From contig JAFGHP010000053.1 in the NCBI GenBank assembly GCA_016930055.1, positions 1-59,671 of the forward strand: a stretch of DNA of 59,671 bases, in the 5' to 3' direction. Each line of letters opens with the position of its first letter. Position 1 is the first letter of the stretch. The DNA comes from Candidatus Bathyarchaeota archaeon (GTDB lineage: Archaea; Thermoproteota; Bathyarchaeia; TCS64). Below are positions 1 to 59,671 of the stretch, piece by piece. Both the position numbers and the translations under genes were made by a program. The notes beneath the pieces were generated by a model. The model made no database searches and was not told the origin of the DNA. It saw nothing but the letters and a program-made list of their open reading frames with translations.

Positions 1-930
1 GCTAACAGAAGTTACAAATATGACTCCTTAACCGTAAATTTCAGATATAATATTTCCCAATTCTCACCTGGCAGTGACCACCTAATATTTGACGATTCGA
101 GTGTAGGTGTTCCAGTCATTCAGTTTGGTCATTGGCCTGACATTTACTATCATAGTAGTGGCGACACTATAGAAGCAGTTGACCCAGAAGAACTGAAAAG
201 AAATGGCTTAGCTTTAGGCACAGCTCTTCTGAATTTAGCTAATGCTGGTGTGGAAGAGGCTGCTACTTTCATGAATCATGTATATGCTCAATCAGAGAAA
301 CGATTAGCCGACAATGGCGGTAGAGCACGCGATGAAATCATTGCCCTGTTTAGAGAATGGGAACAGAAAGAAAAAGAACAAATAGATTTAATCAAAGAAT
401 TGATAGATCTAGAGTTCAAGCGACTTAGCTTTCTAGTTAATAGAGACATAGAAGCAATGACATCAGTACTCAAACTAATAAAAAATGAACAAGAAGAAGC
501 TAAGCGTAATCTAGAAAGCTTACAACAGACTTTGAGTAGCGAACTCCAAAAAAGTCTCAACCAAGAAAAAAACACAATTAAAAATCTGGTAATAACTCTA
601 CTATCCACTAAAAATTGCAAAATATCTTTCGAAGAATACAAAACATATAACCAATTAGATACCTTCATACCAAAAAGACTATTTGTTGGGCCTCTTGCAA
701 CAAGCGAGTTCAGACAAAAACTGTCACCTGAAAAAAAGAAGCAGTATGAAACATGGACAAGAAATGACCCGAAATTCAGTGCCAAACTAGTAGAAGCATG
801 GAGCTTCGCTGACGGAAAACGCAGTGCATCCGAAATAGCTGAAGCAGTAAGCTTCGAATATGGACCAGTCCCTTCAGAGATAATCTGCAATTTCTTCAAA
901 GATCTTAAGGAGCAAGGATATATAGAATAA
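1..930 (+). CDS. M28-family zinc aminopeptidase, 3' part, with helical C-terminal extension
   Basis: The gene enters from the left edge: the frame is open from base 1, so the start lies outside the window. The first 80 or so residues match the end of an M28 metallopeptidase, with a GSDHLIF segment (a metal/active-site His next to Asp) and YHSSGDT, the conserved late His...DT motif. M28 enzymes remove N-terminal residues from peptides. After the catalytic domain come about 220 residues of mostly charged helix, probably coiled coil, then a C-terminal segment (SASEIAEAVSFEYG...ICNFFKDLKEQGYIE) that looks like a small winged helix. A GTG near base 250 is internal to the gene, not its start. The gene is convergent with the ABC permease at 1012. 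The family call is firm; the role of the extension is unknown. Confidence 0.8.
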   Translation, partial: ANRSYKYDSLTVNFRYNISQFSPGSDHLIFDDSSVGVPVIQFGHWPDIYYHSSGDTIEAVDPEELKRNGLALGTALLNLANAGVEEAATFMNHVYAQSEKRLADNGGRARDEIIALFREWEQKEKEQIDLIKELIDLEFKRLSFLVNRDIEAMTSVLKLIKNEQEEAKRNLESLQQTLSSELQKSLNQEKNTIKNLVITLLSTKNCKISFEEYKTYNQLDTFIPKRLFVGPLATSEFRQKLSPEKKKQYETWTRNDPKFSAKLVEAWSFADGKRSASEIAEAVSFEYGPVPSEIICNFFKDLKEQGYIE

Positions 931-1011
931 TAACATTGGTGTAATTCAATAAATACTGATTTATTTTTTATAATAATTTAATTCTAAGAAAAAAAATAAA
1001 TATGAACACTT

Positions 1012-2151
1012 CTATTTTTTACCAAATTTATTAAAAATAAAAACACCAATTCCTCCAACAACTAGAGCATAGAAAATCAATATCAATATGCTAAGTTGTA
1101 CTGAAGTTGAAGTAGTTTCAGCACCTCTTAGAAATAAGTTTTTTATTGTTTCAGTTGCATAGAAAGTTGGAACTAGTTTTGAAACTGACTCTGATGATAC
1201 TGGAATAAAGCTTCCTAAAAACATTTGAGGTAAAATAAAAATGAAAGCGAGTCCAGTTGCTGAGCTACTTGTTTTTGCTATTGCAGCAATTATTAAACCA
1301 AAACCAACATTAGCAATAACCACTAATAATACAGATATTATAACTAATGAATAACCAAATAGTTCTGTTTGAGGTCTGAATCCTAAAAGATAAGAAGCAC
1401 CAAGAATCATTAAAACTTGTATAGTTCCAATTATCAAATTAGAGCAGATTAAACTTACATAAATTTCTTCAGATGTTGTAGGAGTTGTTGATATTCTTGA
1501 GAGTATGCCCATACTTCTCTCTTCGGTAAGTACTTGAGCTACAATCATTGTAAGAAATATTGCTGCAAAACTAAATACACCAGGCATCATAAAATCAAAT
1601 TGAGTTAACTTTATTGGGTCAACAAACATTGGTGTCCCAATCGAGACTGGGCTAGGTGGTGAAAGTGCTTTTTCCCCGAAAATTGTTGAAGTTAATGATC
1701 GTTGTATAAATGGTGGTATTATGCCCTCAACTATCATTGAACCTTTATCAAGTGCTAACTCCAATACAACCTCATTTCCTGATATTGATTGTGGATCCTT
1801 TCGAAAATTTTCTATGCTTGCACCAAAGCCCTTAGGTATTATTATAAAAGCACTTAATTTACCAGTTTTAAGATCATTATATGCAGCATCTTTGTCTTCG
1901 TAATTAAAAATTGATAATGCCTGCATATTTGTAACATTACCTTGAAACCACTCACTCCAATCTGTAACATCATTATCTACTATCCCAACTTTATACTGAA
2001 CATCACTATTAGATCCGAAAGCTCCAAATGCAAAACCAAACGCCATTGTGAGTATAAGAGGAAAAACTAATACCATAAAGAGGTTGGCTGGTTCACGGAT
2101 TAATCTAATTAATTCTTTATTAATAAGAGCTCGAATTCGCTGTAATTTCAA
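1012..2151 (-). CDS. ABC-2 type transporter permease
   Basis: Membrane subunit of an ABC exporter. One N-terminal membrane helix (about residues 22-48) is followed by a large soluble loop of about 150 residues and then five or so hydrophobic helices, the standard ABC2_membrane_3 (DrrB/YhgE-like) layout. The EERSMGILSRISTTP segment before the second helix is the conserved coupling motif of this family. It starts immediately after the stop of the ATPase gene at 2152, so the two are one transcription unit and almost certainly one transporter. Substrate cannot be read from sequence; drugs, lipids or polysaccharide precursors are typical for the family. Confidence 0.88.
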   Translation of the reverse strand: MKLQRIRALINKELIRLIREPANLFMVLVFPLILTMAFGFAFGAFGSNSDVQYKVGIVDNDVTDWSEWFQGNVTNMQALSIFNYEDKDAAYNDLKTGKLSAFIIIPKGFGASIENFRKDPQSISGNEVVLELALDKGSMIVEGIIPPFIQRSLTSTIFGEKALSPPSPVSIGTPMFVDPIKLTQFDFMMPGVFSFAAIFLTMIVAQVLTEERSMGILSRISTTPTTSEEIYVSLICSNLIIGTIQVLMILGASYLLGFRPQTELFGYSLVIISVLLVVIANVGFGLIIAAIAKTSSSATGLAFIFILPQMFLGSFIPVSSESVSKLVPTFYATETIKNLFLRGAETTSTSVQLSILILIFYALVVGGIGVFIFNKFGKK

Positions 2152-2910
2152 TTAAATTTCCTCCCTAATTTTGCGTCCAGTAAGCTCTATGAAAACTTCT
2201 TCTAAGTTTTTAACTCGATATTTCTCGATTAATGCTTTTGGTACACCTAATTCAATTAATTTTCCGTGATCAATGATACCAACGCGATCAGCTAATTCTT
2301 CAGCTTCTTCTATATAATGCGTAGTTAATATGACGGTTTTATCTTGTTTTTTGAAATCTCTGATAAAACCCCATGTAGCTCTCCTGCTCTGTGGATCCAT
2401 AGCTACTGTGGGTTCGTCTAAGAAAATAAATTTGGGATCATGTATTAGAGCCATTGCTAGGTTTAACCTTCTAACCATGCCTCCACTGTAACCATCAGTT
2501 TTTCTGTCCGCTGCCTCAGTTAATCCAATATTTTCTATAAGCGTTCTAGTTCTGTTTTCAATTAAATTAGAATTTAAACAATGAAGCTCACCATACATTT
2601 TGATGTTCTCCCTACCCGTCATATATTTATAATAAGCAGGTTGTTGAGGGCAGACCCCGATTAATTCATGGATTCTGTTAATTTGTCTATTTACATCAAA
2701 CCCATCAATTTGTGCATAACCTTCAGTAGGTTTTTCGAGTCCTGAAAGAATTTTAATAATAGTTGTTTTTCCAGCTCCGTTGGGTCCTAGAAGCCCAAAA
2801 ACCTCACCACTGTAAATTTCTAAATTTAAATCATTAACCGCAGTTATGTTATCGAAACGCTTCATTAAATGAATTATTTCAATAGCTTTCCTGTTTATCA
2901 TCAACTCCAA
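2152..2910 (-). CDS. ABC transporter ATP-binding protein
   Basis: The 252-residue nucleotide-binding subunit that powers the permease at 1012-2151. All motifs are present: Walker A GPNGAGKTT, Q-loop (CPQQPAYY), signature YSGGMVRRLNLA, Walker B KFIFLDEP and the switch His in LTTHYIEEAEEL. The signature has SGGM rather than SGGQ, which is common in the DrrA/CcmA-like subfamily that pairs with ABC-2 permeases. It is the first gene of a two-gene operon with zero spacing. Its start codon is an ATG, with a second in-frame ATG three codons later. Confidence 0.92.
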   Translation of the reverse strand: MELMINRKAIEIIHLMKRFDNITAVNDLNLEIYSGEVFGLLGPNGAGKTTIIKILSGLEKPTEGYAQIDGFDVNRQINRIHELIGVCPQQPAYYKYMTGRENIKMYGELHCLNSNLIENRTRTLIENIGLTEAADRKTDGYSGGMVRRLNLAMALIHDPKFIFLDEPTVAMDPQSRRATWGFIRDFKKQDKTVILTTHYIEEAEELADRVGIIDHGKLIELGVPKALIEKYRVKNLEEVFIELTGRKIREEI

Positions 2911-3138
2911 ATCTTTCTAAAGTAATATAAAATATATTATTACTTAATTGCATTGAAGATGTAGCAATACAACATAATCAATATCATATAGACCAAAAAC
3001 TTAGTAGTGTACAATTATTCTTTTAGATTTCCTTAAAAAACTAGGATCACTTTTGATAACTAATTAAAATTTTTCATCAATTTGAGTTTTTTCCAAAATA
3101 AAAAAGTTATTATTAAATTTCTTTTACATTAGATTTGA

Positions 3139-4059
3139 ATGTCTGACGAACTTTATGATGTAATTGTTATTGGAGCTGGACCAGCTGGTTTAACTACTGG
3201 CATTTATACTTCACGACAAAAATACTCGACTTTGATTTTAGAAGGTAAAAAAGTTGGTGGCAAAGCACTTGATGCAACTTGGATTGAGAATTATCCTGGG
3301 TTTCCCGAAGGTGTTAACGGCTTTGAAATAATGACTAAGATGGAGAAACAAGCAAAGAAATTTGGTGTTGAGATTAAAATAGATACTGTTTACGCGATCA
3401 GTAAATTTGATGACAATATCTTGGTTTTAACCCGTTCAAACGCAGTATATAAAACAAAAACATTGGTTATCGCAACAGGAGTTAGTCGAAAAAGCCTTGG
3501 GATTAAAGGTGAGAACGAGTTTAAGGGTAGAGGAGTTAGCTACTGTAGTGTATGTGATGGACCCTTTTTTTTAGGGAAAAAAGTTGCTGTAATTGGTTCA
3601 GGACATGAAGCGATTCATGATGTAGAAATTTTAAGTAAAACAGCAAAGAAGGTTTATGCAATACCCAATGGGAAGGGATACAATGAAAATTACTCTGAAT
3701 TAAAGATTTTAAAAAATGATCCCAAAATAGAGTTCCTTCACGATACATATGTTACAGAGATAAAAGGAACAGACTTTGTTGAATCCATCAAATTGGAGGG
3801 TAATGAACCAAATGAAATTAAAGTTGATGGTGTTTTTCTAATAACTGAGCACATACCTGTTTCTAAAATTCTGTCTAGTGCTAGCATAGAAACTGATGCT
3901 GGAGGATGTATAATTGTTGATAAGGACCAAAAGACAAATATTCCTGGTGTATTTGCTGCTGGTGACTGTTGCTGTAAAGGTTTTCAAATAGTAACAGCCA
4001 CAGGTATGGGTGCATGCGCTGCTTTAAACGCTATGAAATATATTAAACAATTAACATGA
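3139..4059 (+). CDS. Thioredoxin-reductase-like FAD-dependent disulfide oxidoreductase
   Basis: A 306-residue flavoprotein of the low-molecular-weight TrxR family. The FAD motif GAGPAGL is at residues 12-18, the redox-active disulfide CSVC lies in the middle, the second Rossmann motif is GSGHEA, and the late FAD motif is GVFAAGDC. TrxR normally passes electrons from NAD(P)H through FAD to a CxxC disulfide. The HRRxxxR segment that binds the NADPH 2'-phosphate is absent: after the second Rossmann strand the protein reads VYAIPNGKGYN. This may mean NADH, ferredoxin or another donor. It is monocistronic, with no thioredoxin gene nearby. The family is certain; the physiological donor is not. Confidence 0.86.
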   Translation: MSDELYDVIVIGAGPAGLTTGIYTSRQKYSTLILEGKKVGGKALDATWIENYPGFPEGVNGFEIMTKMEKQAKKFGVEIKIDTVYAISKFDDNILVLTRSNAVYKTKTLVIATGVSRKSLGIKGENEFKGRGVSYCSVCDGPFFLGKKVAVIGSGHEAIHDVEILSKTAKKVYAIPNGKGYNENYSELKILKNDPKIEFLHDTYVTEIKGTDFVESIKLEGNEPNEIKVDGVFLITEHIPVSKILSSASIETDAGGCIIVDKDQKTNIPGVFAAGDCCCKGFQIVTATGMGACAALNAMKYIKQLT

Positions 4060-4183
4060 TTTGTATAATGATTTAATATACTTGCTGTAAATTTTATTTC
4101 TTTAACATATTTAAGTTAGTTAACTAAAAAATTATATGTTTATTTTTATTAATACTTCTAGAACTTAAAGATATAATTAATGA

Positions 4184-5356
4184 TTAAAACCCCAATTTCT
4201 CAGCTAAATACTCAGCAATATCAAGGCATTTAATATTATCTTTTGATTCTCTGATGGCCTCATTAAGGGTAATATTACATGAGGGGCATGCTGAGGTTAC
4301 AGTCTTTGCATTTGTAGATTTTATTTGATCTAAACGGCGCTTGGCTATAGACATTCGAAGTTCGTTGTCGTTTGCTTGAAGAAGCCCTCCTCCTCCGCAG
4401 CATCTTACATCTATACCATGTTCAGGTATCTCAACATATTTTTCCGATGTTGATTTTAATATTTCCCTTGGTTCATCTATGATTCCACTGAGCCTAGAGA
4501 GTTCACAAGGATCATGATATGTTATTATATCATCAGAAGGTGTTATCGTAATCTTTCCTTCACTCAATTTATTGTGGAAATATTCTGAGGTATGCACTAC
4601 TTTAAAATCTAGATTTATTCCAAGTAACTTTGGTATCTCTATCTTCCACATTCTATAACAAGATGGGCAACCCGTTAGTAGAATTTTTACTCCTCTTTTC
4701 TTAAGTTCTTCAAGATTATGTTCAGCTAGTTTCTTTGCTTTCTCCTCTTCACCTGCCATGAGTAGAGGGCTACCACAACACCATTCATCTTTACTTAGAA
4801 GTGTCCAGTCTTCACCCATGTGGTTAAGTATTTTGCTTGTTGAAAATGCAATATTTTGATTTATTCCTTTGAAAGCTGTTGTGCAACCAACAAAGTAGGC
4901 TATCTCCGCTTTTTCTTTAAGAGGTGGGTCATCGAGTCCAGTATAATCGGTCCAATCAAGACGGGTATCTGGGTCCATGCCATAAGGATTCTGTGATTTC
5001 TCAAGATTTGTCACTATCTGAGATAATGTTTTTGGGCGTAGTTTTGCGTCTGAGGTTTGCGCTCTTGCAGTGTACCATATGCTTATTGTATCGATCATTG
5101 TTTGACAGACTACGTGACATCGACCACAAAGTGTGCATTGATAGAGTCTTTTAGAAAAGTCTTCATCTAATTCAACATTTGATCTAAGGAATCCAGTTGT
5201 GAGACTTTTTTTTATCCAATATAGCTTGCCTCGAGGTGATGCTGATTCCCAAGGGATTTCACAATAGATGGGACAAATGTCCTGACAATATCCACACTGT
5301 GCACATGAATAAAGTTCTTTTTCTAATCCACGTTTCCTGACTTCAGTTAACTTCAT
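4184..5356 (-). CDS. (Fe-S)-binding protein with two CCG domains, GlpC/GlcF/HdrD-like
   Basis: Electron-transfer partner of the flavoprotein encoded just upstream (5366-6811). The N-terminus has two ferredoxin-type motifs (CAQCGYCQDICP and CTLCGRCHVVC) for two [4Fe-4S] clusters. The C-terminal half has two cysteine-rich CCG domains (GCTTAF...WCCGSP...GCPSCY and DPCEL...RCCGGGG...CPSC), as in the HdrB/HdrD and GlpC/GlcF families. I place the start at the ATG at 5356 because AGGTGA lies five bases before it; the GTG at 5365 is inside that ribosome binding site. It probably takes electrons from a 2-hydroxy acid oxidised by the FAD subunit and passes them to a quinone, thiol or ferredoxin pool. 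Confidence 0.85.
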   Translation of the reverse strand: MKLTEVRKRGLEKELYSCAQCGYCQDICPIYCEIPWESASPRGKLYWIKKSLTTGFLRSNVELDEDFSKRLYQCTLCGRCHVVCQTMIDTISIWYTARAQTSDAKLRPKTLSQIVTNLEKSQNPYGMDPDTRLDWTDYTGLDDPPLKEKAEIAYFVGCTTAFKGINQNIAFSTSKILNHMGEDWTLLSKDEWCCGSPLLMAGEEEKAKKLAEHNLEELKKRGVKILLTGCPSCYRMWKIEIPKLLGINLDFKVVHTSEYFHNKLSEGKITITPSDDIITYHDPCELSRLSGIIDEPREILKSTSEKYVEIPEHGIDVRCCGGGGLLQANDNELRMSIAKRRLDQIKSTNAKTVTSACPSCNITLNEAIRESKDNIKCLDIAEYLAEKLGF

Positions 5357-5365
5357 TATTTTCAC

Positions 5366-6811
5366 CTAAAAATATTTGAGTAATCCGAGTACAGAAGTGA
5401 ATAACTTGAAAGTAAATCCCCAAAGGGGGATACCAAATTTAGTCATAACCTTATATTTTTTACTGGGATTCATGATATTATTTGGATCCATTTTCTTCTT
5501 TAGCGCCTTAATCTCTACTAACTTTTGATCTCCAATGACTTTTCCCAAGAAGAAGGAATTCCAAATACCAAAACCATAGGGTCCGCCTCCAGCATTAAGT
5601 CCAATATTAGTTATATCATTTACAATAGGTAAGAGAGAAACGAATTTCCATCTTTTCCTTTCATCTGCTAAGTACATTGGCATAAACATAACCGTGTCCT
5701 CAGCGACCATTATGCATTTTATTCCCATTCTGAGGTTATGTTTCTTTTTTATGATTCTAGTTTCATTAACAACCTCTTCTAACTTGTTTAGTGGGTGTGT
5801 AATTTCCCCTGCTAATAGTGTAGGACCACCCTTCCGTATCCTCATGTAGTAGAATCTTTCTATCCACTCTTTTTCTGCAAACTCACTTGGTAGAATTGAG
5901 CCTTTAACTTCTAAGACTAGTTTGTTTAGTGTCTTAACATCCTTTTCGACTTGACTTGTTGATCCGTTATACACGAATAGAGCAAGGATCGGTACATCTG
6001 GTGATTCGATGCCGATAGCTTTTTTCAAATCTAGATAATCTTTGTCTTGTGCTTCGATGAAATAGGGTTTAACAGGTTCAACAACAACTTTCTCAATAAC
6101 TGAAGTTAATGAATTAAAATCATTGAAAGATACTGCTATCGAAATAGTTTTCTCTGGACTTGCAATGATTTGTAATGTTGCTTCAGTAATTATACCAAGA
6201 GTACCTTCAGAGCCAATTATTTCATCAATAATTTTTGATTCGCTTTGGTTATCATTAGAAAGATTCTTGATTTCTCCATTGGATGTAATTATTTGTAATC
6301 CAATTACATGTTCTTTTAGATGTCCATGCTTAAGTGAGCCTATACCTAAGCCACCTGTTGCTATCCATCCTCCAATGGTTGCAGAGATTGCGCTTGAAGG
6401 ATAAACATTGAATGTATACCCACAATTCTCTAAATAATCAATTAGGGATTTCCACCGAATTCCAGCTCCTACAGTAACTGTTTGGTTTTCTACATCTAGA
6501 CTTAACTTTTTTAGTTCAGTTAATTCTAGAACGATCCCACCATTAGTTGGGATAGTTCCTCCAAAACCCCAAGTTGATGCTCCCCGTGGAATAACTGGTA
6601 TCTTATTTTCATATGCATACTTTAGAATTTTGGATGTCTCCTCTACACTACTAGGTTTAACTACAATATCAGGGATCGTATTAAAAATCAATGAGATCTC
6701 AGGTGGAAGTGGAGCTATATCATGGTCATATAACATTCTTTCATATAACTTATCACTAACCTTACTCTCACCAACTATGTTAACGAGGTCTAAAAATAAT
6801 TTGTCAGTCAT
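5366..6811 (-). CDS. FAD-linked 2-hydroxyacid dehydrogenase, GlcD/D-lactate dehydrogenase family
   Basis: A 481-residue flavoprotein of the vanillyl-alcohol-oxidase fold. The FAD-binding PCMH domain covers roughly residues 45-225 with VIPRGASTWGFGGTIPT, GWIATGGLGIGSLKHG and SEGTLGIITEATL, the standard GlcD/Dld signatures. A C-terminal FAD-oxidase cap ends in KKKMDPNNIMNPSKKY. It oxidises D-lactate, glycolate or a similar 2-hydroxy acid. The next gene (4184-5356) encodes a two-cluster Fe-S/CCG protein only nine bases away, the usual GlcD-GlcF pairing. A hydrophobic C-terminus (LWGFTFKLFTSVLGLL) may associate with the membrane. Exact substrate unknown. Confidence 0.86.
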   Translation of the reverse strand: MTDKLFLDLVNIVGESKVSDKLYERMLYDHDIAPLPPEISLIFNTIPDIVVKPSSVEETSKILKYAYENKIPVIPRGASTWGFGGTIPTNGGIVLELTELKKLSLDVENQTVTVGAGIRWKSLIDYLENCGYTFNVYPSSAISATIGGWIATGGLGIGSLKHGHLKEHVIGLQIITSNGEIKNLSNDNQSESKIIDEIIGSEGTLGIITEATLQIIASPEKTISIAVSFNDFNSLTSVIEKVVVEPVKPYFIEAQDKDYLDLKKAIGIESPDVPILALFVYNGSTSQVEKDVKTLNKLVLEVKGSILPSEFAEKEWIERFYYMRIRKGGPTLLAGEITHPLNKLEEVVNETRIIKKKHNLRMGIKCIMVAEDTVMFMPMYLADERKRWKFVSLLPIVNDITNIGLNAGGGPYGFGIWNSFFLGKVIGDQKLVEIKALKKKMDPNNIMNPSKKYKVMTKFGIPLWGFTFKLFTSVLGLLKYF

Positions 6812-7025
6812 TTTAAATCAATCAGTTTTCGATTATTATAAATTGGATAAAGTAATCCGATGCATTGAATCTTATAAAACTGTCGCGTTACTATAAAATT
6901 AGGATATTTTAAATAACAAATTATTTAAATAGTTTCTAGTTTAAAATTTATTTAAAAGAATTTTTATTATTCAACTCTATAACAATATAAACTCTTAATA
7001 TTCCCACATCTAAATATTGTTTCTT

Positions 7026-7495
7026 ATGACTAGATCTGAGGTTTATGAAGGTGTTAGGGGAGCGATGGCTCTTTATGGTGGTTAATTAAAATACTTTTAG
7101 AAAAAGTTGGCATAGAAGAAGCGACATCTATTCCCGGAAAACTTCAAGAACCTTTTGGTGATGGTTGGGCAAAACTGTTTAAAGAAAAACATGGTAACAA
7201 TAAACTATCAATGGATATGTTTAGTGAATTATATATTTCTTTATCAACAAACGGAGTAGAGAATATTTATGAAATTAATTCAGATACCTTTAAAGTCAAA
7301 GGTTATCAATGTCCCATCTATGATGGTTTAAAAGATGCTGGGCTTAGTCATGAAATAATTAAACTTATGTGTACCAGCGCAGGAAGGTTGATTAATAGTT
7401 CTTTAACGAAGCATTATCCAGAGCTCTCTGCTGGAATTGATTTTAGGAATAAACCTAATGAATGTTGCATTGAATGGTATAATCTAAAAAATTAA
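7026..7495 (+). pseudogene. Frameshifted gene for a small cysteine-containing protein of unknown family
   Basis: Two overlapping frames make one plausible 156-residue protein. ATG at 7026 reads about 19 codons (MTRSEVYEGVRGAMALYGG) to a stop at 7083. The frame starting at 7082 continues without a stop (LIKILLEKVGIEEATSIPGK...) to 7495. One extra T near 7082 would join them. The C-terminal part has a CP pair, a later single Cys and CCIEW, a pattern reminiscent of V4R-like or aminothiazoline-carboxylate-hydrolase-like small domains, but I do not recognise the family with confidence. It could be a real pseudogene, an assembly error, or a shorter gene using a start such as the ATG at 7211. No obvious operon partner. 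Confidence 0.5.
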
Positions 7496-7616
7496 TTACT
7501 AAAATTGTAACTAAATTGACTCCCATTTTACACATAATAATCCTATTTAAAATAATAATATAAATAACTTAAAATTTTTAATAGAACCCCAACTTCTTTA
7601 CTGTTGGTTGAATAAT

Positions 7617-7799
7617 ATGCCTGTAGTAATTGTTGAGATGTGGGCTGGTAGAACAGATGAACAGAAAGAGACTTTGATTAAAGCTATAAATAAAGCCTTT
7701 GGAGAGATTGGTGTTAAACCAGAATCTCTAACGGTAATAATACATGATACTCCAAAAACTAACTGGGGTATTAGGGGAGAACAAGCATCTAAAACTTAG
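7617..7799 (+). CDS. 4-oxalocrotonate tautomerase family protein
   Basis: A 60-residue tautomerase-superfamily subunit. I choose the ATG at 7617 because it is followed directly by Pro: after Met removal this gives the N-terminal catalytic proline of the family (MPVVIVEMWAGRTDEQK). An in-frame TTG nine bases earlier would bury that proline. GRTDEQKETLIKAINKAF matches the conserved G-R-x-x-xx-K helix, and a conserved Arg near position 11-12 is present. Family members catalyse keto-enol tautomerisation of unsaturated 2-oxo acids, usually as hexamers. Monocistronic; its pathway cannot be inferred from the neighbours. Confidence 0.85.
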   Translation: MPVVIVEMWAGRTDEQKETLIKAINKAFGEIGVKPESLTVIIHDTPKTNWGIRGEQASKT

Positions 7800-7826
7800 T
7801 AAACTAATCTTACACTTATTAAGACA

Positions 7827-8132
7827 TTATTCTTGTTTCAATCTTTTTCCACTTATCCTTAAAAAAGCCTGCATGACATTTCCATTCTTTAAAAGATTAT
7901 GAAATAATTCACCATTTTCAGATTTTGAATAAAAAGATCTCCCCGACTCTAAATTTTCTTTAATAAAACCGTCTTGTATTAGAAAATTCTCTACCCAATA
8001 ACGGAATTGAGACTCATTACCAAGGATTTTGATTAAACTCCACTTGGAAGCTTTTCCATTTTCAGTATCTATACAATTTAATAATTCCAACGCAATCATG
8101 CTTGGCTTCCTTCTGGAGCTTGACAAAGTCAT
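7827..8132 (-). CDS. Predicted winged-helix DNA-binding protein
   Basis: A 101-residue protein with the pattern of the archaeal HTH_45-type winged helix: a first helix IALELLNCID, a middle helix region around SQFRYWVENFLIQDGFIKE, then a wing with a Tyr/Ser strand (SFYSKSENGELFHNLLKNG). It probably represses or activates a nearby promoter. It is the second gene of a two-gene operon: the upstream membrane protein (8139-8528) ends six bases before this ATG, and an AGGATGA ribosome binding site spans the junction. Such pairs often act as membrane sensor plus regulator, but that is inference. Confidence 0.6.
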   Translation of the reverse strand: MTLSSSRRKPSMIALELLNCIDTENGKASKWSLIKILGNESQFRYWVENFLIQDGFIKENLESGRSFYSKSENGELFHNLLKNGNVMQAFLRISGKRLKQE

Positions 8133-8138
8133 TTCATC

Positions 8139-8528
8139 CTACAAAATTTTGTTCTCAAATCCTGCTTCAAACAATTTAGCATATTTTTTTCGTAATCTAT
8201 TATAAACTATAATCTGTGCTATACCACAAAAGATTAGGCAAAAAGCAACGAATGCAGGTATATAGTATCTTTCCTGAAGTTTATCCATATTGTTCAAGAG
8301 TTCTGCTATTCCAAATAATGTTGAAATTAAACCAAATATTAGATAGGTTCTTACACCCGCATATAGGTCTTTTATTAATTCTGAAGCGTCAAATAGTAAA
8401 TCGTTAATTATTGTGTTAAGTAAATTTACTTTCTCAGCGGGAGTTACATTATTATTATTTTTATCCAAGTTACCCACAGTTATTTCTGTTTTAATGAAGG
8501 TTTTAACATTTATTCTAGAACAATTCAT
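8139..8528 (-). CDS. Small membrane protein with two predicted transmembrane helices
   Basis: A 129-residue protein of unknown family. The N-terminal 60 residues are soluble (TVGNLDKNNNNVTPAEKVNLL, then a helix). Two hydrophobic helices follow: YLIFGLISTLFGIAELL and a second ending FVAFCLIFCGIAQIIVY, separated by a short charged loop. A short basic tail follows. It lies six bases upstream of a wHTH protein gene in the same operon, so a membrane partner for that regulator is possible. No catalytic motif was seen. Confidence 0.55.
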   Translation of the reverse strand: MNCSRINVKTFIKTEITVGNLDKNNNNVTPAEKVNLLNTIINDLLFDASELIKDLYAGVRTYLIFGLISTLFGIAELLNNMDKLQERYYIPAFVAFCLIFCGIAQIIVYNRLRKKYAKLFEAGFENKIL

Positions 8529-8642
8529 AAGATTATTTATAGTGATCTTATTGATTATCTATTTGATATTCTGTTAGAGTGGTTTTTTTTGAGATTATTA
8601 ACTTGATTTGGTAGCATTTTTTGATAAACCCTAAATATTAGA

Positions 8643-9950
8643 ATGGGTTTAGGCAATTTTAACATGACAGCTATTAGCAGAACCCAAATTAATCATTTGA
8701 AAAATAATCAAAATACAAGTTACTGTGCATACATATCTAAAAATAAAGCTGGTTCATTATTTTCTTCTAATATCCAAGATTTTATTTCAATAATTGAGAA
8801 TAGCGAACTTTCTTGGGTTGACTGCTTTGCTGATGATTTCGGTGGAAATGCATTAACTGCAGCTTTAATGTTTGGATTTAGCGATTCTTTAGTATCAGAG
8901 CTACTTAATAACAAAATTAGTGGATATGAAGATTTAGAAACTGAAATGGGCCTCCTTTTACCAAAAATTATCGTTAAAGATCTGGATATTTCCCTGAATC
9001 CTTTACTGATTTTAATTAAAGATAACCTAATTTTAAGCATTCATGAACACGATACAAAACGTTTTAAAAATCTTAGAAGATATGCTGAAAGTTATTTTAA
9101 ACGACTGTCAAAAAATAATCCCAAAAATGAATGGCTTAGTCACACTCTATTAAGAATTATTGATGAGAATAACACAAAAAACTTTGAAAAACTTCAATAT
9201 ATCGAAGAAGGAAGCGATGATTTAACAAATGACTTGAAGGGGGATACTGTAGATAGTAAACACATAACCGACCAAATTTATCAAATGAAACAAACAATGT
9301 TAAAATATAGTTCTGGTTTATGGGCAACTATAGATGTTTTAGCAGAACTTAGAAGTGGAGATGCTGAATTAGTTGCTGAATCTTCACATATCTTAGAAAA
9401 AATAGGCTACTCCATAGACGACATCAATAGACAATTAGGGTTGGCCGAACATTTGACAGAGGTTCTTGCTTCATCTATGGAATGTATCCAATCAATAAAC
9501 AATAATTTGTTACAGGATAAAAACAATCTTTTACAGGAAAAAAACAATATTCTCCAGGATCGTAATAATTTACTACAACAGAGAAATAACGATCTTCAAG
9601 AGTATAGTAACCAACTGCAAGAATATAACAATAAACTTCAAGAAAATAATAATCATTTACAAGAAGCAAACAATATAATATCTGAAAAAAATAATTCTTT
9701 AACCATAGCAAATAATAGATTAACTAAACTAGCCGCTTTCTTATCAATTATTGCTACTGGATTTGTTATTCCTAATACTATCGCCACTGTGTTGTCACAA
9801 ACTAATATTTTTACATTTAATCCAACTGATGCACTATGGTATATAACTCTAATATTTACTTCAACTATTATCGGAACCTTTCTTGCTTATAAATGGTCTA
9901 AACAAACTGGACTACTTGATAATACAGATAACCATAGGAATAATAAATAA
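8643..9950 (+). CDS. CorA-like membrane protein with an extended heptad-repeat stalk
   Basis: A 435-residue protein resembling CorA Mg2+/Co2+ channels. The N-terminal domain has the CorA flow (DLETEMGLLLPKI, LLILIKDNLILSIHEHD as the strand pair, then a helical FKNLRRYAESYFKRL...LLRIIDE). Two C-terminal transmembrane helices follow (FLSIIATGFVIPNTIATVL and LWYITLIFTSTIIGTFLAY). The signature GMN after the first helix is missing; LSQTN stands there. Between the cytoplasmic domain and membrane helix 1, residues 287-363 are eleven tandem seven-residue units beginning NN, which lengthen the stalk helix. It probably moves or senses divalent ions, but loss of GMN makes a channel role uncertain. It is monocistronic. 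Confidence 0.7.
   Translation: MGLGNFNMTAISRTQINHLKNNQNTSYCAYISKNKAGSLFSSNIQDFISIIENSELSWVDCFADDFGGNALTAALMFGFSDSLVSELLNNKISGYEDLETEMGLLLPKIIVKDLDISLNPLLILIKDNLILSIHEHDTKRFKNLRRYAESYFKRLSKNNPKNEWLSHTLLRIIDENNTKNFEKLQYIEEGSDDLTNDLKGDTVDSKHITDQIYQMKQTMLKYSSGLWATIDVLAELRSGDAELVAESSHILEKIGYSIDDINRQLGLAEHLTEVLASSMECIQSINNNLLQDKNNLLQEKNNILQDRNNLLQQRNNDLQEYSNQLQEYNNKLQENNNHLQEANNIISEKNNSLTIANNRLTKLAAFLSIIATGFVIPNTIATVLSQTNIFTFNPTDALWYITLIFTSTIIGTFLAYKWSKQTGLLDNTDNHRNNK
9501..9731 (+). repeat. Eleven tandem 21-bp units encoding asparagine-rich heptads
   Basis: Within the CorA-like gene, bases 9501-9731 encode eleven consecutive heptads of the form NNxLQxx (for example NNLLQDK, NNLLQEK, NNILQDR, NNDLQEY, NNKLQEN). 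Asn is fixed at positions 1-2 (one unit has SN) and Leu or Ile at position 4. The reading frame is kept exactly in register. Codons vary between units, so the array is under protein-level selection or is old, not a fresh slippage product. Confidence 0.9.
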
Positions 9951-9994
9951 AAGATTTCATTTAAAACAAGTTTTTATTTAGACATATTTTAAAA

Positions 9995-10546
9995 TTAGCT
10001 TGTTAATTCTTTTACCATAAAAATATGATCTATAAATTCACCATTTTTATAAATTTCCTTAGGTATTCTACCTGTTTCCCTGAATCCAACTTTCTCATAA
10101 ACATGTTTTGCTCTACTATTTGAGGAGAAAACAGTCAAAGTAATTATCTTAAGACCCATTTCTTTGCCCTTGGAAATTAATGTATTCATCATCTCAGTAC
10201 CTATTCCAATATCCCTGTATCCATCCTTAATTGAAATACCTAAGACTCCCACATGCTTTGAATAACCAGTCTTTTTAGTGATTGATGAATTTGCTACAAG
10301 TTTGCCACCAACTTCAGCTACTACTATAAATGTGTTACCTTTCTCTACCTCAGCAAGTTGTTTACTTAGCCAATCTATTTCATATTCCCTTGTAACTTTC
10401 TGAAATACTGTTATGTCTGCTCCTTCTTCAACAAGAGAATTAATAAATTCAAGACAATCATCTAAATCCTCCCATTTAAGAGTTCTAAGAATTACTTTTC
10501 TTCCATCATTAGCAAAAAAATTTTTAATAATAGTACCTGTTTTCAT
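9995..10546 (-). CDS. GNAT family N-acetyltransferase
   Basis: A 183-residue acetyl-CoA-dependent acyltransferase of the RimI/RimL-like group. The acetyl-CoA pyrophosphate loop is visible as GISIKDGYRDIGIGTEMM (R/Q-x-x-G-x-G/A), followed by ITLTVFSSNSRAKHVYEKVGF, the conserved beta4-alpha4 region. The ATG at 10546 is chosen as the start because AGGTGA precedes it by five bases; the GTG at 10555 sits inside that site. The substrate may be a protein N-terminus, an amino acid or a small amine. Monocistronic. Confidence 0.87.
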   Translation of the reverse strand: MKTGTIIKNFFANDGRKVILRTLKWEDLDDCLEFINSLVEEGADITVFQKVTREYEIDWLSKQLAEVEKGNTFIVVAEVGGKLVANSSITKKTGYSKHVGVLGISIKDGYRDIGIGTEMMNTLISKGKEMGLKIITLTVFSSNSRAKHVYEKVGFRETGRIPKEIYKNGEFIDHIFMVKELTS

Positions 10547-10691
10547 TAATGTCACCTATCTTAAAAATGAATTAGTTTCATTAATATTTATTAGCGTCGT
10601 TAAAAAATTAATAAATATTAATAAATTTAATAATTCTTCATCAAGTTGAGAAAGTATAAAAACAACAAATAAGTTTTATTTTTGATTCGTT

Positions 10692-11231
10692 TTGGCTGCA
10701 AGAATATCAGAAGTTGAAAAAACTGAGAGAGATGAAGCAATTAAAACAATAAATCATCAAATCAAAATCGAAGGAGAATTAATATCACTATATGAAAAAA
10801 CGTTTCAGGAAACAGATAATAAACCTTTAGGGATGCTGTTTAGAACGATTATGCGTGATTCTCAAAAACATATTGAAATCCTTCAAACAGCTATTGAAAT
10901 AATAAAAGGACAAGACATTTTAATAAAAGACAGAGAAGAAATCAAAACAAATCTTAAGAAGCATTTAGAGCTAGAAGAGGATTCAATTAATCGTGGTGAT
11001 AACCTACTTAAATTTAATTGGTTAAGAGAAAATAAGGGGTTAGCTTCTCTTATAGAGAGTTGGCGTGATGATGAAAAACGCCATCATAAATTTCTAAAGG
11101 AGCTCTCTGAGAAACCCTTTATTCTTATCAACTCTAATGATTTTGCATCAGTATTTAGAGATGAAACTTTCTTCGAAGACCGTTATGTAAGATCAAAAAA
11201 ATATTGGGATGAAAAAAACCCTAAACCATAA
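10692..11231 (+). CDS. Ferritin-like four-helix-bundle protein
   Basis: A 179-residue helical protein. Two helix pairs carry ferritin/rubrerythrin-like metal motifs: an early Glu-rich helix (QIKIEGELISLYEKTF) followed by RDSQKHIEIL (an ExxH-like position), then LELEEDSI and a final DDEKRHHKFLKEL. This spacing suggests a di-iron or rubrerythrin-like domain without the rubredoxin part. Possible roles are peroxide detoxification or metal storage. The start is a TTG. A short non-bundle C-terminal tail rich in Phe, Asp and Lys is unexplained. Monocistronic, convergent with the CBS gene at 11274. Confidence 0.65.
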   Translation: MAARISEVEKTERDEAIKTINHQIKIEGELISLYEKTFQETDNKPLGMLFRTIMRDSQKHIEILQTAIEIIKGQDILIKDREEIKTNLKKHLELEEDSINRGDNLLKFNWLRENKGLASLIESWRDDEKRHHKFLKELSEKPFILINSNDFASVFRDETFFEDRYVRSKKYWDEKNPKP

Positions 11232-11273
11232 TTGCTTATCACTACCTACCAGTGATAAGAAAAATTTTTTTAA

Positions 11274-11720
11274 TTATGAAAATCTGAAAGGAGACCAAAT
11301 TAATACTTCTTTTATCGCTTTATCAACATATTCTGCAAAGTGATCCGTAATATCCCTTGCAGTAATTACTCCATATAATATGCCATTATGTTCTACTGGT
11401 AATTTTCTGACATTCTTTAATCTCATGGTTTCAGCTGCAGTAGTCACTTCCACATCTGGACTTATAGTCACTAATGGACTCGACATTACTTGGTTGACTT
11501 TAACTTTCGAAGGATCTAGTTCTTTGGCTACTACATTCCTTATTATATCTCTTTCAGTTAACATGCCTTTTGGGTGCCCCTTATCCAAAATAACTGCATA
11601 TCCTCTAGGACTTTCTGCAATTTTTTTGGATGCATCAGTTATGTTACTTTCACTATCAATTGTAATGATGTCTTTGTTCATAAAATCTTTAACTAAAAAA
11701 GTCATATCACTCACAAACAC
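11274..11720 (-). CDS. CBS-domain pair protein
   Basis: A 148-residue protein that is essentially one Bateman module. CBS1 starts near residue 10 (VKDFMNKDIITIDSESNITDA...GMLTERDIIRNV) and CBS2 near 73 (VNQVMSSPLVTISPDVEVTTA...GVITARDITDHF). Such stand-alone pairs bind adenine nucleotides or SAM and regulate partner proteins. No other domain is present. It is monocistronic and no partner is suggested by context. Confidence 0.9.
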   Translation of the reverse strand: MFVSDMTFLVKDFMNKDIITIDSESNITDASKKIAESPRGYAVILDKGHPKGMLTERDIIRNVVAKELDPSKVKVNQVMSSPLVTISPDVEVTTAAETMRLKNVRKLPVEHNGILYGVITARDITDHFAEYVDKAIKEVLIWSPFRFS

Positions 11721-11892
11721 TTAAATTATTTATTTCATAATATTTAATGTTTTACAGATTTTAAAATAAGGATATAATATCCTTAAAAACAATATTTTAA
11801 AATAAATACGTATAAAATCTAAATTTCTTAAAAAAGAATGATATATTAATCTCCAACGCTATTATTATTTTAGACTAATAGTTTGATAAAGT

Positions 11893-12198
11893 ATGGTAAG
11901 TAGATCAGAAAATCTTAAAGAAATATTAGAAATAGAGGATGAAATAAACAAACTCGAGATCAACCTAAATTACAGAACAATCAAGGAAAACCTAAAGAAA
12001 CTTGAGAAAGGTTATTTCGGATTATTTATCTCAGTTCCTTCACCAAATAATTTGAAGGAAACTATAAAAATTAAAAGAAATTCTCCTCAATTAGAAAATA
12101 CTATAAAATTATATAAAGAAAAAATTGAAGATTATCAAAATAGAATATATAAACTTAAGATTAAAAGAAAAGATTTAAAAAATGCTTTATTTCAATAA
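11893..12198 (+). CDS. Small coiled-coil protein, paralogue of the protein at 53895
   Basis: A 101-residue highly charged helical protein of no family I recognise. Two helices (LKEILEIEDEINKLE... and ...LYKEKIEDYQNRIYKLKIKR) flank a central non-helical segment with SVPSPNNLKETIKIKRNS. A second copy about 42 kb away (53895-54206) shares the same layout and several anchor motifs: IE..IN.LE, N(Y/F)R..K.NLK.LE, P.N..ETI..K.NS, TI..YKE and the C-terminal LF(Q/P). This shows a conserved family. Function unknown; a dimeric coiled-coil adaptor is possible. Confidence 0.7.
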   Translation: MVSRSENLKEILEIEDEINKLEINLNYRTIKENLKKLEKGYFGLFISVPSPNNLKETIKIKRNSPQLENTIKLYKEKIEDYQNRIYKLKIKRKDLKNALFQ

Positions 12199-12287
12199 GC
12201 TTTATTGATTTACACTTTAAAAAGCAATAATTTTCAAATTTAACTTGATGGACATGTTTACCTGCCGAATAAATTGATATATCTTAC

Positions 12288-12296
12288 GTATATAAG
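12288..12296 (+). promoter_or_regulatory. TATA box for the tyrA-aroG-like operon
   Basis: GTATATAAG lies about 26 bases before the TTG at 12315. That is the usual archaeal TATA-to-transcription-start distance, so this mRNA may be leaderless, although a GAGGT is also present eight bases before the TTG. Confidence 0.5.
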
Positions 12297-12314
12297 AGGA
12301 GTGAGGTCTAGAGT

Positions 12315-13173
12315 TTGAATATTGGCTTAATAGGTGTAGGAAAAATGGGTGAATGTTTTTACAAAATCGTTGACCTTCCAAGGTCATAAACTCACTTTAT
12401 TTGATTTAGATTTTAATAGGTCAAAGGAAGTAGCTAAAAAATATAATTGTCTTTATTCAGAAAATAAAAAAGAATGTTTGAAGAACAAGGATCTTGTTAT
12501 TTTCTGTACTCCCATTACTAATACTCCTAATTTAATTATTGAATTAATCCCATTCCTAGAATCTAAAACAATTCTCTGTGAGATAACTTCATTAAAGGGG
12601 GGAGTGGTACCTGTTTTAAGAGAGCTAAAAAATATTACTTTGTCATTACATCCTATGTTTGGTCCAGATGTTCAGAACTTTACAAATCAAACAATGGCTT
12701 TAATCCATGTTAAAAATATTGAAATCGAAAAAAAGTATACTGAAACCCTTTTCCCAGAATCAAAAATTGTTACTACTAGTGTAGAGAACCACGATAAAGC
12801 GATGGCATATGTACTTTCTTTACCTTATTTCATGAATTTAGTTTTTGCAAACACCTTAGAACAAGGAGAAAGGGAATTTATAGAACAGTTGGCTGGAACA
12901 ACTTTCAAAGCTCAGTCCATAGTTAAAGATTGTATAATTGGAGAATCAACAGAACTCATAGAATCTTTAATAAATTGTAACATGTATTCATGGGAAATCA
13001 TTAACCAATTCATAGACGAAGCGGTCTATCTTAGACGAATATTCAAGAAAGGAAGCACTGTCGATAATTATCTCAGTTTACTGAAAACACAACTTGATGA
13101 TACTAGACTATTTGAAGCACGTACTATGAGAAATCATATTCAAAATTCTACTCTGAATAGATTAACTAAGTAG
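12315..13173 (+). CDS. tyrA: Prephenate dehydrogenase with an apparent frameshift near codon 15
   Basis: NAD(P)-dependent oxidation of prephenate to 4-hydroxyphenylpyruvate in tyrosine synthesis. The TTG at 12315 opens a frame reading NIGLIGVGKMGECF, the Rossmann GxGxMG motif, but the rest of the protein (TKSLTFQGHKLTLFDLDFNRS...) is in the next frame. Removing one T from the T5 run at 12356-12360 joins them into a normal TyrA N-terminus. Later motifs fit TyrA: VIFCTPITNT, EITSLKGG and the conserved HPMFGPDV. The C-terminal helical domain is present, giving about 286 residues, a normal archaeal length. A DAHP-synthase-like gene follows nine bases downstream. The frameshift may be an assembly error or a real mutation. 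Confidence 0.8.
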
Positions 13174-13182
13174 TGTTAGAAT

Positions 13183-14217
13183 ATGGTTGAAGAAAAAGCT
13201 ATAAAAAACATTTTCATTGCAGCAGGACCCTGCGCAATTGAATCAGAAAATCAAATTAATGATATAACCTACAAAATGAGTTTGATCCGAGATATTTCTA
13301 AACCCTATTTAATTCATTTTATGTGTAGAGGTGGCTCTTGGAAACCTAGGACTCTGCATATTGATCAGAATGGAGAACATGTTTTTGAAGGTTTGAGAGA
13401 AGAGGGTTTAAAAATTCATGCTAATTCAGCTAAAAAATATTTTCTTCCTATAGTATCTGAACTGATGTCCGAGATGGATTTAAGACACTTTCACCGTTAC
13501 CTCGATGAAGAGATAGATTTTATTCAAATAGGTGCAAGAACAAATCAAGCATATGCTCTATTATATGCTGTTGGAGGAACAGATTTTGGTGTGATGCTTA
13601 AGAGTCCCTTACAAGGAATTGATGTTAACGAATCTGTTGGTTCTCTTCAGAGACTAGAAAATAATAGACAAATAATATATTGTGTGAGAGGTCAAAAAAA
13701 AATAATTGACCCTCGCGGGTTAAGAACTGAAGCTTACAATAATTATGTCAAGGATCTAAATGACAGTCCTGATCAAAGCCCTGATTCAAGGAACTTAAAC
13801 AACATCAGGGCAATAAATTACTTAAAAAATAATCCATACCTCATTGAAAATAACGTATTGTATTGTTATGATCCTAGTCATACATGGGGAGGAAAAACAG
13901 AGTTAATGAAATATAAAATAGGTGATTGGGCAATAAAAGCAATAATTGAATATAATTATGATGGTTTAATGATTGAAGTTAATGATAGATCTGCAGAAGC
14001 TATTTGTGATGCAGAACAAGCACTATTAATAACAACTAATGGCATAGATTGGTCTAAAACAAATTATAAAGTTGAACCCAAAATCCCGCCAATTACTCTC
14101 GTCGACATAGTATCAAGCATATTGGAATTTCAAGGAAAAAAAATAGGTATAGATGCTCAAGAAATTGAAACTAATAAAAAAGAGCTAAAAAACATTAGAT
14201 GGGACGCAACATTATGA
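13183..14217 (+). CDS. 3-deoxy-7-phosphoheptulonate (DAHP) synthase-like protein
   Basis: Member of the NeuB/DAHP-KDO8P synthase TIM-barrel family: AAGPCAIES at residues 13-21, CRGGSWKPRT for the (K/R)PRT phosphate-binding loop, IGARTNQAYALL and the metal-binding DPSHTWGG near residue 230. DAHP synthase joins PEP and erythrose 4-phosphate, the first shikimate-pathway step; lying behind tyrA supports aromatic biosynthesis. It is longer (344) than the usual 260-270 residues of this type. The usual LLKR reads MLKS and CERG reads CVRG, followed by an extra ~50-residue stretch before DPSH. It may be a divergent enzyme with altered substrate or regulation. Confidence 0.72.
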   Translation: MVEEKAIKNIFIAAGPCAIESENQINDITYKMSLIRDISKPYLIHFMCRGGSWKPRTLHIDQNGEHVFEGLREEGLKIHANSAKKYFLPIVSELMSEMDLRHFHRYLDEEIDFIQIGARTNQAYALLYAVGGTDFGVMLKSPLQGIDVNESVGSLQRLENNRQIIYCVRGQKKIIDPRGLRTEAYNNYVKDLNDSPDQSPDSRNLNNIRAINYLKNNPYLIENNVLYCYDPSHTWGGKTELMKYKIGDWAIKAIIEYNYDGLMIEVNDRSAEAICDAEQALLITTNGIDWSKTNYKVEPKIPPITLVDIVSSILEFQGKKIGIDAQEIETNKKELKNIRWDATL

Positions 14218-14671
14218 ATTTAAAATCTTAATAATGTATTGTAATAAACAAAATTATTTATTAATTTAAAAAAGATTATTCCTTGTCAAAAATCAGATTT
14301 TTTAAATGTGATGTTTTAATCTTAAAAATTTAACCATTTAAGTTTTTTAAATGTATAGTATAATTAGATAAACTTTATGAAGAATTGATTACAAGAATTT
14401 ATTGTGTAGTTAGGTTCATTTCTCCATAATGGTGAAGTTACCTGCACTCAAAATATTTTTGTAACAATCTTTATAACCTTAACTTGAACGTCCTTTTGAG
14501 GCGTAGTCAAGCCCATAAGCTGATTGTAATACACCCTAAAGCCAATGGTGCTTCGATCCTAATGCTACGTTCTCATTTTAAAAATATTTAATTTAACGAC
14601 AAAATATTCCTTTTAAAATGGATTATTTCACAATTTAGAAAAATTTTTTTTAATTAAATTTGTTGTTAAAT
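14218..14671. other. 454-bp non-coding region between convergent genes, containing a hairpin
   Basis: Both flanking genes point into this stretch. Most of it is AT-rich filler. Bases 14480-14575 are clearly richer in G+C and fold into a long imperfect hairpin, listed separately. No open frame of useful length and no tRNA-like structure was found. Confidence 0.6.
14498..14574. other. Long imperfect hairpin, candidate structured RNA or element end
   Basis: Three stacked helices can be drawn by hand. GAG.CGTAG (14498-14506) pairs with CTACG..CTC (14565-14574); TC (14507-14508) pairs with GA (14555-14556); AAGCCCAT (14509-14516) pairs with ATGG-T-GCTT (14545-14553) with one bulged T. That is about 18 pairs around a 28-base loop, with an eight-base internal bulge at 14557-14564. 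An alternative helix is GAACGT (14486) with ACGTTC (14567). The region is richer in G+C than its surroundings, as expected of structured RNA in an AT-rich genome. Strand is undetermined. It could instead be an insertion-element end or a bidirectional terminator. Confidence 0.4.
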
Positions 14672-15565
14672 TTAAATAAAGTTAGATAATATTATACCAA
14701 TAGCCATCAATGCAGTCATTGTTAAGGTAAGTTTTACGTTTTCACCCATATAGGGTATAATTTCTGGTACTTTTCCTTGGTTATTAATAACTCCTTTTAC
14801 AGCTTTATACCCTATAGGTAATGTGAAATAGGTTACTAATACTGTAGGGGGCAAAAAATTTTTTATAACTGTTAAAAATACCCACAAATAAGTGCATATA
14901 ATTAGAACTCCGTATATTATTGATGATTTTTTTTTACCAAAAGCAATAACGACATTTCTACGCCCAACAGTCTTATCAGCGTCAATATCTGGAAATTCGT
15001 TTAAAAAAAGTAAAGTACCTACAAGTAAACCTGGTACAACTCCTGCATAGAGACTTGTAAATCCAAATTCCTTTGTTAGGGTCATATATCCCCCTATTGC
15101 TACTAGAGGTCCAAAATTTATTCCTGTAATTAGTTCTCCAAGGTAAAGTTTTGAAAATATTGGTGTATAAAAGTAGATTGTTAAAATAGCTAAAGCTATT
15201 ATTGGTAAAATCATCCAAGTTGAATTGTATGCTAGATAAATACCTATGCCTGAACCTATTGTTAAACAAATTATACCAAACTTGTAGACTGTCTCTGATT
15301 TAAGTTCACCAGATGTTAATATGTTACTTCCTCCACTGAAAGGTGTTTTGATTGTTTTAAAATCTAAACCATTTTTATAATCAAAATATTCGTTTAAAAC
15401 GTTAATACTTATATGAGCTAATGTAACTCCTACAAATCCTAATATCATATTTAGTAAATTAAAGTAGCCGTCAACATATGCTGCAGCTACTCCTATACTA
15501 TAAGTTATAGGTGCTAAGATTAGGAAGGGAGCTCTTATTTGTCTTAGCCAGATTCGATAACTCAT
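14672..15565 (-). CDS. UbiA-family prenyltransferase, MenA-like
   Basis: Integral membrane prenyltransferase of 297 residues with about eight hydrophobic helices. The first Asp-rich motif is NEYFDYKNGLD (residues 58-68). Its two Asp residues are six apart, as in MenA, rather than the four of UbiA/DGGGP synthase. The second motif is FPDIDADKTVGRRN, again MenA-like. MenA attaches a long prenyl chain to dihydroxynaphthoate for menaquinone. The gene is divergent from a long-chain polyprenyl diphosphate synthase (15668), which would supply the donor. The acceptor is inferred; a role in another prenylated quinone or lipid remains possible. Confidence 0.78.
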   Translation of the reverse strand: MSYRIWLRQIRAPFLILAPITYSIGVAAAYVDGYFNLLNMILGFVGVTLAHISINVLNEYFDYKNGLDFKTIKTPFSGGSNILTSGELKSETVYKFGIICLTIGSGIGIYLAYNSTWMILPIIALAILTIYFYTPIFSKLYLGELITGINFGPLVAIGGYMTLTKEFGFTSLYAGVVPGLLVGTLLFLNEFPDIDADKTVGRRNVVIAFGKKKSSIIYGVLIICTYLWVFLTVIKNFLPPTVLVTYFTLPIGYKAVKGVINNQGKVPEIIPYMGENVKLTLTMTALMAIGIILSNFI

Positions 15566-15616
15566 GGGATAAAACAGATATTTAGCATGTTTTTATGTTT
15601 TTCATAAAATCTTTCA

Positions 15617-15625
15617 TATATATAA
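15617..15625 (+). promoter_or_regulatory. TATA box in the divergent prenyltransferase/polyprenyl synthase intergenic region
   Basis: TATATATAAG within the 102-bp divergent spacer, about 45 bases before the TTG start at 15668. It matches the archaeal TATA consensus and could serve the polyprenyl synthase; its near-symmetry might also serve the opposite gene. Confidence 0.45.
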
Positions 15626-15667
15626 GATTGTACGTATAGTCTTAATTCAAATCGGGGTTTAACGGTT

Positions 15668-16627
15668 TTGGCTATAGTTACTGATAAACTAAAAATAATC
15701 ATAGACAGAAGCAATTACGTTGAGGAAGCTCTATCAATAATAGATAAAGAATTCGATGTAGAACTTAGATCCGCAGCTCAATATGCTTTATCAACTGGAG
15801 GTAAACGATTAAGACCAATTCTCTGTATGTTGTCATGCGAGTTAGTTGGTGGTGATTATAAGGAAACAATTCCTGCATTCACATCATTAGAACTAATACA
15901 TAATGCAACTTTAATCCACGATGATATTCTTGATGATGATGTAATACGTAGAGGATACCCCTCTGTCCCTAAGAAATATGGATTAAAAACCGCAGTGTTA
16001 ACAGGTGATGCTTTACTTAGTCTTGGTTTAAGATATGCTTCTATTACTGAAAATACTAAAGTTGTTAAGTTACTAAGTGAAACAAGTCTAAAAATGGTTT
16101 CGGGTATTAAAAAACAACTAAATTTAAACAAGAAAGCTGTTTCTGAGGATGTTATTTTAGAAATTAATTATTTAAAAAGTGGTAGTCTATTCGAAGCAGC
16201 CACGGAACTTGGTGCAATAATTGGTGGTGCTGACGAAGATACTGTAAAATCGTTGGCATATTTTGGGCAATTATTCGGGAATTCCTATCAGATAAAAGAC
16301 GATATAATAGATATTCAAACAAAAAGTTTCGATGAGCCTCGTAACGATTTACTAAACGGTGATTTTACTCTACCCATAATTTATGCATTAGAGTCTAATA
16401 TTCCAAGTGAGACGAAGAAAAAACTCTTCGAAGACTTTAATTCATTAACCCTTCAAAATATTTTAGATATTTTATCAAAAACTTCAAGCATACAAAAATG
16501 TTGGGATAAAATAGATTATTACCTTAGTGATGCTCAAAAAATTCTCGATCAATTCAATAATAGTGAAGCTAAAAATGGCATTCTTTTTTTGTTGAACCAA
16601 TTAAAATCTAAAAATTCATACACTTAA
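15668..16627 (+). CDS. Polyprenyl diphosphate synthase, predicted long-chain type
   Basis: Trans-isoprenyl diphosphate synthase of 319 residues. GGKRLRP is at 44-50, the first Asp-rich motif HDDILDDD at 84-91 and the second YQIKDDIIDIQ near 210. The enzyme condenses IPP onto allylic diphosphates. The residue five before the first Asp motif is Ala80 with Thr81 next to it; short-chain FPP/GGPP synthases usually have an aromatic there, so small residues predict a longer product such as a hexa- to octaprenyl chain. It is divergent from a MenA-like prenyltransferase. The TTG start is supported only by the alignment of the N-terminus. Confidence 0.85.
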   Translation: MAIVTDKLKIIIDRSNYVEEALSIIDKEFDVELRSAAQYALSTGGKRLRPILCMLSCELVGGDYKETIPAFTSLELIHNATLIHDDILDDDVIRRGYPSVPKKYGLKTAVLTGDALLSLGLRYASITENTKVVKLLSETSLKMVSGIKKQLNLNKKAVSEDVILEINYLKSGSLFEAATELGAIIGGADEDTVKSLAYFGQLFGNSYQIKDDIIDIQTKSFDEPRNDLLNGDFTLPIIYALESNIPSETKKKLFEDFNSLTLQNILDILSKTSSIQKCWDKIDYYLSDAQKILDQFNNSEAKNGILFLLNQLKSKNSYT

Positions 16628-16787
16628 AATATTTATATAAATATTTTAATTATTAATATAAATTAATATTAATTAATAGGTAATATTTCGTTTAAAAAAT
16701 GTAACTTTTTTTGACAACAGATATCAATTATTTTACTCTATAATAAATATTATATGATATTATAATAACTATAATAATTGGTATATA

Positions 16788-17213
16788 TTGTCTGTAGTAG
16801 GATTTTCTAGAGCTAACTCTTTGTGGGTTGTTAATTATTTTAATTCTTGTGGATTTATGGAATTATTGCCTTGGGTTGGTTCTGGTTATGATATGGAAAG
16901 ATTTGGTATACTTCCTACAGCCAGTGCAAGGCATGCTGATGTTTTAGTTGTTGCTGGGTATATTACATTAAAAGGTGCTAAACGTGTTAGAAGAATTTAT
17001 GATCAAATGCCTTCACCAAAATATGTTTTAGCGCTTGGTAGCTGTCCAATGACAGGTGGTATGTATTGGGATTCTTATAATACTGTAAAAAACATTGAAG
17101 AAGTTTTACCTGTTGATGTATGGGTTTTGGGTTGTCCTCCAAAACCTGAGAATATTGGTCATGGGATTGTTATGGCTATGAACGCAATTAAAAGTGGTTT
17201 CAAAGGGCATTAG
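16788..17213 (+). CDS. NuoB/[NiFe]-hydrogenase-small-subunit-like protein with one tandem Cys missing
   Basis: First gene of a compact NuoB-C-D-I-like cluster. This 141-residue subunit should hold the N2-type [4Fe-4S] cluster next to the large subunit. GSCPMTGG and LGCPPKPE supply two cysteine ligands. The tandem Cys-Cys of NuoB, or CxxC of group 4 hydrogenases, is reduced to a single Cys21 in NSCGFMEL. So at most three standard cysteine ligands remain. The TTG start has no strong ribosome binding site. Eleven bases separate it from the NuoC-like gene. Confidence 0.82.
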   Translation: MSVVGFSRANSLWVVNYFNSCGFMELLPWVGSGYDMERFGILPTASARHADVLVVAGYITLKGAKRVRRIYDQMPSPKYVLALGSCPMTGGMYWDSYNTVKNIEEVLPVDVWVLGCPPKPENIGHGIVMAMNAIKSGFKGH

Positions 17214-17224
17214 GTGATGATAAA

Positions 17225-17698
17225 TTGAGTTTAGATATGATTTCTTATATTAAAGAAAATCTTAGTGATCTTATTTTATCTATAGAAGAAGATAAAATAA
17301 TAACTTTATTAATTGATAAAAAAAACCTTTTAAAAGTTGCAGCAATTTTAAAAGACGCAGGTTACAACCATTTTTCTGACGTAACAGTTGTTGATTATAT
17401 AGATAATGATGAATTCGAATTAATTTATCATTTATGGTCTCATAATTTAAAAATCAGATTAATGTTAAAAACAAGATTATCAAGACATGATGCGAATGTA
17501 GATACACTCACCTCTGTTTGGAAATCAGCTCATATGCATGAGAGAGAAAACCATGAAATGTTTGGAATACTTTTTAAAGGTCATACTGATTTAAAACCTT
17601 TACTTCTTGAAGATTGGGAAGGTTTACCTCCTTTAAGGAAAGACTTTGATTCACGTAAATTTGTAATTGACAAATTTTATGGAGGTAAACGTATTTGA
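17225..17698 (+). CDS. NuoC/EchD-like subunit
   Basis: A 157-residue NuoC-type 30-kDa subunit homologue. The signature is clear: ANVDTLTSVWKSAHMHERENHEMFG followed by FKGHTDLKPLLLEDWEGLPPLRKDF. NuoC has no cofactor; it packs against NuoD in complex I and group 4 hydrogenases. A GGTGATGA ribosome binding site precedes the TTG start. The stop overlaps the start of the NuoD-like gene (TTGA), so the two are translationally coupled. Confidence 0.87.
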   Translation: MSLDMISYIKENLSDLILSIEEDKIITLLIDKKNLLKVAAILKDAGYNHFSDVTVVDYIDNDEFELIYHLWSHNLKIRLMLKTRLSRHDANVDTLTSVWKSAHMHERENHEMFGILFKGHTDLKPLLLEDWEGLPPLRKDFDSRKFVIDKFYGGKRI

Positions 17699-18795
17699 TT
17701 GATGTACCTTTTTTTACTATACCTTTTGGACCATGTCATCCTTCATCAGGTCATTTTCACGCCTCTTTAAAAGTTGATGGAGAACAAGTAGTGGAAGTAA
17801 TACCAGATCCAGGTTATCTTCATAGAGGGTTTGAAAAATTAATGGAATATAGAACATTTTTACAGAATTCTCCCTTAGTTGACAGAATCTGCATATTAGA
17901 TCCTTTTGCTGCTGAATTAGGTTATGTTAATGCTTCTGAAACTGTTTTGGATATAGAGGTTCCTGAGAGAGGTAAATTTATTAGAACTATAATGGCTGAA
18001 TTGGGTAGAATTTTGAGCCATACTACATGGATAGGTGTAATTTCTTTAGTTCTTGGTCTGGATACTGGGTGTAAAATTGCATTTGGAGATCGAGAATCAA
18101 TAATTAGAATTAATGAAAAAATTACTGGTGGTAGAATATATCCTTGTTATTTCTTACCTGGTGGTGTACGTAGGGATCTCCCAAAAAATTATCATGAATT
18201 GTTTGACGAATTATTTATTCGTCTTGAAAAAAATCTTAATCAATATGATTATCTAATTTTTGGCAATGAATCTTTTCGTGGTCGTTTAGAAAATATTGGT
18301 ATAATGGATGAGAAAGAAGCTATTGATCTCGGAGCAACTGGTCCAAATTTAAGGGCTACTGGATTGAAGACTGATCTCAGAAAAGATGAGCCTTATGAAG
18401 TTTATGAACAACTTAATTTTGATATCCCTGTTCAAACTAAAGGAGATGCTTTTTCTAGGTGTATGTGTAGAAGGCTTGAGATTGAACAAAGTATAAATAT
18501 TATCAAAGAAGCAATACAAAAAATTCCTGATGGAGAATATAAAAATAAAAATTTCAGACCTTTTACTAAAGCAAAAGAAAAAGAAACATATTTCTGCTGT
18601 GAATCAGCTAGAGGCGAACAATGTTATCATATGGTAAGTAACGGTCAAGACAAACCATATAGAGTCAAAGTTAGAGGACCAAGTTTTTCCCATACATTAG
18701 ATGAATTCCCTTATTTAGCTAAAAATTCATATATTGCTGACATTCCTGCGATATATTGGAGTTTGGACCCTTGTCCGGCAGACGTAGATAGGTGA
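17695..18795 (+). CDS. NuoD/[NiFe]-hydrogenase-large-subunit-like protein with CxxD in place of both CxxC motifs
   Basis: A 366-residue large subunit of the NuoD/group 4 hydrogenase family (PFFTIPFGPCHPSSGHFH, GYLHRGFEKLME, GATGPNLRATG). At the two metal-binding sites the motifs are RICILD (Cys66, Asp69) and DPCPAD (Cys360, Asp363). In true [NiFe] hydrogenases both are CxxC. Here the first, terminal Ni-ligand Cys is kept in each pair and the second, bridging Cys is Asp. NuoD of complex I normally keeps neither. The protein ends three residues after Asp363, so no cleavable tail exists. It is probably not a normal H2-activating enzyme; a different metal site or an Ehr-like non-catalytic role is possible. 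Confidence 0.85.
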   Translation: MIDVPFFTIPFGPCHPSSGHFHASLKVDGEQVVEVIPDPGYLHRGFEKLMEYRTFLQNSPLVDRICILDPFAAELGYVNASETVLDIEVPERGKFIRTIMAELGRILSHTTWIGVISLVLGLDTGCKIAFGDRESIIRINEKITGGRIYPCYFLPGGVRRDLPKNYHELFDELFIRLEKNLNQYDYLIFGNESFRGRLENIGIMDEKEAIDLGATGPNLRATGLKTDLRKDEPYEVYEQLNFDIPVQTKGDAFSRCMCRRLEIEQSINIIKEAIQKIPDGEYKNKNFRPFTKAKEKETYFCCESARGEQCYHMVSNGQDKPYRVKVRGPSFSHTLDEFPYLAKNSYIADIPAIYWSLDPCPADVDR

Positions 18796-18800
18796 TTAAA

Positions 18801-19169
18801 ATGCCTTTAAAAGATCTTTTAAAACCTTTTAAAACTTTAAAAAATATTAGCAAAAAACCTATGACCTTAGTTTTTCCAAAAGAATCTTTACCTCCAACAG
18901 AAAATTATAGAGGAAGGCAACTTCTTGATGTAAATAAATGTATAGGCTGTGGAATGTGCTCAAGGGTTTGCCCGAATGATGCCATAAATATGGTTGATTT
19001 TATGAATAAAAAATGTCCTCAGATCCACCTTGGTAAATGTTGCTTTTGTGCTTTATGTGCTGAAAACTGTCCTACAAATGCACTAACGATGACAAATCAA
19101 ATATTTATTGCAGGTTATGATAGATTCTTTGCTGTATATGATCCAGAAAAATTGTCGAAAAATGAATAG
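18801..19169 (+). CDS. NuoI-like 2[4Fe-4S] ferredoxin subunit
   Basis: A 122-residue ferredoxin-type subunit. Clusters are ligated by CIGCGMCSRVCP and CCFCALCAENCP. It should carry electrons from soluble ferredoxin or another donor to the NuoB-like subunit. The ATG at 18801 is preferred: AGGTGA sits five bases upstream, and the GTG at 18792 lies inside that site and overlaps the end of the NuoD-like gene. It is the last gene of the cluster; no NuoH or NuoL membrane subunit follows. Confidence 0.87.
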   Translation: MPLKDLLKPFKTLKNISKKPMTLVFPKESLPPTENYRGRQLLDVNKCIGCGMCSRVCPNDAINMVDFMNKKCPQIHLGKCCFCALCAENCPTNALTMTNQIFIAGYDRFFAVYDPEKLSKNE

Positions 19170-19404
19170 TCAATCTTTAATAATATTTTTAAAATTTTTG
19201 ATACGATAAAAATAAAATATTAATAATTTTATTAAAAATAATTGATTTATATATGAAATTATTATTTAAGAATAAACTAAACTCATTCTTTTTCTAATAA
19301 TTTTATTAAATTTTATCGATTTAATATTTATATCCTTTTAAAATAAATTAACTAATATTAGGACCTATGTTTATTTTTATACAACTTCTGAGGTAAATAT
19401 TGAT

Positions 19405-20355
19405 GTGAAAAATTTGGTGAAGCCTTTCTTAATTGGTACAAGAAATGCTGCTCCTCATCTTTATAGAGGTATAGGAGTCTTGAAGAAAGGTGGCAGCATC
19501 ATAGACGCTGTTGAAGCAACTGTCAGTGGTATTGAGGAAAGCACTGAAAGTGGTAATGTTGGTGTTGGTGGTAGCCCTAATATTCTTGGCGTAATTGAAC
19601 TTGACGCATCCATAATGGATGGTGCCACAATGAAGACAGGGGCAGTTGGGTGTGTATCAAAATACTGTCATGCAATCAGTATTGCTAGAAAGGTGATGGA
19701 TTGCACTCCACACGCTTTCCTTGTTGCTGATGGTGCTCATAGATTTGCTAAAGTGATGGGCTTTAAAGAATTGGAACTCCACACTGAAAGAAGCAAAACT
19801 TTGGCTAAAGCTATGGCTTTAGATGGTTACAAGAGCCTTCCTGATGATTGGCCTAATAAAGAATATTACGTTACTGCAGCTCAAGAACTTAATATTCATG
19901 AATGGTACAAAAAACTCTCAGATGAGCACCAGGGAACAACTAATGTAATTGGAATGGATTCTGAAGGCAATATTTGTGTTGGTGTATCTACTAGTGGAAC
20001 CTCAATGAAATTTCCAGGCAGAATCGGTGACAGCCCAATAATTGGTGCAGGAAATTATTGCGATAACAGATATGGTGGCGTAGCTTGTACTGGTCGAGGT
20101 GAACTTACAATAAGGCGCCTTACCTCTAGAATTATAATTAAGTATATGGAGGATGGTTTAAGCATGGAGAAAGCAATAATTAAAGCTTTCAAAGAACTTC
20201 ATGCACTTAAAGATGGAAGTTGTCAATGTATTGCTGTAGATAAAAATGGTAATACTATATCAGCTAACATGACTAGGGCTTCAAGTCACTTCTATATGGA
20301 TATTGATATGACTGAACCTAAAGAACGGCAAGGCATATTGGTTGAACCAGATTAA
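19405..20355 (+). CDS. N4-(beta-N-acetylglucosaminyl)-L-asparaginase / isoaspartyl aminopeptidase family (Ntn hydrolase)
   Basis: An autoproteolytic Ntn-hydrolase of 316 residues. The cleavage and catalytic site is DEHQGTTNVIGMD: Thr after Gly becomes the N-terminal nucleophile of the beta chain. The substrate region STSGTSMKFPGRIGDSPIIG and the late CTGRGE are standard for glycosylasparaginase. The enzyme cuts the GlcNAc-Asn bond of glycoprotein remnants or hydrolyses asparagine or isoaspartyl peptides. Glycoprotein turnover would fit an archaeon with N-glycosylation. Monocistronic, GTG start with GAGGT about ten bases upstream. Confidence 0.85.
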   Translation: MKNLVKPFLIGTRNAAPHLYRGIGVLKKGGSIIDAVEATVSGIEESTESGNVGVGGSPNILGVIELDASIMDGATMKTGAVGCVSKYCHAISIARKVMDCTPHAFLVADGAHRFAKVMGFKELELHTERSKTLAKAMALDGYKSLPDDWPNKEYYVTAAQELNIHEWYKKLSDEHQGTTNVIGMDSEGNICVGVSTSGTSMKFPGRIGDSPIIGAGNYCDNRYGGVACTGRGELTIRRLTSRIIIKYMEDGLSMEKAIIKAFKELHALKDGSCQCIAVDKNGNTISANMTRASSHFYMDIDMTEPKERQGILVEPD

Positions 20356-20518
20356 GTTAAATTCTATTTAATTACTTCAAAACTTAATTTTTAAAATTCA
20401 AATATTTTCTATCTTTAATTAAAATAGGAAAAGATCAATTTTTAGTTTTAATTGGAAAATTGGGGTATTTTAATAAGCTATTTGAATTCTTCATTTGGAA
20501 TAAAATTTTGTATTAGCT

Positions 20519-20791
20519 CTACTTTTTAACAGTTATTGATATTGAGCTGACACTTCTAATTCTTCCATCTGTTGATTCAAGTTGCTCGGTTCCTATCTCA
20601 ATATCTTCAATAGTGAGATCATTTAGAAACCTGTTTTTTGTTACCTCAACCACATCAACTGCTGTGCTTATAGATCTTCCTCTCGCTTTTACGGTTACGG
20701 TGTCACCTTTTTCCTGTAGCGATGTTATGATTGCTATACAGTAGTTCATGATGGGTTTACTTCCAATATACACTATGTTTTCTTCAGACAT
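20519..20791 (-). CDS. albA: Alba-family chromatin/RNA-binding protein
   Basis: Small DNA/RNA-binding dimeric protein. IVYIGSKPIMNYCIAI aligns with the Alba core (IGKKPVMNYV), although the usual Lys-Lys pair is Ser-Lys. VTVKARGRSISTAVDVVEV and the C-terminal ISITVKK complete the fold. Starting at the ATG at 20791 gives 90 residues, typical for Alba. A GTG at 20821 and non-standard codons between are in frame, and the AGGTGA at 20818-20823 sits before an ATA codon, so the start is not settled. A TATA box lies upstream. Confidence 0.88.
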   Translation of the reverse strand: MSEENIVYIGSKPIMNYCIAIITSLQEKGDTVTVKARGRSISTAVDVVEVTKNRFLNDLTIEDIEIGTEQLESTDGRIRSVSSISITVKK

Positions 20792-20863
20792 TGTTGTAGT
20801 CAATTCGATTATGTTTGTCACCTAATTAAAATTTAGGGTGTTAGAGCACAAAATACACTAATT

Positions 20864-20875
20864 ATTTATATATAA
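20864..20875 (-). promoter_or_regulatory. TATA box for alba
   Basis: TTTATATATAAA on the minus strand, about 45 bases before the AGGTGA of alba, is the strongest TATA-like match in this spacer. The divergent DUF72 gene at 20955 could conceivably share it. Confidence 0.5.
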
Positions 20876-20954
20876 ACGAACAAATTTAGTCACTTTTTTT
20901 ACTATAACTATTTCTGGGTGTGAAAGTATTTCTATTAAATGGTGTATTATTTAT

Positions 20955-21698
20955 TTGATTTACCTTGGAACTATGGGATGGAGTTATCCCTTTTGGGTAG
21001 ATAACTTTTATTCTAGAGGTACTCAGCAAAAAGAATTTCTTCAATATTATTCAAAAAAATTTAATACTGTAGAGATTGACTCTACCTTTTACAGAATTCC
21101 CTCTTTAAATACAATTTCAGAGTGGAAGAACTCTGTATTCGATGGTTTTAAATTTTCAGTAAAAATGCATCGAGATATAACACATGCTAAAAACCTATAT
21201 TTTGACGAATCGAAATTAAATGTCTTCTTGGAACGTATACAAAAACTTGACACAGTTTTAGGTCCAATTTTACTACAGTTTCCTCCATGGTTAAAATCTG
21301 AAAACATAGGATCTTTAGAGAATCTACTTAAAATAATTCCAAAAAATTTGATTTTAGCTCTAGAATTTCGAAATGAAAGCTGGTTTACTGATTCCACTTT
21401 TAAGCTTTTACGAAATTATGATGTATCTATTGTTTCTGTTAATAACCAAAAATATTTTGATGAAAAACTAGGTAAAATTAATTATTTTAGATGGGAAGGT
21501 GATAGGGAAAAAATAAACGGAGAGAAAGGTGTTGTTGAAGTTGATAGAAGTAAAGAGATTGCTTCATGGTCATTAAAACTTCATTCTTTGTATGTCCAGG
21601 GAAGAGATGTTTTTGGTTATTTCAGTAAATTTTTTTCTGGTTTTCCTCCTTTCGATGTCCAGGAAATGAACAATCAATTAAATTTATTAAAAAAATAA
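20955..21698 (+). CDS. DUF72 family protein (YecE-like)
   Basis: A 247-residue TIM-barrel-like DUF72 protein. Family hallmarks are LGTMGWSYPFW at the N-terminus, YYSKKFNTVEIDSTFYRIPS, FKFSVKMHRDITH, LLQFPPWL and LALEFRNESWF. Several groups have noted DUF72 near DNA-repair or sugar-related genes, but no reaction is established. The TTG start is supported by the usual family N-terminus. It is convergent with the aminotransferase at 21710, 11 bases apart. Confidence 0.85.
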   Translation: MIYLGTMGWSYPFWVDNFYSRGTQQKEFLQYYSKKFNTVEIDSTFYRIPSLNTISEWKNSVFDGFKFSVKMHRDITHAKNLYFDESKLNVFLERIQKLDTVLGPILLQFPPWLKSENIGSLENLLKIIPKNLILALEFRNESWFTDSTFKLLRNYDVSIVSVNNQKYFDEKLGKINYFRWEGDREKINGEKGVVEVDRSKEIASWSLKLHSLYVQGRDVFGYFSKFFSGFPPFDVQEMNNQLNLLKK

Positions 21699-21709
21699 TT
21701 ATGTGAAAA

Positions 21710-22867
21710 TTATTTTTGTTTAGAAAATATTTTCATTGCTGCCCCTACACCATTTCCTATTGTTTTTAAGTAATTTAATTCGTATAAAGCAGCTTCCATT
21801 GCTGCTAATGTTGCAGAAATATCGTTTATTGTATCGCTTCCCATATGACCGATTCTAATTGTTTTCCCTGCTATTTTACCTAATCCCCCTGCAATTATAA
21901 CATTGTATTTTTTCATCATAATGTTCCGTAATTCAACATCGTTTACTTCTTCTGGTATAATTGGGACGCTTAACGTATGTGCAAGGTTGTTTTTGTCTGG
22001 GAAGGATTCTAATCCTATTTCTCTTAATCCTAATTGGAAGGCTTCAGAAAAGATTTCGTGTCTCTTCCATCGCTTTTCTAACCCTTCTTCATGAATTATT
22101 TTAAGAGCTTCAAGCATTCCTAGAACCATACCTGTTGCAGGTGTAGCAAAATATTTTTTAGGGTTTTCCATTATTGGTCTCCACTTTTTTAAATTAGTGT
22201 AATAATCAGAGATAGGTGTTTTCCTAGATTCAATGACTCTCCATGATTTTTCATTTAGACAAAACAGACTCATACCAGGAGGAGCACCTATTGCTTTTTG
22301 GCTTCCCGTTAAACAGAAATCGATGTTCCATTCATCCATTTTTATTGGCATCCCTCCTATTCCACATACACTATCAACAATGAATAATGCATTTGAGTTC
22401 TTCATTAAATCTCCAATTTTCTGTATTGGATTAGCTATTCCTGTTGATGTATCAACATGTTCGACTGTGACTGCTTTATAATTATTGGAAAAAAGTTTTT
22501 CCTCTAGTAATTTTAAATCAATTCCTTTACCCCAATCAAAAGATAAACGATTTACTTCACCACCATGTGGAGTGATAATTTCAGCCCATTTTTCTCCGAA
22601 AAAACCATTTTCAATACATAAAACTTTGTCTCCTTTTTCAATTAAGTTGGAGGCGGCAGCTTCCATACCTAAAGTTCCACTACCTGAAAGCATGAAAGGT
22701 ACTCCTTTAGTTTGGAAAAGTTCTTTTTGTAGATTCAAGGCTTCGATATAAGACTCAACAAACTCTCCGCTTCCATGACTATATATTGTCCTAGAAAGTG
22801 CCCGAAGTACTCTTGGAGAAACTATTGTTGGACCAGGAATCATAAGTAACTCGCGTTCGTGATCCAC
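21710..22867 (-). CDS. Class V aminotransferase (alanine-glyoxylate / serine-pyruvate type)
   Basis: PLP enzyme of fold type I, about 385 residues. MIPGPTIVSP near the N-terminus and GSGTLGMEAAASNL fit the AGXT/SPT group. The PLP lysine is in CLTGSQKAIGAPPGMS, and FIVDSVCGIGGMPI holds the PLP-ring Asp. Substrates are typically alanine, serine, aspartate or phosphonate-type amines with glyoxylate or pyruvate. I prefer the GTG at 22867 because AGGTG lies six bases before it; the GTG at 22876 overlaps that ribosome binding site. With glycine decarboxylase elsewhere in the window it could serve glycine/serine metabolism (inference). Confidence 0.85.
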   Translation of the reverse strand: MDHERELLMIPGPTIVSPRVLRALSRTIYSHGSGEFVESYIEALNLQKELFQTKGVPFMLSGSGTLGMEAAASNLIEKGDKVLCIENGFFGEKWAEIITPHGGEVNRLSFDWGKGIDLKLLEEKLFSNNYKAVTVEHVDTSTGIANPIQKIGDLMKNSNALFIVDSVCGIGGMPIKMDEWNIDFCLTGSQKAIGAPPGMSLFCLNEKSWRVIESRKTPISDYYTNLKKWRPIMENPKKYFATPATGMVLGMLEALKIIHEEGLEKRWKRHEIFSEAFQLGLREIGLESFPDKNNLAHTLSVPIIPEEVNDVELRNIMMKKYNVIIAGGLGKIAGKTIRIGHMGSDTINDISATLAAMEAALYELNYLKTIGNGVGAAMKIFSKQK

Positions 22868-22927
22868 CTTATACACCTGAAAATAAATAAACGATTAATG
22901 TTTTATGACTTTCCACTAATTTATACT

Positions 22928-23464
22928 TTAAATTAAATTATTCTTTATAGCATTCTGAAATCTTTCTTGGCACTGTTGAATAATTTTTTTAGCATTTTCT
23001 AAATCTTGCCATTTTTCAACTCTAGTTTCTTTTTGTTCAGGTCGTTTATAATTATTGTAGAAATAATTTAGTTCATCTATCATAGATTTAGGAATATCTT
23101 CTAAATTTTGTATATGTCTATAAAACGGGTCCGTTGTACTTACTGTTACTATTTTGTCATCAACTTGATCGCCATCCCACATTATAATGTTAGCAACTGG
23201 TCTAGCAGTAGTTACACAACCTGTGAATGTTGGTTCATTTATTAAAAGAACTGCATCAAGTGGATCATTGTCATCATCTAATGTTTGTGGGATAAATCCA
23301 TAATCACATGGATAATATGTGTAAAGTACTCGATCAAGTTTAAAGACTCCATTTTTTGCATCAAATTCATATTTATTTCTGCTGCCTCTGATTATTTCTG
23401 TTACAACATATAATTCTAAAGGAGGGTTAGGACCAGTTGGAAATTTTCGCCAATAATCAATCAA
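22928..23464 (-). CDS. ppa: Inorganic pyrophosphatase, family I
   Basis: Soluble Mg2+-dependent pyrophosphatase of 178 residues, which pulls biosynthetic reactions by hydrolysing PPi. The key segments are RGSRNKYEFD, YPCDYGFIPQTL, DDDNDPLDAVLL (D-x-D-P-x-D metal site) and DDKIVTVSTTDP. The usual DGDPLD reads NDPLD after three Asp, which keeps the acidic ligands. Upstream lies hypC in the same direction only 39 bases away; co-transcription is possible but functionally unremarkable. Confidence 0.92.
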   Translation of the reverse strand: MIDYWRKFPTGPNPPLELYVVTEIIRGSRNKYEFDAKNGVFKLDRVLYTYYPCDYGFIPQTLDDDNDPLDAVLLINEPTFTGCVTTARPVANIIMWDGDQVDDKIVTVSTTDPFYRHIQNLEDIPKSMIDELNYFYNNYKRPEQKETRVEKWQDLENAKKIIQQCQERFQNAIKNNLI

Positions 23465-23503
23465 TTGTTTCGTTTACAGGTTGAAAGCATTAGTTTTTAA
23501 TCT

Positions 23504-23743
23504 TTACGCTTCTGTTTCATCCATGTAAGCTAAAACTTCTTTCCATAAATCAAGAGTCTCAAGAGCTTCTTTCTCATCAAGTACTTGAATTACAAATCCT
23601 GTATGCACCAGAACCCAGCTACCGATATTAACTAATCCCTTTTCCATCAAATCAATTATTGCTTCTCTTTTTATTCCCCCAAAATCAATAATTGCAGTTC
23701 TCCCATCAATGGATTCTACTTTACCTGGAATAGCTAGGCACAT
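23504..23743 (-). CDS. hypC: Hydrogenase maturation chaperone HypC/HupF
   Basis: A 79-residue chaperone that carries the Fe(CN)2CO precursor between HypD and the hydrogenase large subunit. It starts with the invariant MCLAIPGKV, in which Cys2 is the functional ligand, and continues with the OB-fold IDFGGIKREAIIDL and GSWVLVHTGFVIQVLDE. It is divergent from the Mvh-like hydrogenase genes, which fits its role in maturing that enzyme and the Ech-type enzyme at 41047. No other hyp genes lie in the window. Confidence 0.93.
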   Translation of the reverse strand: MCLAIPGKVESIDGRTAIIDFGGIKREAIIDLMEKGLVNIGSWVLVHTGFVIQVLDEKEALETLDLWKEVLAYMDETEA

Positions 23744-23967
23744 TATCTTCCATCTATGTAGTCGTCCCTTATATTCTAAACTAATTTTTATTTTATTTAT
23801 TTTTAAATGTTATGATTTTCGTTTTAATAAGAAGTTACTTTTTTATTCTTTTATAATCACACTTATTATACATACTAGCATAAACAATATATTCAGTAAT
23901 TATAATTGATACTGATACCTTTGCACGGATTTAACTTTAGTGAACTTATGTATCCGGAGTTGGTTAA

Positions 23968-24843
23968 ATGGTGAAACTTCTTTTATTAGGCTTATCTGGT
24001 GACTCTGGTTGCCAGGTAGCTGCAGTTGGATTACATGATAAACTCCTCAAAATATTAATGGGTAATGAGCTAGTTTATGCTCCTACATTAATTGATGTTA
24101 AAGAGATTCCTGAAAAAATTGATGTAGCTATAATTGAGGGTGGTTTAAGAACTAAACATGAAGTTGAGGTAATTAAAAAAATTCGTGCCAACTCAAATAT
24201 TTTGATATCACTTGGTTCATGTGCTTGTTTTGGAGGAATACCTGGATTAGCTAACACGGAGCATGGAAAGGTTCTTTTAAAAAAGATTTACACTGAACAA
24301 AAGGGGACTTCTGTTGGTGTTATCCCTGTAGTCGATGAATTGCTTTCAGGACAATTTCCAATTCATACTGCAGTTCAGGTTGATTATTTAATACCTGGTT
24401 GTCCACCAGAAATTAATGATATTGAATATACTCTAGTTACTTTATTAAATGGTGAAAAACCCACCAAATGTTTAACTGATGTTTGTGAGGATTGTCCCCG
24501 TGAAAGATTAGGGGTTTATTCAAATAAACTAAAACGAATCTTTGAAGAAGTAAGTGATCCCAAACGTTGCTTATTGGAGCAAGGATTTCTTTGTATGGGG
24601 CCTGCAACAATGGGTGGATGTGGAGCTCCTTGCCCTGCTGCTGGTATGCCATGTGATGGATGTAGAGGACCAACAATAAAAAATAGTGATCAAGGATTAA
24701 CAATGCTAGATGCTTTAACTAGTTTAATATCTGAAATGAAAGACAATTTTGATCTTACACAACACATCGGAATCTTATATCGTTATACTTATCCAGATTC
24801 TAATCTAGTAAAAAATTTTATTGGAGGACAAAAAAATGAATGA
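23968..24843 (+). CDS. mvhG: Group 3-type [NiFe]-hydrogenase small subunit, MvhG-like
   Basis: Small subunit carrying Fe-S clusters between the [NiFe] site and HdrA. LGSCACFGGI and IPGCPPEINDI are the proximal-cluster motifs. C-terminal cysteines (CLTDVCEDCP and CMGPATMGGCGAPCP...CDGC) hold further clusters. The N-terminal motif, normally SGCSGC, reads SGDSGC: Asp12 replaces the first proximal-cluster Cys and Cys15 remains. GGAGTTGG precedes the ATG. The stop overlaps the large-subunit start by eight bases. The operon continues into two HdrA-MvhD fusions. Confidence 0.87.
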   Translation: MVKLLLLGLSGDSGCQVAAVGLHDKLLKILMGNELVYAPTLIDVKEIPEKIDVAIIEGGLRTKHEVEVIKKIRANSNILISLGSCACFGGIPGLANTEHGKVLLKKIYTEQKGTSVGVIPVVDELLSGQFPIHTAVQVDYLIPGCPPEINDIEYTLVTLLNGEKPTKCLTDVCEDCPRERLGVYSNKLKRIFEEVSDPKRCLLEQGFLCMGPATMGGCGAPCPAAGMPCDGCRGPTIKNSDQGLTMLDALTSLISEMKDNFDLTQHIGILYRYTYPDSNLVKNFIGGQKNE

Positions 24844-26233
24844 ACAAATAGTGATTAATCCATTAACAAGACTTGAAGGAACTGGAAATGTTAAAATCGA
24901 AGTTGAGTCAGGAAAATTAAAAGATCTTCAACTTACTATTGCCGTAGCGCCTCGTTTTTTTGAGTATCTACTTCTAAATAAACCCGCAGAAGATGCTCCT
25001 AGAATATCAGAACGTATATGTGGTATCTGCTATGTTAACCATCATCTAGTTTCAGTCAAAACAATTGAAGATGCTTGGGGAGTAACAATTCCAGAAGTAG
25101 CTACTTTATTAAGAAGAACATTAAATGCAGCAAGTTTTATCACTAGTCATACATTACATTTAGCTTTTTTAGCTCTTCCTGATCTAATTCCAATTAAGAA
25201 CAGAAATATAGTAGGTGTTGCTGAAACTTTACCAGATATAGCTGATGCAGCACTTAGACTACACGAATATGGTAACAAAGTTGTATCAGAAATTGGGGGG
25301 AGGATCGTTCAAGTAGTAACTGCTGTTCCTGGTGGAATGACAAAAGGTTTGACAGGTGAAATCAGATATAAACTTCTTCGTGAAGGTAGGATGGCTTTAA
25401 ATAATGTAAAAAAATTCGCTGATACAATTTTTAATATTTATGAAAATCGCATAAATGACCCCTATGAATATATGGGTTTAAAGGTCCCATACTTAGGTTT
25501 AGTAAATTCTAAAGGCGAATACGAAATATACGATGGGGATCTTAGAATAAAGGGAAATAATGGCAATATTTTACTACAAATTCCGCCACAAGAATATTAT
25601 AAATATTTTGAAGAAACTTCTAGTGGACATAGCTTTACTAAAATAACTTATCTTAAAGAAATGGGTAAAAAGACTGGTTTAAATCGTGTTGGTCCTTTGG
25701 CAAGGATTAACGTAGTTGATGGTTTTAAATGGCAAGTTTCCACTGAGTATTTAAAAAGTTATTCAAAATTATTTAAAAGGCCTTCTGATGATACTGCAGC
25801 TTATAACCTCGCTAGAACTATTGAACTTGTAGCTTCTGTAGAAGAAGTTCTTGAAGGATTAGCTAATGATATAATTACCTTAGAAAGAACACGAATACCT
25901 GTTAAATCTAAAGAGGGGTGGGGGTCAGCATTTACAGAGGCTCCAAGAGGATTATTACACCATACTTATGAAACAGATGCAAATGGAATAATAAAAAACG
26001 TAAATATCGTTGCACCTACAACTTTTAATCATAAAAGTATTGAAAATAATATTCGCATTTATGCAGAACATAATATTGATGGTTTAATTTCAACAGATAA
26101 ACGATCTGATGTTTTATGGGGTATAGAAAAAATTGTAAGAGCTTATGATCCTTGTTTAAGCTGCAGCGTCCATATGGTTGAAATTGATCTAACAATAGAT
26201 GGCGAAAAGACAATTGACAGGGGGTCTAAATAA
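24836..26233 (+). CDS. mvhA: Group 3-type [NiFe]-hydrogenase large subunit, MvhA-like
   Basis: Catalytic subunit, 465 residues from the ATG at 24836, which has GGAGG seven bases upstream; a TTG at 24821 is less likely. Both metal motifs are intact: RICGICYVNHH (Cys62, Cys65) and DPCLSCSVH (Cys440, Cys443, His446). A 19-residue tail after His446 is probably removed by an endopeptidase during maturation. It oxidises H2 (or evolves it) and passes electrons through MvhG and MvhD to HdrA. It overlaps mvhG upstream and the first HdrA fusion by one base downstream. Confidence 0.92.
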   Translation: MNEQIVINPLTRLEGTGNVKIEVESGKLKDLQLTIAVAPRFFEYLLLNKPAEDAPRISERICGICYVNHHLVSVKTIEDAWGVTIPEVATLLRRTLNAASFITSHTLHLAFLALPDLIPIKNRNIVGVAETLPDIADAALRLHEYGNKVVSEIGGRIVQVVTAVPGGMTKGLTGEIRYKLLREGRMALNNVKKFADTIFNIYENRINDPYEYMGLKVPYLGLVNSKGEYEIYDGDLRIKGNNGNILLQIPPQEYYKYFEETSSGHSFTKITYLKEMGKKTGLNRVGPLARINVVDGFKWQVSTEYLKSYSKLFKRPSDDTAAYNLARTIELVASVEEVLEGLANDIITLERTRIPVKSKEGWGSAFTEAPRGLLHHTYETDANGIIKNVNIVAPTTFNHKSIENNIRIYAEHNIDGLISTDKRSDVLWGIEKIVRAYDPCLSCSVHMVEIDLTIDGEKTIDRGSK

Positions 26234-28563
26234 TGGGATCTTTAGTAATTTTGGACACTTTTGGTGAGACTTTAAAAGAAAAACTTGATGTTGATTCAAT
26301 TGAAGAGTATGCTAAAAAACAAGAAAATGTCTTAGTTACTTATCAAACTCACCGTTTAAATCAAAATATTATGAGTGAGTTAATTAGAGAGGTTCAAGAA
26401 AAAAACGGAATAGACTCTTTAAGCAACGTAATAGTGTTAACCGGTTCAAGAGTCCGTCTGGAAATTCCTTTGAAAAAAGCTATGGAATCTGCTGGTTTGG
26501 ATCCTAATTTATTAGTAATGTCTAATATACGAGAACAAGCTGCTTTAGTTCATAATTTCTCAGAGGCTACTGAAAAAGCAAAAGCTTTGTTAAGAATTGC
26601 TTTAGTTAAAGCAAAGAATGCTACTCCTGTTGAAAGGAAAGTAATTCAAAGATTTAATGAAGTTTTAATTATTGGAGGAGGAGTGGCTGGTATTCATGCT
26701 GCCCTTGACTTAGCTAAACTTGGTTTAATGGTCCATCTTGTTGAAAGAGAACCAACCATTGGTGGCTTAATGCCTCTTCTTGGAAAAACTTTCCCTGAAG
26801 ATACATGTGCTATTTGCATCGGTGGTCCCAAGATGGCGGATGTTGGTAATGAACCTAACATAGAAATATTGGATTATAGCGAAGTTGAAGCAATTATCCG
26901 TTTACCTGTTGGTTATAGAGTGCATATTAAAAGAAAACCGCGTTATATTGATCCAGAAAAATGTGTAGCTTGTGGACAGTGTACTGAACGTTGCCCCGTT
27001 TCTGTTTTAGATGAATATAATGGTGGCATTAGTTTAAGGAAATCTGTTTATTTACCCTATCCTAACGCTGTACCACGGAAACACCTAATTGATGAATCAT
27101 CATGCCTTTACTTGACAAAAGGTAGTTGTCGTTTATGTGAACGTGTTTGTCCTAATCAGGCTATTGATTTTAACCAGAAAGTCACTTACAAAGATCTGTA
27201 TGTAGGCTCTATTATTGTAGCTACTGGTATTGATAATTTCGATCCTAAACCATATCCACGTTTTGGTGCACAATATCCAAATGTAATTGATCAATTTCAA
27301 TTGGCTCGTTATCTTGATGGTGAAGGACCAACTTCAGGCATATTAACTAGACCAAGCGATGGTAAAAAACCTCAAAAAATTGTAATGGTGCAATGCGCTG
27401 GTTCAAGAGATCCTGAACTGAATCCCTATTGTAGTCGATATTGTTGTATGGCTGCTATGAAACATGCTCAAGAAATTAAGGTTAATCAGGGAGGTGATAT
27501 TGAAATCACTATTTTATTCAAAGATATTCGTGCAGGTGGAAAATACTATGAAGAATTCTACAATAGAATCAAAAATTTGGGAATTAACTTTATTTATGGT
27601 AATTTTAAGGAAGTTAAGCAATCTGATGATAAATTATTTGTAGAGTATATTGATGGTCAAGATAAAAATAATGTCTTAGAAAGTGATTTAGTAGTACTTT
27701 CAACTGGTATGATTCCAAGTCGTGGAACTCAAGAATTGGCAGAAAAACTTGGATTAGAAATAGACAAATATGGATTTTTTGATGAAGTAGATATTAAAGT
27801 AGCTAGTACAATTACTAAAAATCCAGGTATTTTTATTGCAGGTGCATGTCACGCCCCAAAAGATATTCCAGAGTCTGTTGCACAAGCAAGTGCAGCAGCA
27901 GCTATGGTAGCCACTTATTTAATGAAAGAAATTGATGCTTCTAAACCTATTCTCACACCAATTGTAGACCCTGAAGTTTGTGGTAGATGTGGTGTTTGTG
28001 TTGATCTATGTCCATATAATGCCATATCTATGCCACCGGAAGGACCTGTTGTAATAGATGACATCTTATGTCAGAGTTGTGGATTATGTATCTCTAGTTG
28101 CCCAACAAGAGCTCTTGATAACTCTAACTTTGGGTTCGATTCACTTATGGATCAAGTTAAAGCAGCCCTTAAAGATAATTCTGAACCTAAAATTATTGGT
28201 TTTGCTTGCAATGATTGTGGCTATAGACTTTTAGATGCTGCAGGTTTTTATAATTCTAAATACTCGTCAGCATTCATACCAATTTATGTTCCATGTATGA
28301 GTTTAGTTAGTTTACGACATATTACTAGTGCATTAGATCTTGGTGCTAAAGGAGTAATGTTGATCGGATGTTTGGAAGATCGGTGTCATTATCATAAAGG
28401 AGTAGATCATGCTGAAACTCAGCTCAAAATTCTAGAAAATATCTATAAATATTTTGGAAGACAGATGCCAATTCGGGTTTTAAAGAGCTGTGGTTCTATG
28501 CTTGAACAATTTTTAACGGAATTGGATTCTCTTACAACAGAAATTTTGGAGGTAAAACAATGA
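26233..28563 (+). CDS. HdrA-MvhD fusion lacking the N-terminal HdrA cluster
   Basis: A 776-residue heterodisulfide-reductase A homologue fused to MvhD. FAD domain begins at VLIIGGGVAGIHAALDL (residue 144), with TCAICIGGPKM following. Ferredoxin clusters lie at CVACGQCTERCP (244-254) and near the end (CGRCGVCVDLCP, CQSCGLCISSCP). The last 120 residues are an MvhD [2Fe-2S] domain (CNDCGYRLLDAAG, GCLEDRCHYHKG). The N-terminal domain has none of the four Cys that ligate a cluster there in canonical HdrA and in the next gene. It probably forms a complex with that paralogue and the Mvh-like hydrogenase. HdrB and HdrC are absent from the window. Confidence 0.88.
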   Translation: MGSLVILDTFGETLKEKLDVDSIEEYAKKQENVLVTYQTHRLNQNIMSELIREVQEKNGIDSLSNVIVLTGSRVRLEIPLKKAMESAGLDPNLLVMSNIREQAALVHNFSEATEKAKALLRIALVKAKNATPVERKVIQRFNEVLIIGGGVAGIHAALDLAKLGLMVHLVEREPTIGGLMPLLGKTFPEDTCAICIGGPKMADVGNEPNIEILDYSEVEAIIRLPVGYRVHIKRKPRYIDPEKCVACGQCTERCPVSVLDEYNGGISLRKSVYLPYPNAVPRKHLIDESSCLYLTKGSCRLCERVCPNQAIDFNQKVTYKDLYVGSIIVATGIDNFDPKPYPRFGAQYPNVIDQFQLARYLDGEGPTSGILTRPSDGKKPQKIVMVQCAGSRDPELNPYCSRYCCMAAMKHAQEIKVNQGGDIEITILFKDIRAGGKYYEEFYNRIKNLGINFIYGNFKEVKQSDDKLFVEYIDGQDKNNVLESDLVVLSTGMIPSRGTQELAEKLGLEIDKYGFFDEVDIKVASTITKNPGIFIAGACHAPKDIPESVAQASAAAAMVATYLMKEIDASKPILTPIVDPEVCGRCGVCVDLCPYNAISMPPEGPVVIDDILCQSCGLCISSCPTRALDNSNFGFDSLMDQVKAALKDNSEPKIIGFACNDCGYRLLDAAGFYNSKYSSAFIPIYVPCMSLVSLRHITSALDLGAKGVMLIGCLEDRCHYHKGVDHAETQLKILENIYKYFGRQMPIRVLKSCGSMLEQFLTELDSLTTEILEVKQ

Positions 28564-30965
28564 GTGATAATAATGAGCTTAGAATAGGTGTTTTCGTATG
28601 CAGATGTGGTTTAAATGTAGCTAAAAGTGTTGATACTACATCATTAGTTGAATATTCTTCAAATTTACTTGGTGTTATTTATGCTGAGGAAATTGAGTTC
28701 GCGTGTAGTGAAATAGGATTAAAACAAATAAGCGAATCTATAAGGGATAACAAAATTAATAGAGTAGTAATAGCTGGATGCTCACCTTGGCTTCATGAAA
28801 AAACATTCCAACGTATGATGGAACGCGTTAAACTCAACCGATATCTTCTTGAAATAGCTAATATCCGTGAACAAGTAGCTTTTCTTTATTCTAACCAGAT
28901 ACTGAAAGCAACTGAGAAAGCTAAATTTATTATAAATGCTGCTGTCGAACGTGTAAAAACATTAGAAGAAATTGGTAGAAAAAGTGTACCAATTCAAAAA
29001 TCTGTGCTAATTATTGGTGGAGGAGTAGCAGGAGTTGAAGCAGCGAAACGTTTAGGTGATTTAGGAATAGAAGTATACCTTATCGAGAAAACACCTTTCA
29101 TTGGTGGGCACGCACTTCAACTTGGTTCTGTTTTCTCTACAGAGGATTGTGGAACATGTGTCTCCCCATGTGAAAATGAACTTCATAGAAGATGCTTTTA
29201 TAGAAACACAATCTCTTTTCACCCTTATATCAACATAATGACATCAACAGAATTAAAAGAAATTAATGGACATATTGGAGACTATAAAGCAACTTTGACT
29301 ATAAAACCACGTGGCGTAAATCAAGAACTTTGTATGGGATGTAATAAATGTGAAGAAGCCTGCCCTGTTGAAATACCTGATCCATTTAATTTTGGTCTGA
29401 GTAAAAGAAAAGCGATTTATATTTTAAGCGATCAAGCTCTGCCTAGAATTTATGCTATAGATCCAGCTACTTGTATAAAATGTAATAAATGTAGTGAAAT
29501 ATGTCCTGTTAACGCTATCGATTTATCAGAAGAAACACGTGAAGTAACAGTTGATGTTGGTGCTGTTTTAGTCACTACTGGTTTTGAATCATTTAATCCA
29601 GAAGGGCTTTATACATATGGAGAAAATCCGGATGTAATAACTCAGTTACAATTAGCTAGAATGCTTGATATGAGTGGTCCCACGAAAGGTAAAGTGATTC
29701 GTCTAAGTGATGGTGTTGAACCTAAAAGAATTGCTATGATTCAATGTGTTGGTTCAAGAGATCCAAAAATCCACGAGTATTGTAGTAAAATTTGTTGTGG
29801 GATTGCTGTAAAACACGCTACAGACATTATGGAGAGGTATCCTGAATCAGGTTTAGCTATTATCAACAAAGATATTCGTTTGACTGGGAAACATTATGAG
29901 GATTATTATTATAGGGCAAAAAATTTGGGGGTGCGTCTTCTACGTGGTGAAGTTCAACAAGTAATAAAAACTGATAATAATGATATCAGACTTGAAATAA
30001 TTGATGAATTTGGTGAACATAAAAATCTTTATGTTGATATGCTAGTACTTTCAACTGGATTAGAACCTTCTAAAGGAACAAAAGAACTAGCAGAAATTCT
30101 TCGTATTCCCTTATCTCCTGACAGCTTTTTTGCTGAACGCGGACCAAAATTAGAACCGTTAGATACTGTTGTAGATGGAATCTTTATTGCTGGGGCATGT
30201 CACGGTCCTAAAGACATACAAGAAAGTATCACTCAAGCTTTAGGTGCAACTAGTCGGATAGCTAGTATCCTAATTAAAGGAGAGATGGAAATAGACCTAG
30301 CTAAAGCTTGGGTTGATGAAGAAAAATGTGTAGGATGTGGAGCATGCGCATCAATATGTCCTTTTAAAGCAATAGAATGGAGTGCTTTCGGTGAACCAAA
30401 AATAATTGAGGCTGCTTGTGAGGGGTGTGGTATATGTGCAGCAGTCTGTCCTGTATCTGCAATGCAATTAAGGCACTATAAAGATGATCAATTGATTCCT
30501 AAAATTAAAGCAATTATGACACCAAAATGGCTTAGTGAAGAAAAGATAGATGAACCTGTTATTATCGCGTTTGCGTGTCAATGGTGTAGCTACGCTGCTG
30601 CTGATGCTGCTGGTAACATGGGTCTTGAATATCCAGAGAATATTCGAATAATCAGAGTGCCATGCACAGGAAGAATTGATGCTCTACACATAATATCAGC
30701 ATTCAAGAATGGGGCTGATGGTGTGATAATTAGTGGATGCTTACCCACACAGTGCAACTACTTAACAGGGAATTTAGAAGCCATTGATCGGGTTGATATA
30801 ATGAAAAAAACTTTGGACGCTCTAAAAATTGGTAGTGAAAGACTTGAAACAATATTTACTTCAGCTTGTATGCCCACTTGGTTAGTAGCTTTATTTACAG
30901 ATTTCACCGAACGGATTAAAAAATTAAATGAAAAACAAAAAATTGTTATCGAACAAATACCTTAA
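28560..30965 (+). CDS. HdrA-MvhD fusion, complete type
   Basis: An 801-residue paralogue of the preceding protein, overlapping it by four bases, with GGAGGT before the ATG. The N-terminal domain keeps the HdrA cysteines (VCRCG at 14-16, Cys49, Cys74). FAD motif IIGGGVAGVEAAKRL starts at 151. DCGTCVSPCENE follows, then ferredoxin motifs CMGCNKCEEACP and CIKCNKCSEICP, a late pair CVGCGACASICP and CEGCGICAAVCP, and a C-terminal MvhD domain (CQWCSYAAADAAG, GCLPTQCNYLTGN). HdrA bifurcates electrons from H2 to ferredoxin and a disulfide in methanogens. The final acceptor here is unknown since HdrBC are not nearby. Confidence 0.9.
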   Translation: MSDNNELRIGVFVCRCGLNVAKSVDTTSLVEYSSNLLGVIYAEEIEFACSEIGLKQISESIRDNKINRVVIAGCSPWLHEKTFQRMMERVKLNRYLLEIANIREQVAFLYSNQILKATEKAKFIINAAVERVKTLEEIGRKSVPIQKSVLIIGGGVAGVEAAKRLGDLGIEVYLIEKTPFIGGHALQLGSVFSTEDCGTCVSPCENELHRRCFYRNTISFHPYINIMTSTELKEINGHIGDYKATLTIKPRGVNQELCMGCNKCEEACPVEIPDPFNFGLSKRKAIYILSDQALPRIYAIDPATCIKCNKCSEICPVNAIDLSEETREVTVDVGAVLVTTGFESFNPEGLYTYGENPDVITQLQLARMLDMSGPTKGKVIRLSDGVEPKRIAMIQCVGSRDPKIHEYCSKICCGIAVKHATDIMERYPESGLAIINKDIRLTGKHYEDYYYRAKNLGVRLLRGEVQQVIKTDNNDIRLEIIDEFGEHKNLYVDMLVLSTGLEPSKGTKELAEILRIPLSPDSFFAERGPKLEPLDTVVDGIFIAGACHGPKDIQESITQALGATSRIASILIKGEMEIDLAKAWVDEEKCVGCGACASICPFKAIEWSAFGEPKIIEAACEGCGICAAVCPVSAMQLRHYKDDQLIPKIKAIMTPKWLSEEKIDEPVIIAFACQWCSYAAADAAGNMGLEYPENIRIIRVPCTGRIDALHIISAFKNGADGVIISGCLPTQCNYLTGNLEAIDRVDIMKKTLDALKIGSERLETIFTSACMPTWLVALFTDFTERIKKLNEKQKIVIEQIP

Positions 30966-30976
30966 TTTTTTTAAAA

Positions 30977-31204
30977 TCATTCTGAAATTAAACAAGTTAA
31001 AGTTGAAACTACGCCAGACATGTTTCTAATGTCGACAACAGTCCGTTTAATTCCCATAGTAGTTGTGTCTTCACATAATGTATAGATATCATATGGTCCA
31101 TAAATCATATTTGCTTCTATTACCTTTGGATGAGACTTTAGTTTTTGATATAAATTAGCATCTGTTTCGGACCTACTCTTAATTAAAATTAATGCCCGTT
31201 CCAG
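30977..31204 (-). CDS. Stand-alone Lrp/AsnC effector-domain (RAM) protein with apparent CTG start
   Basis: Unlisted small gene. The frame reads LERALILIKSRSETDANLY... to VVSTLTCLISE, 75 residues, an AsnC ligand-binding domain with the characteristic MIYGPYDIYTL. It aligns with two neighbours (31406 and 31657), which begin MEKAL. An in-frame stop lies three codons before the CTG at 31204, and no ATG, GTG or TTG lies between, so CTG is the only start that restores the family N-terminus. GGTGA lies seven bases upstream of it. Without an HTH it probably binds an amino acid and modulates a partner regulator or enzyme. Confidence 0.7.
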   Translation of the reverse strand: MERALILIKSRSETDANLYQKLKSHPKVIEANMIYGPYDIYTLCEDTTTMGIKRTVVDIRNMSGVVSTLTCLISE

Positions 31205-31405
31205 TTTACTTCACCAGATGATACGTACAATAAATAGTATAAATACATTTCCAGTGTTTAAATAGCTAGTTAGTTTTTTCTCATTTGAAAATATAAAATA
31301 TCTTTTTACTTAACAAATAGTTAAAAATATAAAAAATTTTTTATTATTATTTTTTTAAACTGGATAACTTTAAATTAACTTATAATTAGTTTATAATTGA
31401 TTGTT

Positions 31406-31636
31406 ATGGAAAAAGCGTTGCTTTTAGTTGTTTTAGGCCCAAGATTTATACGAGAAACAATCGATAAGATTAGAAAGATACCAGGTGTTAATTCTGCACA
31501 TTTCCTTTATGGTCCATATGACATGTATATAATGATTGAATCTGAAAACAGAGGATCCTTGAGAGAAATTGTCGTAAAAATTCGTGAGGTTGAAGGCCTT
31601 AGATCGACAATTACTTGTAATATTTTACAGCAATAA
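31406..31636 (+). CDS. Stand-alone Lrp/AsnC effector-domain (RAM) protein
   Basis: A 76-residue single-domain protein. MEKALLLVVLGPRFIRETIDKIRKIPGV and FLYGPYDMYIMIESE are the RAM-domain beta-alpha-beta hallmarks, with LRSTITCNIL at the end. The ATG at 31406 is preferred over a TTG nine bases upstream because the paralogues start MEKAL. Such domains oligomerise and bind amino acids. It is the middle one of three consecutive paralogues placed between the HdrA genes and NfnB. Confidence 0.8.
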   Translation: MEKALLLVVLGPRFIRETIDKIRKIPGVNSAHFLYGPYDMYIMIESENRGSLREIVVKIREVEGLRSTITCNILQQ

Positions 31637-31656
31637 AAATAATTTTTATTGTTAAA

Positions 31657-31893
31657 TTAACTTACTATAAGCAATGTAGTTGTCGATATTACTGAAGGGA
31701 ACCCCCTAATTTCCATGACTAATTTTGTCATCTCAAGTGATCTCTCAACTTCTGCAATAAGATAAATATCATATTCGCCAAAAGTCATGCCCGACTCTTT
31801 AACTTCAGGCCTTTCCTTTAATCTTCCAAGTACTTCTTCGATACAATCTTCACCTAGACATTCTATTTTTAGAAGAATCAGAGCTTTTTCCAT
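31657..31893 (-). CDS. Stand-alone Lrp/AsnC effector-domain (RAM) protein
   Basis: A 78-residue paralogue of the two proteins to its left: MEKALILLKIECLGEDCIEEVLGRLKE, MTFGEYDIYLIAEVE and FPSVISTTTLLIV. No helix-turn-helix domain is present. It is convergent with the gene at 31406 and oriented like the nfn genes that follow. It may sense amino-acid or 2-oxoacid status; with glutamate dehydrogenase nearby a nitrogen role is attractive but unproven. Confidence 0.8.
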   Translation of the reverse strand: MEKALILLKIECLGEDCIEEVLGRLKERPEVKESGMTFGEYDIYLIAEVERSLEMTKLVMEIRGFPSVISTTTLLIVS

Positions 31894-31944
31894 TTGGTAT
31901 CATTATTATTAAATATTCTATGTATTTAACATTATCAGAAAAAA

Positions 31945-33348
31945 TTATTGTAAAATGCCTTTTTTTGATAATATATATTGATGCATTGATTTTGCAGCTA
32001 GTTTTCCAGCTCCCATTGCACTTATTACTGTTGCAGCTCCACTTACTACATCTCCCCCAGCAAATACTCCGGGAATCTTTGTCTCCATAGAATCTTCATT
32101 TACTATTATTGTTCCATGTCTCGTCGTTTCCAAACCTTGGGTAGTCTGTTGTATTATTGGATTTGGTGACTGTCCAATAGCAATTATTGCAGTGTCTAAT
32201 TCTATTGTAAATTCGCTTCCAGGTATTGGTTCTGGGCGTCTTCTTCCACTTGAATCTGGTTCACTAAGTTTCATGTGGATGCATTCTACTTTCTCTAAAA
32301 ATCCTCTTGAATTCCCAATAAATCTAATTGGATTTGTTAAAAACTCGAAATGTATTCCTTCTTCCTCAGCGTTTTCTACTTCTTCGATTCTTGCAGGCAT
32401 TTCATCTCTTCCACGCCTATAAATAATGTTTGATTGTTCTGCTCCAAGTCTCAACGCACAACGAGCAGAGTCCATAGCAACATTGCCTGCTCCTATTACT
32501 CCTACGCGTTTACCGACTCTTATAGGAGTATCATATTCAGGGAATTTGTATGCTTTCATTAAGTTAGTTCTTATGAGAAATTCATTAGCAGAATAGACAC
32601 CTTTCAAATTTTCTCCTGGAATTATCAAAAAATTTGGTAAACCTGCTCCAGAGCCAATAAATATTGCGTCATATCCATCATCAAAAAGTTCTTGTATAGT
32701 AGCTAATCTACCGATGGTTGAATCTAATTTAATTTCAACACCTAAGCTGTTAACATACTCCACTTCATATTGTACGATTTCTTTGGGAAGCCTGAATTCA
32801 GGGATTCCGTACATAAGTACCCCACCAGCAGCGTGGAGACTTTCAAAAATTGTTACTTTATGCCCGAGTTTAGCTAAATCCGCAGCTACAGTTAAACCAG
32901 CTGGTCCTGATCCGATTACTGCAACTCTTCCACCTTTAAATTGGATTTCCTGTTTTTCAATTTTTGAATATTTTCTTTCCCAATCTGAAGCAAATCTTTC
33001 TAGTCTCCCAATAGCTATTGGGTCTCCTCTAATTCCAAGAACACAATTTTTTTGGCATTGATCTTCTTGAGGACAAACTCTTCCACATACTGCAGGTAAA
33101 GAATTTTTTTCTTTAATCTTTTTAGCTGCTGAAATATAATTTCCTTCTTTAATTAATTTTATAAACTCTGGTATTGGTACTTCAACAGGGCATCCTTTGA
33201 CACATTGTGGTTTAGGGCAATTTAAACATCTTGAAGCTTCTTCTAAAGCCATCTCAGCATTGTAACCAATAGCAACCTCATCAAAATTTTTAATTCTTTC
33301 ATTTGGCTCCTGCCTTGGCATATCAACTTGGCTTTTTATTGCAGTCAT
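31945..33348 (-). CDS. nfnB: NfnB / GltD-like FAD-NAD(P)H oxidoreductase large subunit
   Basis: A 467-residue subunit of NADH-dependent ferredoxin:NADP+ oxidoreductase (also called sulfide dehydrogenase subunit alpha). N-terminal Fe-S motifs are CLNCPKPQCVKGCP and CGRVCPQEDQCQKNC. FAD motif VIGSGPAGLTVAADLAKLG, NADP motif VIGAGNVAMDSARCALRLGA with IIYRRGRDEMPA, and IPGVFAGGDVVSGAATV follow. Nfn bifurcates electrons between NADPH, NADH and ferredoxin. NfnA ends two bases upstream, so the pair is one operon. It can alternatively act as a glutamate synthase-like subunit, but no GltB is present. Confidence 0.9.
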   Translation of the reverse strand: MTAIKSQVDMPRQEPNERIKNFDEVAIGYNAEMALEEASRCLNCPKPQCVKGCPVEVPIPEFIKLIKEGNYISAAKKIKEKNSLPAVCGRVCPQEDQCQKNCVLGIRGDPIAIGRLERFASDWERKYSKIEKQEIQFKGGRVAVIGSGPAGLTVAADLAKLGHKVTIFESLHAAGGVLMYGIPEFRLPKEIVQYEVEYVNSLGVEIKLDSTIGRLATIQELFDDGYDAIFIGSGAGLPNFLIIPGENLKGVYSANEFLIRTNLMKAYKFPEYDTPIRVGKRVGVIGAGNVAMDSARCALRLGAEQSNIIYRRGRDEMPARIEEVENAEEEGIHFEFLTNPIRFIGNSRGFLEKVECIHMKLSEPDSSGRRRPEPIPGSEFTIELDTAIIAIGQSPNPIIQQTTQGLETTRHGTIIVNEDSMETKIPGVFAGGDVVSGAATVISAMGAGKLAAKSMHQYILSKKGILQ

Positions 33349-33350
33349 TT

Positions 33351-34166
33351 TTATACTCCTTCATAAAGAACCATAGCTATTTTCTCATTGGGGTTATAGA
33401 ACCTCATACGAGAAATTAATTCATCAAAATCTACTTGATGCCCATCAAAATCTGGCCCATGCACACAAGCAAACCTAGTAGTATTCCCTACAGTGACTCT
33501 GCAAGCTCCACACATTCCAGTTCCATCAACCATAATTGGAAATAAGTTCACTGTAGTAGGAATATTATATGATTTAGTGTATTCAGAAACTATTTTCTGC
33601 ATGCTAGTTGGACCCATAGTAAAAACATGGTCAAACCTTTTTTGCTGTAAAATTTCTTTCAGGAATTCTATTCCTTGGCGACCCTCTGAACCATCATCAG
33701 TAGCTACATAAAAATCATCTGAATATTTTCTAGCTTCATCAATTAATATTAAACGGTCTTTACTTCTTGCACCAATTATTGTTGTAATATTATTTCCAGA
33801 ACCCTTTAGAACTTTCATTTGAAATAAAAGTGCACCAACCATTACACCCCCACCAACGCACAAAATATTACCATAATCTTTTGTATCTGTCGCGTTACCT
33901 AGAGGACCTGCGAGATTAAGAATCGATTCGCCTTCATTTAATTTACCTAATAATATACTAGATTTTCCCACCTCAGCAAAAATTAATTGAATGGTTCCTT
34001 CATCCTTATTTGAATTAGATATAGTGATAGGAAACCTTTCCCCTTTTTCATGAATTCTAATAATTACAAATTGTCCTGGTTTAGTTTTTTTGGCAACAGC
34101 AGGCGCTTTAACTTCAATTAACTTAATATTAGGTGAAAGGGCTTCCTTATGAACGATTTCGTACAT
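33351..34166 (-). CDS. nfnA: NfnA / ferredoxin-NADP reductase-like small subunit
   Basis: A 271-residue PyrK/SudB-type flavoprotein. KKTKPGQFVIIRIHEKGERFPITISN is the FAD-binding FNR motif, and ILCVGGGVMVGALLFQM the NAD-binding region. A C-terminal [2Fe-2S] motif (GMCGACRVTVGNTTRFACVHGP) matches NfnA. Together with NfnB it forms the bifurcating transhydrogenase NfnAB, which balances NADH, NADPH and reduced ferredoxin. It is the first gene of the two-gene operon; glutamate dehydrogenase, an NAD(P)-linked enzyme, precedes it in the same direction. Confidence 0.9.
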   Translation of the reverse strand: MYEIVHKEALSPNIKLIEVKAPAVAKKTKPGQFVIIRIHEKGERFPITISNSNKDEGTIQLIFAEVGKSSILLGKLNEGESILNLAGPLGNATDTKDYGNILCVGGGVMVGALLFQMKVLKGSGNNITTIIGARSKDRLILIDEARKYSDDFYVATDDGSEGRQGIEFLKEILQQKRFDHVFTMGPTSMQKIVSEYTKSYNIPTTVNLFPIMVDGTGMCGACRVTVGNTTRFACVHGPDFDGHQVDFDELISRMRFYNPNEKIAMVLYEGV

Positions 34167-34282
34167 TAAGGCATCACAGTAATGATGATTTATACTATAA
34201 AAATCTGTACATTCTATATATACAATATTTACAAAAAATAATTTTTTTTGATAAAAATAAAAAGAGAAAAAAAGGAAAAAAT

Positions 34283-35632
34283 TTAAGCGTATGTACCTTG
34301 AGCAATCATTGCATCAGCAACTTTTAAGAAGCCTGCAATGTTCGCACCCATTACGTAGTTACCCGGTTTACCGAATATTTTTGCTGTTTCATAAGCTGCT
34401 TTATGAATATTTACCATGATTCCATGTAATTTTTCGTCAACTTCGTCAAAGCTCCAGAAGTAACGTTGACTGTTTTGAACCATTTCTAGTCCACTTGTGG
34501 CTACTCCTCCAGCATTGCTTGCTTTACCTGGAGAGAATAATACACCTGCTTCTTGGAGTGTTTTTATTGCTTCAAGATCACATGGCATGTTTGCGCCTTC
34601 AGTTACAGCAATTACTCCATTGTCTACAAGGGTTTTAGCATCTTTTCCTAGTAATTCGTTTTGTGTTGCACATGGAAATGCGAGGTCTGCTTTAACTCCC
34701 CAAGGGGTCTTTTTTGCTTCATAAGTTACTCCACTGTATTTTTCTGCATATTCTTTGATTCTTCCTCTTTTTACATTCTTTAATTGAAGGATATACGCAT
34801 GTTTTTCATCATCGATTCCTGCTGGATCATAAATGTATCCATCACTGTCACTCATTGTTAATACTTTTGCGCCAAGTTGAATTAATTTTTTAGCAGCAAA
34901 TTGAGCTACATTTCCTGACCCTGAAATTAAAGCTGTTTTACCTTTTATTGCATGATTTTTGGTCTTCAACATTTCTTCAGAGAAATATACTGCCCCAAAT
35001 CCAGTTGCTTCTGTCCTCGCTAAACTACCTCCATATACCGGTGCTTTTCCTGTTAATACACAAGTCCCATGTATATCTGTGATTTTTCTATATGTACCAT
35101 ACATATAGCCAATTTCACGTGCACCAACACCAATATCACCAGCAGGAACATCTAAAAATTGCCCAATGTGTTTGTACATCTCTAAAATAAAGCTTGTACA
35201 AAACGATTCCACTTCGTCATCTGTTTTCCCTTTAGGATCGAAATCTGAACCACCTTTAGCACCACCCATTGGTAAACTTGTTAAACTGTTTTTGAATGTT
35301 TGTTCAAAACCTAAAAACTTCATTACTCCAAGATTTACAGTCGGATGGAAACGGAAACCACCCTTATATGGTCCAATTGCACTATTATATTGAACACGAT
35401 ATCCCCTATTTACTTGAATTTTGCCTTCCTTATCTTTCCATGGAACACGGAATTGAACAATTCTTTCTGGTTCAACAATTCTCTCAAGAATGGCATTTTC
35501 CTTATACTTTGGGAATTTAATAATGGCGGGTTCTATTGTGGCTAAAACTTCGTATGTGGCTTGGTGGAACTCCTTCTGGAGTGGGTCCTTCTCAACTATA
35601 CCATTGTAAATACTCTCAACATATTTATCCAA
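34283..35632 (-). CDS. gdhA: Glutamate dehydrogenase, bacterial/NADP-type length
   Basis: Hexameric GDH, which interconverts glutamate and 2-oxoglutarate plus ammonia. Catalytic segment GGFRFHPTVNLGVMKFLGFEQTFKNSL and PMGGAKGGSDFDPKGK (active-site Lys), with GDIGVGAREIGYMYG and the cofactor motif SGSGNVAQFAAKKL. At 449 residues with an N-terminal extension (ESIYNGIVEKDPLQKEFHQ...) it resembles the bacterial NADP-type GDH rather than the ~415-residue archaeal type, which hints at horizontal transfer. The TTG start at 35632 has GAGG about six bases upstream. Beside nfnAB, it links ammonia assimilation to NADPH supply. Confidence 0.93.
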   Translation of the reverse strand: MDKYVESIYNGIVEKDPLQKEFHQATYEVLATIEPAIIKFPKYKENAILERIVEPERIVQFRVPWKDKEGKIQVNRGYRVQYNSAIGPYKGGFRFHPTVNLGVMKFLGFEQTFKNSLTSLPMGGAKGGSDFDPKGKTDDEVESFCTSFILEMYKHIGQFLDVPAGDIGVGAREIGYMYGTYRKITDIHGTCVLTGKAPVYGGSLARTEATGFGAVYFSEEMLKTKNHAIKGKTALISGSGNVAQFAAKKLIQLGAKVLTMSDSDGYIYDPAGIDDEKHAYILQLKNVKRGRIKEYAEKYSGVTYEAKKTPWGVKADLAFPCATQNELLGKDAKTLVDNGVIAVTEGANMPCDLEAIKTLQEAGVLFSPGKASNAGGVATSGLEMVQNSQRYFWSFDEVDEKLHGIMVNIHKAAYETAKIFGKPGNYVMGANIAGFLKVADAMIAQGTYA

Positions 35633-36027
35633 AAGGCCTCACGCCTCCCTTAAACTGTCTAAGTCACATATATATTGCTATCCCTAAGTCAAAAAGATTT
35701 TAAATAAATACAGTATTTATTATATTGATAATGTATATAATAAAAAATTAATGAAAAAAAGCGAAAATATCTATAAGTTTAGCGTATATCTCGATAAAAA
35801 AATGATAACTTAATGAATTTTGCATTAATGACTGTAACTTTAAAATATTATAAAAAATTAAAACCTTTTATAACGATATCTTTAAATCTAATATGCTGAA
35901 ATCGTAGAAGATGGTTCACAAAGGCGTCATTAATATTTTTGCGTATGTATATAGCTTAAAAAATATTTTTTGCTTTAATTCATATGCGATATTAAGAAAC
36001 CCTTCTATGTTATTGAGTTGAGAGAAT
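35633..36027. other. 395-bp intergenic region upstream of gdhA and the ech-like operon
   Basis: Very AT-rich divergent spacer between gdhA (minus) and the ech-like operon (plus), so both promoters should lie here. Several TATA-like stretches occur (for example TATATAAT around 35743), but none stands out. No gene, tRNA or strong hairpin was seen. Confidence 0.5.
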
Positions 36028-37944
36028 ATGGATCAAGAGCTACTTATTGCATTAACTATAGGCGCTCCAACCCTTGCTGGTTTAGGGTGCTTAATATTAA
36101 ATGATAAAATTGCTCGTAAAGTTATCGTAAGTTTATCAGCAATTTTGCTTATCGGTTCCTCTTTTATATTATTTAATGGTGGTGGTTTTAGTTATGAACC
36201 TAACTCAATTTTAGATACATTAGTCTTATTTTTTGATTTAATGTTATTAGTTTATTTTTTTTATGTTGGTATAAAATTTAAAAATATTTTAGTTATCGGG
36301 CTTTCTCTTTTACAATTATTACCTGTATTATATTTTGAATTTATACTTCATGGAGTTGAAGGAACCCCAACTTTCCTTATTGATGAACTTAGTCTTTTAA
36401 TGAGTCTTATTATTAGTATTGTTGGTTCTGTAATAGTAATTTATGGTTTAAATTATATGGATGAGCATGAAGAGCATTTGCATATTCAGAAAAGTCGTCA
36501 AAACCGCTTTTTCTTTTTTATGTTGCTTCTTCTTGGTGCAATGCATGGATTAGTTTTTTCAAATAATCTTTATTGGTTGTATTTCTTTTGGGAAATTACA
36601 ACTCTTTGTAGTTATGAATTAATAAGACATGATGGAACTGAAATTGCTATTAAAAATGGTATTACTGCGTTATGGATGAATTTAATTGGTGGAGTAGCTT
36701 TCGTCTTAACCTTGTTTATTGGTTATTATTATTTTAACTCTATAGCAATAGACGAAATTTTAAAAATGTATCAGAGTCCAGTTGTTTTATTATTTTTAGC
36801 GGTATTATCCTTCGCTGCATTCACGAAATCTGCGCAGTTTCCCTTTAATAGTTGGTTACAAGGTGCTATGGTTGCGCCTACTCCCGTTTCTGCATTACTT
36901 CATTCTAGCACCATGGTTAATGCGGGTATTTATTTAATCTTAAGAATTGCACCAGCATTAAATAATTCAGCACTTAGTTATAGTATTGCACTTGTTGGTG
37001 CTTTTACTTTTTTAACTAGTGCGATTTTAGCTCTTAATGAAAGAGTATCGAAAGGAATCTTAGCTTATTCAACAATTGGTAATTTAGGATTAATCTTCTT
37101 ATGTATAGGAATAAATACTCCTCTGAGTTATGCTTCTGCTTTAGCTCTTTTAATTTTTCACTCTGTATCGAAGGGTTTACTTTTCTTATGTGCTGGTGTT
37201 GTGGAAAATAGAGTTCATAGTAGATTAATTGAAGATTGGGAAGGATTAATCAGGAGACTTCCAGCTACGAGTATAATAATGATAACTGCGATGTTGAGCA
37301 TGTTCTTGCCTCCTTTTGGGATGCTTCTGGGTAAATGGGTCGCAATAGAAGCTCTTTCATCTTCATATTATATTTCATCGATGCTCATTATTCTTTTATT
37401 AGTCCTTGGAAGTGCTGCAACTTCCGTTTATTATATTAAATGGTTAAGTTACCTTACTGTATTACCATTAGATGGTAAAAACTTTGAAAGTGAAAAAATC
37501 CCATGGTCTTATGTTATTTCCTTGTTAACTTTATTTGGTTTAATAATAATAATGGGTACAGGCGTTTCTTCAGTATTTAATCTTTTAATATTACCAACTT
37601 TACCTTCAAATTATTATACAAATATCGATGCTAGTATAATTAATTTAAATACTGGTATTGGAAGTTTTGTGACTTATCCACTATGGTTAATAATTGCAGC
37701 AATGGTTTTCTTTGGTTACACATTATCTAAAAGAAAAGGGGGAACAGTTAAACCACCTTATTTAAGCGGAGAAAATGTAGTGGACGATCCTACTGTTTTC
37801 CATACTACCGCTGATGGAATAGCTAAAATTGAAGTATCTGCTCAATTTTTTGAAAACGAATTTAGTAATAACCGTTTATTGGTTTTGTCAAAAATTTTAG
37901 GATCAATAATTATTATGTTACTGTTTTTCGCGGTGATGTTGTGA
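36028..37944 (+). CDS. echA: EchA-like antiporter-type membrane subunit (NuoL/MrpA family)
   Basis: First gene of the membrane hydrogenase operon: 638 residues with about 14-16 hydrophobic helices. The proton-channel residues typical of NuoL/MrpD are visible: Glu in YFFWEITTLCSYE and Lys in FAAFTKSAQFPFNSWLQGAMVAPTPVSALLHSSTMV. It should pump H+ or Na+ when electrons flow through the peripheral arm. Only one antiporter-type subunit is encoded, as in Ech rather than Mbh, which carries Mrp-like extras. The stop overlaps the next gene (TGATG). Confidence 0.9.
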   Translation: MDQELLIALTIGAPTLAGLGCLILNDKIARKVIVSLSAILLIGSSFILFNGGGFSYEPNSILDTLVLFFDLMLLVYFFYVGIKFKNILVIGLSLLQLLPVLYFEFILHGVEGTPTFLIDELSLLMSLIISIVGSVIVIYGLNYMDEHEEHLHIQKSRQNRFFFFMLLLLGAMHGLVFSNNLYWLYFFWEITTLCSYELIRHDGTEIAIKNGITALWMNLIGGVAFVLTLFIGYYYFNSIAIDEILKMYQSPVVLLFLAVLSFAAFTKSAQFPFNSWLQGAMVAPTPVSALLHSSTMVNAGIYLILRIAPALNNSALSYSIALVGAFTFLTSAILALNERVSKGILAYSTIGNLGLIFLCIGINTPLSYASALALLIFHSVSKGLLFLCAGVVENRVHSRLIEDWEGLIRRLPATSIIMITAMLSMFLPPFGMLLGKWVAIEALSSSYYISSMLIILLLVLGSAATSVYYIKWLSYLTVLPLDGKNFESEKIPWSYVISLLTLFGLIIIMGTGVSSVFNLLILPTLPSNYYTNIDASIINLNTGIGSFVTYPLWLIIAAMVFFGYTLSKRKGGTVKPPYLSGENVVDDPTVFHTTADGIAKIEVSAQFFENEFSNNRLLVLSKILGSIIIMLLFFAVML

Positions 37945-38822
37945 TGTTAGAAAATATATCTCTTAATACAATATTCTCAATAGTTCTAATCTTCTGTGCA
38001 CCAATAATTGGAGGATTTTTAATGGGAATTGATAGAAAATTGACTGCAAGAATGCAAAGTAGAATGGGTCCTCCAATAATTCAACCTTTCTACGATGTGA
38101 TTAAATTATGGGGAAAGGAACCCTTTATATCAAGTACGTTACAACCAATTTTGGCTTTCTGTTATTTTGGTTTTAGTTTAACTTCTTTTGCCCTTTTAGC
38201 TTTGGGTCAAGATCTACTTCTTATAATCTTTACTTTAGGTATAGCTGATTCGTGTTTGATTATTGCTAGTTTAAATTCAAAGTCACCTTATAGTGTTCTT
38301 GGCGGTAAAAGAGAGTTATTAAGTATTATGAGTTACGAACCTGTACTTTTACTCACTGCTATTAGTATTTATTATGTTACAGGAAGTTTTATGGTTGCTA
38401 GAATATTTTATCTAAGTTATCCCTTAATTTCTTATTTGCCCTTAGTTTTTATTGCTTTAATACCCGTACTTGTTATTGACTTAAAAAAATCTCCTTATGA
38501 TGTATCCGCTTCTGGACATGCACATCAGGAACTTGTCCGAGGTGTATTCACGGAGTTTAGTGGTTATTCACTTGCATTAATAGAGTTAGGTCATTGGACT
38601 AAAGTTGTTATGATGTTAAGTTTGGTTAGTCTTTTCTGGGCTACAAATCTAATAATAGGTATATGTTTAGCTTTAGTTTTATTCTTTATTGTATTAGTTA
38701 TTGATAATGTTTATCCAAGGCTTGACTGGAAATCTATGTTAAAAACGACTTGGTCTATTGGAATTATTTTGATTATAGCTAATATTGTTGGATTAATTGC
38801 CCGGGTGGTGATGCATATATGA
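37944..38822 (+). CDS. echB: EchB-like membrane subunit (NuoH family)
   Basis: A 292-residue membrane protein with about eight helices. MGIDRKLTARMQSRMGPP is the NuoH signature after the first helix, and FYDVIKLWGKEPF follows it. AHQELVRGVFTEFSGYSLALIELGHW carries the acidic residues that line the quinone/proton path in this family. It connects the hydrogenase arm to EchA. I prefer the ATG at 37944, which has GGTGA seven bases upstream; a GTG just before it is also in frame. Overlaps both neighbours. Confidence 0.9.
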   Translation: MLENISLNTIFSIVLIFCAPIIGGFLMGIDRKLTARMQSRMGPPIIQPFYDVIKLWGKEPFISSTLQPILAFCYFGFSLTSFALLALGQDLLLIIFTLGIADSCLIIASLNSKSPYSVLGGKRELLSIMSYEPVLLLTAISIYYVTGSFMVARIFYLSYPLISYLPLVFIALIPVLVIDLKKSPYDVSASGHAHQELVRGVFTEFSGYSLALIELGHWTKVVMMLSLVSLFWATNLIIGICLALVLFFIVLVIDNVYPRLDWKSMLKTTWSIGIILIIANIVGLIARVVMHI

Positions 38823-39259
38823 AAACAATGACTAAAGCCAGACTCAAATCTCCTTGGGTACTGCATTTCGATTGTGGTAGTTGTAATGGGTGCGATATTG
38901 AGATTCTTGCAGCTTTAACACCAAAATTTGATGCAGAACGTTTTGGTATTGTGAACATTGGTGATCCAAAACAAGCTGATATGTTACTAGTTACAGGTCC
39001 AAGTAATAAAAGAAATCAAAGAGTATTAAAAAACCTTTATGAACAGATGCCAGAACCGAAAGTTGTTGTAGCTATAGGCGAATGTGCCTGTACTGGAGCT
39101 ATCTTCCATAACTGTCCCAACACCAATGGAGGGATAGACAAAATTATTCCTGTAGATGTATATGTTCCAGGCTGCGCAGCTAGACCAGAACAAATTGTTG
39201 ATGGTATTGTTTTAGCATTACAAAAACTAGCTGAAAAAAGTGAAAAAGAGGCTGACTAA
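38819..39259 (+). CDS. echC: EchC-like [NiFe]-hydrogenase small subunit (NuoB/MbhJ family)
   Basis: A 146-residue small subunit with the full ligand set for the proximal [4Fe-4S] cluster: CGSCNGCDIEIL (Cys22, Cys25), GECACTGAIF and VPGCAARPEQ. This contrasts with the degenerate NuoB-like protein at 16788, to which it is otherwise similar in sequence. It should pass electrons between the ferredoxin-like EchF and the [NiFe] site. It overlaps echB by four bases; a short gap separates it from the fused EchD-GltD gene. Confidence 0.92.
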   Translation: MKTMTKARLKSPWVLHFDCGSCNGCDIEILAALTPKFDAERFGIVNIGDPKQADMLLVTGPSNKRNQRVLKNLYEQMPEPKVVVAIGECACTGAIFHNCPNTNGGIDKIIPVDVYVPGCAARPEQIVDGIVLALQKLAEKSEKEAD

Positions 39260-39260
39260 A

Positions 39261-41054
39261 TTGGAATTACAAAAATTTGAACTTAAAAGCAAAATAGATA
39301 ATATAAACATCTCTACTAAAGATCTTTTAATAAAATTAAATGAATTAAAAAATCAAAATGCACGATTCTTAACAATTACAACTTTAGATCATGGTGATGC
39401 AGTTGAATTAATATACAATTTTGAAATAGGTATTGATGTATTAAATATACATTTAAGAATTCTTAAAAAAGATCTTATTCCAAGCATAACTTCCGTTTTT
39501 CCTGCTGCTTTTATTGCAGAAAATGAGGTGCAAGATCACTTTAAAGTACAATTTTCAGGAATAAACATTGATTTAGGCGGTAAATTAGTTATACCTGAAA
39601 ATTCTCCTATGAATTTACTTAAACCTGAGGAAGGTCCAGAACCTCCAATAATGCGATTTTTTGGGAGATGTCGTGAACAATGTCCAAGCATGGTCAATGC
39701 GCCAAAATACATAAGAGAAATTGCTAAAGGTGATCCTGTAGCCGCTTATAATACTGTACTAGAAAACGCTGCTTTACCTGCATGCTTAGGAAGGGTATGT
39801 TTTGCCCCTTGTCAAGAAGGATGTCGTCAAGAAAGAAATGATGAACCTATTCAGATCCGATTACTAAAAAGATATGCAGCAGATAATACTCCCTCTCTTA
39901 AAAGTAAATTCAAGCGATCAAAATTAACTGGTAAAAAAATCGCTGTTATCGGGGGAGGTCCTAGTGGTGTAGCATGTTCCTTCTATCTTGGTTTAATGGG
40001 TTATAGTGTAACACTTTATGAAAAAAACGAAAGATGTGGTGGAGCTATGTTATGGGGTATTCCTAAATATAGATTACCAAAGAATGTTCTAGAATTAGAA
40101 ATTCAAACAAGATTAGATGAAGCTGGAGTAATTTTAAAAACAAATACTGAAATAACAGACTTAAAACCCTTGTTAAAAGAATATGATGCAATTTATATCG
40201 CTCTTGGTGCTTCAGGTAGTTCCAAACTAATGATTGAAGGAGAAAATACTCCAGGCGTTTATGATTTCCGTGATATTTTACACAGTGTAAATGTAGAAAA
40301 TAAGACGCCAGATTTAGGCAAAGTAGTGGCAGTAATTGGTGGAGGAAATAGCAGTATAGATGCTGCACGTGTATCAAAGAGACTTGGTGCAGAGAGTGTC
40401 ACAATGTATTATAGAAGAACTGAAAAAGAAATGCCTGCATCACCTCATGAGATCCAAGGAGCTACTGTTGAAGGAGTTAACTTCGAATATTTAGTTACCC
40501 CAATTAAAATAATTCCCGGAAAACCCTTGAAATTAATGTTACAGAACATGAAATTAGGTGAACCTGATTCAAGTGGAAGAAGACGTCCAGAACCGATACT
40601 CGGAAGCGAGTTTATAGTTGACGTTGATTCTATCATAACAGCTATAGGTCAAACCGTAAGTACTCCTCCTAATTATGGACTTGAAGTTACTCGTTATGGT
40701 ACTATTGTTGTGAATGATGATTATGAGACCAGTCTGAAAGGTGTTTACGCAGGTGGTGATGTTGTTTTCGGACCAAAAAGCGTCATTGAAGCATTACGTG
40801 ATGGTAAAAAAGCAGCATCAATAATCGATAAATCATTTAATGGAGAAGGGTGGCCTGAACCAGAACTTTCCATGGATGAATTTGTTGCTCGACCATATAA
40901 TTTAGAAGAAATAAAGATGCAAGAAAAAGTTGATTGCCGCGAATTATCACCTGAAGTAAGAATTACTAATTTTGATGAAGTTGAACTCGGATTCGATAGA
41001 GAAGAAGCACTTCGTGAAGCTAATCGATGTTGGAGATGTGATTGGAATGAGTGA
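39261..41054 (+). CDS. EchD (NuoC-like) fused to a GltD/NfnB-like FAD-NAD(P)H oxidoreductase
   Basis: About 597 residues. The first 125 are a shortened NuoC/EchD domain (LDHGDAVELIYNF, FPAAFIAENEVQDHFKVQFSG). The rest is a full GltD-type module: Fe-S cysteines CREQCP and CLGRVCFAPCQEGC, FAD motif VIGGGPSGVACSFYLGLMG, NAD(P) motif VIGGGNSSIDAARVSKRLGA with YYRRTEKEMPA (Arg pair suggesting NADPH), GVYAGGDVVFGPKSV and a final NRCWRCDWN. In ordinary Ech hydrogenases EchD is the NuoC domain alone. The fusion sits in the operon position of echD, between echC and echE. TTG at 39261 has GAGG eight bases upstream; a GTG at 39240 is an alternative. The gene ends by overlapping echE. Confidence 0.88.
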   Translation: MELQKFELKSKIDNINISTKDLLIKLNELKNQNARFLTITTLDHGDAVELIYNFEIGIDVLNIHLRILKKDLIPSITSVFPAAFIAENEVQDHFKVQFSGINIDLGGKLVIPENSPMNLLKPEEGPEPPIMRFFGRCREQCPSMVNAPKYIREIAKGDPVAAYNTVLENAALPACLGRVCFAPCQEGCRQERNDEPIQIRLLKRYAADNTPSLKSKFKRSKLTGKKIAVIGGGPSGVACSFYLGLMGYSVTLYEKNERCGGAMLWGIPKYRLPKNVLELEIQTRLDEAGVILKTNTEITDLKPLLKEYDAIYIALGASGSSKLMIEGENTPGVYDFRDILHSVNVENKTPDLGKVVAVIGGGNSSIDAARVSKRLGAESVTMYYRRTEKEMPASPHEIQGATVEGVNFEYLVTPIKIIPGKPLKLMLQNMKLGEPDSSGRRRPEPILGSEFIVDVDSIITAIGQTVSTPPNYGLEVTRYGTIVVNDDYETSLKGVYAGGDVVFGPKSVIEALRDGKKAASIIDKSFNGEGWPEPELSMDEFVARPYNLEEIKMQEKVDCRELSPEVRITNFDEVELGFDREEALREANRCWRCDWNE

Positions 41055-42171
41055 AAACGTTAATACAAATAAAAAATATTCCGTATTACCTTTCGGTCCT
41101 CAACATCCCGTTTTACCTGAACCAATCCATTTAAAATTCATTGTTGATGAAGAAAAAATAATAGATGTTTTACCTAATCTTGGTTATGTTCATCGAGGTA
41201 TAGAACGTGGATGTGAATTAAATGACTATAAAAGAAACATTTGGTTAACTGAACGTATCTGTGGGATCTGTAATTATATTCATGGAGCAACTTATTGTGC
41301 AGCAATTGAAAAAATTACTGATACTGAAGTACCAGTAAGAGCAAAATATCTTCGAACTATCTGGGGTGAACTTGGTAGACTACAAAGTCACTTATTATGG
41401 CTTGGTTTATTTGCAGATGCAATAGGTTTTGAAAGTTTATTTATGCAAATTTGGAGAGATCGAGAAATAGTTTTAACATTAAATGAAAAAACAAATGGTC
41501 ATAGAATACATTTAGCTACAAATATGATCGGAGGTGCAAGAAAAGATATCGATGATTCACTGGAAAATGAATACAAGAAAGATCTAAATCTACTACGTAA
41601 AAAAATGGATGCTTTGAAACCAGTTTTCTATAAAGATTCAGCGATAAAACAAAAATGTGAAGGTAAAGGCATCCTCTCGAAAAATAAAGCACGCTTTTTA
41701 GGTGCAACAGGCCCTACAATAAGAGGTAGTGGTCTTAAAGAAGACGCAAGATTAACTGGATATGAGGCTTATGGCCAACTAGATTTCAAGCCTGTAGTAT
41801 ATGAGGGTGAAGACTCTTATTCACGCATGTTAGTAAGATTTGATGAAGTTTTACAATCAATCGATCTAATTGAGAAGGCATTTGATCAGATGCCTGAAGG
41901 GCCAATTTTGAATAAAAATGATAAATTCCCAATGGGGCATACGGTAATAAGAACTGAACAGCCTAGGGGAGAAGTATTTTATTATGTTGAAGGAAACGGT
42001 ACAAATAAATTAACAAGATGTAAAATTAGGACTCCTACAGCTTCAAATATTCCTGCACTAATCAATATGCTAATTGGTTATGAAGTTTCAGATATCCCCA
42101 CTATTGTTCACAGTATAGATCCTTGTATAAGTTGTACAGAAAGAATAGTATATGTAAGGAGAAATGAGTAA
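41047..42171 (+). CDS. echE: EchE-like [NiFe]-hydrogenase large subunit (group 4)
   Basis: Catalytic subunit of 374 residues from the ATG at 41047. Both Ni-Fe binding pairs are complete: RICGICNYIHG (Cys72, Cys75) and DPCISCTER (Cys360, Cys363). Other group 4 features include PFGPQHPVLPEPIH, GYVHRGIERG and GATGPTIRGSG. There is only an 11-residue tail after the last Cys. It overlaps the fused EchD-GltD gene (ATGAGTGA) and the ferredoxin gene, so the operon is tightly coupled. It should reduce H+ to H2 with electrons from ferredoxin or, through the fusion, from NAD(P)H. Confidence 0.92.
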   Translation: MSENVNTNKKYSVLPFGPQHPVLPEPIHLKFIVDEEKIIDVLPNLGYVHRGIERGCELNDYKRNIWLTERICGICNYIHGATYCAAIEKITDTEVPVRAKYLRTIWGELGRLQSHLLWLGLFADAIGFESLFMQIWRDREIVLTLNEKTNGHRIHLATNMIGGARKDIDDSLENEYKKDLNLLRKKMDALKPVFYKDSAIKQKCEGKGILSKNKARFLGATGPTIRGSGLKEDARLTGYEAYGQLDFKPVVYEGEDSYSRMLVRFDEVLQSIDLIEKAFDQMPEGPILNKNDKFPMGHTVIRTEQPRGEVFYYVEGNGTNKLTRCKIRTPTASNIPALINMLIGYEVSDIPTIVHSIDPCISCTERIVYVRRNE

Positions 42172-42508
42172 AATGCCTAAAATGCTTAAAGAAGTAATAA
42201 AGAACCTTTTATCACCACCTGCAACTGTAAATTATCCCTTTGTTAAACCAACACCTGTACCAGGAACTCGTGGTGCTTTAAATTGGGATATGTCTAGATG
42301 TGATCAATGTCAAGACTGTGAACGTGTTTGTCCTAGCGTAGCAATTAAAGTGTATCCTGAAGAGAAAAAAATTGAATATCAGCCATTTAAATGCTTATTC
42401 TGTTATCTATGCATAGAAAATTGTATGCAACAAGCTATCTCTGGTAGTGATATTGTTGCTGAACCAGCTTACACAAAAATTGTGAAAGTTTTTAAAACTG
42501 AAACTTAA
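42164..42508 (+). CDS. echF: EchF-like 2[4Fe-4S] ferredoxin subunit (NuoI family)
   Basis: Last gene of the Ech-like operon, about 111-114 residues. Clusters: CDQCQDCERVCP and CLFCYLCIENCM. It resembles the NuoI-like protein at 18801, including the N-terminal PKMLKEVIKNL versus PLKDLLKPFKT, which suggests the two clusters share ancestry. The ATG at 42173 is eleven bases after AAGGAG; the ATG at 42164 is only two bases from it, so the start is ambiguous. The gene ends seven bases before a convergent stop. Confidence 0.88.
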   Translation: MSKMPKMLKEVIKNLLSPPATVNYPFVKPTPVPGTRGALNWDMSRCDQCQDCERVCPSVAIKVYPEEKKIEYQPFKCLFCYLCIENCMQQAISGSDIVAEPAYTKIVKVFKTET

Positions 42509-42521
42509 TTTTTTTTATTTT
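42509..42521 (+). terminator. Poly-T run after the Ech-like operon
   Basis: TTTTTTTTATTTTC starts directly after the echF stop and overlaps the 3' end of the convergent flavoprotein gene. It fits an archaeal oligo-T terminator. Confidence 0.5.
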
Positions 42522-43885
42522 CGTTGAACCGTCTCAATTTTTCTGATTGTTGTATCTATAGCTACCATGAGTGGATCATATAATTCTGAAACAGCTGGAC
42601 AGTATGCAAGTTCTATTTTAGCTAATTCTTGTATAGTCATTTTCTTTTTAATAGCTAGTGCTATGATGTTGATCCTCCAATCTGTTCCTTCTGATCCAAT
42701 TGCTTGTCCTCCTAAAACTTGCCCAGAATTTAGATCTGCAATAATTTTAATTGAAATTTCTTTAGAATCAGGCATCCAATTAGGTTTTGTTTTCATATTT
42801 GCTCTGCCAGTGACTACTTTAAATCCATGAGTTTCAGCTGTAGATGAGTTAAATCCTGTGCAACTTACTTCTAAGCCACCAAAATATGTTACAAATGTCC
42901 CAATATTTCCCTCGTATTCAGTATTACCCCCAGCTGCATTAATTCCAGCAATATTTGCTTGTCTAAACGCTGTTGTTGCTAAAGCAACATTCATTGGTTT
43001 AGAATCAATTGCATTAAAACTAAGTGCTACATCACCAACAGCATAAATATCTGGGTTACTGCTGCGCATTTTTTCATCAGTAATTATAAACCCTTTATCA
43101 ATTTTAATGCCAGCATCAGCAGCTAATTTGCTTTGGGGTTCAATTCCTGTAGCCATTACTACCAGATCGCATGGGATGGTTTCACCTGCAATAACTACTG
43201 ATTCAACTTTATCTGTACCATTAATTTTTTCAATCTGTCTCCCAAAATAATTTTTAATTCCTTCTTCCATTATAAATTGGTTAATAATTTCCGACATATC
43301 TGAATCAAGTTCATCACCAAGTATTTGGGGGCTTCTTTTAGTAGCTATCACTTCTAGTCCAAGATGTTTTAAAGCTAATGCAATTTCTAATCCAATAGCT
43401 CCACCCCCTATAACAACTGCAATTTTAGATTTTTTGGCTACTTCTTGTAGTATTTTTCCCTCTTCTGGTGTAGTACATGTATATACTCCTTTGTTTAAGA
43501 GGTCATGAGCACCCGGGATTGTTAGAATTCTTGGTCTACTTCCTGTCGCTAAAATTAGCGAATCGTAGCTTAACTCTTTTTTCTTATTGTTTTCAAGATT
43601 TATGACAATTACTTTTTTATCTTTTGGCAATATTTTTTTTGCTTCATGATTAAGTAGCTTAGTGATTCCCCTTGTTGTTGGTACAGTGTGTTTTAAATCC
43701 TCAAAATCTTTAACTTTTCCCTCAAGAGCATAAGGAATACCGCAAGGCGAAAACATATCATAAGTTCTTTTTTCGATAATTGTTATTTGCGAATTTCTAT
43801 TGAATCTTTGTGCTGAGCGTGAAGAATATAATCCCCCTGTTCCTAGTCCAATAATAACAATTTTTTTTCCTTGTTCTTTACTCAT
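42515..43885 (-). CDS. CoA-disulfide reductase / NADH oxidase family flavoprotein
   Basis: A 456-residue pyridine nucleotide-disulfide oxidoreductase. FAD motif GLGTGGLYSSRSAQRF is N-terminal. The redox Cys lies in FSPCGIPYALEG, as in CoADR/NOX, which use one Cys with CoA. The second Rossmann motif is VVIGGGAIGLEIALALKHLG, and IYAVGDVALSF binds FAD. The family reduces CoA disulfide, polysulfide, elemental sulfur or O2 with NAD(P)H. It is convergent with the Ech-like operon. The substrate here is not decided by sequence. Confidence 0.85.
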   Translation of the reverse strand: MSKEQGKKIVIIGLGTGGLYSSRSAQRFNRNSQITIIEKRTYDMFSPCGIPYALEGKVKDFEDLKHTVPTTRGITKLLNHEAKKILPKDKKVIVINLENNKKKELSYDSLILATGSRPRILTIPGAHDLLNKGVYTCTTPEEGKILQEVAKKSKIAVVIGGGAIGLEIALALKHLGLEVIATKRSPQILGDELDSDMSEIINQFIMEEGIKNYFGRQIEKINGTDKVESVVIAGETIPCDLVVMATGIEPQSKLAADAGIKIDKGFIITDEKMRSSNPDIYAVGDVALSFNAIDSKPMNVALATTAFRQANIAGINAAGGNTEYEGNIGTFVTYFGGLEVSCTGFNSSTAETHGFKVVTGRANMKTKPNWMPDSKEISIKIIADLNSGQVLGGQAIGSEGTDWRINIIALAIKKKMTIQELAKIELAYCPAVSELYDPLMVAIDTTIRKIETVQRK

Positions 43886-43957
43886 GTTTTTGTCCTGCTT
43901 AATTAGAATATATGGCTGATATAAACTTGAATGTTAACTTTGTTATTGATAATTATT

Positions 43958-44359
43958 TTATGAGTTTTTCTTTCCACAAAGATAATTAATAATTTCTTCA
44001 GGATCTCCTACGATTTTTACTTGTATTGGACCTAATGGTGCTTTATTGGCATGGTAAATGCTTACATGTCCCGCAAATGCTGCTTGCCTATTTAAATTAA
44101 ATGAGATCCCCTCTTCTTTGGACGCCCATCTGGATAACATCATTCTAACTGCTTCTCTAATTCTTTCTCTAGCTAAAACATCATGGAATGTTTTTAGATT
44201 TTCAAGTTTTTCTAAATTTGATGTAAGATATATCTCTCCTCGAATTTTCTCATTTTTAATTACAATTTCTCCAAACATATTTTTAATTGCTTTCTCTAAT
44301 TTTTCTGAGTTTTCAGTAGGGTTTAATTCTGCTTTAATATTTATAATCGTATCATTCAT
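43958..44359 (-). CDS. UPF0201 family RNA-binding-like protein
   Basis: A 133-residue archaeal protein. INIKAELNPTENSEKLEKAIKNMFG, FHDVLARERIREAVRMMLSRW, and FNLNRQAAFAGHVSIYHANKAPLGPIQVKI match the conserved core of UPF0201 (DUF54). The fold resembles RNA-binding ribosomal-protein-like domains. It usually lies next to the UPF0200 kinase-like gene, as here (44352-44906, overlapping by eight bases). Role unknown. Confidence 0.85.
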   Translation of the reverse strand: MNDTIINIKAELNPTENSEKLEKAIKNMFGEIVIKNEKIRGEIYLTSNLEKLENLKTFHDVLARERIREAVRMMLSRWASKEEGISFNLNRQAAFAGHVSIYHANKAPLGPIQVKIVGDPEEIINYLCGKKNS

Positions 44360-44906
44360 TTTCTTTCACTTTTTTAATAAGTTCATTAAAGCTTTTATCG
44401 AGTTGATCTATACCATCATCATTAATTATCATAAAATCTGCACTTGCGATAGAGTTTCCTATGCCAAAACCAAGTTCTCTTTCTTCTCTTTCTTTAAATT
44501 CTTCCCAACTTTTCGGATCATCGCTTCTACCTCGCCGAGTTAATCGTTTATATCTTGAAACAGGTGAAGCATGTATTGCTACCAACATTACATCAAATAC
44601 TTCTTTGAAAGCATTTACTTCATCAAGGCTTCTTATGCCATCAATAAAAACCAATTCGTTAGCATATCCTTTTTTCAATAATTCTATGCACCGTCTAGCT
44701 ACTGCATCTTGCCCTTCTTTTCTAATATCTGAAGCTAATCTGCCAATATTTTCAGGAGTGGGATCTACTCCCTGTTGTTTAGCTAATTCTCTGATAACAT
44801 CACCCATTGTTAATACTTTGAAACCCGATTCTTTAACAATTTTTGATAATGTTGTCTTACCGGAGCCAGCCATTCCTGTAATTAAGATAAGTTTTCTCCG
44901 GTTCAT
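44352..44906 (-). CDS. UPF0200 family nucleotide kinase-like protein
   Basis: P-loop protein of about 184 residues related to adenylate and dephospho-CoA kinases. Walker A GMAGSGKTTLSK and GDVIRELAKQQG, FIDGIRSLDEVNAF and RRGRSDDPKSWEEF match the archaeal UPF0200 family. The ATG at 44906 lies five bases after the stop of the upstream activase gene and is preferred over a TTG at 44918. It forms a conserved pair with UPF0201 downstream. The substrate is unknown. Confidence 0.85.
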   Translation of the reverse strand: MNRRKLILITGMAGSGKTTLSKIVKESGFKVLTMGDVIRELAKQQGVDPTPENIGRLASDIRKEGQDAVARRCIELLKKGYANELVFIDGIRSLDEVNAFKEVFDVMLVAIHASPVSRYKRLTRRGRSDDPKSWEEFKEREERELGFGIGNSIASADFMIINDDGIDQLDKSFNELIKKVKENE

Positions 44907-44910
44907 TTTA

Positions 44911-45690
44911 TTAATCAACCTTTTCTAATCCATCTGAACGTGTTTTTATGTATACGTTTTTTAATCCCTTTTCAATAGCAATTTTCGCTAATTTTAGCAT
45001 TGTTTCTTTAGAAGGTGGCAATTTAACTTTAAGTGTTTTATCAAGTATGTCTCCTTGGTTATCGTATTGTTGTAAATAATAAACTGAGCATCTATCTTTC
45101 AATGTTTCAGCAATATCTCCTATAAAAGTGGGATCATCGGAAAGTCCTGGAGCTATTGTAGTTCTAGCTTCTAAACTTATGTTCAATTCTTTACATAAAT
45201 TTAAACATTTATTAATTGAGCTAATTGTTTTAACCGCAAATTCTGGCCTACCTGTAACTTTTCCCATTAATTCTTTTTTAAGTGGCGCTTTTACATCTAA
45301 TGCAACTCTATCAATTAATCCTGTACTTAATATATTTTCAAGAGAACCTTGAATGCTTCCATTAGTGTCTAACATTATTTTTAATCCCTTATCCTTAGAC
45401 AATTTTATTGCGCATAATAATGAGTCTAATTGAAGGAGTGGTTCACCTCCTGTAAACACAATGGCTTCAATTAATTTTTTGTTTGAATCTATTCTTTCTT
45501 CCAGTAAAGATAAATCTACAACTTCACCTGATTCTAATGGTATTAAACTTGAATTTTGGCAATACGGGCAACGAAAATTACATCCTGCAAAAAATACAAC
45601 TAATGATACATTGCCATACCAATCGATTGTTGACATATCTGTTATGCCTCCAATACGAAGCTTACAATCTTCTTCAATCAAGTGAATCAT
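44911..45690 (-). CDS. Radical SAM activating enzyme (anaerobic NrdG / PflA-like)
   Basis: A 259-residue radical SAM protein. The cluster motif is CNFRCPYC (CxxxCxxC), preceded by DWYGNVSLVVFFAG, and EAIVFTGGEPLLQ is the SAM/Gly-rich motif. Later LDVKAPLKKELMG and AGLSDDPTFIGDIAETL match the archaeal anaerobic ribonucleotide reductase activase group, which generates a glycyl radical. No NrdD is in the window, so the target could be another glycyl radical enzyme. It leads an operon with UPF0200 and UPF0201. Confidence 0.85.
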   Translation of the reverse strand: MIHLIEEDCKLRIGGITDMSTIDWYGNVSLVVFFAGCNFRCPYCQNSSLIPLESGEVVDLSLLEERIDSNKKLIEAIVFTGGEPLLQLDSLLCAIKLSKDKGLKIMLDTNGSIQGSLENILSTGLIDRVALDVKAPLKKELMGKVTGRPEFAVKTISSINKCLNLCKELNISLEARTTIAPGLSDDPTFIGDIAETLKDRCSVYYLQQYDNQGDILDKTLKVKLPPSKETMLKLAKIAIEKGLKNVYIKTRSDGLEKVD

Positions 45691-45802
45691 TGTTAAACGA
45701 TATTCTCAAATTTAAATGGGTTAGGTTAATAAATGATTAATTTTTTAAATATGTAATATTTAAAATTAAAAATCTTTAACTAAATAAATAACACAATCAT
45801 TT

Positions 45803-46042
45803 ATGGAGATTATGTTGAGGAAAGATAATGAACTTTCTGAATCTGAACGATTATTCCTTGACACACTCTCAAAGTATGGTTTAGGTCATGTAACAGAAAA
45901 CAATCTTAAACTAAAATTAGTTGGTATGGGGTTTGACGAAGAAGATTTTAACAAAATAAAACGAAAGTTATTATTTCGTGGTTATATTGGTTTAATTTAT
46001 GGTAATATTACTCTCGAAAAAAAATTAATAAATGATAAATAG
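45803..46042 (+). CDS. Small protein with winged-helix-like pattern, unknown
   Basis: A 79-residue charged protein: LSESERLFLDTLSKYGLGHVTENNLKLKLVGMGFDEEDFNKIKRKLLFRGYIGLIYGNITLEKK. The helix-turn-helix rhythm and a Gly-Tyr-Ile-Gly wing suggest a DNA-binding winged helix, but I do not recognise the family. Monocistronic, convergent with the YkgJ-like gene. Confidence 0.5.
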   Translation: MEIMLRKDNELSESERLFLDTLSKYGLGHVTENNLKLKLVGMGFDEEDFNKIKRKLLFRGYIGLIYGNITLEKKLINDK

Positions 46043-46055
46043 TAAATTTATTAAT

Positions 46056-46451
46056 TTATTTTTGTTCATCTTCAAGTTTTTTAATTACTTTTTTTAATTC
46101 AATAACATCTTTTTCAAGTATTTTAAATTCATCGCGATATGGACATATTTCATCCAGGATACATTCGCCACTATCCTCTTCATATATGAGAGGATATAAT
46201 TTGCAGCCTTCGGGTCTTATTGAATATATTTTACACCTGTTTCCACGTAAAAAGAAACAAACATTATCTACATTTCTTAGCTTAGTTTCCCTATTTATCC
46301 TAACTGCAAAGTCTTGAAACTTGTATCCTTTTTTTAAGATTCTTTCAACATCCGATATTGTTAATGGCATCTCCGTATTTTTGCAGCATAGTATACAATT
46401 GTGCTCAATACACGGTGTTCCATCTGTAAGTTGCTTTTTAATTTTAGACAT
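46056..46451 (-). CDS. YkgJ-family cysteine cluster protein
   Basis: A 131-residue protein with the zinc/iron-chelating pattern of YkgJ: CIEHNCILCCKNTEMPLT near the start, VCFFLRGNRCKIYSIRPEGCKLYP in the middle and CILDEICPYR later. The C-x(3)-C-x(2)-CC start plus the RP-x-x-C-x-x-YP segment are diagnostic. The bound metal may be Zn or an Fe-S cluster. It ends ten bases from pyrC and runs in the same direction. Confidence 0.83.
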   Translation of the reverse strand: MSKIKKQLTDGTPCIEHNCILCCKNTEMPLTISDVERILKKGYKFQDFAVRINRETKLRNVDNVCFFLRGNRCKIYSIRPEGCKLYPLIYEEDSGECILDEICPYRDEFKILEKDVIELKKVIKKLEDEQK

Positions 46452-46461
46452 TATGATGCCC

Positions 46462-47811
46462 TTATTCTAAGGGTGAAACAAATTTACCATAACCTGGTTT
46501 ACCAACCACTTGGTCTTCTTCATATATTGTATTTCCACGAACCATCGTTAATATTGGAAATCCTATTCCAGTCATACCTTCATAAGCTGTAATCTTTTGA
46601 ATTGACTTTAATTTTTCACCTTGAATTTTAAATTTCTTATCTAAATCAACTATTACTAAATCCGCGTCTGATCCTAACTGCATGGTTCCCTTTTTAGGGT
46701 AAAGACTATTTAGTATTGCTGGGTTTGCACTGAAAACTTCGCATAATCTTTCTAAACTAATTTTACCCTCATTTACTGAGTTGAGCATTAAAGGTAAGCT
46801 AGTCTCTATTACGACTCCACCGCTTGGAGCATCGAAAATGTTATCCCATCCTTTTTCTTTTTCTTCTTTAGTATATGGGGCATGGTCACTAGCTAAAATG
46901 TTAATTATTCCATCATTTAATGCTTCCCAAAGACGGATTTGATCTTCAGGTTTCCTTAAAGGTGGATCAACTTTCGCATATGGTCCTTTTTCTTTCATAA
47001 TTTCTTCATTTAAAATGAGATAATTTGTACTAGTTTCACCTGAAACATCTTGTCCTTCACTTTGAGCTAATTCTAAAATATCTACTGCTTCAGCAACTGT
47101 CATGTGGCATATATGTAAATGTACTTCTGACTGTCTAGCTAAAATAATTGAGCGCATAGTGGCTTCAATTTCAGCGATTGCTGGACGAAATTCGCAGTGG
47201 GCAATAGCATCATGTCTTCCAAGTAGTTTTGCTTCTTCCATTCCCTTTTCCACAATATTTTGATTCTCTGCATGTATCATGCAAGGTAAGTTTTCGTCTG
47301 AAATAACTTCAAAATTTTTAATTAATCTATAATCTGAAGCTGCTAATTCTTTAAACCTAGCTATCATGAAACTTTTAAAAGCTGTTACTCCTGCTTTTGC
47401 TAAATGTCTCAAATCTTCTTCTGGGACTTCTCCTGCTCCTCCAATAAATCCATAGTCTACTAATGCTTTTTTTGATGCTATTCGTTTTTTTTCTTCCAGT
47501 GCTTTAACAGTAACTGTAGCAGGTACAGTGTTTGGCATATCAATGATAGTTGTTACTCCACCTGCTGCAGCTGCTCTTGTTCCTGATTCAAAATTTTCTC
47601 TCTCAGTATTGCCTGGGTCTCTAAGATGTACGTGTGTATCTACCATTCCTGGTAAAACATAATTGCCTTTTGCATCAATTATTTTATCTGCTTTTGGTTC
47701 AGATGACTTAATGATTCCAATAATTATGCCTTTATCAATTATGAGACTCGCATCTGTTATTCCGGTAGGTAATATTATTCGACCATTTTTAACTACACAA
47801 TCAACTACCAT
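46462..47811 (-). CDS. pyrC: Dihydroorotase
   Basis: Third step of pyrimidine synthesis: cyclises carbamoyl-aspartate to dihydroorotate. GMVDTHVHLRDPGNTERENFESGTRAAAAGGVTT carries the HxH metal ligands. HAENQ, HCEFRP, HICHMT and SDHAPYTKEEKEKGWDNIF give the remaining metal His and Asp residues. At 449 residues it is a normal type-I dihydroorotase. Allantoinase is a similar alternative. A small YkgJ protein follows downstream. Confidence 0.9.
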   Translation of the reverse strand: MVVDCVVKNGRIILPTGITDASLIIDKGIIIGIIKSSEPKADKIIDAKGNYVLPGMVDTHVHLRDPGNTERENFESGTRAAAAGGVTTIIDMPNTVPATVTVKALEEKKRIASKKALVDYGFIGGAGEVPEEDLRHLAKAGVTAFKSFMIARFKELAASDYRLIKNFEVISDENLPCMIHAENQNIVEKGMEEAKLLGRHDAIAHCEFRPAIAEIEATMRSIILARQSEVHLHICHMTVAEAVDILELAQSEGQDVSGETSTNYLILNEEIMKEKGPYAKVDPPLRKPEDQIRLWEALNDGIINILASDHAPYTKEEKEKGWDNIFDAPSGGVVIETSLPLMLNSVNEGKISLERLCEVFSANPAILNSLYPKKGTMQLGSDADLVIVDLDKKFKIQGEKLKSIQKITAYEGMTGIGFPILTMVRGNTIYEEDQVVGKPGYGKFVSPLE

Positions 47812-47913
47812 TAAAGCCTCTCCTGTTTATCTTTCCATTAAGATAATTGCTTCTGAATAGAAAACTTTTTCATATATTAAGCCAAAAAAATTTGTTATAA
47901 AAATATTATAGAT

Positions 47914-49707
47914 TTAATTTGCTCTTTTCACTATTTTTCCTGGTTTTGAATTATTGTGAACTCCATTTTCAACAACTTGTTTTCCATTTACTATAACATG
48001 TACAATTCCTTTAGGATATCTACGAGGTTCTATAGGATCTCCTGTTACCTCTAGTTTATCATAATCGAAAATTGTAATATCAGCGAAGCTGCCTTCAGTT
48101 ATTTTGCCTCTTCCTTTTAAGAATAAATTATCTGCTGCAGCTGTGCTCATTTTATGAATTGCTTGTTCAAGTGTGAAGATTTTATGTTTTTTGACGAATT
48201 CGTTTATGAATCCTGGGAAGGCACTGAAAGCGTTTATGCCAGGAATACTGTAAGGCGGTGTTTTTTGTTCTCTTGTATGGTTTGTAACTGATTGATCTAG
48301 GCTTAATGCACATGCTGGATGCTGGAAGAAAATTGCTCTAAAAGGTTTTTGAGGGAAGTTACCTGTTTCTGCCACACCAACAGCTACTCCTTTACTATCT
48401 GGGTCCTCACAGATTAAGTCAAACCATGTTTCAATTGCAGGTTTTTGTCTTTCTTTCGCAATTTGTGCTAGTTGTTTCATGTCACATCCAGGAGTTTTAT
48501 GTTTGACAACCCAGATGTTTTCAGCCCATTGCGCATTACTATTTGGGTTATATGCTGTTCGTATAAACCATTTACCTGCGTATAATGAGTCTATGACTTC
48601 TTTTCTATAATCTGGTACTTTTAGCCATTTAGCTAGTTCTTTGCGTCCTCCCTGTTCTTTTAACCACGGGGTCAATAAGCTGCATAAGTAGGGCATCACG
48701 CCAAAGCCTCCTAAAATGAACCATGGCATATGGTCAAATGTCAAGTGTAAACCCTCTTCACGGGCTTGATCAATAAAACTTAAAGTCGCCCGCATATTTG
48801 CTTCTTCCATTTCATCTACGCCTTCAGGTACTAACCTCCATGCTGGTGTTAAATGTGCAAGATTTGTAGGTACTTTAGTAATTCTACATGTTTCAATAGA
48901 TTCAAGTATTCCTTCTAATTTGTTACTTCTAGTATCTCCCATTTTTAAGTCTCGGCGTCTTCCTGTTCTCCTCCAGTGGGGGGAATATACTGAATTTGGA
49001 TAATTTTTTAAAATACTTACACACTCATTTATTTCTTCCATATGTGCAAAGACGCCTGGATCATAATCTAAACCAGAACTTATTCCAATACAACCCTCAT
49101 CCATTGCTTTGATTAAATGAGCTTTAATCTCTGAAACCTCATCTTTGGTTGAGACTCTTTTGTAATCATTACCTAAAACCATGAATCTAGCATTACCGTG
49201 ACCCACGTGAGGAGCAATATTCATTGACATGCCTATTTTTTCAACTTGAGCAAACCAATCCCCCATTGTCCTCCATTCAACAGTCCAACCAAAGTGCTTT
49301 TTCATTATCTGATTTACTTCTTCTCTAGAGAAAAGACTTTTTTCAGGATAATATTTGTAAGAAACAAGTTCATCAATATAGTCTCTAGCTATTCCAGGAA
49401 GACTACAAACGTCTCCAAGTGGCGCAGGACTGCCTCCACATTGTCCACCAACTAATGTCGTAACTCCCTGCATGATATAATTCTCTGCATTTGGATAAAA
49501 CAGAATAGTAGAATCACCATGACTATGTGCATCAATCCAACCAGGAGAAGCGTACAAACCTGTTGCATCAATTTCTTTTACTGAATCACCTTTCAGTTCT
49601 CCAACTGATTGAACTTTGTCTCCTTTTACACCTAAAGAACCTTTGAAAGCTTTTTTACCAGATCCATCTATGATCTGTGCATTTTTAATTAAAAGATCAT
49701 ATTCCAT
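47914..49707 (-). CDS. N-acyl-D-amino-acid deacylase family amidohydrolase
   Basis: A 597-residue amidohydrolase of the D-aminoacylase family. PGWIDAHSHGDS gives the HxH metal site. GQCGGSPAPLGDVC provides the Cys ligand of the D-aminoacylase family. GISSGLDYDPG and HWRRTGRRRD follow, with SFADITIFDYDKLEVTGDP at the end. It hydrolyses N-acyl-D-amino acids or related compounds. It is longer than the usual 480-540 residues, with an insert near 230-320. No partner gene is obvious. Confidence 0.85.
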   Translation of the reverse strand: MEYDLLIKNAQIIDGSGKKAFKGSLGVKGDKVQSVGELKGDSVKEIDATGLYASPGWIDAHSHGDSTILFYPNAENYIMQGVTTLVGGQCGGSPAPLGDVCSLPGIARDYIDELVSYKYYPEKSLFSREEVNQIMKKHFGWTVEWRTMGDWFAQVEKIGMSMNIAPHVGHGNARFMVLGNDYKRVSTKDEVSEIKAHLIKAMDEGCIGISSGLDYDPGVFAHMEEINECVSILKNYPNSVYSPHWRRTGRRRDLKMGDTRSNKLEGILESIETCRITKVPTNLAHLTPAWRLVPEGVDEMEEANMRATLSFIDQAREEGLHLTFDHMPWFILGGFGVMPYLCSLLTPWLKEQGGRKELAKWLKVPDYRKEVIDSLYAGKWFIRTAYNPNSNAQWAENIWVVKHKTPGCDMKQLAQIAKERQKPAIETWFDLICEDPDSKGVAVGVAETGNFPQKPFRAIFFQHPACALSLDQSVTNHTREQKTPPYSIPGINAFSAFPGFINEFVKKHKIFTLEQAIHKMSTAAADNLFLKGRGKITEGSFADITIFDYDKLEVTGDPIEPRRYPKGIVHVIVNGKQVVENGVHNNSKPGKIVKRAN

Positions 49708-49930
49708 ATTCTATCGTTGCATACTTGTCAAACTAATATTTTAGACTGATCAATAATAAAAAGCATTTAGAATATGAATTTACCAAAAATTTTATGAACC
49801 CAAATATTATAGCCAAAACAAGATCAGTAATTTTTTAAAAAAACAAGATTTTTATTTTATTAAATCTTCTAAACTTTTATCTTAAAAAATATTGAAATAA
49901 TGATATAAAAAGCATTAAAATAAACTTTTT

Positions 49931-50251
49931 TTAAATAATTAATCCACTAAATAATCCTAATATTACAAGAGTGTTATTTATCACTCCTAAAAAAGACCAT
50001 GACGAAATAAAAAGTGCCCCCATTTTCCATTTTTTTGATCTTGGGAGAGTAAGAGAAAGAACCAGATTAGCTAAAGCAAATATCAGGAAAGCATTTACTG
50101 GGCTATAATTAACATGTGTCTCTACAAAACCTTGAGATAATCCTATAACCGTCGTGAAAAAATCAAGTATTACCCCAATAAATGATACAATAAAAATATC
50201 TTTAAAATATGCTATGGAACTAATGAACTTAAAATCATTAGCATTAATCAT
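49931..50251 (-). CDS. Small membrane protein, three predicted transmembrane helices
   Basis: A 106-residue hydrophobic protein with helices around YFKDIFIVSFIGVILDFFTTVI, AFLIFALANLVLSLTL and ALFISSWSFLGVINNTLVILGLF. It contains a short loop KKWKMG between helices 2 and 3. No family recognised. Monocistronic, start ATG. Confidence 0.5.
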   Translation of the reverse strand: MINANDFKFISSIAYFKDIFIVSFIGVILDFFTTVIGLSQGFVETHVNYSPVNAFLIFALANLVLSLTLPRSKKWKMGALFISSWSFLGVINNTLVILGLFSGLII

Positions 50252-50351
50252 AATCTTCTGTATTAATAATATGTATTCTAAATATATATTTCTATGCAGA
50301 ACTATGTTAAGAAATAACTAAAAAAAAATAATTTAAAATCAGAATTAATTG

Positions 50352-51005
50352 TTAAGCCGTTATCGGTGTCTGAATTTTAAGTGATAAATTATCAAAGGTT
50401 AATATATTAATCTCATTTGATGCCCCACAAAAAGGACAGAAATAGCTTAAACTTTTTTTACCCCCAGAATAAGCTCTATTAATATCATTTTGTGAGGAAA
50501 TGAAACCATAAAACTCATTTGGTATTCCTTTTAAGTCCCTACAATTACAGCATTTAATTTTGAGCTTCAAAACATTACTATTTAGACCATTAGGGACTTT
50601 TTTTCTTAATGACCAAAGAATTTTATGTAAAAATATTTCATGACTTACTTTGTCCATAAAAATAAATTCTTCATTCTCTCTATTTACTAAACCATTTAAT
50701 TTCAGATCACTTTCACTAATTGTGACTGTGTTAAAATCGTCTCTTAACCTTTTAATTTTAAATGCGTAACCTAAACACTGGTTGACTAATTGATCCGATG
50801 AAGCTTTATTTGTTAATAAAGAAATCATTGTGTGGCAATCTTCAATTGCATTAAGTATTTTTTCTCTTGAATTGGCACCTTTTGTTGGGTATTGATGTGC
50901 TTGATATGGTTTAAATTCCGAAACATGTTCTATTGTATTCTTAATATCTACTGCTAATGCCTCGTCTTGTAATGAATTTACAATTAATATTTTAAATTCA
51001 GACAT
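50352..51005 (-). CDS. TIR-like domain protein with a C-terminal zinc-ribbon-like module
   Basis: A 217-residue protein. The N-terminal half reads as a TIR-like fold: KILIVNSLQDEALAVDIKNTIE (beta A, alpha A), YQAHQYPTKGANSREKILNAIEDCHTMISLLT (BB-loop region, then a hydrophobic strand) and SSDQLVNQCLGYAFK. The acidic residue expected in the last motif of NADase TIRs is Gln76. The C-terminal half has Cys pairs KCCNC and FCPFCG (about Cys152/155 and 190/193) fitting one zinc site. TIR proteins act in NAD+ cleavage or in scaffolding; Gln76 argues against NADase activity. Monocistronic, so no defence partner is seen. Confidence 0.55.
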   Translation of the reverse strand: MSEFKILIVNSLQDEALAVDIKNTIEHVSEFKPYQAHQYPTKGANSREKILNAIEDCHTMISLLTNKASSDQLVNQCLGYAFKIKRLRDDFNTVTISESDLKLNGLVNRENEEFIFMDKVSHEIFLHKILWSLRKKVPNGLNSNVLKLKIKCCNCRDLKGIPNEFYGFISSQNDINRAYSGGKKSLSYFCPFCGASNEINILTFDNLSLKIQTPITA

Positions 51006-51185
51006 TATTGGACAAAAATAAGTTATTGAGCATTTTAAATAATATTATGGATTATTGATATCATAAAAAAAATCTTTTTTCATTTTTAAAAAAATTAAAA
51101 TATTAAACATTTTTATACTTAAAAATATTAAATTAACGATAATTTTTTTATTTTATGAGCTAATTGTTTCTTGGAATAAAATGAT

Positions 51186-51938
51186 ATGATGATTGATGTT
51201 ATCCGTTTTTCATTATCAATGCTTATGTTATGTATAGGATCATACCTTGATTTTAAATATCGTGAAATAAGTGATTTTTTATGGATAATTTTTGGTGGTA
51301 TAGGTTTAATTCTTAATGGTTACGAATTTATTATTAATTCTTTTAATTTGTATAATTTTGCTATTTCATTCGTTTTTATTTTAATTATTGGATTTTTAAT
51401 ATATTATCTTCAGATACTAGGTGAAGCAGATATAATAGCTTTCATTACCTTATCTATTTTGAATCCCAATTTTTTTAGTTTTGATATTTTTAACTTTTAT
51501 TTTTCTCCTCTTTTCTTCTCATTATCTCTATTTTCTAATTCTATTTTAATTAGTGGGACTTCTGTAATATTTAATTCAATTAAAAATTTTTTAAAATACT
51601 TATCTAACAGGTCACTTTTCAAAGATGTTGATTATTCTTTTTATCAAAAATTGGTTTTATTCTTTACATCTACTAAAAAAGATTTTTCAGAAATCAAAGG
51701 TCCCCCATTTGACTACCCAATGGAATTTCTTGATGAAGGTAAACGTAACTTAATGATTAGAACCAGATTACAAGATGACGATGAATCAAAAAAAATTTTT
51801 AAAGACTTAAAACTAAACGGTCTAAAAACTATATGGGTATCTAGCACATTACCTTTTATTATTTATATTACAATCGGTTATTTTATTACTTTCTTAATAG
51901 GAGACTTGATGTTCCTAATATTATTTAATATATTTTAA
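51186..51938 (+). CDS. Preflagellin/prepilin peptidase, A24 family
   Basis: A 250-residue membrane aspartyl protease related to FlaK/PibD, which cuts the class III signal peptides of archaeal pilins and archaellins. The first catalytic Asp lies in YLDFKYREISDFLW after membrane helix 1. The second is in GEADIIAFITL, the archaeal GxHyD motif. The C-terminal half has a soluble stretch with EIKGPPFDYPMEFLDEGK before the last helix. No pilin or archaellin genes are in the window. Monocistronic. Confidence 0.8.
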   Translation: MMIDVIRFSLSMLMLCIGSYLDFKYREISDFLWIIFGGIGLILNGYEFIINSFNLYNFAISFVFILIIGFLIYYLQILGEADIIAFITLSILNPNFFSFDIFNFYFSPLFFSLSLFSNSILISGTSVIFNSIKNFLKYLSNRSLFKDVDYSFYQKLVLFFTSTKKDFSEIKGPPFDYPMEFLDEGKRNLMIRTRLQDDDESKKIFKDLKLNGLKTIWVSSTLPFIIYITIGYFITFLIGDLMFLILFNIF

Positions 51939-51941
51939 ATA

Positions 51942-52469
51942 TTAAATGTTATTTCTAGTTAAATAAAATAATATGCTTAATATTGTTTTAGCATCAATGA
52001 TGGACCCATCTTCAATTTTTGTTAATATTTCTTCGTAACCATATTCTTGTACTGAAATTGTTTCATCATCCTCAAGTTTTTGTTCACCTTTTTCAAGTTC
52101 TTTAGCAAGAAAAACATGAAGGATTTCATTACTATATCCTGGAGCTAAATAACAACTAAGCATTTTTATTATATGATTAGTTGAATATCCTGTTTCCTCT
52201 TTTAGTTCTCTTACTGCACATTTTTCAATTAGTTCACCTTTTTCAATAGTTCCTGCTGGGATTTCTAGAATTCTTTTCTTCGTTACATATCTATATTGAT
52301 TTATTAACACTATTTTACCATCATTAGTTACTGGTAGAATAGCAACTGCACCAGGGTGATCTACTATTTCTCTATTAACATATTTTTTATTTGGTAACTC
52401 TACTTGATCCAATAAAAAATCAAAGTTTTTTCCTTTATGAATTATTTTTGATGAAACTGTCTTTTCCAT
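51942..52469 (-). CDS. NUDIX hydrolase, ADP-ribose pyrophosphatase-like
   Basis: A 175-residue NUDIX enzyme. The Nudix box is GTIEKGELIEKCAVRELKEETGY. IPAGTIEKG, LSCYLAPGYSNEILHVFLAKEL and the upstream HPGAVAILPVTNDGKIVLINQYRY fit ADP-ribose or related diphosphatases of the NudF type. It cleaves nucleoside diphosphate-X compounds to keep ADP-ribose low. Convergent with the A24 peptidase gene, three bases apart. Confidence 0.88.
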   Translation of the reverse strand: MEKTVSSKIIHKGKNFDFLLDQVELPNKKYVNREIVDHPGAVAILPVTNDGKIVLINQYRYVTKKRILEIPAGTIEKGELIEKCAVRELKEETGYSTNHIIKMLSCYLAPGYSNEILHVFLAKELEKGEQKLEDDETISVQEYGYEEILTKIEDGSIIDAKTILSILFYLTRNNI

Positions 52470-52529
52470 AAGTTGTTTATGTTTTAAACTAAACTTATTT
52501 ATTATTATTTTTTATAATATTTTATTGCT

Positions 52530-53828
52530 TTGAAGCATGTAATAATTGTTGGCGGAGGACCTGCTGGGCTTTTTGCTGCTGAAGAACTAGCTAAAAATTT
52601 TCAAGTAACTCTTCTTGAGAAAACAAGTCATGTAGGTGGCTCTGGTTTAGTTTCTGATGGTAAATTAAATTATCATCCCAAAATTGGAGGAGATTTAACA
52701 AATTTTTTAACCGAACGTGAATCATGGAACCTTATTGAAAGTATTAGACTTAAATTTGAGAGTTTAAGTGTTCCCTCAGACATATTTGATGAATCTAAGC
52801 TACGTCAGTTAGAGGTTAAAGCTGCTAAATCAGGCATAAGATTTATCAAAATTAAACAAACGCATATTGGTTCAGATCATCTCGGCGAAGTTATAGATAA
52901 GCTTAGGAAAAAAATTGAAAATGCTGGTGTACAAATTATTTTCAATGCTGAAGTACATGATATCGTTGTAAAAGGAAGAATTGTTACTGCTGTTAAAGTT
53001 AAGAATGAACTTTATCCTTTAGATGCATTATTGATTGCTCCAGGTAGAATTGGTTCCCCTTGGCTTATCTCAACAATGAATAAACATAATTTAGCTATGC
53101 AATATAATCCAATAGACATTGGTGTAAGAGTTGAGGTACCTAATGAAGTAATGGATGAAGTTGTTAATGTCTATGGTTGTTGGGATCCAAAATTTCATAT
53201 TGATACAGCGAGTTATGATGATTTTGTTCGTACTTTCTGTGTATGTCCACGAGGATTTGTAGTAAAAGAAGCATATGAAGATACACAATTTGGAGTTAAT
53301 GGATACTCAAATAGGGAGATGGGGAGTAATACTACAAACTTTGCTTTATTAGTGAATGTAAATTTGACTGAACCTCTCGAAAATACAACTGAATATGGTA
53401 GAAGGATAGTTCAGTTAGCTAATACTTTGGGCGGGAGAAGACCAATATTGCAGAGGCTTGGAGACTTAAGATCTTTTAGAAGAAGTACTTGGGATAGAAT
53501 AAATAGAAGTTATGTACGGCCCAGTTATACTGAAGTCACTCCAGGAGATATCTCAATGGCTTATCCTCATAGGATTGTAAAAGATTTACTTGAAGGATTA
53601 GAAGCTTTAGATCGGGTAATGCCTGGAATAAATTCGGATTCAACCCTATTATATGCCCCTGAAGTGAAATTCTATGCAATGCGTATACAAACCAACAAAG
53701 AATTGAGGACCTCTATACCGAACCTTTTTGTTGCAGGTGATGGCGCTGGGGTTTCACGTGGAATCGTAGGAGCAGCAGCCACAGGTCTAATTGCAGCGAA
53801 AGGAATAACTAAGAATTTAACTTCATAA
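52530..53828 (+). CDS. Uncharacterised FAD-dependent dehydrogenase (COG2509-like)
   Basis: A 432-residue flavoprotein. FAD motif VIIVGGGPAGLFAAEEL is at the N-terminus, and the C-terminal VAGDGAGVSRGIVGAAATG is the closing FAD motif. GGDLTNFL, DIGVRVEVPNEVMDEV and CVCPRGFVVKE match the family that has long lacked a defined substrate. NAD-binding features are weak, so the reductant is unclear. TTG start supported by the family N-terminus. A coiled-coil protein gene follows. Confidence 0.8.
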   Translation: MKHVIIVGGGPAGLFAAEELAKNFQVTLLEKTSHVGGSGLVSDGKLNYHPKIGGDLTNFLTERESWNLIESIRLKFESLSVPSDIFDESKLRQLEVKAAKSGIRFIKIKQTHIGSDHLGEVIDKLRKKIENAGVQIIFNAEVHDIVVKGRIVTAVKVKNELYPLDALLIAPGRIGSPWLISTMNKHNLAMQYNPIDIGVRVEVPNEVMDEVVNVYGCWDPKFHIDTASYDDFVRTFCVCPRGFVVKEAYEDTQFGVNGYSNREMGSNTTNFALLVNVNLTEPLENTTEYGRRIVQLANTLGGRRPILQRLGDLRSFRRSTWDRINRSYVRPSYTEVTPGDISMAYPHRIVKDLLEGLEALDRVMPGINSDSTLLYAPEVKFYAMRIQTNKELRTSIPNLFVAGDGAGVSRGIVGAAATGLIAAKGITKNLTS

Positions 53829-53894
53829 AAAACTATTATTTTTCCCAGTTAAATTAGTTGATTATATATTTAACTACATACATATTATTATTTG

Positions 53895-54206
53895 ATGGAT
53901 TCTGAACGTAGAGGGCTACTTCTCAAATTACTTGACATTGAGAAAGCCATAAATGATATTGAGCTAAGTACTAATTTCAGAAAATTAAAGAAAAATCTTA
54001 AAAATTTAGAATCTTTCGGTGGTGGAAGTCGCAAAGTTCGAATAGATTCCCCAGATAATATGGAAGAGACTATTGAATTTAAAAGTAATAGTGCTGATAT
54101 GAAAATAACAATAGAAAAATATAAAGAAAATCTTGATAAATATGTAAAAAGACTCAATCTTCTTTACGAAGAAAAAAGTAACTTAAAAAAACAATTATTT
54201 CCCTAA
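53895..54206 (+). CDS. Small coiled-coil protein, paralogue of the protein at 11893
   Basis: A 103-residue highly charged protein with the layout of the 11893 protein: helix LLLKLLDIEKAINDIELS, a NFRKLKKNLKNLESFGGG linker, IDSPDNMEETIEFKSNS, then helix ITIEKYKENLDKYVKRLNLLYEEK ending KKQLFP. The middle motif P-x-N-x-x-ETI-x-x-K-x-NS is conserved between the two. This shows a small gene family with copies far apart in the chromosome. Function unknown. The ATG at 53895 is preferred over a TTG one codon before. It is convergent with aIF1A, nine bases apart. Confidence 0.72.
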   Translation: MDSERRGLLLKLLDIEKAINDIELSTNFRKLKKNLKNLESFGGGSRKVRIDSPDNMEETIEFKSNSADMKITIEKYKENLDKYVKRLNLLYEEKSNLKKQLFP

Positions 54207-54215
54207 TTAAAAATA

Positions 54216-54524
54216 TTAATCTATTTTCAATATTCCTTTACTTTTTAGATCTTCAACTTGATTTTGAGTGTATCTCCAAAATATTTCTCCTCTTTCATCA
54301 CTTTGAAAATCCCATGGACTAACTAATACAATATCTCCTTCACGTACCCATGTTCGTCGTTTCATTTTTCCTCTGATTCTACAAATACGTACATGACCAT
54401 CTTGACATTTAACCATGACTCTATCATATCCAAGCATCTTCTGAGCAATACCAAAAATATCATTTTTTGAAGGTAGAACTAGAGTACGAAGATTTTTTTC
54501 GCTTAATACTTTCTTTTTTCCCAC
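54216..54524 (-). CDS. Translation initiation factor aIF1A
   Basis: S1/OB-fold factor of 102 residues that binds the 30S A-site during initiation in archaea and eukaryotes. GIAQKMLGYDRVMVKCQDGHVRICRIRGKMKRRTWVREGDIVLVSPWDF is diagnostic. The start is a GTG. It is a solid archaeal marker. The 164-bp spacer to L14e separates it from the ribosomal cluster on the same strand. Confidence 0.95.
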   Translation of the reverse strand: MGKKKVLSEKNLRTLVLPSKNDIFGIAQKMLGYDRVMVKCQDGHVRICRIRGKMKRRTWVREGDIVLVSPWDFQSDERGEIFWRYTQNQVEDLKSKGILKID

Positions 54525-54688
54525 TAACTCAACTCTAATTCAATAATGCTGATTCTTACTTATTAAGTAACCCTTTTTTTGATATATAAATCATATAATA
54601 TAAAAAAATTTTTTTATATTATAAATTATTTATAGTTAAAAAGAAAATAAATTTTGTGTTTTTTAGATTTAATATAATTTTTTTAAAA

Positions 54689-54922
54689 TTACTTTATTAT
54701 TTTTAGTATCTCTTCATCAGAAGCGTTTCTGTCAATATCTATTTTTTCTTCTAATGGTTCAAGATGATTCACATTAACTCTTCTTCGCCTTACTCCTGTT
54801 TTTTCTTTTGGTCCTGTAACTAAAACAAAGTTTTTATCTAATAAATCTAGAACAACACATTTTTTTCCTGAATCTCTGCCAGATGTTTTTATGCAAATTC
54901 TACCAATTTCAAAAACTGACAC
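54689..54922 (-). CDS. rpl14e: 50S ribosomal protein L14e
   Basis: A 77-residue archaeal/eukaryotic ribosomal protein of the KOW fold. FEIGRICIKTSGRDSGKKCVVLDLLDKNFVLVTGPKEKTGVRRRRVN fits L14e. It lies seven bases after the CMP kinase gene in a conserved archaeal order: DUF106, cmk, L14e. Confidence 0.93.
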   Translation of the reverse strand: MSVFEIGRICIKTSGRDSGKKCVVLDLLDKNFVLVTGPKEKTGVRRRRVNVNHLEPLEEKIDIDRNASDEEILKIIK

Positions 54923-54929
54923 TTTACAT

Positions 54930-55490
54930 TCACCTACTGTTCATGTATGTTAATACTACATTTTTAAGTATATTTGCAGTTGTATTAACATTAAAAGATG
55001 AAGTATTAATAATTATATCATATTTTGTTAAATCTTTTATATCTACACCATAAAATTCTAAATATCTCTTACATTCAAGTTCTTCTCTAATTTTTGTTTC
55101 TTTTTCTGCATCTTTGTAGCTAATCTTTTCCCTATCTGCTATGCGTTTAATCCGTTCATGGAATGGTGCTGTAAGAAATATTTTTAGATCAGGGTTGTCT
55201 GCCATCCATGCTGAAAGAGTGGCGTCTATAACTACGTTTCCTTTCATTGACTCTTCTTTGGCTTTATTGTCTAGATATTGGTCAAATTCAGAATTTTTGG
55301 ATGCTACTCGATTCATTTCTTCTAGATTTATTCCCAGTTCTTTCGCTCTATTTCTGAAAACGGCACCTGTACTAAAATACCTTAGATTTAATACTTCAGC
55401 CAATTTTTTTGCGTGGGTTGATCTTCCTGAACCATGTAAACCAGAAATGGCTATAACTAATCCTCTCTTAGTTTGTTTATCTTCACTCAT
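54930..55490 (-). CDS. cmk: Cytidylate kinase, archaeal type
   Basis: CMP/dCMP kinase of about 186 residues. Walker A ISGLHGSGRSTHAKKLAE, then FSTGAVFRNRAKELG, VIDATLSAWM (normally DGRL) and RIADREKISYKDAEKET, the lid. I place the start at the ATG at 55490, which overlaps the stop of the DUF106 gene (ATGAGTGA); an ATG at 55520 is possible but would overlap more. Second gene of the DUF106-cmk-L14e operon. Confidence 0.9.
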   Translation of the reverse strand: MSEDKQTKRGLVIAISGLHGSGRSTHAKKLAEVLNLRYFSTGAVFRNRAKELGINLEEMNRVASKNSEFDQYLDNKAKEESMKGNVVIDATLSAWMADNPDLKIFLTAPFHERIKRIADREKISYKDAEKETKIREELECKRYLEFYGVDIKDLTKYDIIINTSSFNVNTTANILKNVVLTYMNSR

Positions 55491-56016
55491 CTTCTTTAAC
55501 AGCGACCTCTTCAGGATCAATCTCGAAAGAGAGGCCTAACAATCTACGAATAATTACATTTGTTCCAAAACTGCATAGGAAATACCAGCTTACAATAGAC
55601 ATTTCAGCAGGAATTAAAGGCATTGGAAAAGGGAAATAAGCTACAACCGACTCTCCAAAGAAATCAAGGATTGGTTTCCAACCAAATAAGATAGGAATAC
55701 TTACAACTAAGCTTACTTTCATTGTGTTCATAGACATTTTCGATTGAGCACTCATTAATTCTGCTCTTCTTTTTTCGATACGGTCCATTCTTCGTTGGTT
55801 TCCACTTTTTGCTGCAGCCATTATTTCTTTATTAATTTTTGCTTGTTCAATTTGTAGTCGTTTGTATTCATTCATATTTGTCATTCTTTTGTTAATTAAA
55901 CTTGTAGCAAAACCAATTGCTGTCGTTAAAAATAGAATGAATAGTGTTGAATTAGGCATTACTTTTAAGAAATCCCAACTACCTTGGAGGATATTTGCTA
56001 TAAAGTTTAGAGGCAT
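55483..56016 (-). CDS. DUF106 membrane protein, EMC3/TMCO1 and Oxa1-superfamily homologue
   Basis: A 177-residue membrane protein with an N-terminal helix (LFILFLTTAIGFATSLI), a coiled-coil hairpin EYKRLQIEQAKINKEIMAAAKSGNQRRMDRIEKRRAELMSAQ and two more helices near the C-terminus (VSLVVSIPILFGW, SIVSWYFLCSFGTNVII). This is the archaeal DUF106 relative of eukaryotic EMC3 and of YidC/Oxa1, probably a membrane insertase. It starts the operon with cmk and L14e, which is a common archaeal arrangement. Confidence 0.87.
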   Translation of the reverse strand: MPLNFIANILQGSWDFLKVMPNSTLFILFLTTAIGFATSLINKRMTNMNEYKRLQIEQAKINKEIMAAAKSGNQRRMDRIEKRRAELMSAQSKMSMNTMKVSLVVSIPILFGWKPILDFFGESVVAYFPFPMPLIPAEMSIVSWYFLCSFGTNVIIRRLLGLSFEIDPEEVAVKEDE

Positions 56017-56068
56017 ATTATCTATTCGCCTAATACCTTACATAAATAAAAGGTGTTCTCTAAATCTC

Positions 56069-57607
56069 TTAAAGCTCATTATTTAGAGAACATAATTTTT
56101 TCCAACTTAGACAAATCGTCTTTGGATGGGCTGCTTTAGCTTCATCTAGTTTTCCTACAACTGTATTTTGTGGTGCTTTTAATGCTTCTTGTGGATTAGA
56201 ATAAGCTAGTTCTGATATTATTTTTACAGCGTCAATGAATTTATCTAACTTTTCAACTGGTTCTGATTCAGTTGGTTCGATCATTAATGCTTCAGGAACT
56301 ATTAATGGAAAATAAATCGTTGGTGCATGTATACCCTGATCTAGTAAATTTTTAGCGATGTTTAATGCTCTTATACCAGTTTCTTTAGACATTACTTCTG
56401 CACTTATGACGGATTCATGTTTTCTTGGTTTTTCTGGAGAATAGGGCAAGCTTAATCCTTTGACTTCTTTTAACTTATTTGCGATATAGTTGGCGTTCAG
56501 CACTGCTAATTCAGAAGATTCTTTGAGACCTAAGCCACCCATGGTTAAAATGTAACTCCATGCTTTCAAAATTACATTTATGTTACCATTATAACCATGA
56601 ATTTTTCCTATAGAATATGGTTTATCATAATTTAGAATATATTCTCCATTTATTTTTTCTATTATGGGCACAGGTAAATATTTTGCTAGGAATTCTTTAC
56701 AACCTACAGGACCGCTTCCTGGTCCTCCACCACCATGTGGTGTACTAAATGTTTTATGTAGGTTTACATGAACTACATCGAATCCCATGTCTCCTGGTCT
56801 GCATTTCCCCATAATTGCATTAAGGTTTGCACCGTCATAATACATTAAACCACCTGATTCATGAATAATTTTGCTTATTTCTGCTATTTGATTCTCAAAT
56901 ATTCCTAACGTGTTTGGATTAGTAAGCATTAATCCTGCGGTTTTAGGACCAACAACCGCTTTTAAAGCCTCTAAATTTATACATCCATCTGGGCCAGAAG
57001 GAATTTCAACAGTTTTGAATCCAGCCATAGCAGCACTCGCTGGGTTTGTACCATGAGCTGAATCCGGAATAATAATTTCATTTCTTTCTAGTAATTCACC
57101 TCTTTCTTTATGGTATGCTCTGATCAACATTATTCCAGTCCATTCCCCATGAGCACCTGCAGCAGGTTGAAGTGTTGCTCTGTCCATCCCAGTTATTTCG
57201 AGATATGCTTGCTCAAATTTGTATAAGATTTCCAAGATTCCTTGAATTGATGATTGTTGTTGTTCAGGATGTAACTCCGTTATTGAAGGATTGCTAGCTA
57301 TTACCTCGTTAATAATTGGATTATATTTCATCGTGCAGCTACCAAGGGGATAGATTATTCCACTATTGACTCCGTAATTCATTTGACTTAGGTGAATATA
57401 ATGTCTTAAAACCTCAATTTCTGATACTTCTGGTAAATTAGGTGCAGTATTCCTGTAAAGTTCTTGAGGAATTAATTCAGCTGCTTCTTTGATGGAATCG
57501 GATATTTCTGGTTCAACATCCTGTACAGTGAAACCTACACGACCTTCATGACTTAACTCAAAAATTAATGGCTCATACCAATCTGCCTGTTTAAACCGTT
57601 TATTCAT
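56069..57607 (-). CDS. gcvPB: Glycine dehydrogenase (decarboxylating) subunit 2
   Basis: P-protein of the glycine cleavage system, C-terminal half, 512 residues. The PLP lysine is in HVNLHKTFSTPHGGGGPGSGP. SAHGTNPASAAMAGF, YYDGANLNAIMGKCRPGDMG and GYNGNINVILKAW are conserved. It decarboxylates glycine and loads the aminomethyl group on lipoyl-H protein. Its partner gcvPA ends at the same base where it starts. GcvT, GcvH and GcvL are not in the window. Confidence 0.93.
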   Translation of the reverse strand: MNKRFKQADWYEPLIFELSHEGRVGFTVQDVEPEISDSIKEAAELIPQELYRNTAPNLPEVSEIEVLRHYIHLSQMNYGVNSGIIYPLGSCTMKYNPIINEVIASNPSITELHPEQQQSSIQGILEILYKFEQAYLEITGMDRATLQPAAGAHGEWTGIMLIRAYHKERGELLERNEIIIPDSAHGTNPASAAMAGFKTVEIPSGPDGCINLEALKAVVGPKTAGLMLTNPNTLGIFENQIAEISKIIHESGGLMYYDGANLNAIMGKCRPGDMGFDVVHVNLHKTFSTPHGGGGPGSGPVGCKEFLAKYLPVPIIEKINGEYILNYDKPYSIGKIHGYNGNINVILKAWSYILTMGGLGLKESSELAVLNANYIANKLKEVKGLSLPYSPEKPRKHESVISAEVMSKETGIRALNIAKNLLDQGIHAPTIYFPLIVPEALMIEPTESEPVEKLDKFIDAVKIISELAYSNPQEALKAPQNTVVGKLDEAKAAHPKTICLSWKKLCSLNNEL

Positions 57608-58983
57608 TAATTTAGAACCTCCTTTAGGGTTGAGACAAGAATATCAATATCTTTCTTAGTATGCATCTCAGTAACACAAAATAATGCTGAATCTCCAAAT
57701 TCAGGGAAATATGGTTTAAGAGGTAATCCACCTTGTATGTGGGCTGATAAAAGATTTTTATTAACTTCATCTATAGAGCAATTAAAGTTTACAGTAAATT
57801 CTTTGAAATGATAACTTTTAAACATTGGAGTCTTAATGGAGGGGAGTTCATTTAGTTTCCTCATAGCGTAATGGGCTCTACTAGTTATTAATTCACCTAA
57901 TTCTTTCATTCCTTTTGGACCAAGTAAACTTAAGTATACGCTACTAGCAACGCAACATAATGCTTCATTACTGCAAATATTACTGGTAGCTTTTTCGCGT
58001 CTAATGTGTTGCTCCCTTGTTTGAAGGGTCATTACAAATGCTCGGCGTTTATCTTCTATTGTTTCTGTTATTCCAATTATCCTGCCAGGCATTTGTCTAA
58101 TCAAAGCATTATCATGGTTACAAGCAAAGATACCTAGGAGAGGTCCACCAAAATTCATGTGATTACCAAGAGGTTGGCCTTCTCCAACAACAATATCTGC
58201 ACCATATTCTCCTGGTGCTTTAAGAATACCTAGTGATATTGGATCAACACCAACAATAAATAATGATTTATTATCATGAGCAATTTCTGATATTTTTTCT
58301 ACTTGTTCTTCTACAAAACCAAGATAACTTGGATTCTCAATATATATTGCAGCAGTGTTTTGGTTTACTTTATTTTTTAAATCTTCAATTTCTATTTGGC
58401 CTGTTTCTTGGTCGTATTCGATCATTTCGACTTTTATTCCTGCTGGTTCTGCATAGGTTTTTAACACTTTAAGACGCTTAGGACTTATTAAACTCGGGAC
58501 TAGCACTGTATTTCTATGATTAAGTCTATTAGCTAAGAGCGCAGCTTCACCAATAGCAGTTGACCAATCGTATAATGAGGCATTTGCGACACTCATTCCT
58601 ACTAATTCACAGATTAGACTTTGATATTCGAATATACATTGTAAGATCCCTTGACTTATTTCAGGTTGGTAGGGGGTATAACTTGTTAAGAATTCTGCTC
58701 TACGAACTACTTCATCAACAACTGAAGGAACATAATGTGGCCAAACCCCACCTCCTAAGAAAGGTGCACAACGTAAATTCGAGTTTTTTAATAAATTTGA
58801 TAATACAGTTTCTTTTACTTCCAATTCATTAAGTGGTCCAGGTATAAGAAGTTCTTTTTTGAATCTTAAATTATCAGGGATATCCGAATATAACTCTTCG
58901 ATGGACTTGATTCCAATCGAATCCATCATTTTCTCCTTAACCTCAGTCACACTATTTGGAAGATATTGATGTGGTTTATTCAT
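57607..58983 (-). CDS. gcvPA: Glycine dehydrogenase (decarboxylating) subunit 1
   Basis: N-terminal half of the split glycine decarboxylase, 458 residues. FLGGGVWPHYVPSVVDEVVRRAEFLTSYTPYQPEISQG is the classic N-terminal region; VASSVYLSLLGPKGMKELG and ANASLYDWSTAIGEA follow. It pairs with gcvPB immediately downstream, one base overlap. Together they run glycine cleavage, or glycine synthesis in a reductive glycine direction, depending on folate and NAD(H). Confidence 0.93.
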   Translation of the reverse strand: MNKPHQYLPNSVTEVKEKMMDSIGIKSIEELYSDIPDNLRFKKELLIPGPLNELEVKETVLSNLLKNSNLRCAPFLGGGVWPHYVPSVVDEVVRRAEFLTSYTPYQPEISQGILQCIFEYQSLICELVGMSVANASLYDWSTAIGEAALLANRLNHRNTVLVPSLISPKRLKVLKTYAEPAGIKVEMIEYDQETGQIEIEDLKNKVNQNTAAIYIENPSYLGFVEEQVEKISEIAHDNKSLFIVGVDPISLGILKAPGEYGADIVVGEGQPLGNHMNFGGPLLGIFACNHDNALIRQMPGRIIGITETIEDKRRAFVMTLQTREQHIRREKATSNICSNEALCCVASSVYLSLLGPKGMKELGELITSRAHYAMRKLNELPSIKTPMFKSYHFKEFTVNFNCSIDEVNKNLLSAHIQGGLPLKPYFPEFGDSALFCVTEMHTKKDIDILVSTLKEVLN

Positions 58984-59137
58984 TTAATTACACCATCTAG
59001 ATTTACTTCTATAATAAATCTACTGAATAGCAGAAAACTTTTTGCACCCTTTAATTTTTCGGAAGATTTATTAAAAAAACGAACTAATCTTCCTATTATT
59101 ATATATAGATACTATTAGGTTTATTTTGGAGTGATTA

Positions 59138-59329
59138 ATGATGCATGAAGTGAAAATTGATTATAGTAAATGTGTGTATTGTAAAACATGTATTACTGTT
59201 TGTCCAATGGGTGTTTATACTGATGATGGAGAAAAAGTGAAAGTAAGTAATGTTAACGAATGCGTTGCTTGTATGTCGTGTGTTCCTGCTTGTCCCGTGG
59301 ATGCTATAACTGTTAAAGAAAATATCTAG
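59138..59329 (+). CDS. 2[4Fe-4S] ferredoxin
   Basis: A 63-residue clostridial-type ferredoxin with CVYCKTCITVCP and CVACMSCVPACP. GGAGTGA precedes the ATG by a few bases, and a second ATG follows directly. It is a candidate electron carrier for the hydrogenases and Nfn in this window. Monocistronic, followed by the sugar isomerase gene. Confidence 0.92.
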   Translation: MMHEVKIDYSKCVYCKTCITVCPMGVYTDDGEKVKVSNVNECVACMSCVPACPVDAITVKENI

Positions 59330-59417
59330 AAAATAATTAATTTTTTTTGTTTAATGAAGTATTTATTTGAAATTTAGGAATAATACTTATTTTACATTGT
59401 CTTTTTTATTAGAGTCT

Positions 59418-59671
59418 ATGTTACATAATCTGGATGACTTTGATTACATAAAACAATTAGATTCCAAGAATATGCTTGATGCTGTTCATAGGTTTCCAGA
59501 GAATTGTATCGATGCCATAAATACTGCTGAAAAAAATAATTTAAATCATATTAATAGTAAAGACTTTAAATCAATACTTATTGTCGGGATGGGTGGATCA
59601 GCAGTTGGTGGATTATTAATACGTGATTGGTTAAAATTTTCATGTAAACTACCAATATATGTTGTTAGAGA
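59418..59671 (+). CDS. Bifunctional phosphoglucose/phosphomannose isomerase, 5' part
   Basis: The gene runs off the right edge; 84 codons are visible. MLHNLDDFDYIKQLDSKNMLD is followed by SILIVGMGGSAVGGLLIRDWLKF, the SIS-domain entry with the GMGGSA motif typical of archaeal PGI/PMI. It interconverts glucose-6-P or mannose-6-P with fructose-6-P. The C-terminal catalytic part is outside the window. Confidence 0.8.
   Translation, partial: MLHNLDDFDYIKQLDSKNMLDAVHRFPENCIDAINTAEKNNLNHINSKDFKSILIVGMGGSAVGGLLIRDWLKFSCKLPIYVVR

Follow-up and report, generated by a model that had tools for sequence, protein, structure and literature searches.

The window analyzed here, the whole stretch of 59,671 nucleotides from a Candidatus Bathyarchaeota archaeon, encodes a NuoD-like protein in which each of the two CxxC motifs typical of [NiFe] hydrogenases has become CxxD, raising the question of what such a subunit does. 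A sequence-only reading of this DNA had proposed that it either forms a new metal site or represents a state between hydrogenase and complex I.

The NuoD-like subunit and its operon

The gene (17695..18795, + strand, start codon TTG) encodes a NuoD/MbsL-like 49-kDa subunit of 366 aa (Pfam PF00346, E 4e-76), and the opposite strand has stops throughout. Translation places the L1-type motif C66-I-L-D69 at 17890..17901 and the L2-type motif C360-P-A-D363 at 18772..18783, both on the + strand and exactly as the earlier reading had described them. When we aligned the protein to solved structures, CILD and CPAD fell in register with RMCGIC / DPCLSC of MbhL and RVCGIC / DPCYSC of HycE. The first cysteine of each pair in [NiFe] hydrogenases is a terminal ligand and the second is a bridging ligand. 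Because the motifs align on L1 and L2, the terminal-ligand positions are filled by C66 and C360 and the bridging ones by D69 and D363, in agreement with the claim that the terminal cysteines are retained and both bridging cysteines are aspartate. The CxxC in L1 and L2 that is the hallmark of group 4 [NiFe] hydrogenases is therefore absent, and the protein ends at DVDR366, without the maturation-protease tail associated with nickel maturation. An AlphaFold model displayed a normal fold (pLDDT 90), with pLDDT <50 at residues 363-366. The best solved match by sequence was MbsL (6u8y_L, E 5.5e-86), from the membrane-bound sulfane reductase (MBS) of P. furiosus. Foldseek comparison of the model with this chain gave a TM score of 0.94 and 41% identity, the highest identity among the matches listed; the complex I chains listed gave TM scores of 0.90-0.95, and both fold and subunit homology are common to the window NuoD and complex I (Nqo/Nuo, NDUFS2).

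This gene comes third in a run of four close-packed genes (16788-19169; assigned by Pfam and NCBIfam), NuoBCDI. All on the + strand, they encode a NuoB/MbsJ-like small subunit of 141 aa with the motif NSCG (16788..17213; Pfam PF01058; best PDB match 6u8y_J), a NuoC/MbsK-like 30-kDa subunit of 157 aa (17225..17698; Pfam PF00329; best PDB match 6u8y_K), the NuoD-like protein, and a NuoI/MbsN-like 2x[4Fe-4S] subunit of 125 aa (18792..19169; Fer4 matches and alignment with MbsN, 6u8y_N). NuoC and NuoD overlap by 4 bases, as do NuoD and NuoI, and the operon is bounded by AT-rich intergenic gaps of 160 bp upstream (16628..16787) and 235 bp downstream (19170..19404). Among the open reading frames around the operon in the window, no membrane subunit gene adjoins NuoBCDI. 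A scan for sigma-70 promoters and terminators gave nothing above shuffled sequences, a result of little meaning for an archaeon. MBS (6u8y) was the top complex I-superfamily match in the PDB for all four products; for NuoI, a polyferredoxin-type chain scored slightly above 6u8y_N, which was the best among complex I-type chains. NuoI also retains the N-terminal LLKPFKTLKNISKKPMTLVFP segment, as its alignment with MbsN (6u8y_N) begins at residue 8 and covers LLKPFKTLKNISKKPMTLVFP.

Relation to sulfane reductase, hydrogenase, and complex I

The motifs of MbsL, RICVPEP and DNCPPDIDR (C85-VP-E88 and C385-PP-D388), align with C66/D69 and C360/D363. In the MBS paper, a stepwise loss of the four cysteines was argued from the retention of only C85 and C385 in MbsL (PMC7684303). 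Complex I usually lacks all four, as the sequence-only reading had stated. Its idea of an evolutionary intermediate between hydrogenase and complex I therefore stands, but the intermediate is not new, since MbsL carries the equivalent pattern and has already been interpreted in this way.

The same paper identifies the catalytic site of MBS as the proximal cluster, p-[4Fe-4S], which has three cysteine ligands (MbsJ C28, C93, and C123) and one free iron (PMC7684303). The window NuoB has three cysteines only, C21 (16848-16850), C86 (17043-17045), and C116 (17133-17135), which align with MbsJ C28, C93, and C123, while F18 stands at the position of MbsJ C25. Where this NuoB has NSCG, complex I has an adjacent cysteine pair and hydrogenases have CxxC. 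The quinone residues H38 and Y87 of Nqo4 are absent from the window NuoD, the histidine being deleted and Ile67 standing at the Tyr87 position, and the alignment also lacks MbhL E21, the residue of proton reduction; MBS is likewise without H38/Y87 and E21. Since NuoD of the ammonia-oxidizer type has also lost H38 and Y87, their absence alone is not sufficient to exclude a quinone.

In total, the NuoBCDI operon shares with MBS/Mbx all four hydrophilic subunits, the three-cysteine proximal cluster, and the lack of quinone and nickel hallmarks, and differs from MBS in having Asp rather than Glu as the first acid and in missing the non-ligating MbsJ C25. MBH, a group 4 [NiFe] hydrogenase (6cfw), has homologous J, K, L, and N subunits, and several near relatives of the window NuoD (such as L048 and L077) lie in MBH gene order; unlike MBH, however, the NuoBCDI operon has no CxxC pairs, no E21, no four-cysteine proximal site, and no C-terminal tail. 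Complex I, unlike the window NuoD, lacks both terminal cysteines and the first acid and carries H38/Y87.

We collected 80 loci from genome contigs and added further genomes, giving 137 sequences including references, and built a FastTree phylogeny from 364 columns, in which support inside the clade is uneven and the exact branching order is unreliable. The window NuoD grouped with L033 and L034 (support of 0.999) and then with a family of fused NuoI-NuoB-NuoD (I-B-D) proteins from Bathyarchaeota, Hecatellales, Baldrarchaeota, and Asgard metagenome-assembled genomes (MAGs) (0.83). A clade of 83 holds both the window NuoD and MbsL (0.89), with the window in a separate, moderately supported sister subclade rather than beside MbsL itself; some nodes around the window clade have modest support (0.83-0.89). 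The next sister is the ammonia-oxidizer-type NuoD, canonical complex I lies outside (nodes of 0.96-0.99), and the hydrogenases are basal.

The near relatives take three forms: separate NuoBCDI genes, NuoC with a fused I-B-D protein, and MBS proper (L081, L082, L092). Those with separate genes have a three-cysteine NuoB (NSCG), and many of them possess a full Mrp-type arm in MBH gene order (L048, L058, L059, L077); separate NuoBCDI genes without an arm occur in Heimdallarchaeia (L056, L064, L069, L071) and Thermoplasmata (L043, L051), as well as at L063 and L068. The fused proteins, of ~665 aa and accompanied by a separate NuoC, have a four-cysteine NuoB (L037, L044, L046, L067, and others), and because they form the closest sister group, the cluster type changes within the clade. 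Most I-B-D fusions have no membrane subunits nearby (L036, L037, L044, L046, L053, L055, L061, L067, L070, L073, L074, L079). In a further set of loci (L048, L058, L059, L066, L077, L078), a CxxE/CPAD large subunit and a three-cysteine small subunit occur in operons that follow the MBH gene order and have one MrpD-type antiporter; judged by sequence, these have MBH architecture with a predicted nickel-free MBS-type site.

The best match among 31 further genomes from the window's order had only 39% identity, and the closest sequences came from MAGs with distant labels, L033 (82%) from one labeled Aenigmatarchaeota and L034 (58%) from one labeled Aminicenantes. Although MAG labels can be wrong, this distribution suggests lateral spread of the window-type NuoD.

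From the motif identity, the three-cysteine set, the lost nickel, quinone, and proton hallmarks, the operon structure, the conservation, and the clade, all read from the sequences themselves, NuoBCDI is very probably a nickel-free MBS-type core. Our preferred reading, which we hold with somewhat more confidence than doubt, is that it forms the hydrophilic core of an MBS-type enzyme that is fed by ferredoxin and reduces an S-S bond at the free iron of the three-cysteine NuoB cluster; the S-S bond as substrate, taken on its own, is close to evenly balanced, leaning toward acceptance. Electrons, probably donated by reduced ferredoxin, would flow through the two [4Fe-4S] clusters of NuoI to the proximal [4Fe-4S] cluster in NuoB, which would be held by three cysteine ligands only and whose free iron would reduce a polysulfide or an organic disulfide. 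The reaction site would be the pocket at the NuoB-NuoD interface that houses nickel-iron in hydrogenases. Of the former [NiFe] site, the outer ligands C66 and C360 would then remain, with D69 and D363 in place of the bridging ligands and no nickel bound. The grouping of the window NuoD with MbsL and the MBS relatives rather than with canonical complex I argues for the MBS-type reading. Against it stand the absence of a sulfur-specific gene from the NuoBCDI operon, the modest support of some nodes around the window clade, the four-cysteine NuoB of the closest sister group, and the MenA-like and polyprenyl synthase genes just upstream.

The membrane arm and possible redox partners

Unlike MBS, in which two antiporter-like subunits, a NuoH-type anchor, and Mrp subunits are encoded together with the core, the window operon has no membrane genes, and the module is therefore either soluble or docked on an arm encoded elsewhere. 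Ehr complexes are hydrogenase-like members of group 4 without Ni/Fe ligands and with Mrp-like membrane subunits (Marreiros 2013, as cited in PMC6349859); the missing nickel ligands are common to Ehr and the window operon, whereas the Mrp-like subunits of Ehr have no counterpart in the operon. The residue pattern is thus known from MBS, and the novelty lies in an MBS-type core that stands as an arm-less, self-contained NuoBCDI operon, of which we found no description in the open-licence papers searched.

According to the MBS paper, dimethyl trisulfide is reduced by C-MBS, a soluble MBS subcomplex purified from the supernatant of centrifugation at 100,000 g (PMC7684303), which indicates that the core can be active on its own. 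The retention of the MbsN N-terminal stretch in NuoI leans the other way, toward docking. We regard a soluble rather than a docked module as possible, at a little short of even, and the broader proposal that stand-alone MBS-type NuoBCDI sets act across several archaeal groups as soluble, cytoplasmic disulfide/sulfane reductases that depend on ferredoxin, with a complex I-superfamily core and no arm at all, as more tentative still.

Alternatively, NuoBCDI might be a complex I-like peripheral arm that docks in trans, for example on a NuoJKMLMN set encoded on contig C62 or on the arms of the hydrogenases, and serves as an energy-converting oxidoreductase that passes electrons from ferredoxin to a quinone or to an unknown acceptor. 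The N-terminal segment that NuoI shares with membrane-docked MbsN is consistent with this, as are close NuoD relatives in operons with full Mrp-type arms and MBH gene order. Other genomes offer possible parallels: G308 has an Mrp-type arm with NuoH and without NuoBCDI of its own (L147), and in G334 the one NuoD and the one arm are on separate contigs. Directly upstream of NuoBCDI, at 14672-16627, lie divergent genes for a MenA-like prenyltransferase (- strand) and a polyprenyl synthase (+ strand), neighbors that could hint at a quinone. We nevertheless consider this complex I-like reading unlikely, given that H38 and Y87 are missing and that NuoB has three, not four, cluster cysteines. The genome of the window (1.79 Mb, 94% complete, 111 contigs) also has NuoH only in two hydrogenase operons (C26, C68), and we found no NuoA in it at this level of completeness.

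Contig C62 (L120, 9645-17109) ends with the complex I-type arm NuoJKMLMN, located beside an A-type ATPase. We set it aside as the obvious partner of NuoBCDI, since in the same genus/family (L131, L132) NuoJKMLMN is part of a complete Hfo-like hydrogenase, which carries intact CxxC and CNAC motifs. In these relatives the hydrogenase is sometimes encoded by two divergent operons, and with C62 cut at this point, the missing Hfo half may simply be unassembled. Hfo, the Fpo-like hydrogenase of Bathyarchaeia, has intact CxxC and 11 subunits (PMC7886697); its subunits are homologous to those of the window operon and relatives in the window's genus carry a similar cluster, but the window core is without CxxC. 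In the complete genome of Heimdallarchaeum endolithica, the only NuoH lies in an operon with HypE/HypF-like genes that faces a hydrogenase core, ~1.8 Mb from the MBS-type core. Arm-less operons of this kind raise the question of whether a complex I core works as a soluble enzyme or whether one proton-pumping arm is shared by a hydrogenase and a nickel-free core.

A soluble redox module with a non-sulfur partner, such as HdrABC or an electron-transfer flavoprotein, in which the free-iron cluster would serve another disulfide or an electron relay, seems less probable again. At L043 the gene order is EtfB-EtfA-NuoBCDI-HdrA followed by further Hdr-like genes, a hint that the partner in this lineage is Hdr or an electron-transfer flavoprotein; the fused loci L046, L053, and L061 have HdrA-like, formate-dehydrogenase-like, and FrhB-like genes in their vicinity; and 5 kb downstream of NuoBCDI the window itself contains a separate Mvh/Hdr set. 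The neighbors differ between clades, however, and the four genes of the window stand alone between intergenic gaps.

This downstream set (23968-30965, + strand) starts with VhuG/VhuA-like (Mvh) hydrogenase genes, whose products have Vhu models as best NCBIfam matches, and continues with two long HdrA-like genes. The window also contains a genuine group 4 [NiFe] hydrogenase operon (36028-42508, + strand) encoding a NuoL-like protein, NuoH, a small subunit, a NuoC-GltD-type NAD(P)H flavoprotein fusion (604 aa), a large subunit, and a ferredoxin. The large subunit (40972-42171) has intact RICGIC / DPCISC motifs and residues that continue past the second. An NfnAB-like pair, made up of a GltD-type and a sulfide/dihydroorotate dehydrogenase-like subunit, is encoded at 31945-34166 (- strand), and a protein of the CoA-disulfide reductase family at 42515-43885 (- strand). 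These last genes recall the ferredoxin/NADPH/sulfur set of Pyrococcus and fit a ferredoxin/NADPH/thiol metabolism, which proves nothing about NuoBCDI.

Conservation of the cysteines and acids

The sequence-only reading had named freely varying aspartates among orthologues as the sign of simple decay. They do not vary freely: the combination C, D/E, C, D (CxxD/E...CxxD) is kept in 52 sequences from archaea and bacteria, at 82% to about 40% identity, with Glu as the first acid in 34 (including MbsL) and Asp in 18. Among the 120 scoreable non-hydrogenase homologues, both cysteines are kept in 53 and both are absent from 66, only the first being present in the remaining one (Fisher p 1e-33, a value overstated by kinship among the sequences). 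Several separate joint losses on the tree indicate that the pairing is not due to chance. Acids occupy both bridging positions in 116 of the 120; the four exceptions are complex I proper (T. thermophilus, fly, and cyanobacterial) and L023. In these alignments, the cysteines are kept or lost as a pair, with the acids as the more general feature.

This pattern bears on the proposal that C66, D69, C360, and D363 form a new C2D2 mononuclear metal site. Conservation of the four positions in 52 sequences and the joint fate of the cysteines would be expected of such a site, but many homologues that have lost both cysteines still carry the acids (such as N..E / V..E and V..D / W..E), including the fused L061 (N..D / A..D), indicating that the four residues are not retained as a single ligand set. 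More directly, the nearest studied relative provides counter-evidence: MbsL has the equivalent residues, a C85A/C385A double mutant reduced dimethyl trisulfide as well as the wild type, catalysis is assigned to p-[4Fe-4S], and the sections of the MBS paper drawn on here report no metal at C85/C385 (PMC7684303). We therefore find the new metal site unsupported and very unlikely.

Simple decay of a [NiFe] large subunit, suggested by the bridging cysteines that hydrogenases have and this subunit lacks, can be dismissed given the intact open reading frames, conservation across many lineages, and purifying selection, which is clearly indicated by the comparison of the window NuoD with its closest orthologue, L033 (82% identity, dN of 0.12 with saturated synonymous sites, all four residues kept).

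The distribution suggests an order of loss in which the bridging cysteines became acidic first and the terminal cysteines were lost later, jointly, on separate branches. The in-between state of hydrogenase and complex I, represented until now by a single studied enzyme, MBS, is thereby extended to a broad family. Loci L011-L032, a few other types apart, encode the ammonia-oxidizer-type NuoD, which has lost both cysteines and H38/Y87 and kept the acids (V..D / W..E). The NuoD of L023 (G218) carries the canonical quinone-site His and Tyr alongside both terminal cysteines (LCYVS / DPCLGEIDR) and may be a better candidate than the window NuoD for an intermediate between hydrogenase and complex I.

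Follow-up and report, generated by a model that had tools for sequence, protein, structure and literature searches.

A hydrogenase gene cluster encoding two unequal HdrA-MvhD fusions and no HdrBC in a Candidatus Bathyarchaeota archaeon

Organization of the gene cluster

The window analysed here is the whole stretch of 59,671 nucleotides of contig JAFGHP010000053.1 from a Candidatus Bathyarchaeota archaeon (assembly GCA_016930055.1). Four genes on the same strand form a tightly packed operon at 23968-30965: (i) an MvhG-like [NiFe] hydrogenase small subunit (23968..24843, + strand; Pfam PF01058, 1.5e-23; NCBIfam VhuG, 3e-76, under the cut-off of this model), (ii) an MvhA-like [NiFe] hydrogenase large subunit (24836..26233, +; Pfam PF00374, 1.8e-31; VhuA, 3.5e-93), and (iii, iv) two full-length HdrA proteins, each fused to MvhD, termed HdrA1 (26233..28563, +; 776 aa) and HdrA2 (28560..30965, +; 801 aa), the open reading frames of which overlap by 4 bases. 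The likely start of mvhA is ATG 24836, the start in the ORF listing being TTG 24821, and both Ni-ligand CxxC motifs are intact (RICGICYVNHH and DPCLSCSVH). Divergent from mvhG lies a gene for a protein of 79 aa (23504..23743, -), which from its N-terminal motif (MCLAIPGKV...) we take to be a HypC/HupF-like hydrogenase maturation chaperone.

HdrB and HdrC are not encoded in this cluster, and no ORF for a QmoC-HdrC membrane subunit is present between 23465 and 31944. A ferredoxin or HdrC gene hidden in the gaps was discounted, since the small ORFs at 31397-31893 resemble AsnC-type single-domain proteins and the one at 23504-23743 is HypC-like.

Domains and cluster ligands of HdrA1 and HdrA2

Both HdrA proteins match the solved HdrA chains 5ODC and 8RVU and carry a C-terminal PF02662 (FlpD/MvhD) domain (residues 654-772 in HdrA1, 668-789 in HdrA2), bearing out the original prediction of two tandem HdrA-MvhD fusions in overlapping genes. 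The MvhD domain of HdrA2 (30561..30926, +) is canonical (149 bits to FlpD; VhuD, 1.6e-39), and that of HdrA1 (28192..28551, +) is divergent (84 bits to FlpD). The best NCBIfam model for HdrA1 and HdrA2 is the one likewise named HdrA2, with 656 and 858 bits, respectively, both below its cut-off of 1100 bits.

Mapping on the HdrA of 5ODC confirmed that HdrA2 possesses all four cysteines of the N-domain cluster (14, 16, 49 and 74) and HdrA1 none of them. At the equivalent positions HdrA1 has D8, F10, N43 and G71, with no cysteine among residues 1-130. The same loss is found in G002 and G003 (D/F/N/G) and, in the part present, in G004, so that neither a sequencing error nor chance accounts for it. 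HdrA1 retains the equivalents of Cys194/197 (C192, C195) together with the cysteines of the inserted ferredoxin domain, the C-terminal ferredoxin domain, the CX11CX3CC motif and the MvhD domain. In HdrA2, a Cys197/Cys200 pair is followed by an extra Cys204 (genus only) and by Cys212 (entire HdrA2 clade). The Cys197-equivalent is thereby kept in both copies, as C195 in HdrA1 and C200 in HdrA2.

The N-terminal domain of HdrA1 (residues 1-135; 26233..26637, +) appears to retain its fold despite the loss of the cluster ligands: in an AlphaFold model of HdrA1 alone, residues 1-130 reach a pLDDT of ~75-92, and the predicted fold matches 8rvy_A across residues 1-647 (Z 38.8). This model averages a pLDDT of 70 and is poor in the region of the inserted ferredoxin domain, and the fold was used for the other parts only. 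With dS near saturation, dN/dS amounts to ~0.04-0.12 over the domains of HdrA1 and to ~0.09 for its N-domain, which evolves about twice as fast as the core.

Distribution and reciprocal cluster loss

A search of other genomes for the same gene set, as proposed with the original prediction, yielded orthologous HdrA pairs in genomes of five families, i.e., that of the window and four more of the phylum. HdrA1 and HdrA2 represent two old paralogous clades with 35% mutual identity (support 100/100 and 100/99); each cluster contributes one member to each clade, and the same clusters come together in the MvhA tree. Judged by this conservation, the HdrA pair and the hydrogenase probably form a real complex, the relatives keeping the same set.

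In the genus of the window (g1) the N-domain cluster is lost on HdrA1. In its sister genus (g5) it is lost on HdrA2 (SWPC), and the clusters of the inserted ferredoxin domain are lost on HdrA1. A fused HdrA encoded on contig C2 of the window's own genome consists of one half with the N-domain cluster, lacking Cys197 and the inserted ferredoxin, and another half with both. In 3 of 3 cases (g1, g5 and the C2 fusion), the surviving N-domain cluster faces an inserted ferredoxin on the other subunit, an arrangement required by the cross-dimer path described in PMC9012536. That sister genera lost the cluster on opposite subunits argues for an obligate pairing of HdrA1 with HdrA2 in which a single path across the dimer survives. 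The asymmetric HdrA heterodimer with a hydrogenase suggested by the original prediction thus gains support from five-family conservation and reciprocal cluster loss.

The lost cluster and the faster evolution of the N-domain might also mark HdrA1 as a degenerating subunit or structural scaffold, with all redox work performed by HdrA2. This is highly improbable, since every other cofactor ligand is intact in the genus, the N-domain is still under constraint, and in g5 it is HdrA2, not HdrA1, that lost the N-domain cluster.

HdrBC in the genome and in relatives

The predicted absence of HdrBC holds for the locus but not for the genome: contig C2 harbours two HdrBC pairs, one in a cluster HdrC-HdrB-TfrB-TfrA-HdrA and one in a cluster with the fused HdrA'-HdrA followed by MvhD-HdrC-HdrB-MvhG-MvhA. 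HdrBC borrowed in trans from contig C2 could therefore complete an ordinary HdrABC-MvhAGD complex whose HdrA dimer is unusual; MvhAGD and HdrABC can be encoded apart from each other (PMC6085437), and the sister clade of HdrA2 sits in MvhG-MvhA-HdrA-HdrC-HdrB clusters (L063, L089). Such borrowing is nevertheless unlikely, as C2 supplies its own HdrA for both HdrBC pairs, and its Mvh cluster has its own MvhAG.

Moreover, HdrBC linked to the same HdrA pair in relatives, which would have spoken for an ordinary complex, was not found at any orthologous locus with visible flanks. The genome of G450 (98% complete) contains no HdrB-type/CCG domain anywhere, which renders a function of the HdrA pair without HdrBC credible. 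The window's own metagenome-assembled genome is 94% complete, so that absences of genes from it are not certain.

Residues of the flavin site

Glu356 of M. thermolithotrophicus HdrA is one of two residues separating bifurcating from non-bifurcating HdrA (PMC9430772, PMC12054007). Lys409 is kept in HdrA1 and HdrA2, but Glu356 is replaced by alanine in both (A358 of HdrA1, codon 27304..27306, +; A366 of HdrA2, codon 29655..29657, +). Alanine is also present in the orthologs of g1, g5, G033 and G052, except for serine in one genus HdrA2 and one unreadable HdrA1. The HdrA1 orthologs of G450 and G557 retain both Glu356 and Lys409.

Electron bifurcation by the window's complex appears doubtful from these sequences because of the alanine in both subunits, which weakens the original prediction of a bifurcation complex with an unidentified high-potential acceptor. 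In such a complex, H2 would be oxidised and both ferredoxin and the second acceptor reduced, one of the two HdrA subunits holding the bifurcating FAD. Alanine at this position alone is no proof of absent bifurcation, Lys409 being intact. The hydrogenase, the two FAD domains with Lys409 and the complete ferredoxin outlet on HdrA1 agree with bifurcation, as do the retained Glu356 in G450 and G557 and the bifurcation proposed for related Archaeoglobi clusters (PMC10945360). Weighed against the alanines and the empty searches of this genome for MetV, CdhC and FrhB, it seems rather unlikely.

Candidate electron acceptors

For the unidentified high-potential acceptor of the original prediction, the relatives provide a candidate: metV-metF adjoin the cluster in three related lineages, on the same strand and 19 bp from mvhA in G052, and divergently in G450 (105 bp apart) and G557. 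This suggests methylene-tetrahydropterin as the ancestral acceptor. MetV, however, found no match in the window's genome or elsewhere among the six genomes of the genus.

H2-driven methylene-tetrahydropterin reduction by MetVF docked on the HdrA pair could also be the present function, the window's complex still serving a MetF-type acceptor; in pull-downs from Sporomusa ovata, HdrA was bound by MetV and MetF (PMC9430772). Continued use of this acceptor is quite improbable: besides the lack of MetV in the genus, the sole MetF of this genome adjoins MetE-like genes and looks biosynthetic, and in g5 MetVF is located with CODH/ACS instead. Two further candidates were dismissed, F420 via FrhB and the Wood-Ljungdahl carbonyl branch, as searches of this genome for FrhB and CdhC found neither.

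Ferredoxin-linked genes adjoin the cluster in relatives, i.e., PorGDAB in G002 and G005, where it lies immediately upstream, and CODH/ACS in G033; with MetVF, these neighbours count for an exchange between H2 and ferredoxin.

Proposed function

With MetV gone from the genus, CdhC and FrhB not found in the genome and Glu356 absent at either flavin, non-bifurcating H2/ferredoxin exchange is the most likely function. The four gene products would form one soluble group-3c-type hydrogenase complex without HdrBC, in which HdrA1 and HdrA2 constitute an obligate heterodimer; we give this proposal about even chances. By analogy with structures of other proteins, MvhAG would most likely dock on the canonical MvhD of HdrA2, and electrons would cross the C-terminal ferredoxin domains and both FADs. 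Their exit would be the sole remaining inter-subunit path, which leads from the HdrA2 N-domain cluster, with Cys195 of HdrA1 as its closing ligand, to the inserted ferredoxin domain of HdrA1 and then to free ferredoxin. The family probably originated in archaea with the Wood-Ljungdahl pathway, as an H2/ferredoxin complex tied to the methylene-tetrahydropterin reductase MetVF, and the window's complex would most likely pass electrons between ferredoxin and H2 during the fermentation of amino acids or pyruvate, with no bifurcation of the classical kind. Two observations run counter to this mechanism: the Cys197-equivalent retained in HdrA2 would be needless opposite a clusterless HdrA1, and the two HdrBC pairs of the genome could dock in trans.

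A wider proposal, put forward tentatively as possible rather than probable, would regard the clade as a separate archaeal HdrBC-free MvhAG-HdrA1:HdrA2 machine in Thermoproteota. It would link H2 with ferredoxin and, where MetVF docks directly on the heterodimer, also with methylene-tetrahydropterin. The bifurcating flavin would then reside in HdrA1 (its G450 and G557 orthologs retain Glu356 and Lys409), and the window's genus would be a derived one-path H2/ferredoxin exchanger, minus the acceptor module and both Glu356.

To our knowledge, HdrA has been studied almost only together with HdrBC as high-potential partner. If the conserved hydrogenase-HdrA heterodimer works without HdrBC, as one genome without any HdrB may indicate, the core of HdrA would be shown to work with different acceptors or with no acceptor at all. 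The reciprocal losses in sister genera represent a natural experiment mapping the electron path across the dimer. Bathyarchaeia are widespread and abundant archaea in anoxic sediments, and the cluster bears on their handling of hydrogen and ferredoxin.

Comparison with known systems

The principle of the arrangement is already published: complementary tandem HdrA heterodimers were described for ANME (PMC9012536) and an HdrB-free MvhAGD-HdrA-HdrA cluster for Archaeoglobi (PMC10945360), the latter being the only close match found in the literature on HdrBC-free hydrogenase-HdrA pairs.

The tandem or fused ANME pairs (HdrA5/6, 12/13 and 3/4; Chadwick et al. 2022, PMC9012536) likewise comprise two unequal copies, one without the N-domain cluster, which are predicted to pair such that Cys197 of one closes the cluster of the other across the interface. 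In ANME, however, the N-domain is missing altogether from one copy and Cys197 from the other, whereas here HdrA1 keeps a ligand-free domain, both copies keep the Cys197-equivalent and carry MvhD, and the cluster includes a hydrogenase but not HdrBC. The fused HdrA of contig C2, with its N-cluster copy lacking Cys197, fits the ANME pattern better. The Archaeoglobi cluster MvhAGD-HdrA-HdrA-QmoC/HdrC (Ca. Methanoglobus hypatiae, PMC10945360) shares the hydrogenase and two HdrA without HdrB and was proposed to operate without heterodisulfide; it differs in possessing a QmoC-HdrC membrane module for menaquinone.

In the Hdr-type methylene-THF reductase of acetogens (MetVF-HdrABC-MvhD; Moorella, Sporomusa; PMC9430772), MetVF is linked to HdrA/MvhD as in G052, G450 and G557, but the archaeal relatives have MvhAG and no HdrBC, and the window's genus is without MetV. 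The methanogen HdrABC-MvhAGD complex (5ODC) shares MvhA, MvhG, the MvhD domains and the complete HdrA fold, including its FAD and ferredoxin domains; the present cluster differs by the missing HdrBC, two distinct HdrA, one lost N-domain cluster and alanine for Glu356 twice. Type Ia HdrA (HdrA-MvhD fusion, Methanosarcina HdrA2; PMC5296606, PMC12054007) agrees with both proteins in domain order and best NCBIfam model. Its known complex is HdrA2B2C2 with F420H2. In the present case two paired copies accompany a hydrogenase, the search for FrhB gave nothing, and the model scores lie below the cut-off.

Flanking genes and minor observations

A scan for promoters and terminators, based on bacterial models, gave matches no commoner than in shuffled sequences. 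In several matches to HdrA of distant relatives, one in-frame TGA raised the possibility of selenocysteine but proved to be an ordinary stop near the 3' end (loci L132 and L133 were read). Upstream in the window, at 4184-6811, a GlcD gene is paired with an HdrD/GlcF-like one; it was set aside as a partner, being 17 kb off, on the opposite strand and apparently a hydroxyacid dehydrogenase module.

Convergent with hdrA2 are genes for an NfnB-like NADPH-binding subunit (31945..33348, -; TIGR01316 above cut-off) and an NfnA-like FAD/NAD-binding subunit (33351..34166, -; NF004862 above cut-off), the former being a conserved neighbour of the pair within the genus (synteny in L049, L058 and L087). 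A further neighbour is glutamate dehydrogenase-like by sequence similarity (34283..35632, -), and such a gene adjoins the HdrA pair in genus g5 too (synteny in L056 and L060).

Operon structure and distribution

In the window, which is contig C68 of a 1.79 Mb genome (94 % complete), mvhG (23968-24843), mvhA (ending at 26233), hdrA1 (26233-28563) and hdrA2 (28560-30965) form an operon with overlapping reading frames, flanked upstream by a divergent HypC-like gene and downstream by convergent genes for NfnB, NfnA and a GDH-like protein. Two small ORFs in the hdrA2-nfnB interval (31397-31636 and 31657-31893) look like AsnC-type single-domain proteins.

The named relatives are Candidatus Bathyarchaeota MAGs, with HdrA1 proteins of 68-82 % identity. 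An HdrA1 HMM retrieved strong orthologs from at least 9 of the 256 genomes of the class (the top few candidates were scored per genome, so that counts are lower bounds), fragments from further genomes of the window's genus (g1) and its sister genus (g5), and, elsewhere in the phylum, taken as Thermoproteota from where GTDB puts Bathyarchaeia, orthologs from G450 and G557, with a gap in score between 940 and 779 bits. Both genera share the order MvhG-MvhA-HdrA1-HdrA2 with MvhD fused to HdrA2; in genomes G033, G052, G450 and G557, MvhD has a gene of its own after HdrA2. Concordance of the HdrA and MvhA trees indicates that the set was inherited together.

Wherever flanks are visible, no HdrBC gene adjoins the HdrA1-HdrA2 clusters of g1, g5 and these four genomes, and G450 (98 % complete) yielded neither an HdrB match nor a CCG domain. 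The originally predicted absence of HdrBC applies to the window's locus but not to its genome, since another contig (C2) carries an HdrC-HdrB-TfrB-TfrA-HdrA cluster and a 999-aa fused HdrA with MvhD-HdrC-HdrB-MvhG-MvhA. The former (L009:5269-11319), also present in G029 and G016, is flanked by fumarase-like and malic-enzyme-like genes, and its HdrA has an MvhD-like tail without the cysteines of that domain. Single-HdrA clusters (HdrA-MvhD-MvhG-MvhA) without HdrBC occur in other genomes (L090:8503-13416, L136:6250-10827); HdrBC-free operons of this kind are not peculiar to the HdrA pair.

Reciprocal cluster loss

Alignment to HdrA of M. thermolithotrophicus (5ODC) revealed all cluster cysteines in HdrA2, and replacement of the N-domain cysteines 11, 13, 46 and 71 by D, F, N and G in HdrA1, bearing out the prediction that one HdrA is stripped of its N-terminal cluster. 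Equivalents of Cys194/197 are still present in HdrA1, as are the two inserted-ferredoxin clusters, the two C-terminal clusters, the CX11CX3CC cysteines and all five MvhD cysteines. Most of its N-domain reaches a pLDDT above 80 in the predicted structure, the model matches 8rvy_A (HdrA) over residues 1-647 (Z 38.8, rmsd 3.3, 567 aligned), and the sequence of this domain is under constraint (dN/dS about 0.09, roughly double the core value, with dS near saturation). HdrA1 hence lacks the cluster, yet not the N-domain. In HdrA2, an extra Cys212 (motif HRxC; residues 197-212, 29148-29195), common to all orthologs, lies beside the Cys197/Cys200 pair, with Cys204 added in g1, possibly representing an altered cluster site.

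The N-domain ligands are complete in HdrA1 and HdrA2 of the distant orthologs alike (in G557 HdrA1, read upstream of the called start). In g1, HdrA1 has lost the N-cluster; in g5, HdrA1 has kept it and lost the inserted-ferredoxin ligands (KKPF, -CCI), and HdrA2 is left with one of its four N-cysteines (SWPC) and half of the ligands of one inserted cluster. The C2 fusion exactly matches the ANME HdrA pattern: Cys197 and the inserted ferredoxin belong to its first half, which lacks the N-domain, and the N-domain cysteines to its second half, which lacks both Cys197 and an inserted ferredoxin. According to Chadwick et al. (PMC9012536), ferredoxin-bound electron flow passes through an N-domain cluster that Cys197 of the partner subunit completes. 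In both genera and in the C2 fusion, the surviving N-cluster stands opposite an intact inserted-ferredoxin cluster of the other subunit. This comparative pattern provides the best evidence that HdrA1 and HdrA2 may form an obligate heterodimer with a single outlet.

Bifurcation, docking and electron acceptor

Glu356 and Lys409 serve as markers for distinguishing bifurcating from non-bifurcating HdrA flavins (PMC9430772, PMC12054007). Among 60 HdrA sequences compared, Lys409 is retained in 59, and position 356 is Glu in 36 and Ala in 22, Ala being limited to HdrA1, HdrA2 and the clade that is sister to HdrA2; HdrA1 of G450 and G557 retains Glu356. Both window subunits carry Ala (A358 in HdrA1, A366 in HdrA2), which weakens the original prediction of a possible bifurcation complex. 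The sister clade (L063:6339-8759, L089:8126-10534, L129:9626) comprises single HdrA-MvhD proteins with mostly degraded N-domain cysteines; those of L063 and L089 belong to MvhG-MvhA-HdrA-HdrC-HdrB clusters.

The MvhD domain of HdrA2 scores 149 bits to FlpD and 135 to VhuD, that of HdrA1 84 and 46, and a separate MvhD, counterpart of that of HdrA2, adjoins mvhG in G052, G450 and G557. MvhAG would thus most likely dock on the canonical MvhD of HdrA2, which would leave the divergent MvhD of HdrA1 free for another partner.

MetVF is a candidate acceptor module in related clusters. HdrA of Sporomusa ovata is bound by MetV and MetF (PMC9430772). Based on Pfam, metV-metF lies 19 bp beyond mvhA and in the same orientation in G052, and is a divergent neighbour of hdrA1 in G450 and G557; in G033 it lies beside another cluster, HdrA-HdrC-HdrB. 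MetV was found in none of the six g1 genomes, CdhC and FrhB were not found in the window's genome, and MetF adjoins MetE-like genes there. Neighbours in g1 and relatives are ferredoxin-linked (PorGDAB, NfnAB, GDH), with PorGDAB next to the HdrA-pair cluster in G002 and G005. For these reasons, H2/ferredoxin exchange in fermentation is the function favoured for the complex in the window's genus.

Published precedents exist for complementary HdrA pairs, for HdrB-free MvhAGD-HdrA-HdrA clusters and for MetVF-Hdr complexes. The literature searched contained no report of a Thermoproteota clade that combines a hydrogenase with HdrA1 and HdrA2 and is free of HdrBC, nor of its linkage to metVF, its shared Glu356 loss or its reciprocal cluster loss.

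Other redox modules

A group-4-type membrane hydrogenase-like operon (36028-42508) encodes a NuoC-GltD fusion (39240-41054), in which Complex1_30kDa is joined to Fer4_20 and NAD(P)-binding domains. Its NuoD-like subunit has both Ni-ligand motifs (RICGICNYIH, DPCISC), and the operon suggests an NAD(P)H-linked energy-converting hydrogenase. A second complex-I-like module (NuoB-C-D-I, 16788-19169) has a NuoD devoid of Ni-ligand cysteines. The products of 4184-6811, a GlcD-like FAD oxidase and an adjacently encoded HdrD/GlcF-like protein that has two CCG domains, probably constitute a hydroxyacid dehydrogenase module.

Follow-up and report, generated by a model that had tools for sequence, protein, structure and literature searches.

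An EchD-GltD fusion in a group 4 [NiFe] hydrogenase operon of Bathyarchaeia: a predicted NADP(H) port on an energy-converting hydrogenase

Introduction

Ech hydrogenases are regarded as ferredoxin machines. To our knowledge, the EchD subunit of Ech bears no NADP(H) flavoprotein module, and we know of no biochemical demonstration of direct NADPH/H2 exchange by a member of the energy-converting hydrogenase class. Group 4 hydrogenases tied to other electron partners include the HdrB-linked Ehd, Ehe, Drh and Ehg enzymes of Methanomethylicia, Culexarchaeia, Methanocellales and Nezhaarchaeia (PMC9723716), and Mbh-Bfu, which was predicted for Dehalococcoides and whose subunit BfuG has an unexplained flavin site (PMC9304861).

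On the flavoprotein side, a close described relative is StnC of the StnABC complex from Sporomusa ovata. The flavin of StnC is non-bifurcating and passes the electrons of NADPH to a linear Fe-S chain. The cluster proximal to FAD is ligated by lysine 170, which is strictly conserved and replaces the glutamate found in NfnB, whereas C114 lacks strict conservation. A formate-dehydrogenase-like domain of StnC has lost catalysis and is kept for assembly (PMC10482914).

In the open-licence literature searched, no description of a fusion between NuoC and GltD was found, and the main text of a study on archaeal fusions makes no mention of one (PMC11237513). Such a fusion is described here from the hydrogenase operon of a Candidatus Bathyarchaeota archaeon.

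Results

The hydrogenase operon

The window, i.e. the whole stretch of 59,671 nucleotides that was analysed, is a contig of a 1.79-Mb, 111-contig Bathyarchaeia assembly that is 94% complete. Six genes on its forward strand (36028-42508) overlap or abut one another in the order echA-echB-echC-[echD-gltD]-echE-echF, which is the classic Ech order echABCDEF (Table 1). The fusion occupies the place of echD between echC and echE, as the initial annotation of the sequence had stated, and its stop codon overlaps the echE start in a shared ATGA. A stand-alone small EchD, typical of classic Ech, is not encoded; the subunit is fused to a GltD-like module in every orthologue.

Ligands of the L1 and L2 motifs, together with NuoB-, NuoI-, NuoH- and antiporter-like subunits encoded in one operon, mark the predicted enzyme as a group 4 [NiFe] hydrogenase. 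EchE carries RICGICNYIH (L1) and DPCISCTER (L2), its NiFe ligands C72, C75, C360 and C363 are invariant in the fusion operons, and among PDB entries it matches MbhL (238 bits) and HycE (215 bits) best. The ligands of the proximal [4Fe-4S] cluster in EchC (C22, C25, C89 and C119) are all invariant as well, which bears out the earlier reading that the metal motifs of both subunits are complete. The same constancy applies to the eight cluster cysteines of EchF and, across the fusion operons, to E189, K267, H378 and K382 of EchA. EchB is encoded at the same position in every fusion operon whose contig reaches this gene. A HypD maturation gene is present. Profile searches revealed no homologue of NfnA, NuoE or NuoF among the six genes, and the operon, consisting of these six only, contains neither a second echD nor bfuABC genes.

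Table 1. Coordinates of the fusion gene, its domains, the other operon genes and neighbouring genes in the window; residues of the fusion protein are counted from GTG 39240, here and in the text
Feature	Position	Strand	Basis
echD-gltD fusion gene (likelier start)	39261..41054	+	Frame plus orthologue alignment
NuoC/EchD domain, residues 24-108	39309..39563	+	Complex1_30kDa PF00329, E 3e-7, above gathering score
Linker, residues 109-142	39564..39665	+	Low confidence in AF2 model
Fer4_20, residues 143-217, N-terminal part of two-cluster Fe-S domain	39666..39890	+	PF14691, 1.5e-21
FAD- and NADP(H)-binding Rossmann folds, residues 233-535	39936..40844	+	PF07992
Permuted C-terminal Fe-S tail, residues 571-604	40950..41051	+	Alignment to StnC/NfnABC up to about residue 566 of those
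echA, NuoL/Mrp-type antiporter-like membrane subunit, 638 aa	36028..37944	+	PF00361 3.6e-51, PF00662
echB, NuoH-like membrane subunit, 293 aa	37941..38822	+	PF00146 4.7e-44
echC, NuoB-like small subunit	38819..39259	+	PF01058 6.6e-31
echE, [NiFe] hydrogenase large subunit, 374 aa	41047..42171	+	PF00346, PF00374
echF, NuoI-like subunit	42164..42508	+	Two [4Fe-4S] 4-Cys motifs, profile match
NfnB-like subunit, canonical order	31945..33348	-	TIGR01316 611 bits; 4ylf_B 568 bits
NfnA-like subunit of separate transhydrogenase	33351..34166	-	NF004862, PF10418
NADP-specific glutamate dehydrogenase, divergent neighbour of ech operon	34283..35632	-	NF006929, 714 bits vs cut-off 536

Domains and cofactor residues of the fusion protein

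The open frame runs uninterrupted from GTG 39240 to TGA 41054 (604 aa). An in-frame TTG at 39261, which the initial annotation had taken as the first codon and which gives 597 aa, is the likelier start, because the ATG of the orthologues aligns there. The earlier claim of a NuoC-like subunit with a full FAD/NAD(P) module and Fe-S cysteines of its own is upheld by the Pfam domains, seven invariant cysteines and K210. Modelled alone with AF2, the NuoC part adopts the NuoC fold (mean pLDDT 76), and Foldseek matches this model to 30-kDa subunits of complex I, to MbhK and to MBS K. It is followed by a linker with pLDDT values below 50 for most of residues 109-137. Residues 143-604 form the GltD-like module, composed of Fer4_20, two Rossmann folds (the Pyr_redox_2 match covers residues 233-522, E 7.2e-35) and a C-terminal tail. 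The Rossmann folds carry the motifs GGGPSG, GGGNSS and YYRRTEKEMPA, all conserved in 16 orthologues. Profile searches found no Fer2/NuoG domain in the fusion protein.

The tail contains the invariant C597 and C600 within RCWRCDW. For this segment of the fusion, PEVRITNFDEVELGFDREEALREANRCWRCDWNE, the counterpart in NfnB is the N-terminal end, which reads ERIKNFDEVAIGYNAEMALEEASRCLNC in the NfnB encoded in the window itself, and the fused module is therefore circularly permuted relative to NfnB. Alignment of the orthologues defines the seven invariant cysteines as 144, 148, 187, 191, 195, 597 and 600, whereas cysteines 182, 246, 266 and 566 vary. By structural analogy with dihydropyrimidine dehydrogenase and NfnB, we take the outer cluster to be held by C597, C600, C144 and C195, and the cluster next to FAD presumably by C148, C187, C191 and residue 210. 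This residue, K210, is invariant in the 16 orthologues and aligns with K170 of StnC; at the position of StnC C114, the fusion proteins have A, I or V.

Affinity of the GltD-like module

The module had initially been described as GltD/NfnB-type. GltD-like holds; NfnB-type does not, as the module branches with StnC-like proteins in the GltD tree, is permuted and has K210 in place of the NfnB glutamate. In this tree, the GltD parts of the fusions form one clade (row L048__607 being the fusion of genome G253), which groups with StnC-like NuoG-GltD proteins, apart from the NfnB of the window. That protein, whose gene pairs with its own nfnA-like gene on the strand opposite to the ech operon, is thus ruled out as the source of the module. 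The top matches in profile and Foldseek searches are StnC (8oh5_C) and subunit A of NfnABC (9bov, 9n5u). These proteins and the fusion have in common the permuted domain order, a pair of cysteines that follows the Rossmann folds, and the lysine conserved in the StnC/Nfn-BfuA type.

Among the nearest tree relatives is a 716-aa NuoG-GltD protein of another Bathyarchaeia genome (G238, L061 6619-10729) with the domains Fer2_4, NADH-G, Fer4_Nqo3, Fer4_20 and Pyr_redox_2. A NuoF-like protein is encoded beside it, and a formate/nitrite transporter close by. The locus likely encodes a complex of the Stn/Nfn-Bfu type in Bathyarchaeia, related to the fused module.

Distribution and conservation

A search for NuoC-GltD fusions in further genomes, as the initial annotation had suggested, found the same join in 19. 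Sixteen of these are among the 257 Bathyarchaeia genomes searched (genera g1, g3 and g8 in f1, the family of the window, and g97 in f21). The remaining three come from a phylum sample and belong to family f30, where the fusion occurs in 3 of 22 genomes; all three bear mcrA and are presumably Methanomethylicia-type methanogens. Six public named relatives of the fusion, from a contig scan with exact peptide patterns that would overlook distant fusions and was the one scan to reach beyond Thermoproteota, are all assigned to Candidatus Bathyarchaeota. Hits in Clostridia, Elusimicrobiota and Thermotogota (L011-L018) were rejected as NfnB or other GltD proteins without other hydrogenase genes.

In Bathyarchaeia and f30 alike, the fusion sits between echC and echE in every locus whose contig extends that far; three loci (G207, G250 and G206) are interrupted by contig ends. 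Among the fusion loci, no orthologue was seen with the NuoC and GltD domains on separate genes, an arrangement that had been named beforehand as counter-evidence. Misassembly or read-through at the domain join is excluded by its recurrence in 19 genomes, including one assembled as a single 2.3-Mb contig (G233). In G233, no NiFe large subunit other than EchE of the fusion operon exceeds the Pfam cut-off, and H2 would thus be reached there mainly through this complex. In another genome (G251; L056, L102), a second copy of the fusion end and echE lies on a different contig.

The 16 orthologues share 49-77% identity with the fusion protein of the window; their cofactor-binding residues are invariant, whereas other positions drift. 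EchE of the fusion operons is 59-82% identical to that of the window, compared with about 40-47% for the next comparable large subunits of Bathyarchaeia. The operons of the latter have either a separate NuoC in the order NuoB-C-D-H-I or no separate NuoC and a longer, NuoD-like large subunit of 520-560 aa. The 18 sequences from fusion operons form one clade (support 100/100, stem 1.0 changes per column) in a tree built from 59 large subunits. Since the f30 copies are placed among those of f1 in this tree, their branching suggests a transfer of the operon between the two families.

Other redox genes

The window contains further redox genes. A second set of NuoB, NuoC, NuoD and NuoI (16788-19169, +) lacks NiFe ligands and is Fpo/Nuo-like. 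No membrane subunits lie near it; in the same genome, contig C62 encodes four antiporter-type subunits. Directly upstream of the set come genes for a MenA-like prenyltransferase (14672-15565) and for a polyprenyl synthase (15668-16627). A group 3-type NiFe hydrogenase, small and large subunit, is followed by two differing HdrA proteins of 776 and 801 aa (23968-30965, +), each with a C-terminal FlpD/MvhD domain. At 4184-6811 (-), a GlcD-like FAD protein stands beside an Fe-S protein resembling TfrB/LdhH/DsrK, and the pair possibly represents a 2-hydroxyacid dehydrogenase.

Another contig of the same genome, C26 (L182), harbors a further group 4 hydrogenase operon (988-7551). It encodes a short GltD-like protein without the Fe-S part, a polyferredoxin, a membrane subunit, a NuoH-like protein, a fusion of NuoC and NuoD whose NiFe motifs are intact, NuoI and NuoB. 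Here, a group 4 hydrogenase is accompanied by a separate GltD flavoprotein that is not fused to it.

Discussion

A putative NADP(H) port on EchD

The operon probably encodes a six-subunit, membrane-bound, energy-converting [NiFe] hydrogenase with a two-way NADP(H) port on EchD. The initial annotation had proposed direct exchange of electrons between NAD(P)H and H2. This survives as the most economical reading, because a complete, conserved module is fused to a hydrogenase with intact metal sites; the path of the electrons, as we infer it, would be the following. NADPH would deliver a hydride to the FAD of the GltD-like module, from where electrons would pass one at a time to the first cluster (C148, C187, C191 and K210) and on to the second (C597, C600, C144 and C195), which is built from both ends of the module. 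The exit of the module would face the hydrogenase side, since this outer cluster draws its residues from the stretch directly behind the NuoC linker and from the extreme C terminus. From the second cluster, adjoining the linker, electrons would travel through EchF and EchC to the NiFe site of EchE, where protons are reduced to H2. EchB and EchA are predicted to couple this flow to ion movement. Family affinity and the RR motif argue for NADP as the cofactor over NAD. Ferredoxin may serve as a second, parallel donor at EchF, which keeps ferredoxin-type clusters.

All of these steps would be reversible. High H2 or the membrane potential could yield NADPH from H2, and low H2 would permit NADPH disposal, e.g. 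of NADPH from glutamate dehydrogenase, with few ions expelled. The standard potential of H2 is -414 mV. With an NADPH potential near -380 mV (PMC9304861, Table 1), our own arithmetic places the reaction from NADPH to H2 downhill below roughly 7 kPa H2. At 10 Pa H2, it would provide about 16 kJ/mol, enough for about one ion at most. Since this driving force is small, either direction is possible in the cell, and a useful pumping stoichiometry is not guaranteed.

Direction of electron flow

The same anatomy would suit a complex whose main flow runs from H2 or ferredoxin to NADP+, i.e. a biosynthetic NADPH generator driven by the membrane potential where needed. This direction is a tentative alternative that keeps some weight. 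It is in keeping with the three mcrA-bearing f30 genomes, because such methanogens are expected at higher H2, and with the sole NiFe large subunit of G233. Against it, two genomes have glutamate dehydrogenase as a neighbour, which points to NADPH disposal, and no feature of the sequence fixes the direction. This enzyme is a possible source of NADPH, and its neighbourhood was found in the window and G253 only, among the loci examined with their flanks. For these two, NADPH disposal in amino-acid fermentation is favoured by the presence of this divergent neighbour.

Confurcation, relic and other complexes

Flavin-based confurcation calls for two partners that differ in potential and for a flavin in a bifurcating environment. 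The initial annotation had advanced confurcation of ferredoxin and NADPH to H2 as a testable idea. On this reading, joint oxidation of the two donors at the GltD flavin would drive the formation of H2, with bifurcation as the reverse reaction. The homologue NfnB does bifurcate, and a ferredoxin-type EchF and an NADP(H) module are both present. The module is nevertheless of the StnC type, with K210 in place of the NfnB glutamate, and the StnC flavin is non-bifurcating (PMC10482914). Together with the lack of NfnA, NuoE and NuoF homologues and of a second flavin subunit in the operon, this signature makes the proposal improbable. Moreover, the potential of H2 lies between those of ferredoxin and NADPH, so coupling would be unnecessary and each donor could act alone.

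It appears just as doubtful that the GltD part survives as a relic with a structural or regulatory role and an inactive flavin domain, the complex being an ordinary ferredoxin-dependent Ech. The formate-dehydrogenase-like domain that StnC keeps for assembly offers a precedent (PMC10482914); against it, the cofactor-binding residues have stayed invariant in 16 orthologues at 49-77% identity, and the module accompanied the operon into a second family. Least probable is that the fusion protein is soluble or part of another complex, e.g. with the NfnA and NfnB encoded a few kb away on the opposite strand, and its operon place incidental, for the order C-[D-gltD]-E is unbroken wherever contigs reach, NfnAB adjacency is kept only in G253 among the loci examined, and the NuoC domain is a core subunit that binds NuoB/NuoD in relatives, in an operon with no other echD.

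Implications

The direct-exchange reading being preferred, we lean, by a slight balance, towards an undescribed subfamily in Bathyarchaeia and some methanogens that would couple NADPH, H2 and an ion gradient reversibly through the NuoC-GltD fusion, without ferredoxin and without bifurcation. It would be the membrane counterpart of soluble NADP-linked hydrogenases, with a StnC-type port at NuoC and not at NuoG. A conserved covalent NADP(H) port on Ech predicts an altered energy balance in uncultured sediment archaea and some methanogens, and NADPH-dependent, ferredoxin-independent H2 exchange would be expected in their membranes. The architecture of complex I would have a second plug-in site for a nucleotide module, NuoC rather than NuoG, which bears on how complex I gained its NADH arm. 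The fusion may also serve as a sequence marker for redrawing the redox maps of Bathyarchaeia.

Comparison with known systems

The likeness to classic six-subunit Ech rests on gene order and motifs: the order A-B-C-D-E-F, the NiFe motifs L1 and L2, NuoH- and NuoL-like membrane subunits and an EchF with two [4Fe-4S] clusters are shared, and the operon departs from Ech in the fusion of EchD to an NADP(H) flavoprotein module. The 11-subunit, Fpo-like Hfo of Bathyarchaeia is likewise a group 4 NiFe hydrogenase from the same archaeal class, but it has separate subunits in the order NuoB-C-D-H-I, from which the window operon deviates, several antiporters and no GltD (PMC7886697). Ehd, Ehe, Drh and Ehg also combine a group 4 core with a swapped electron partner (PMC9723716); there, adjacent genes encode the partner, a heterodisulfide reductase or another module, and no NADP(H) domain is attached to NuoC. 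The closest prediction is Mbh-Bfu, a membrane group 4 hydrogenase with a predicted tie to pyridine nucleotides, whose BfuG could be a parallel case; it is set apart through a nine-gene cluster with a bifurcating BfuABC (NADH and ferredoxin) that is absent here (PMC9304861).

The module itself resembles most closely StnC and the Nfn-BfuA proteins (StnABC of S. ovata, NfnABC of Thermococcus sibiricus and of Caldicellulosiruptor), with which it shares the permuted GltD, the C-terminal cysteine pair and the equivalent of K170. In the fusion, as in StnC, an NADPH-FAD port would feed an Fe-S chain. The partners differ: StnC has a NuoG domain in its chain and works for the soluble, bifurcating core StnAB, whereas the module of the window is joined to NuoC and thereby to a membrane NiFe hydrogenase.
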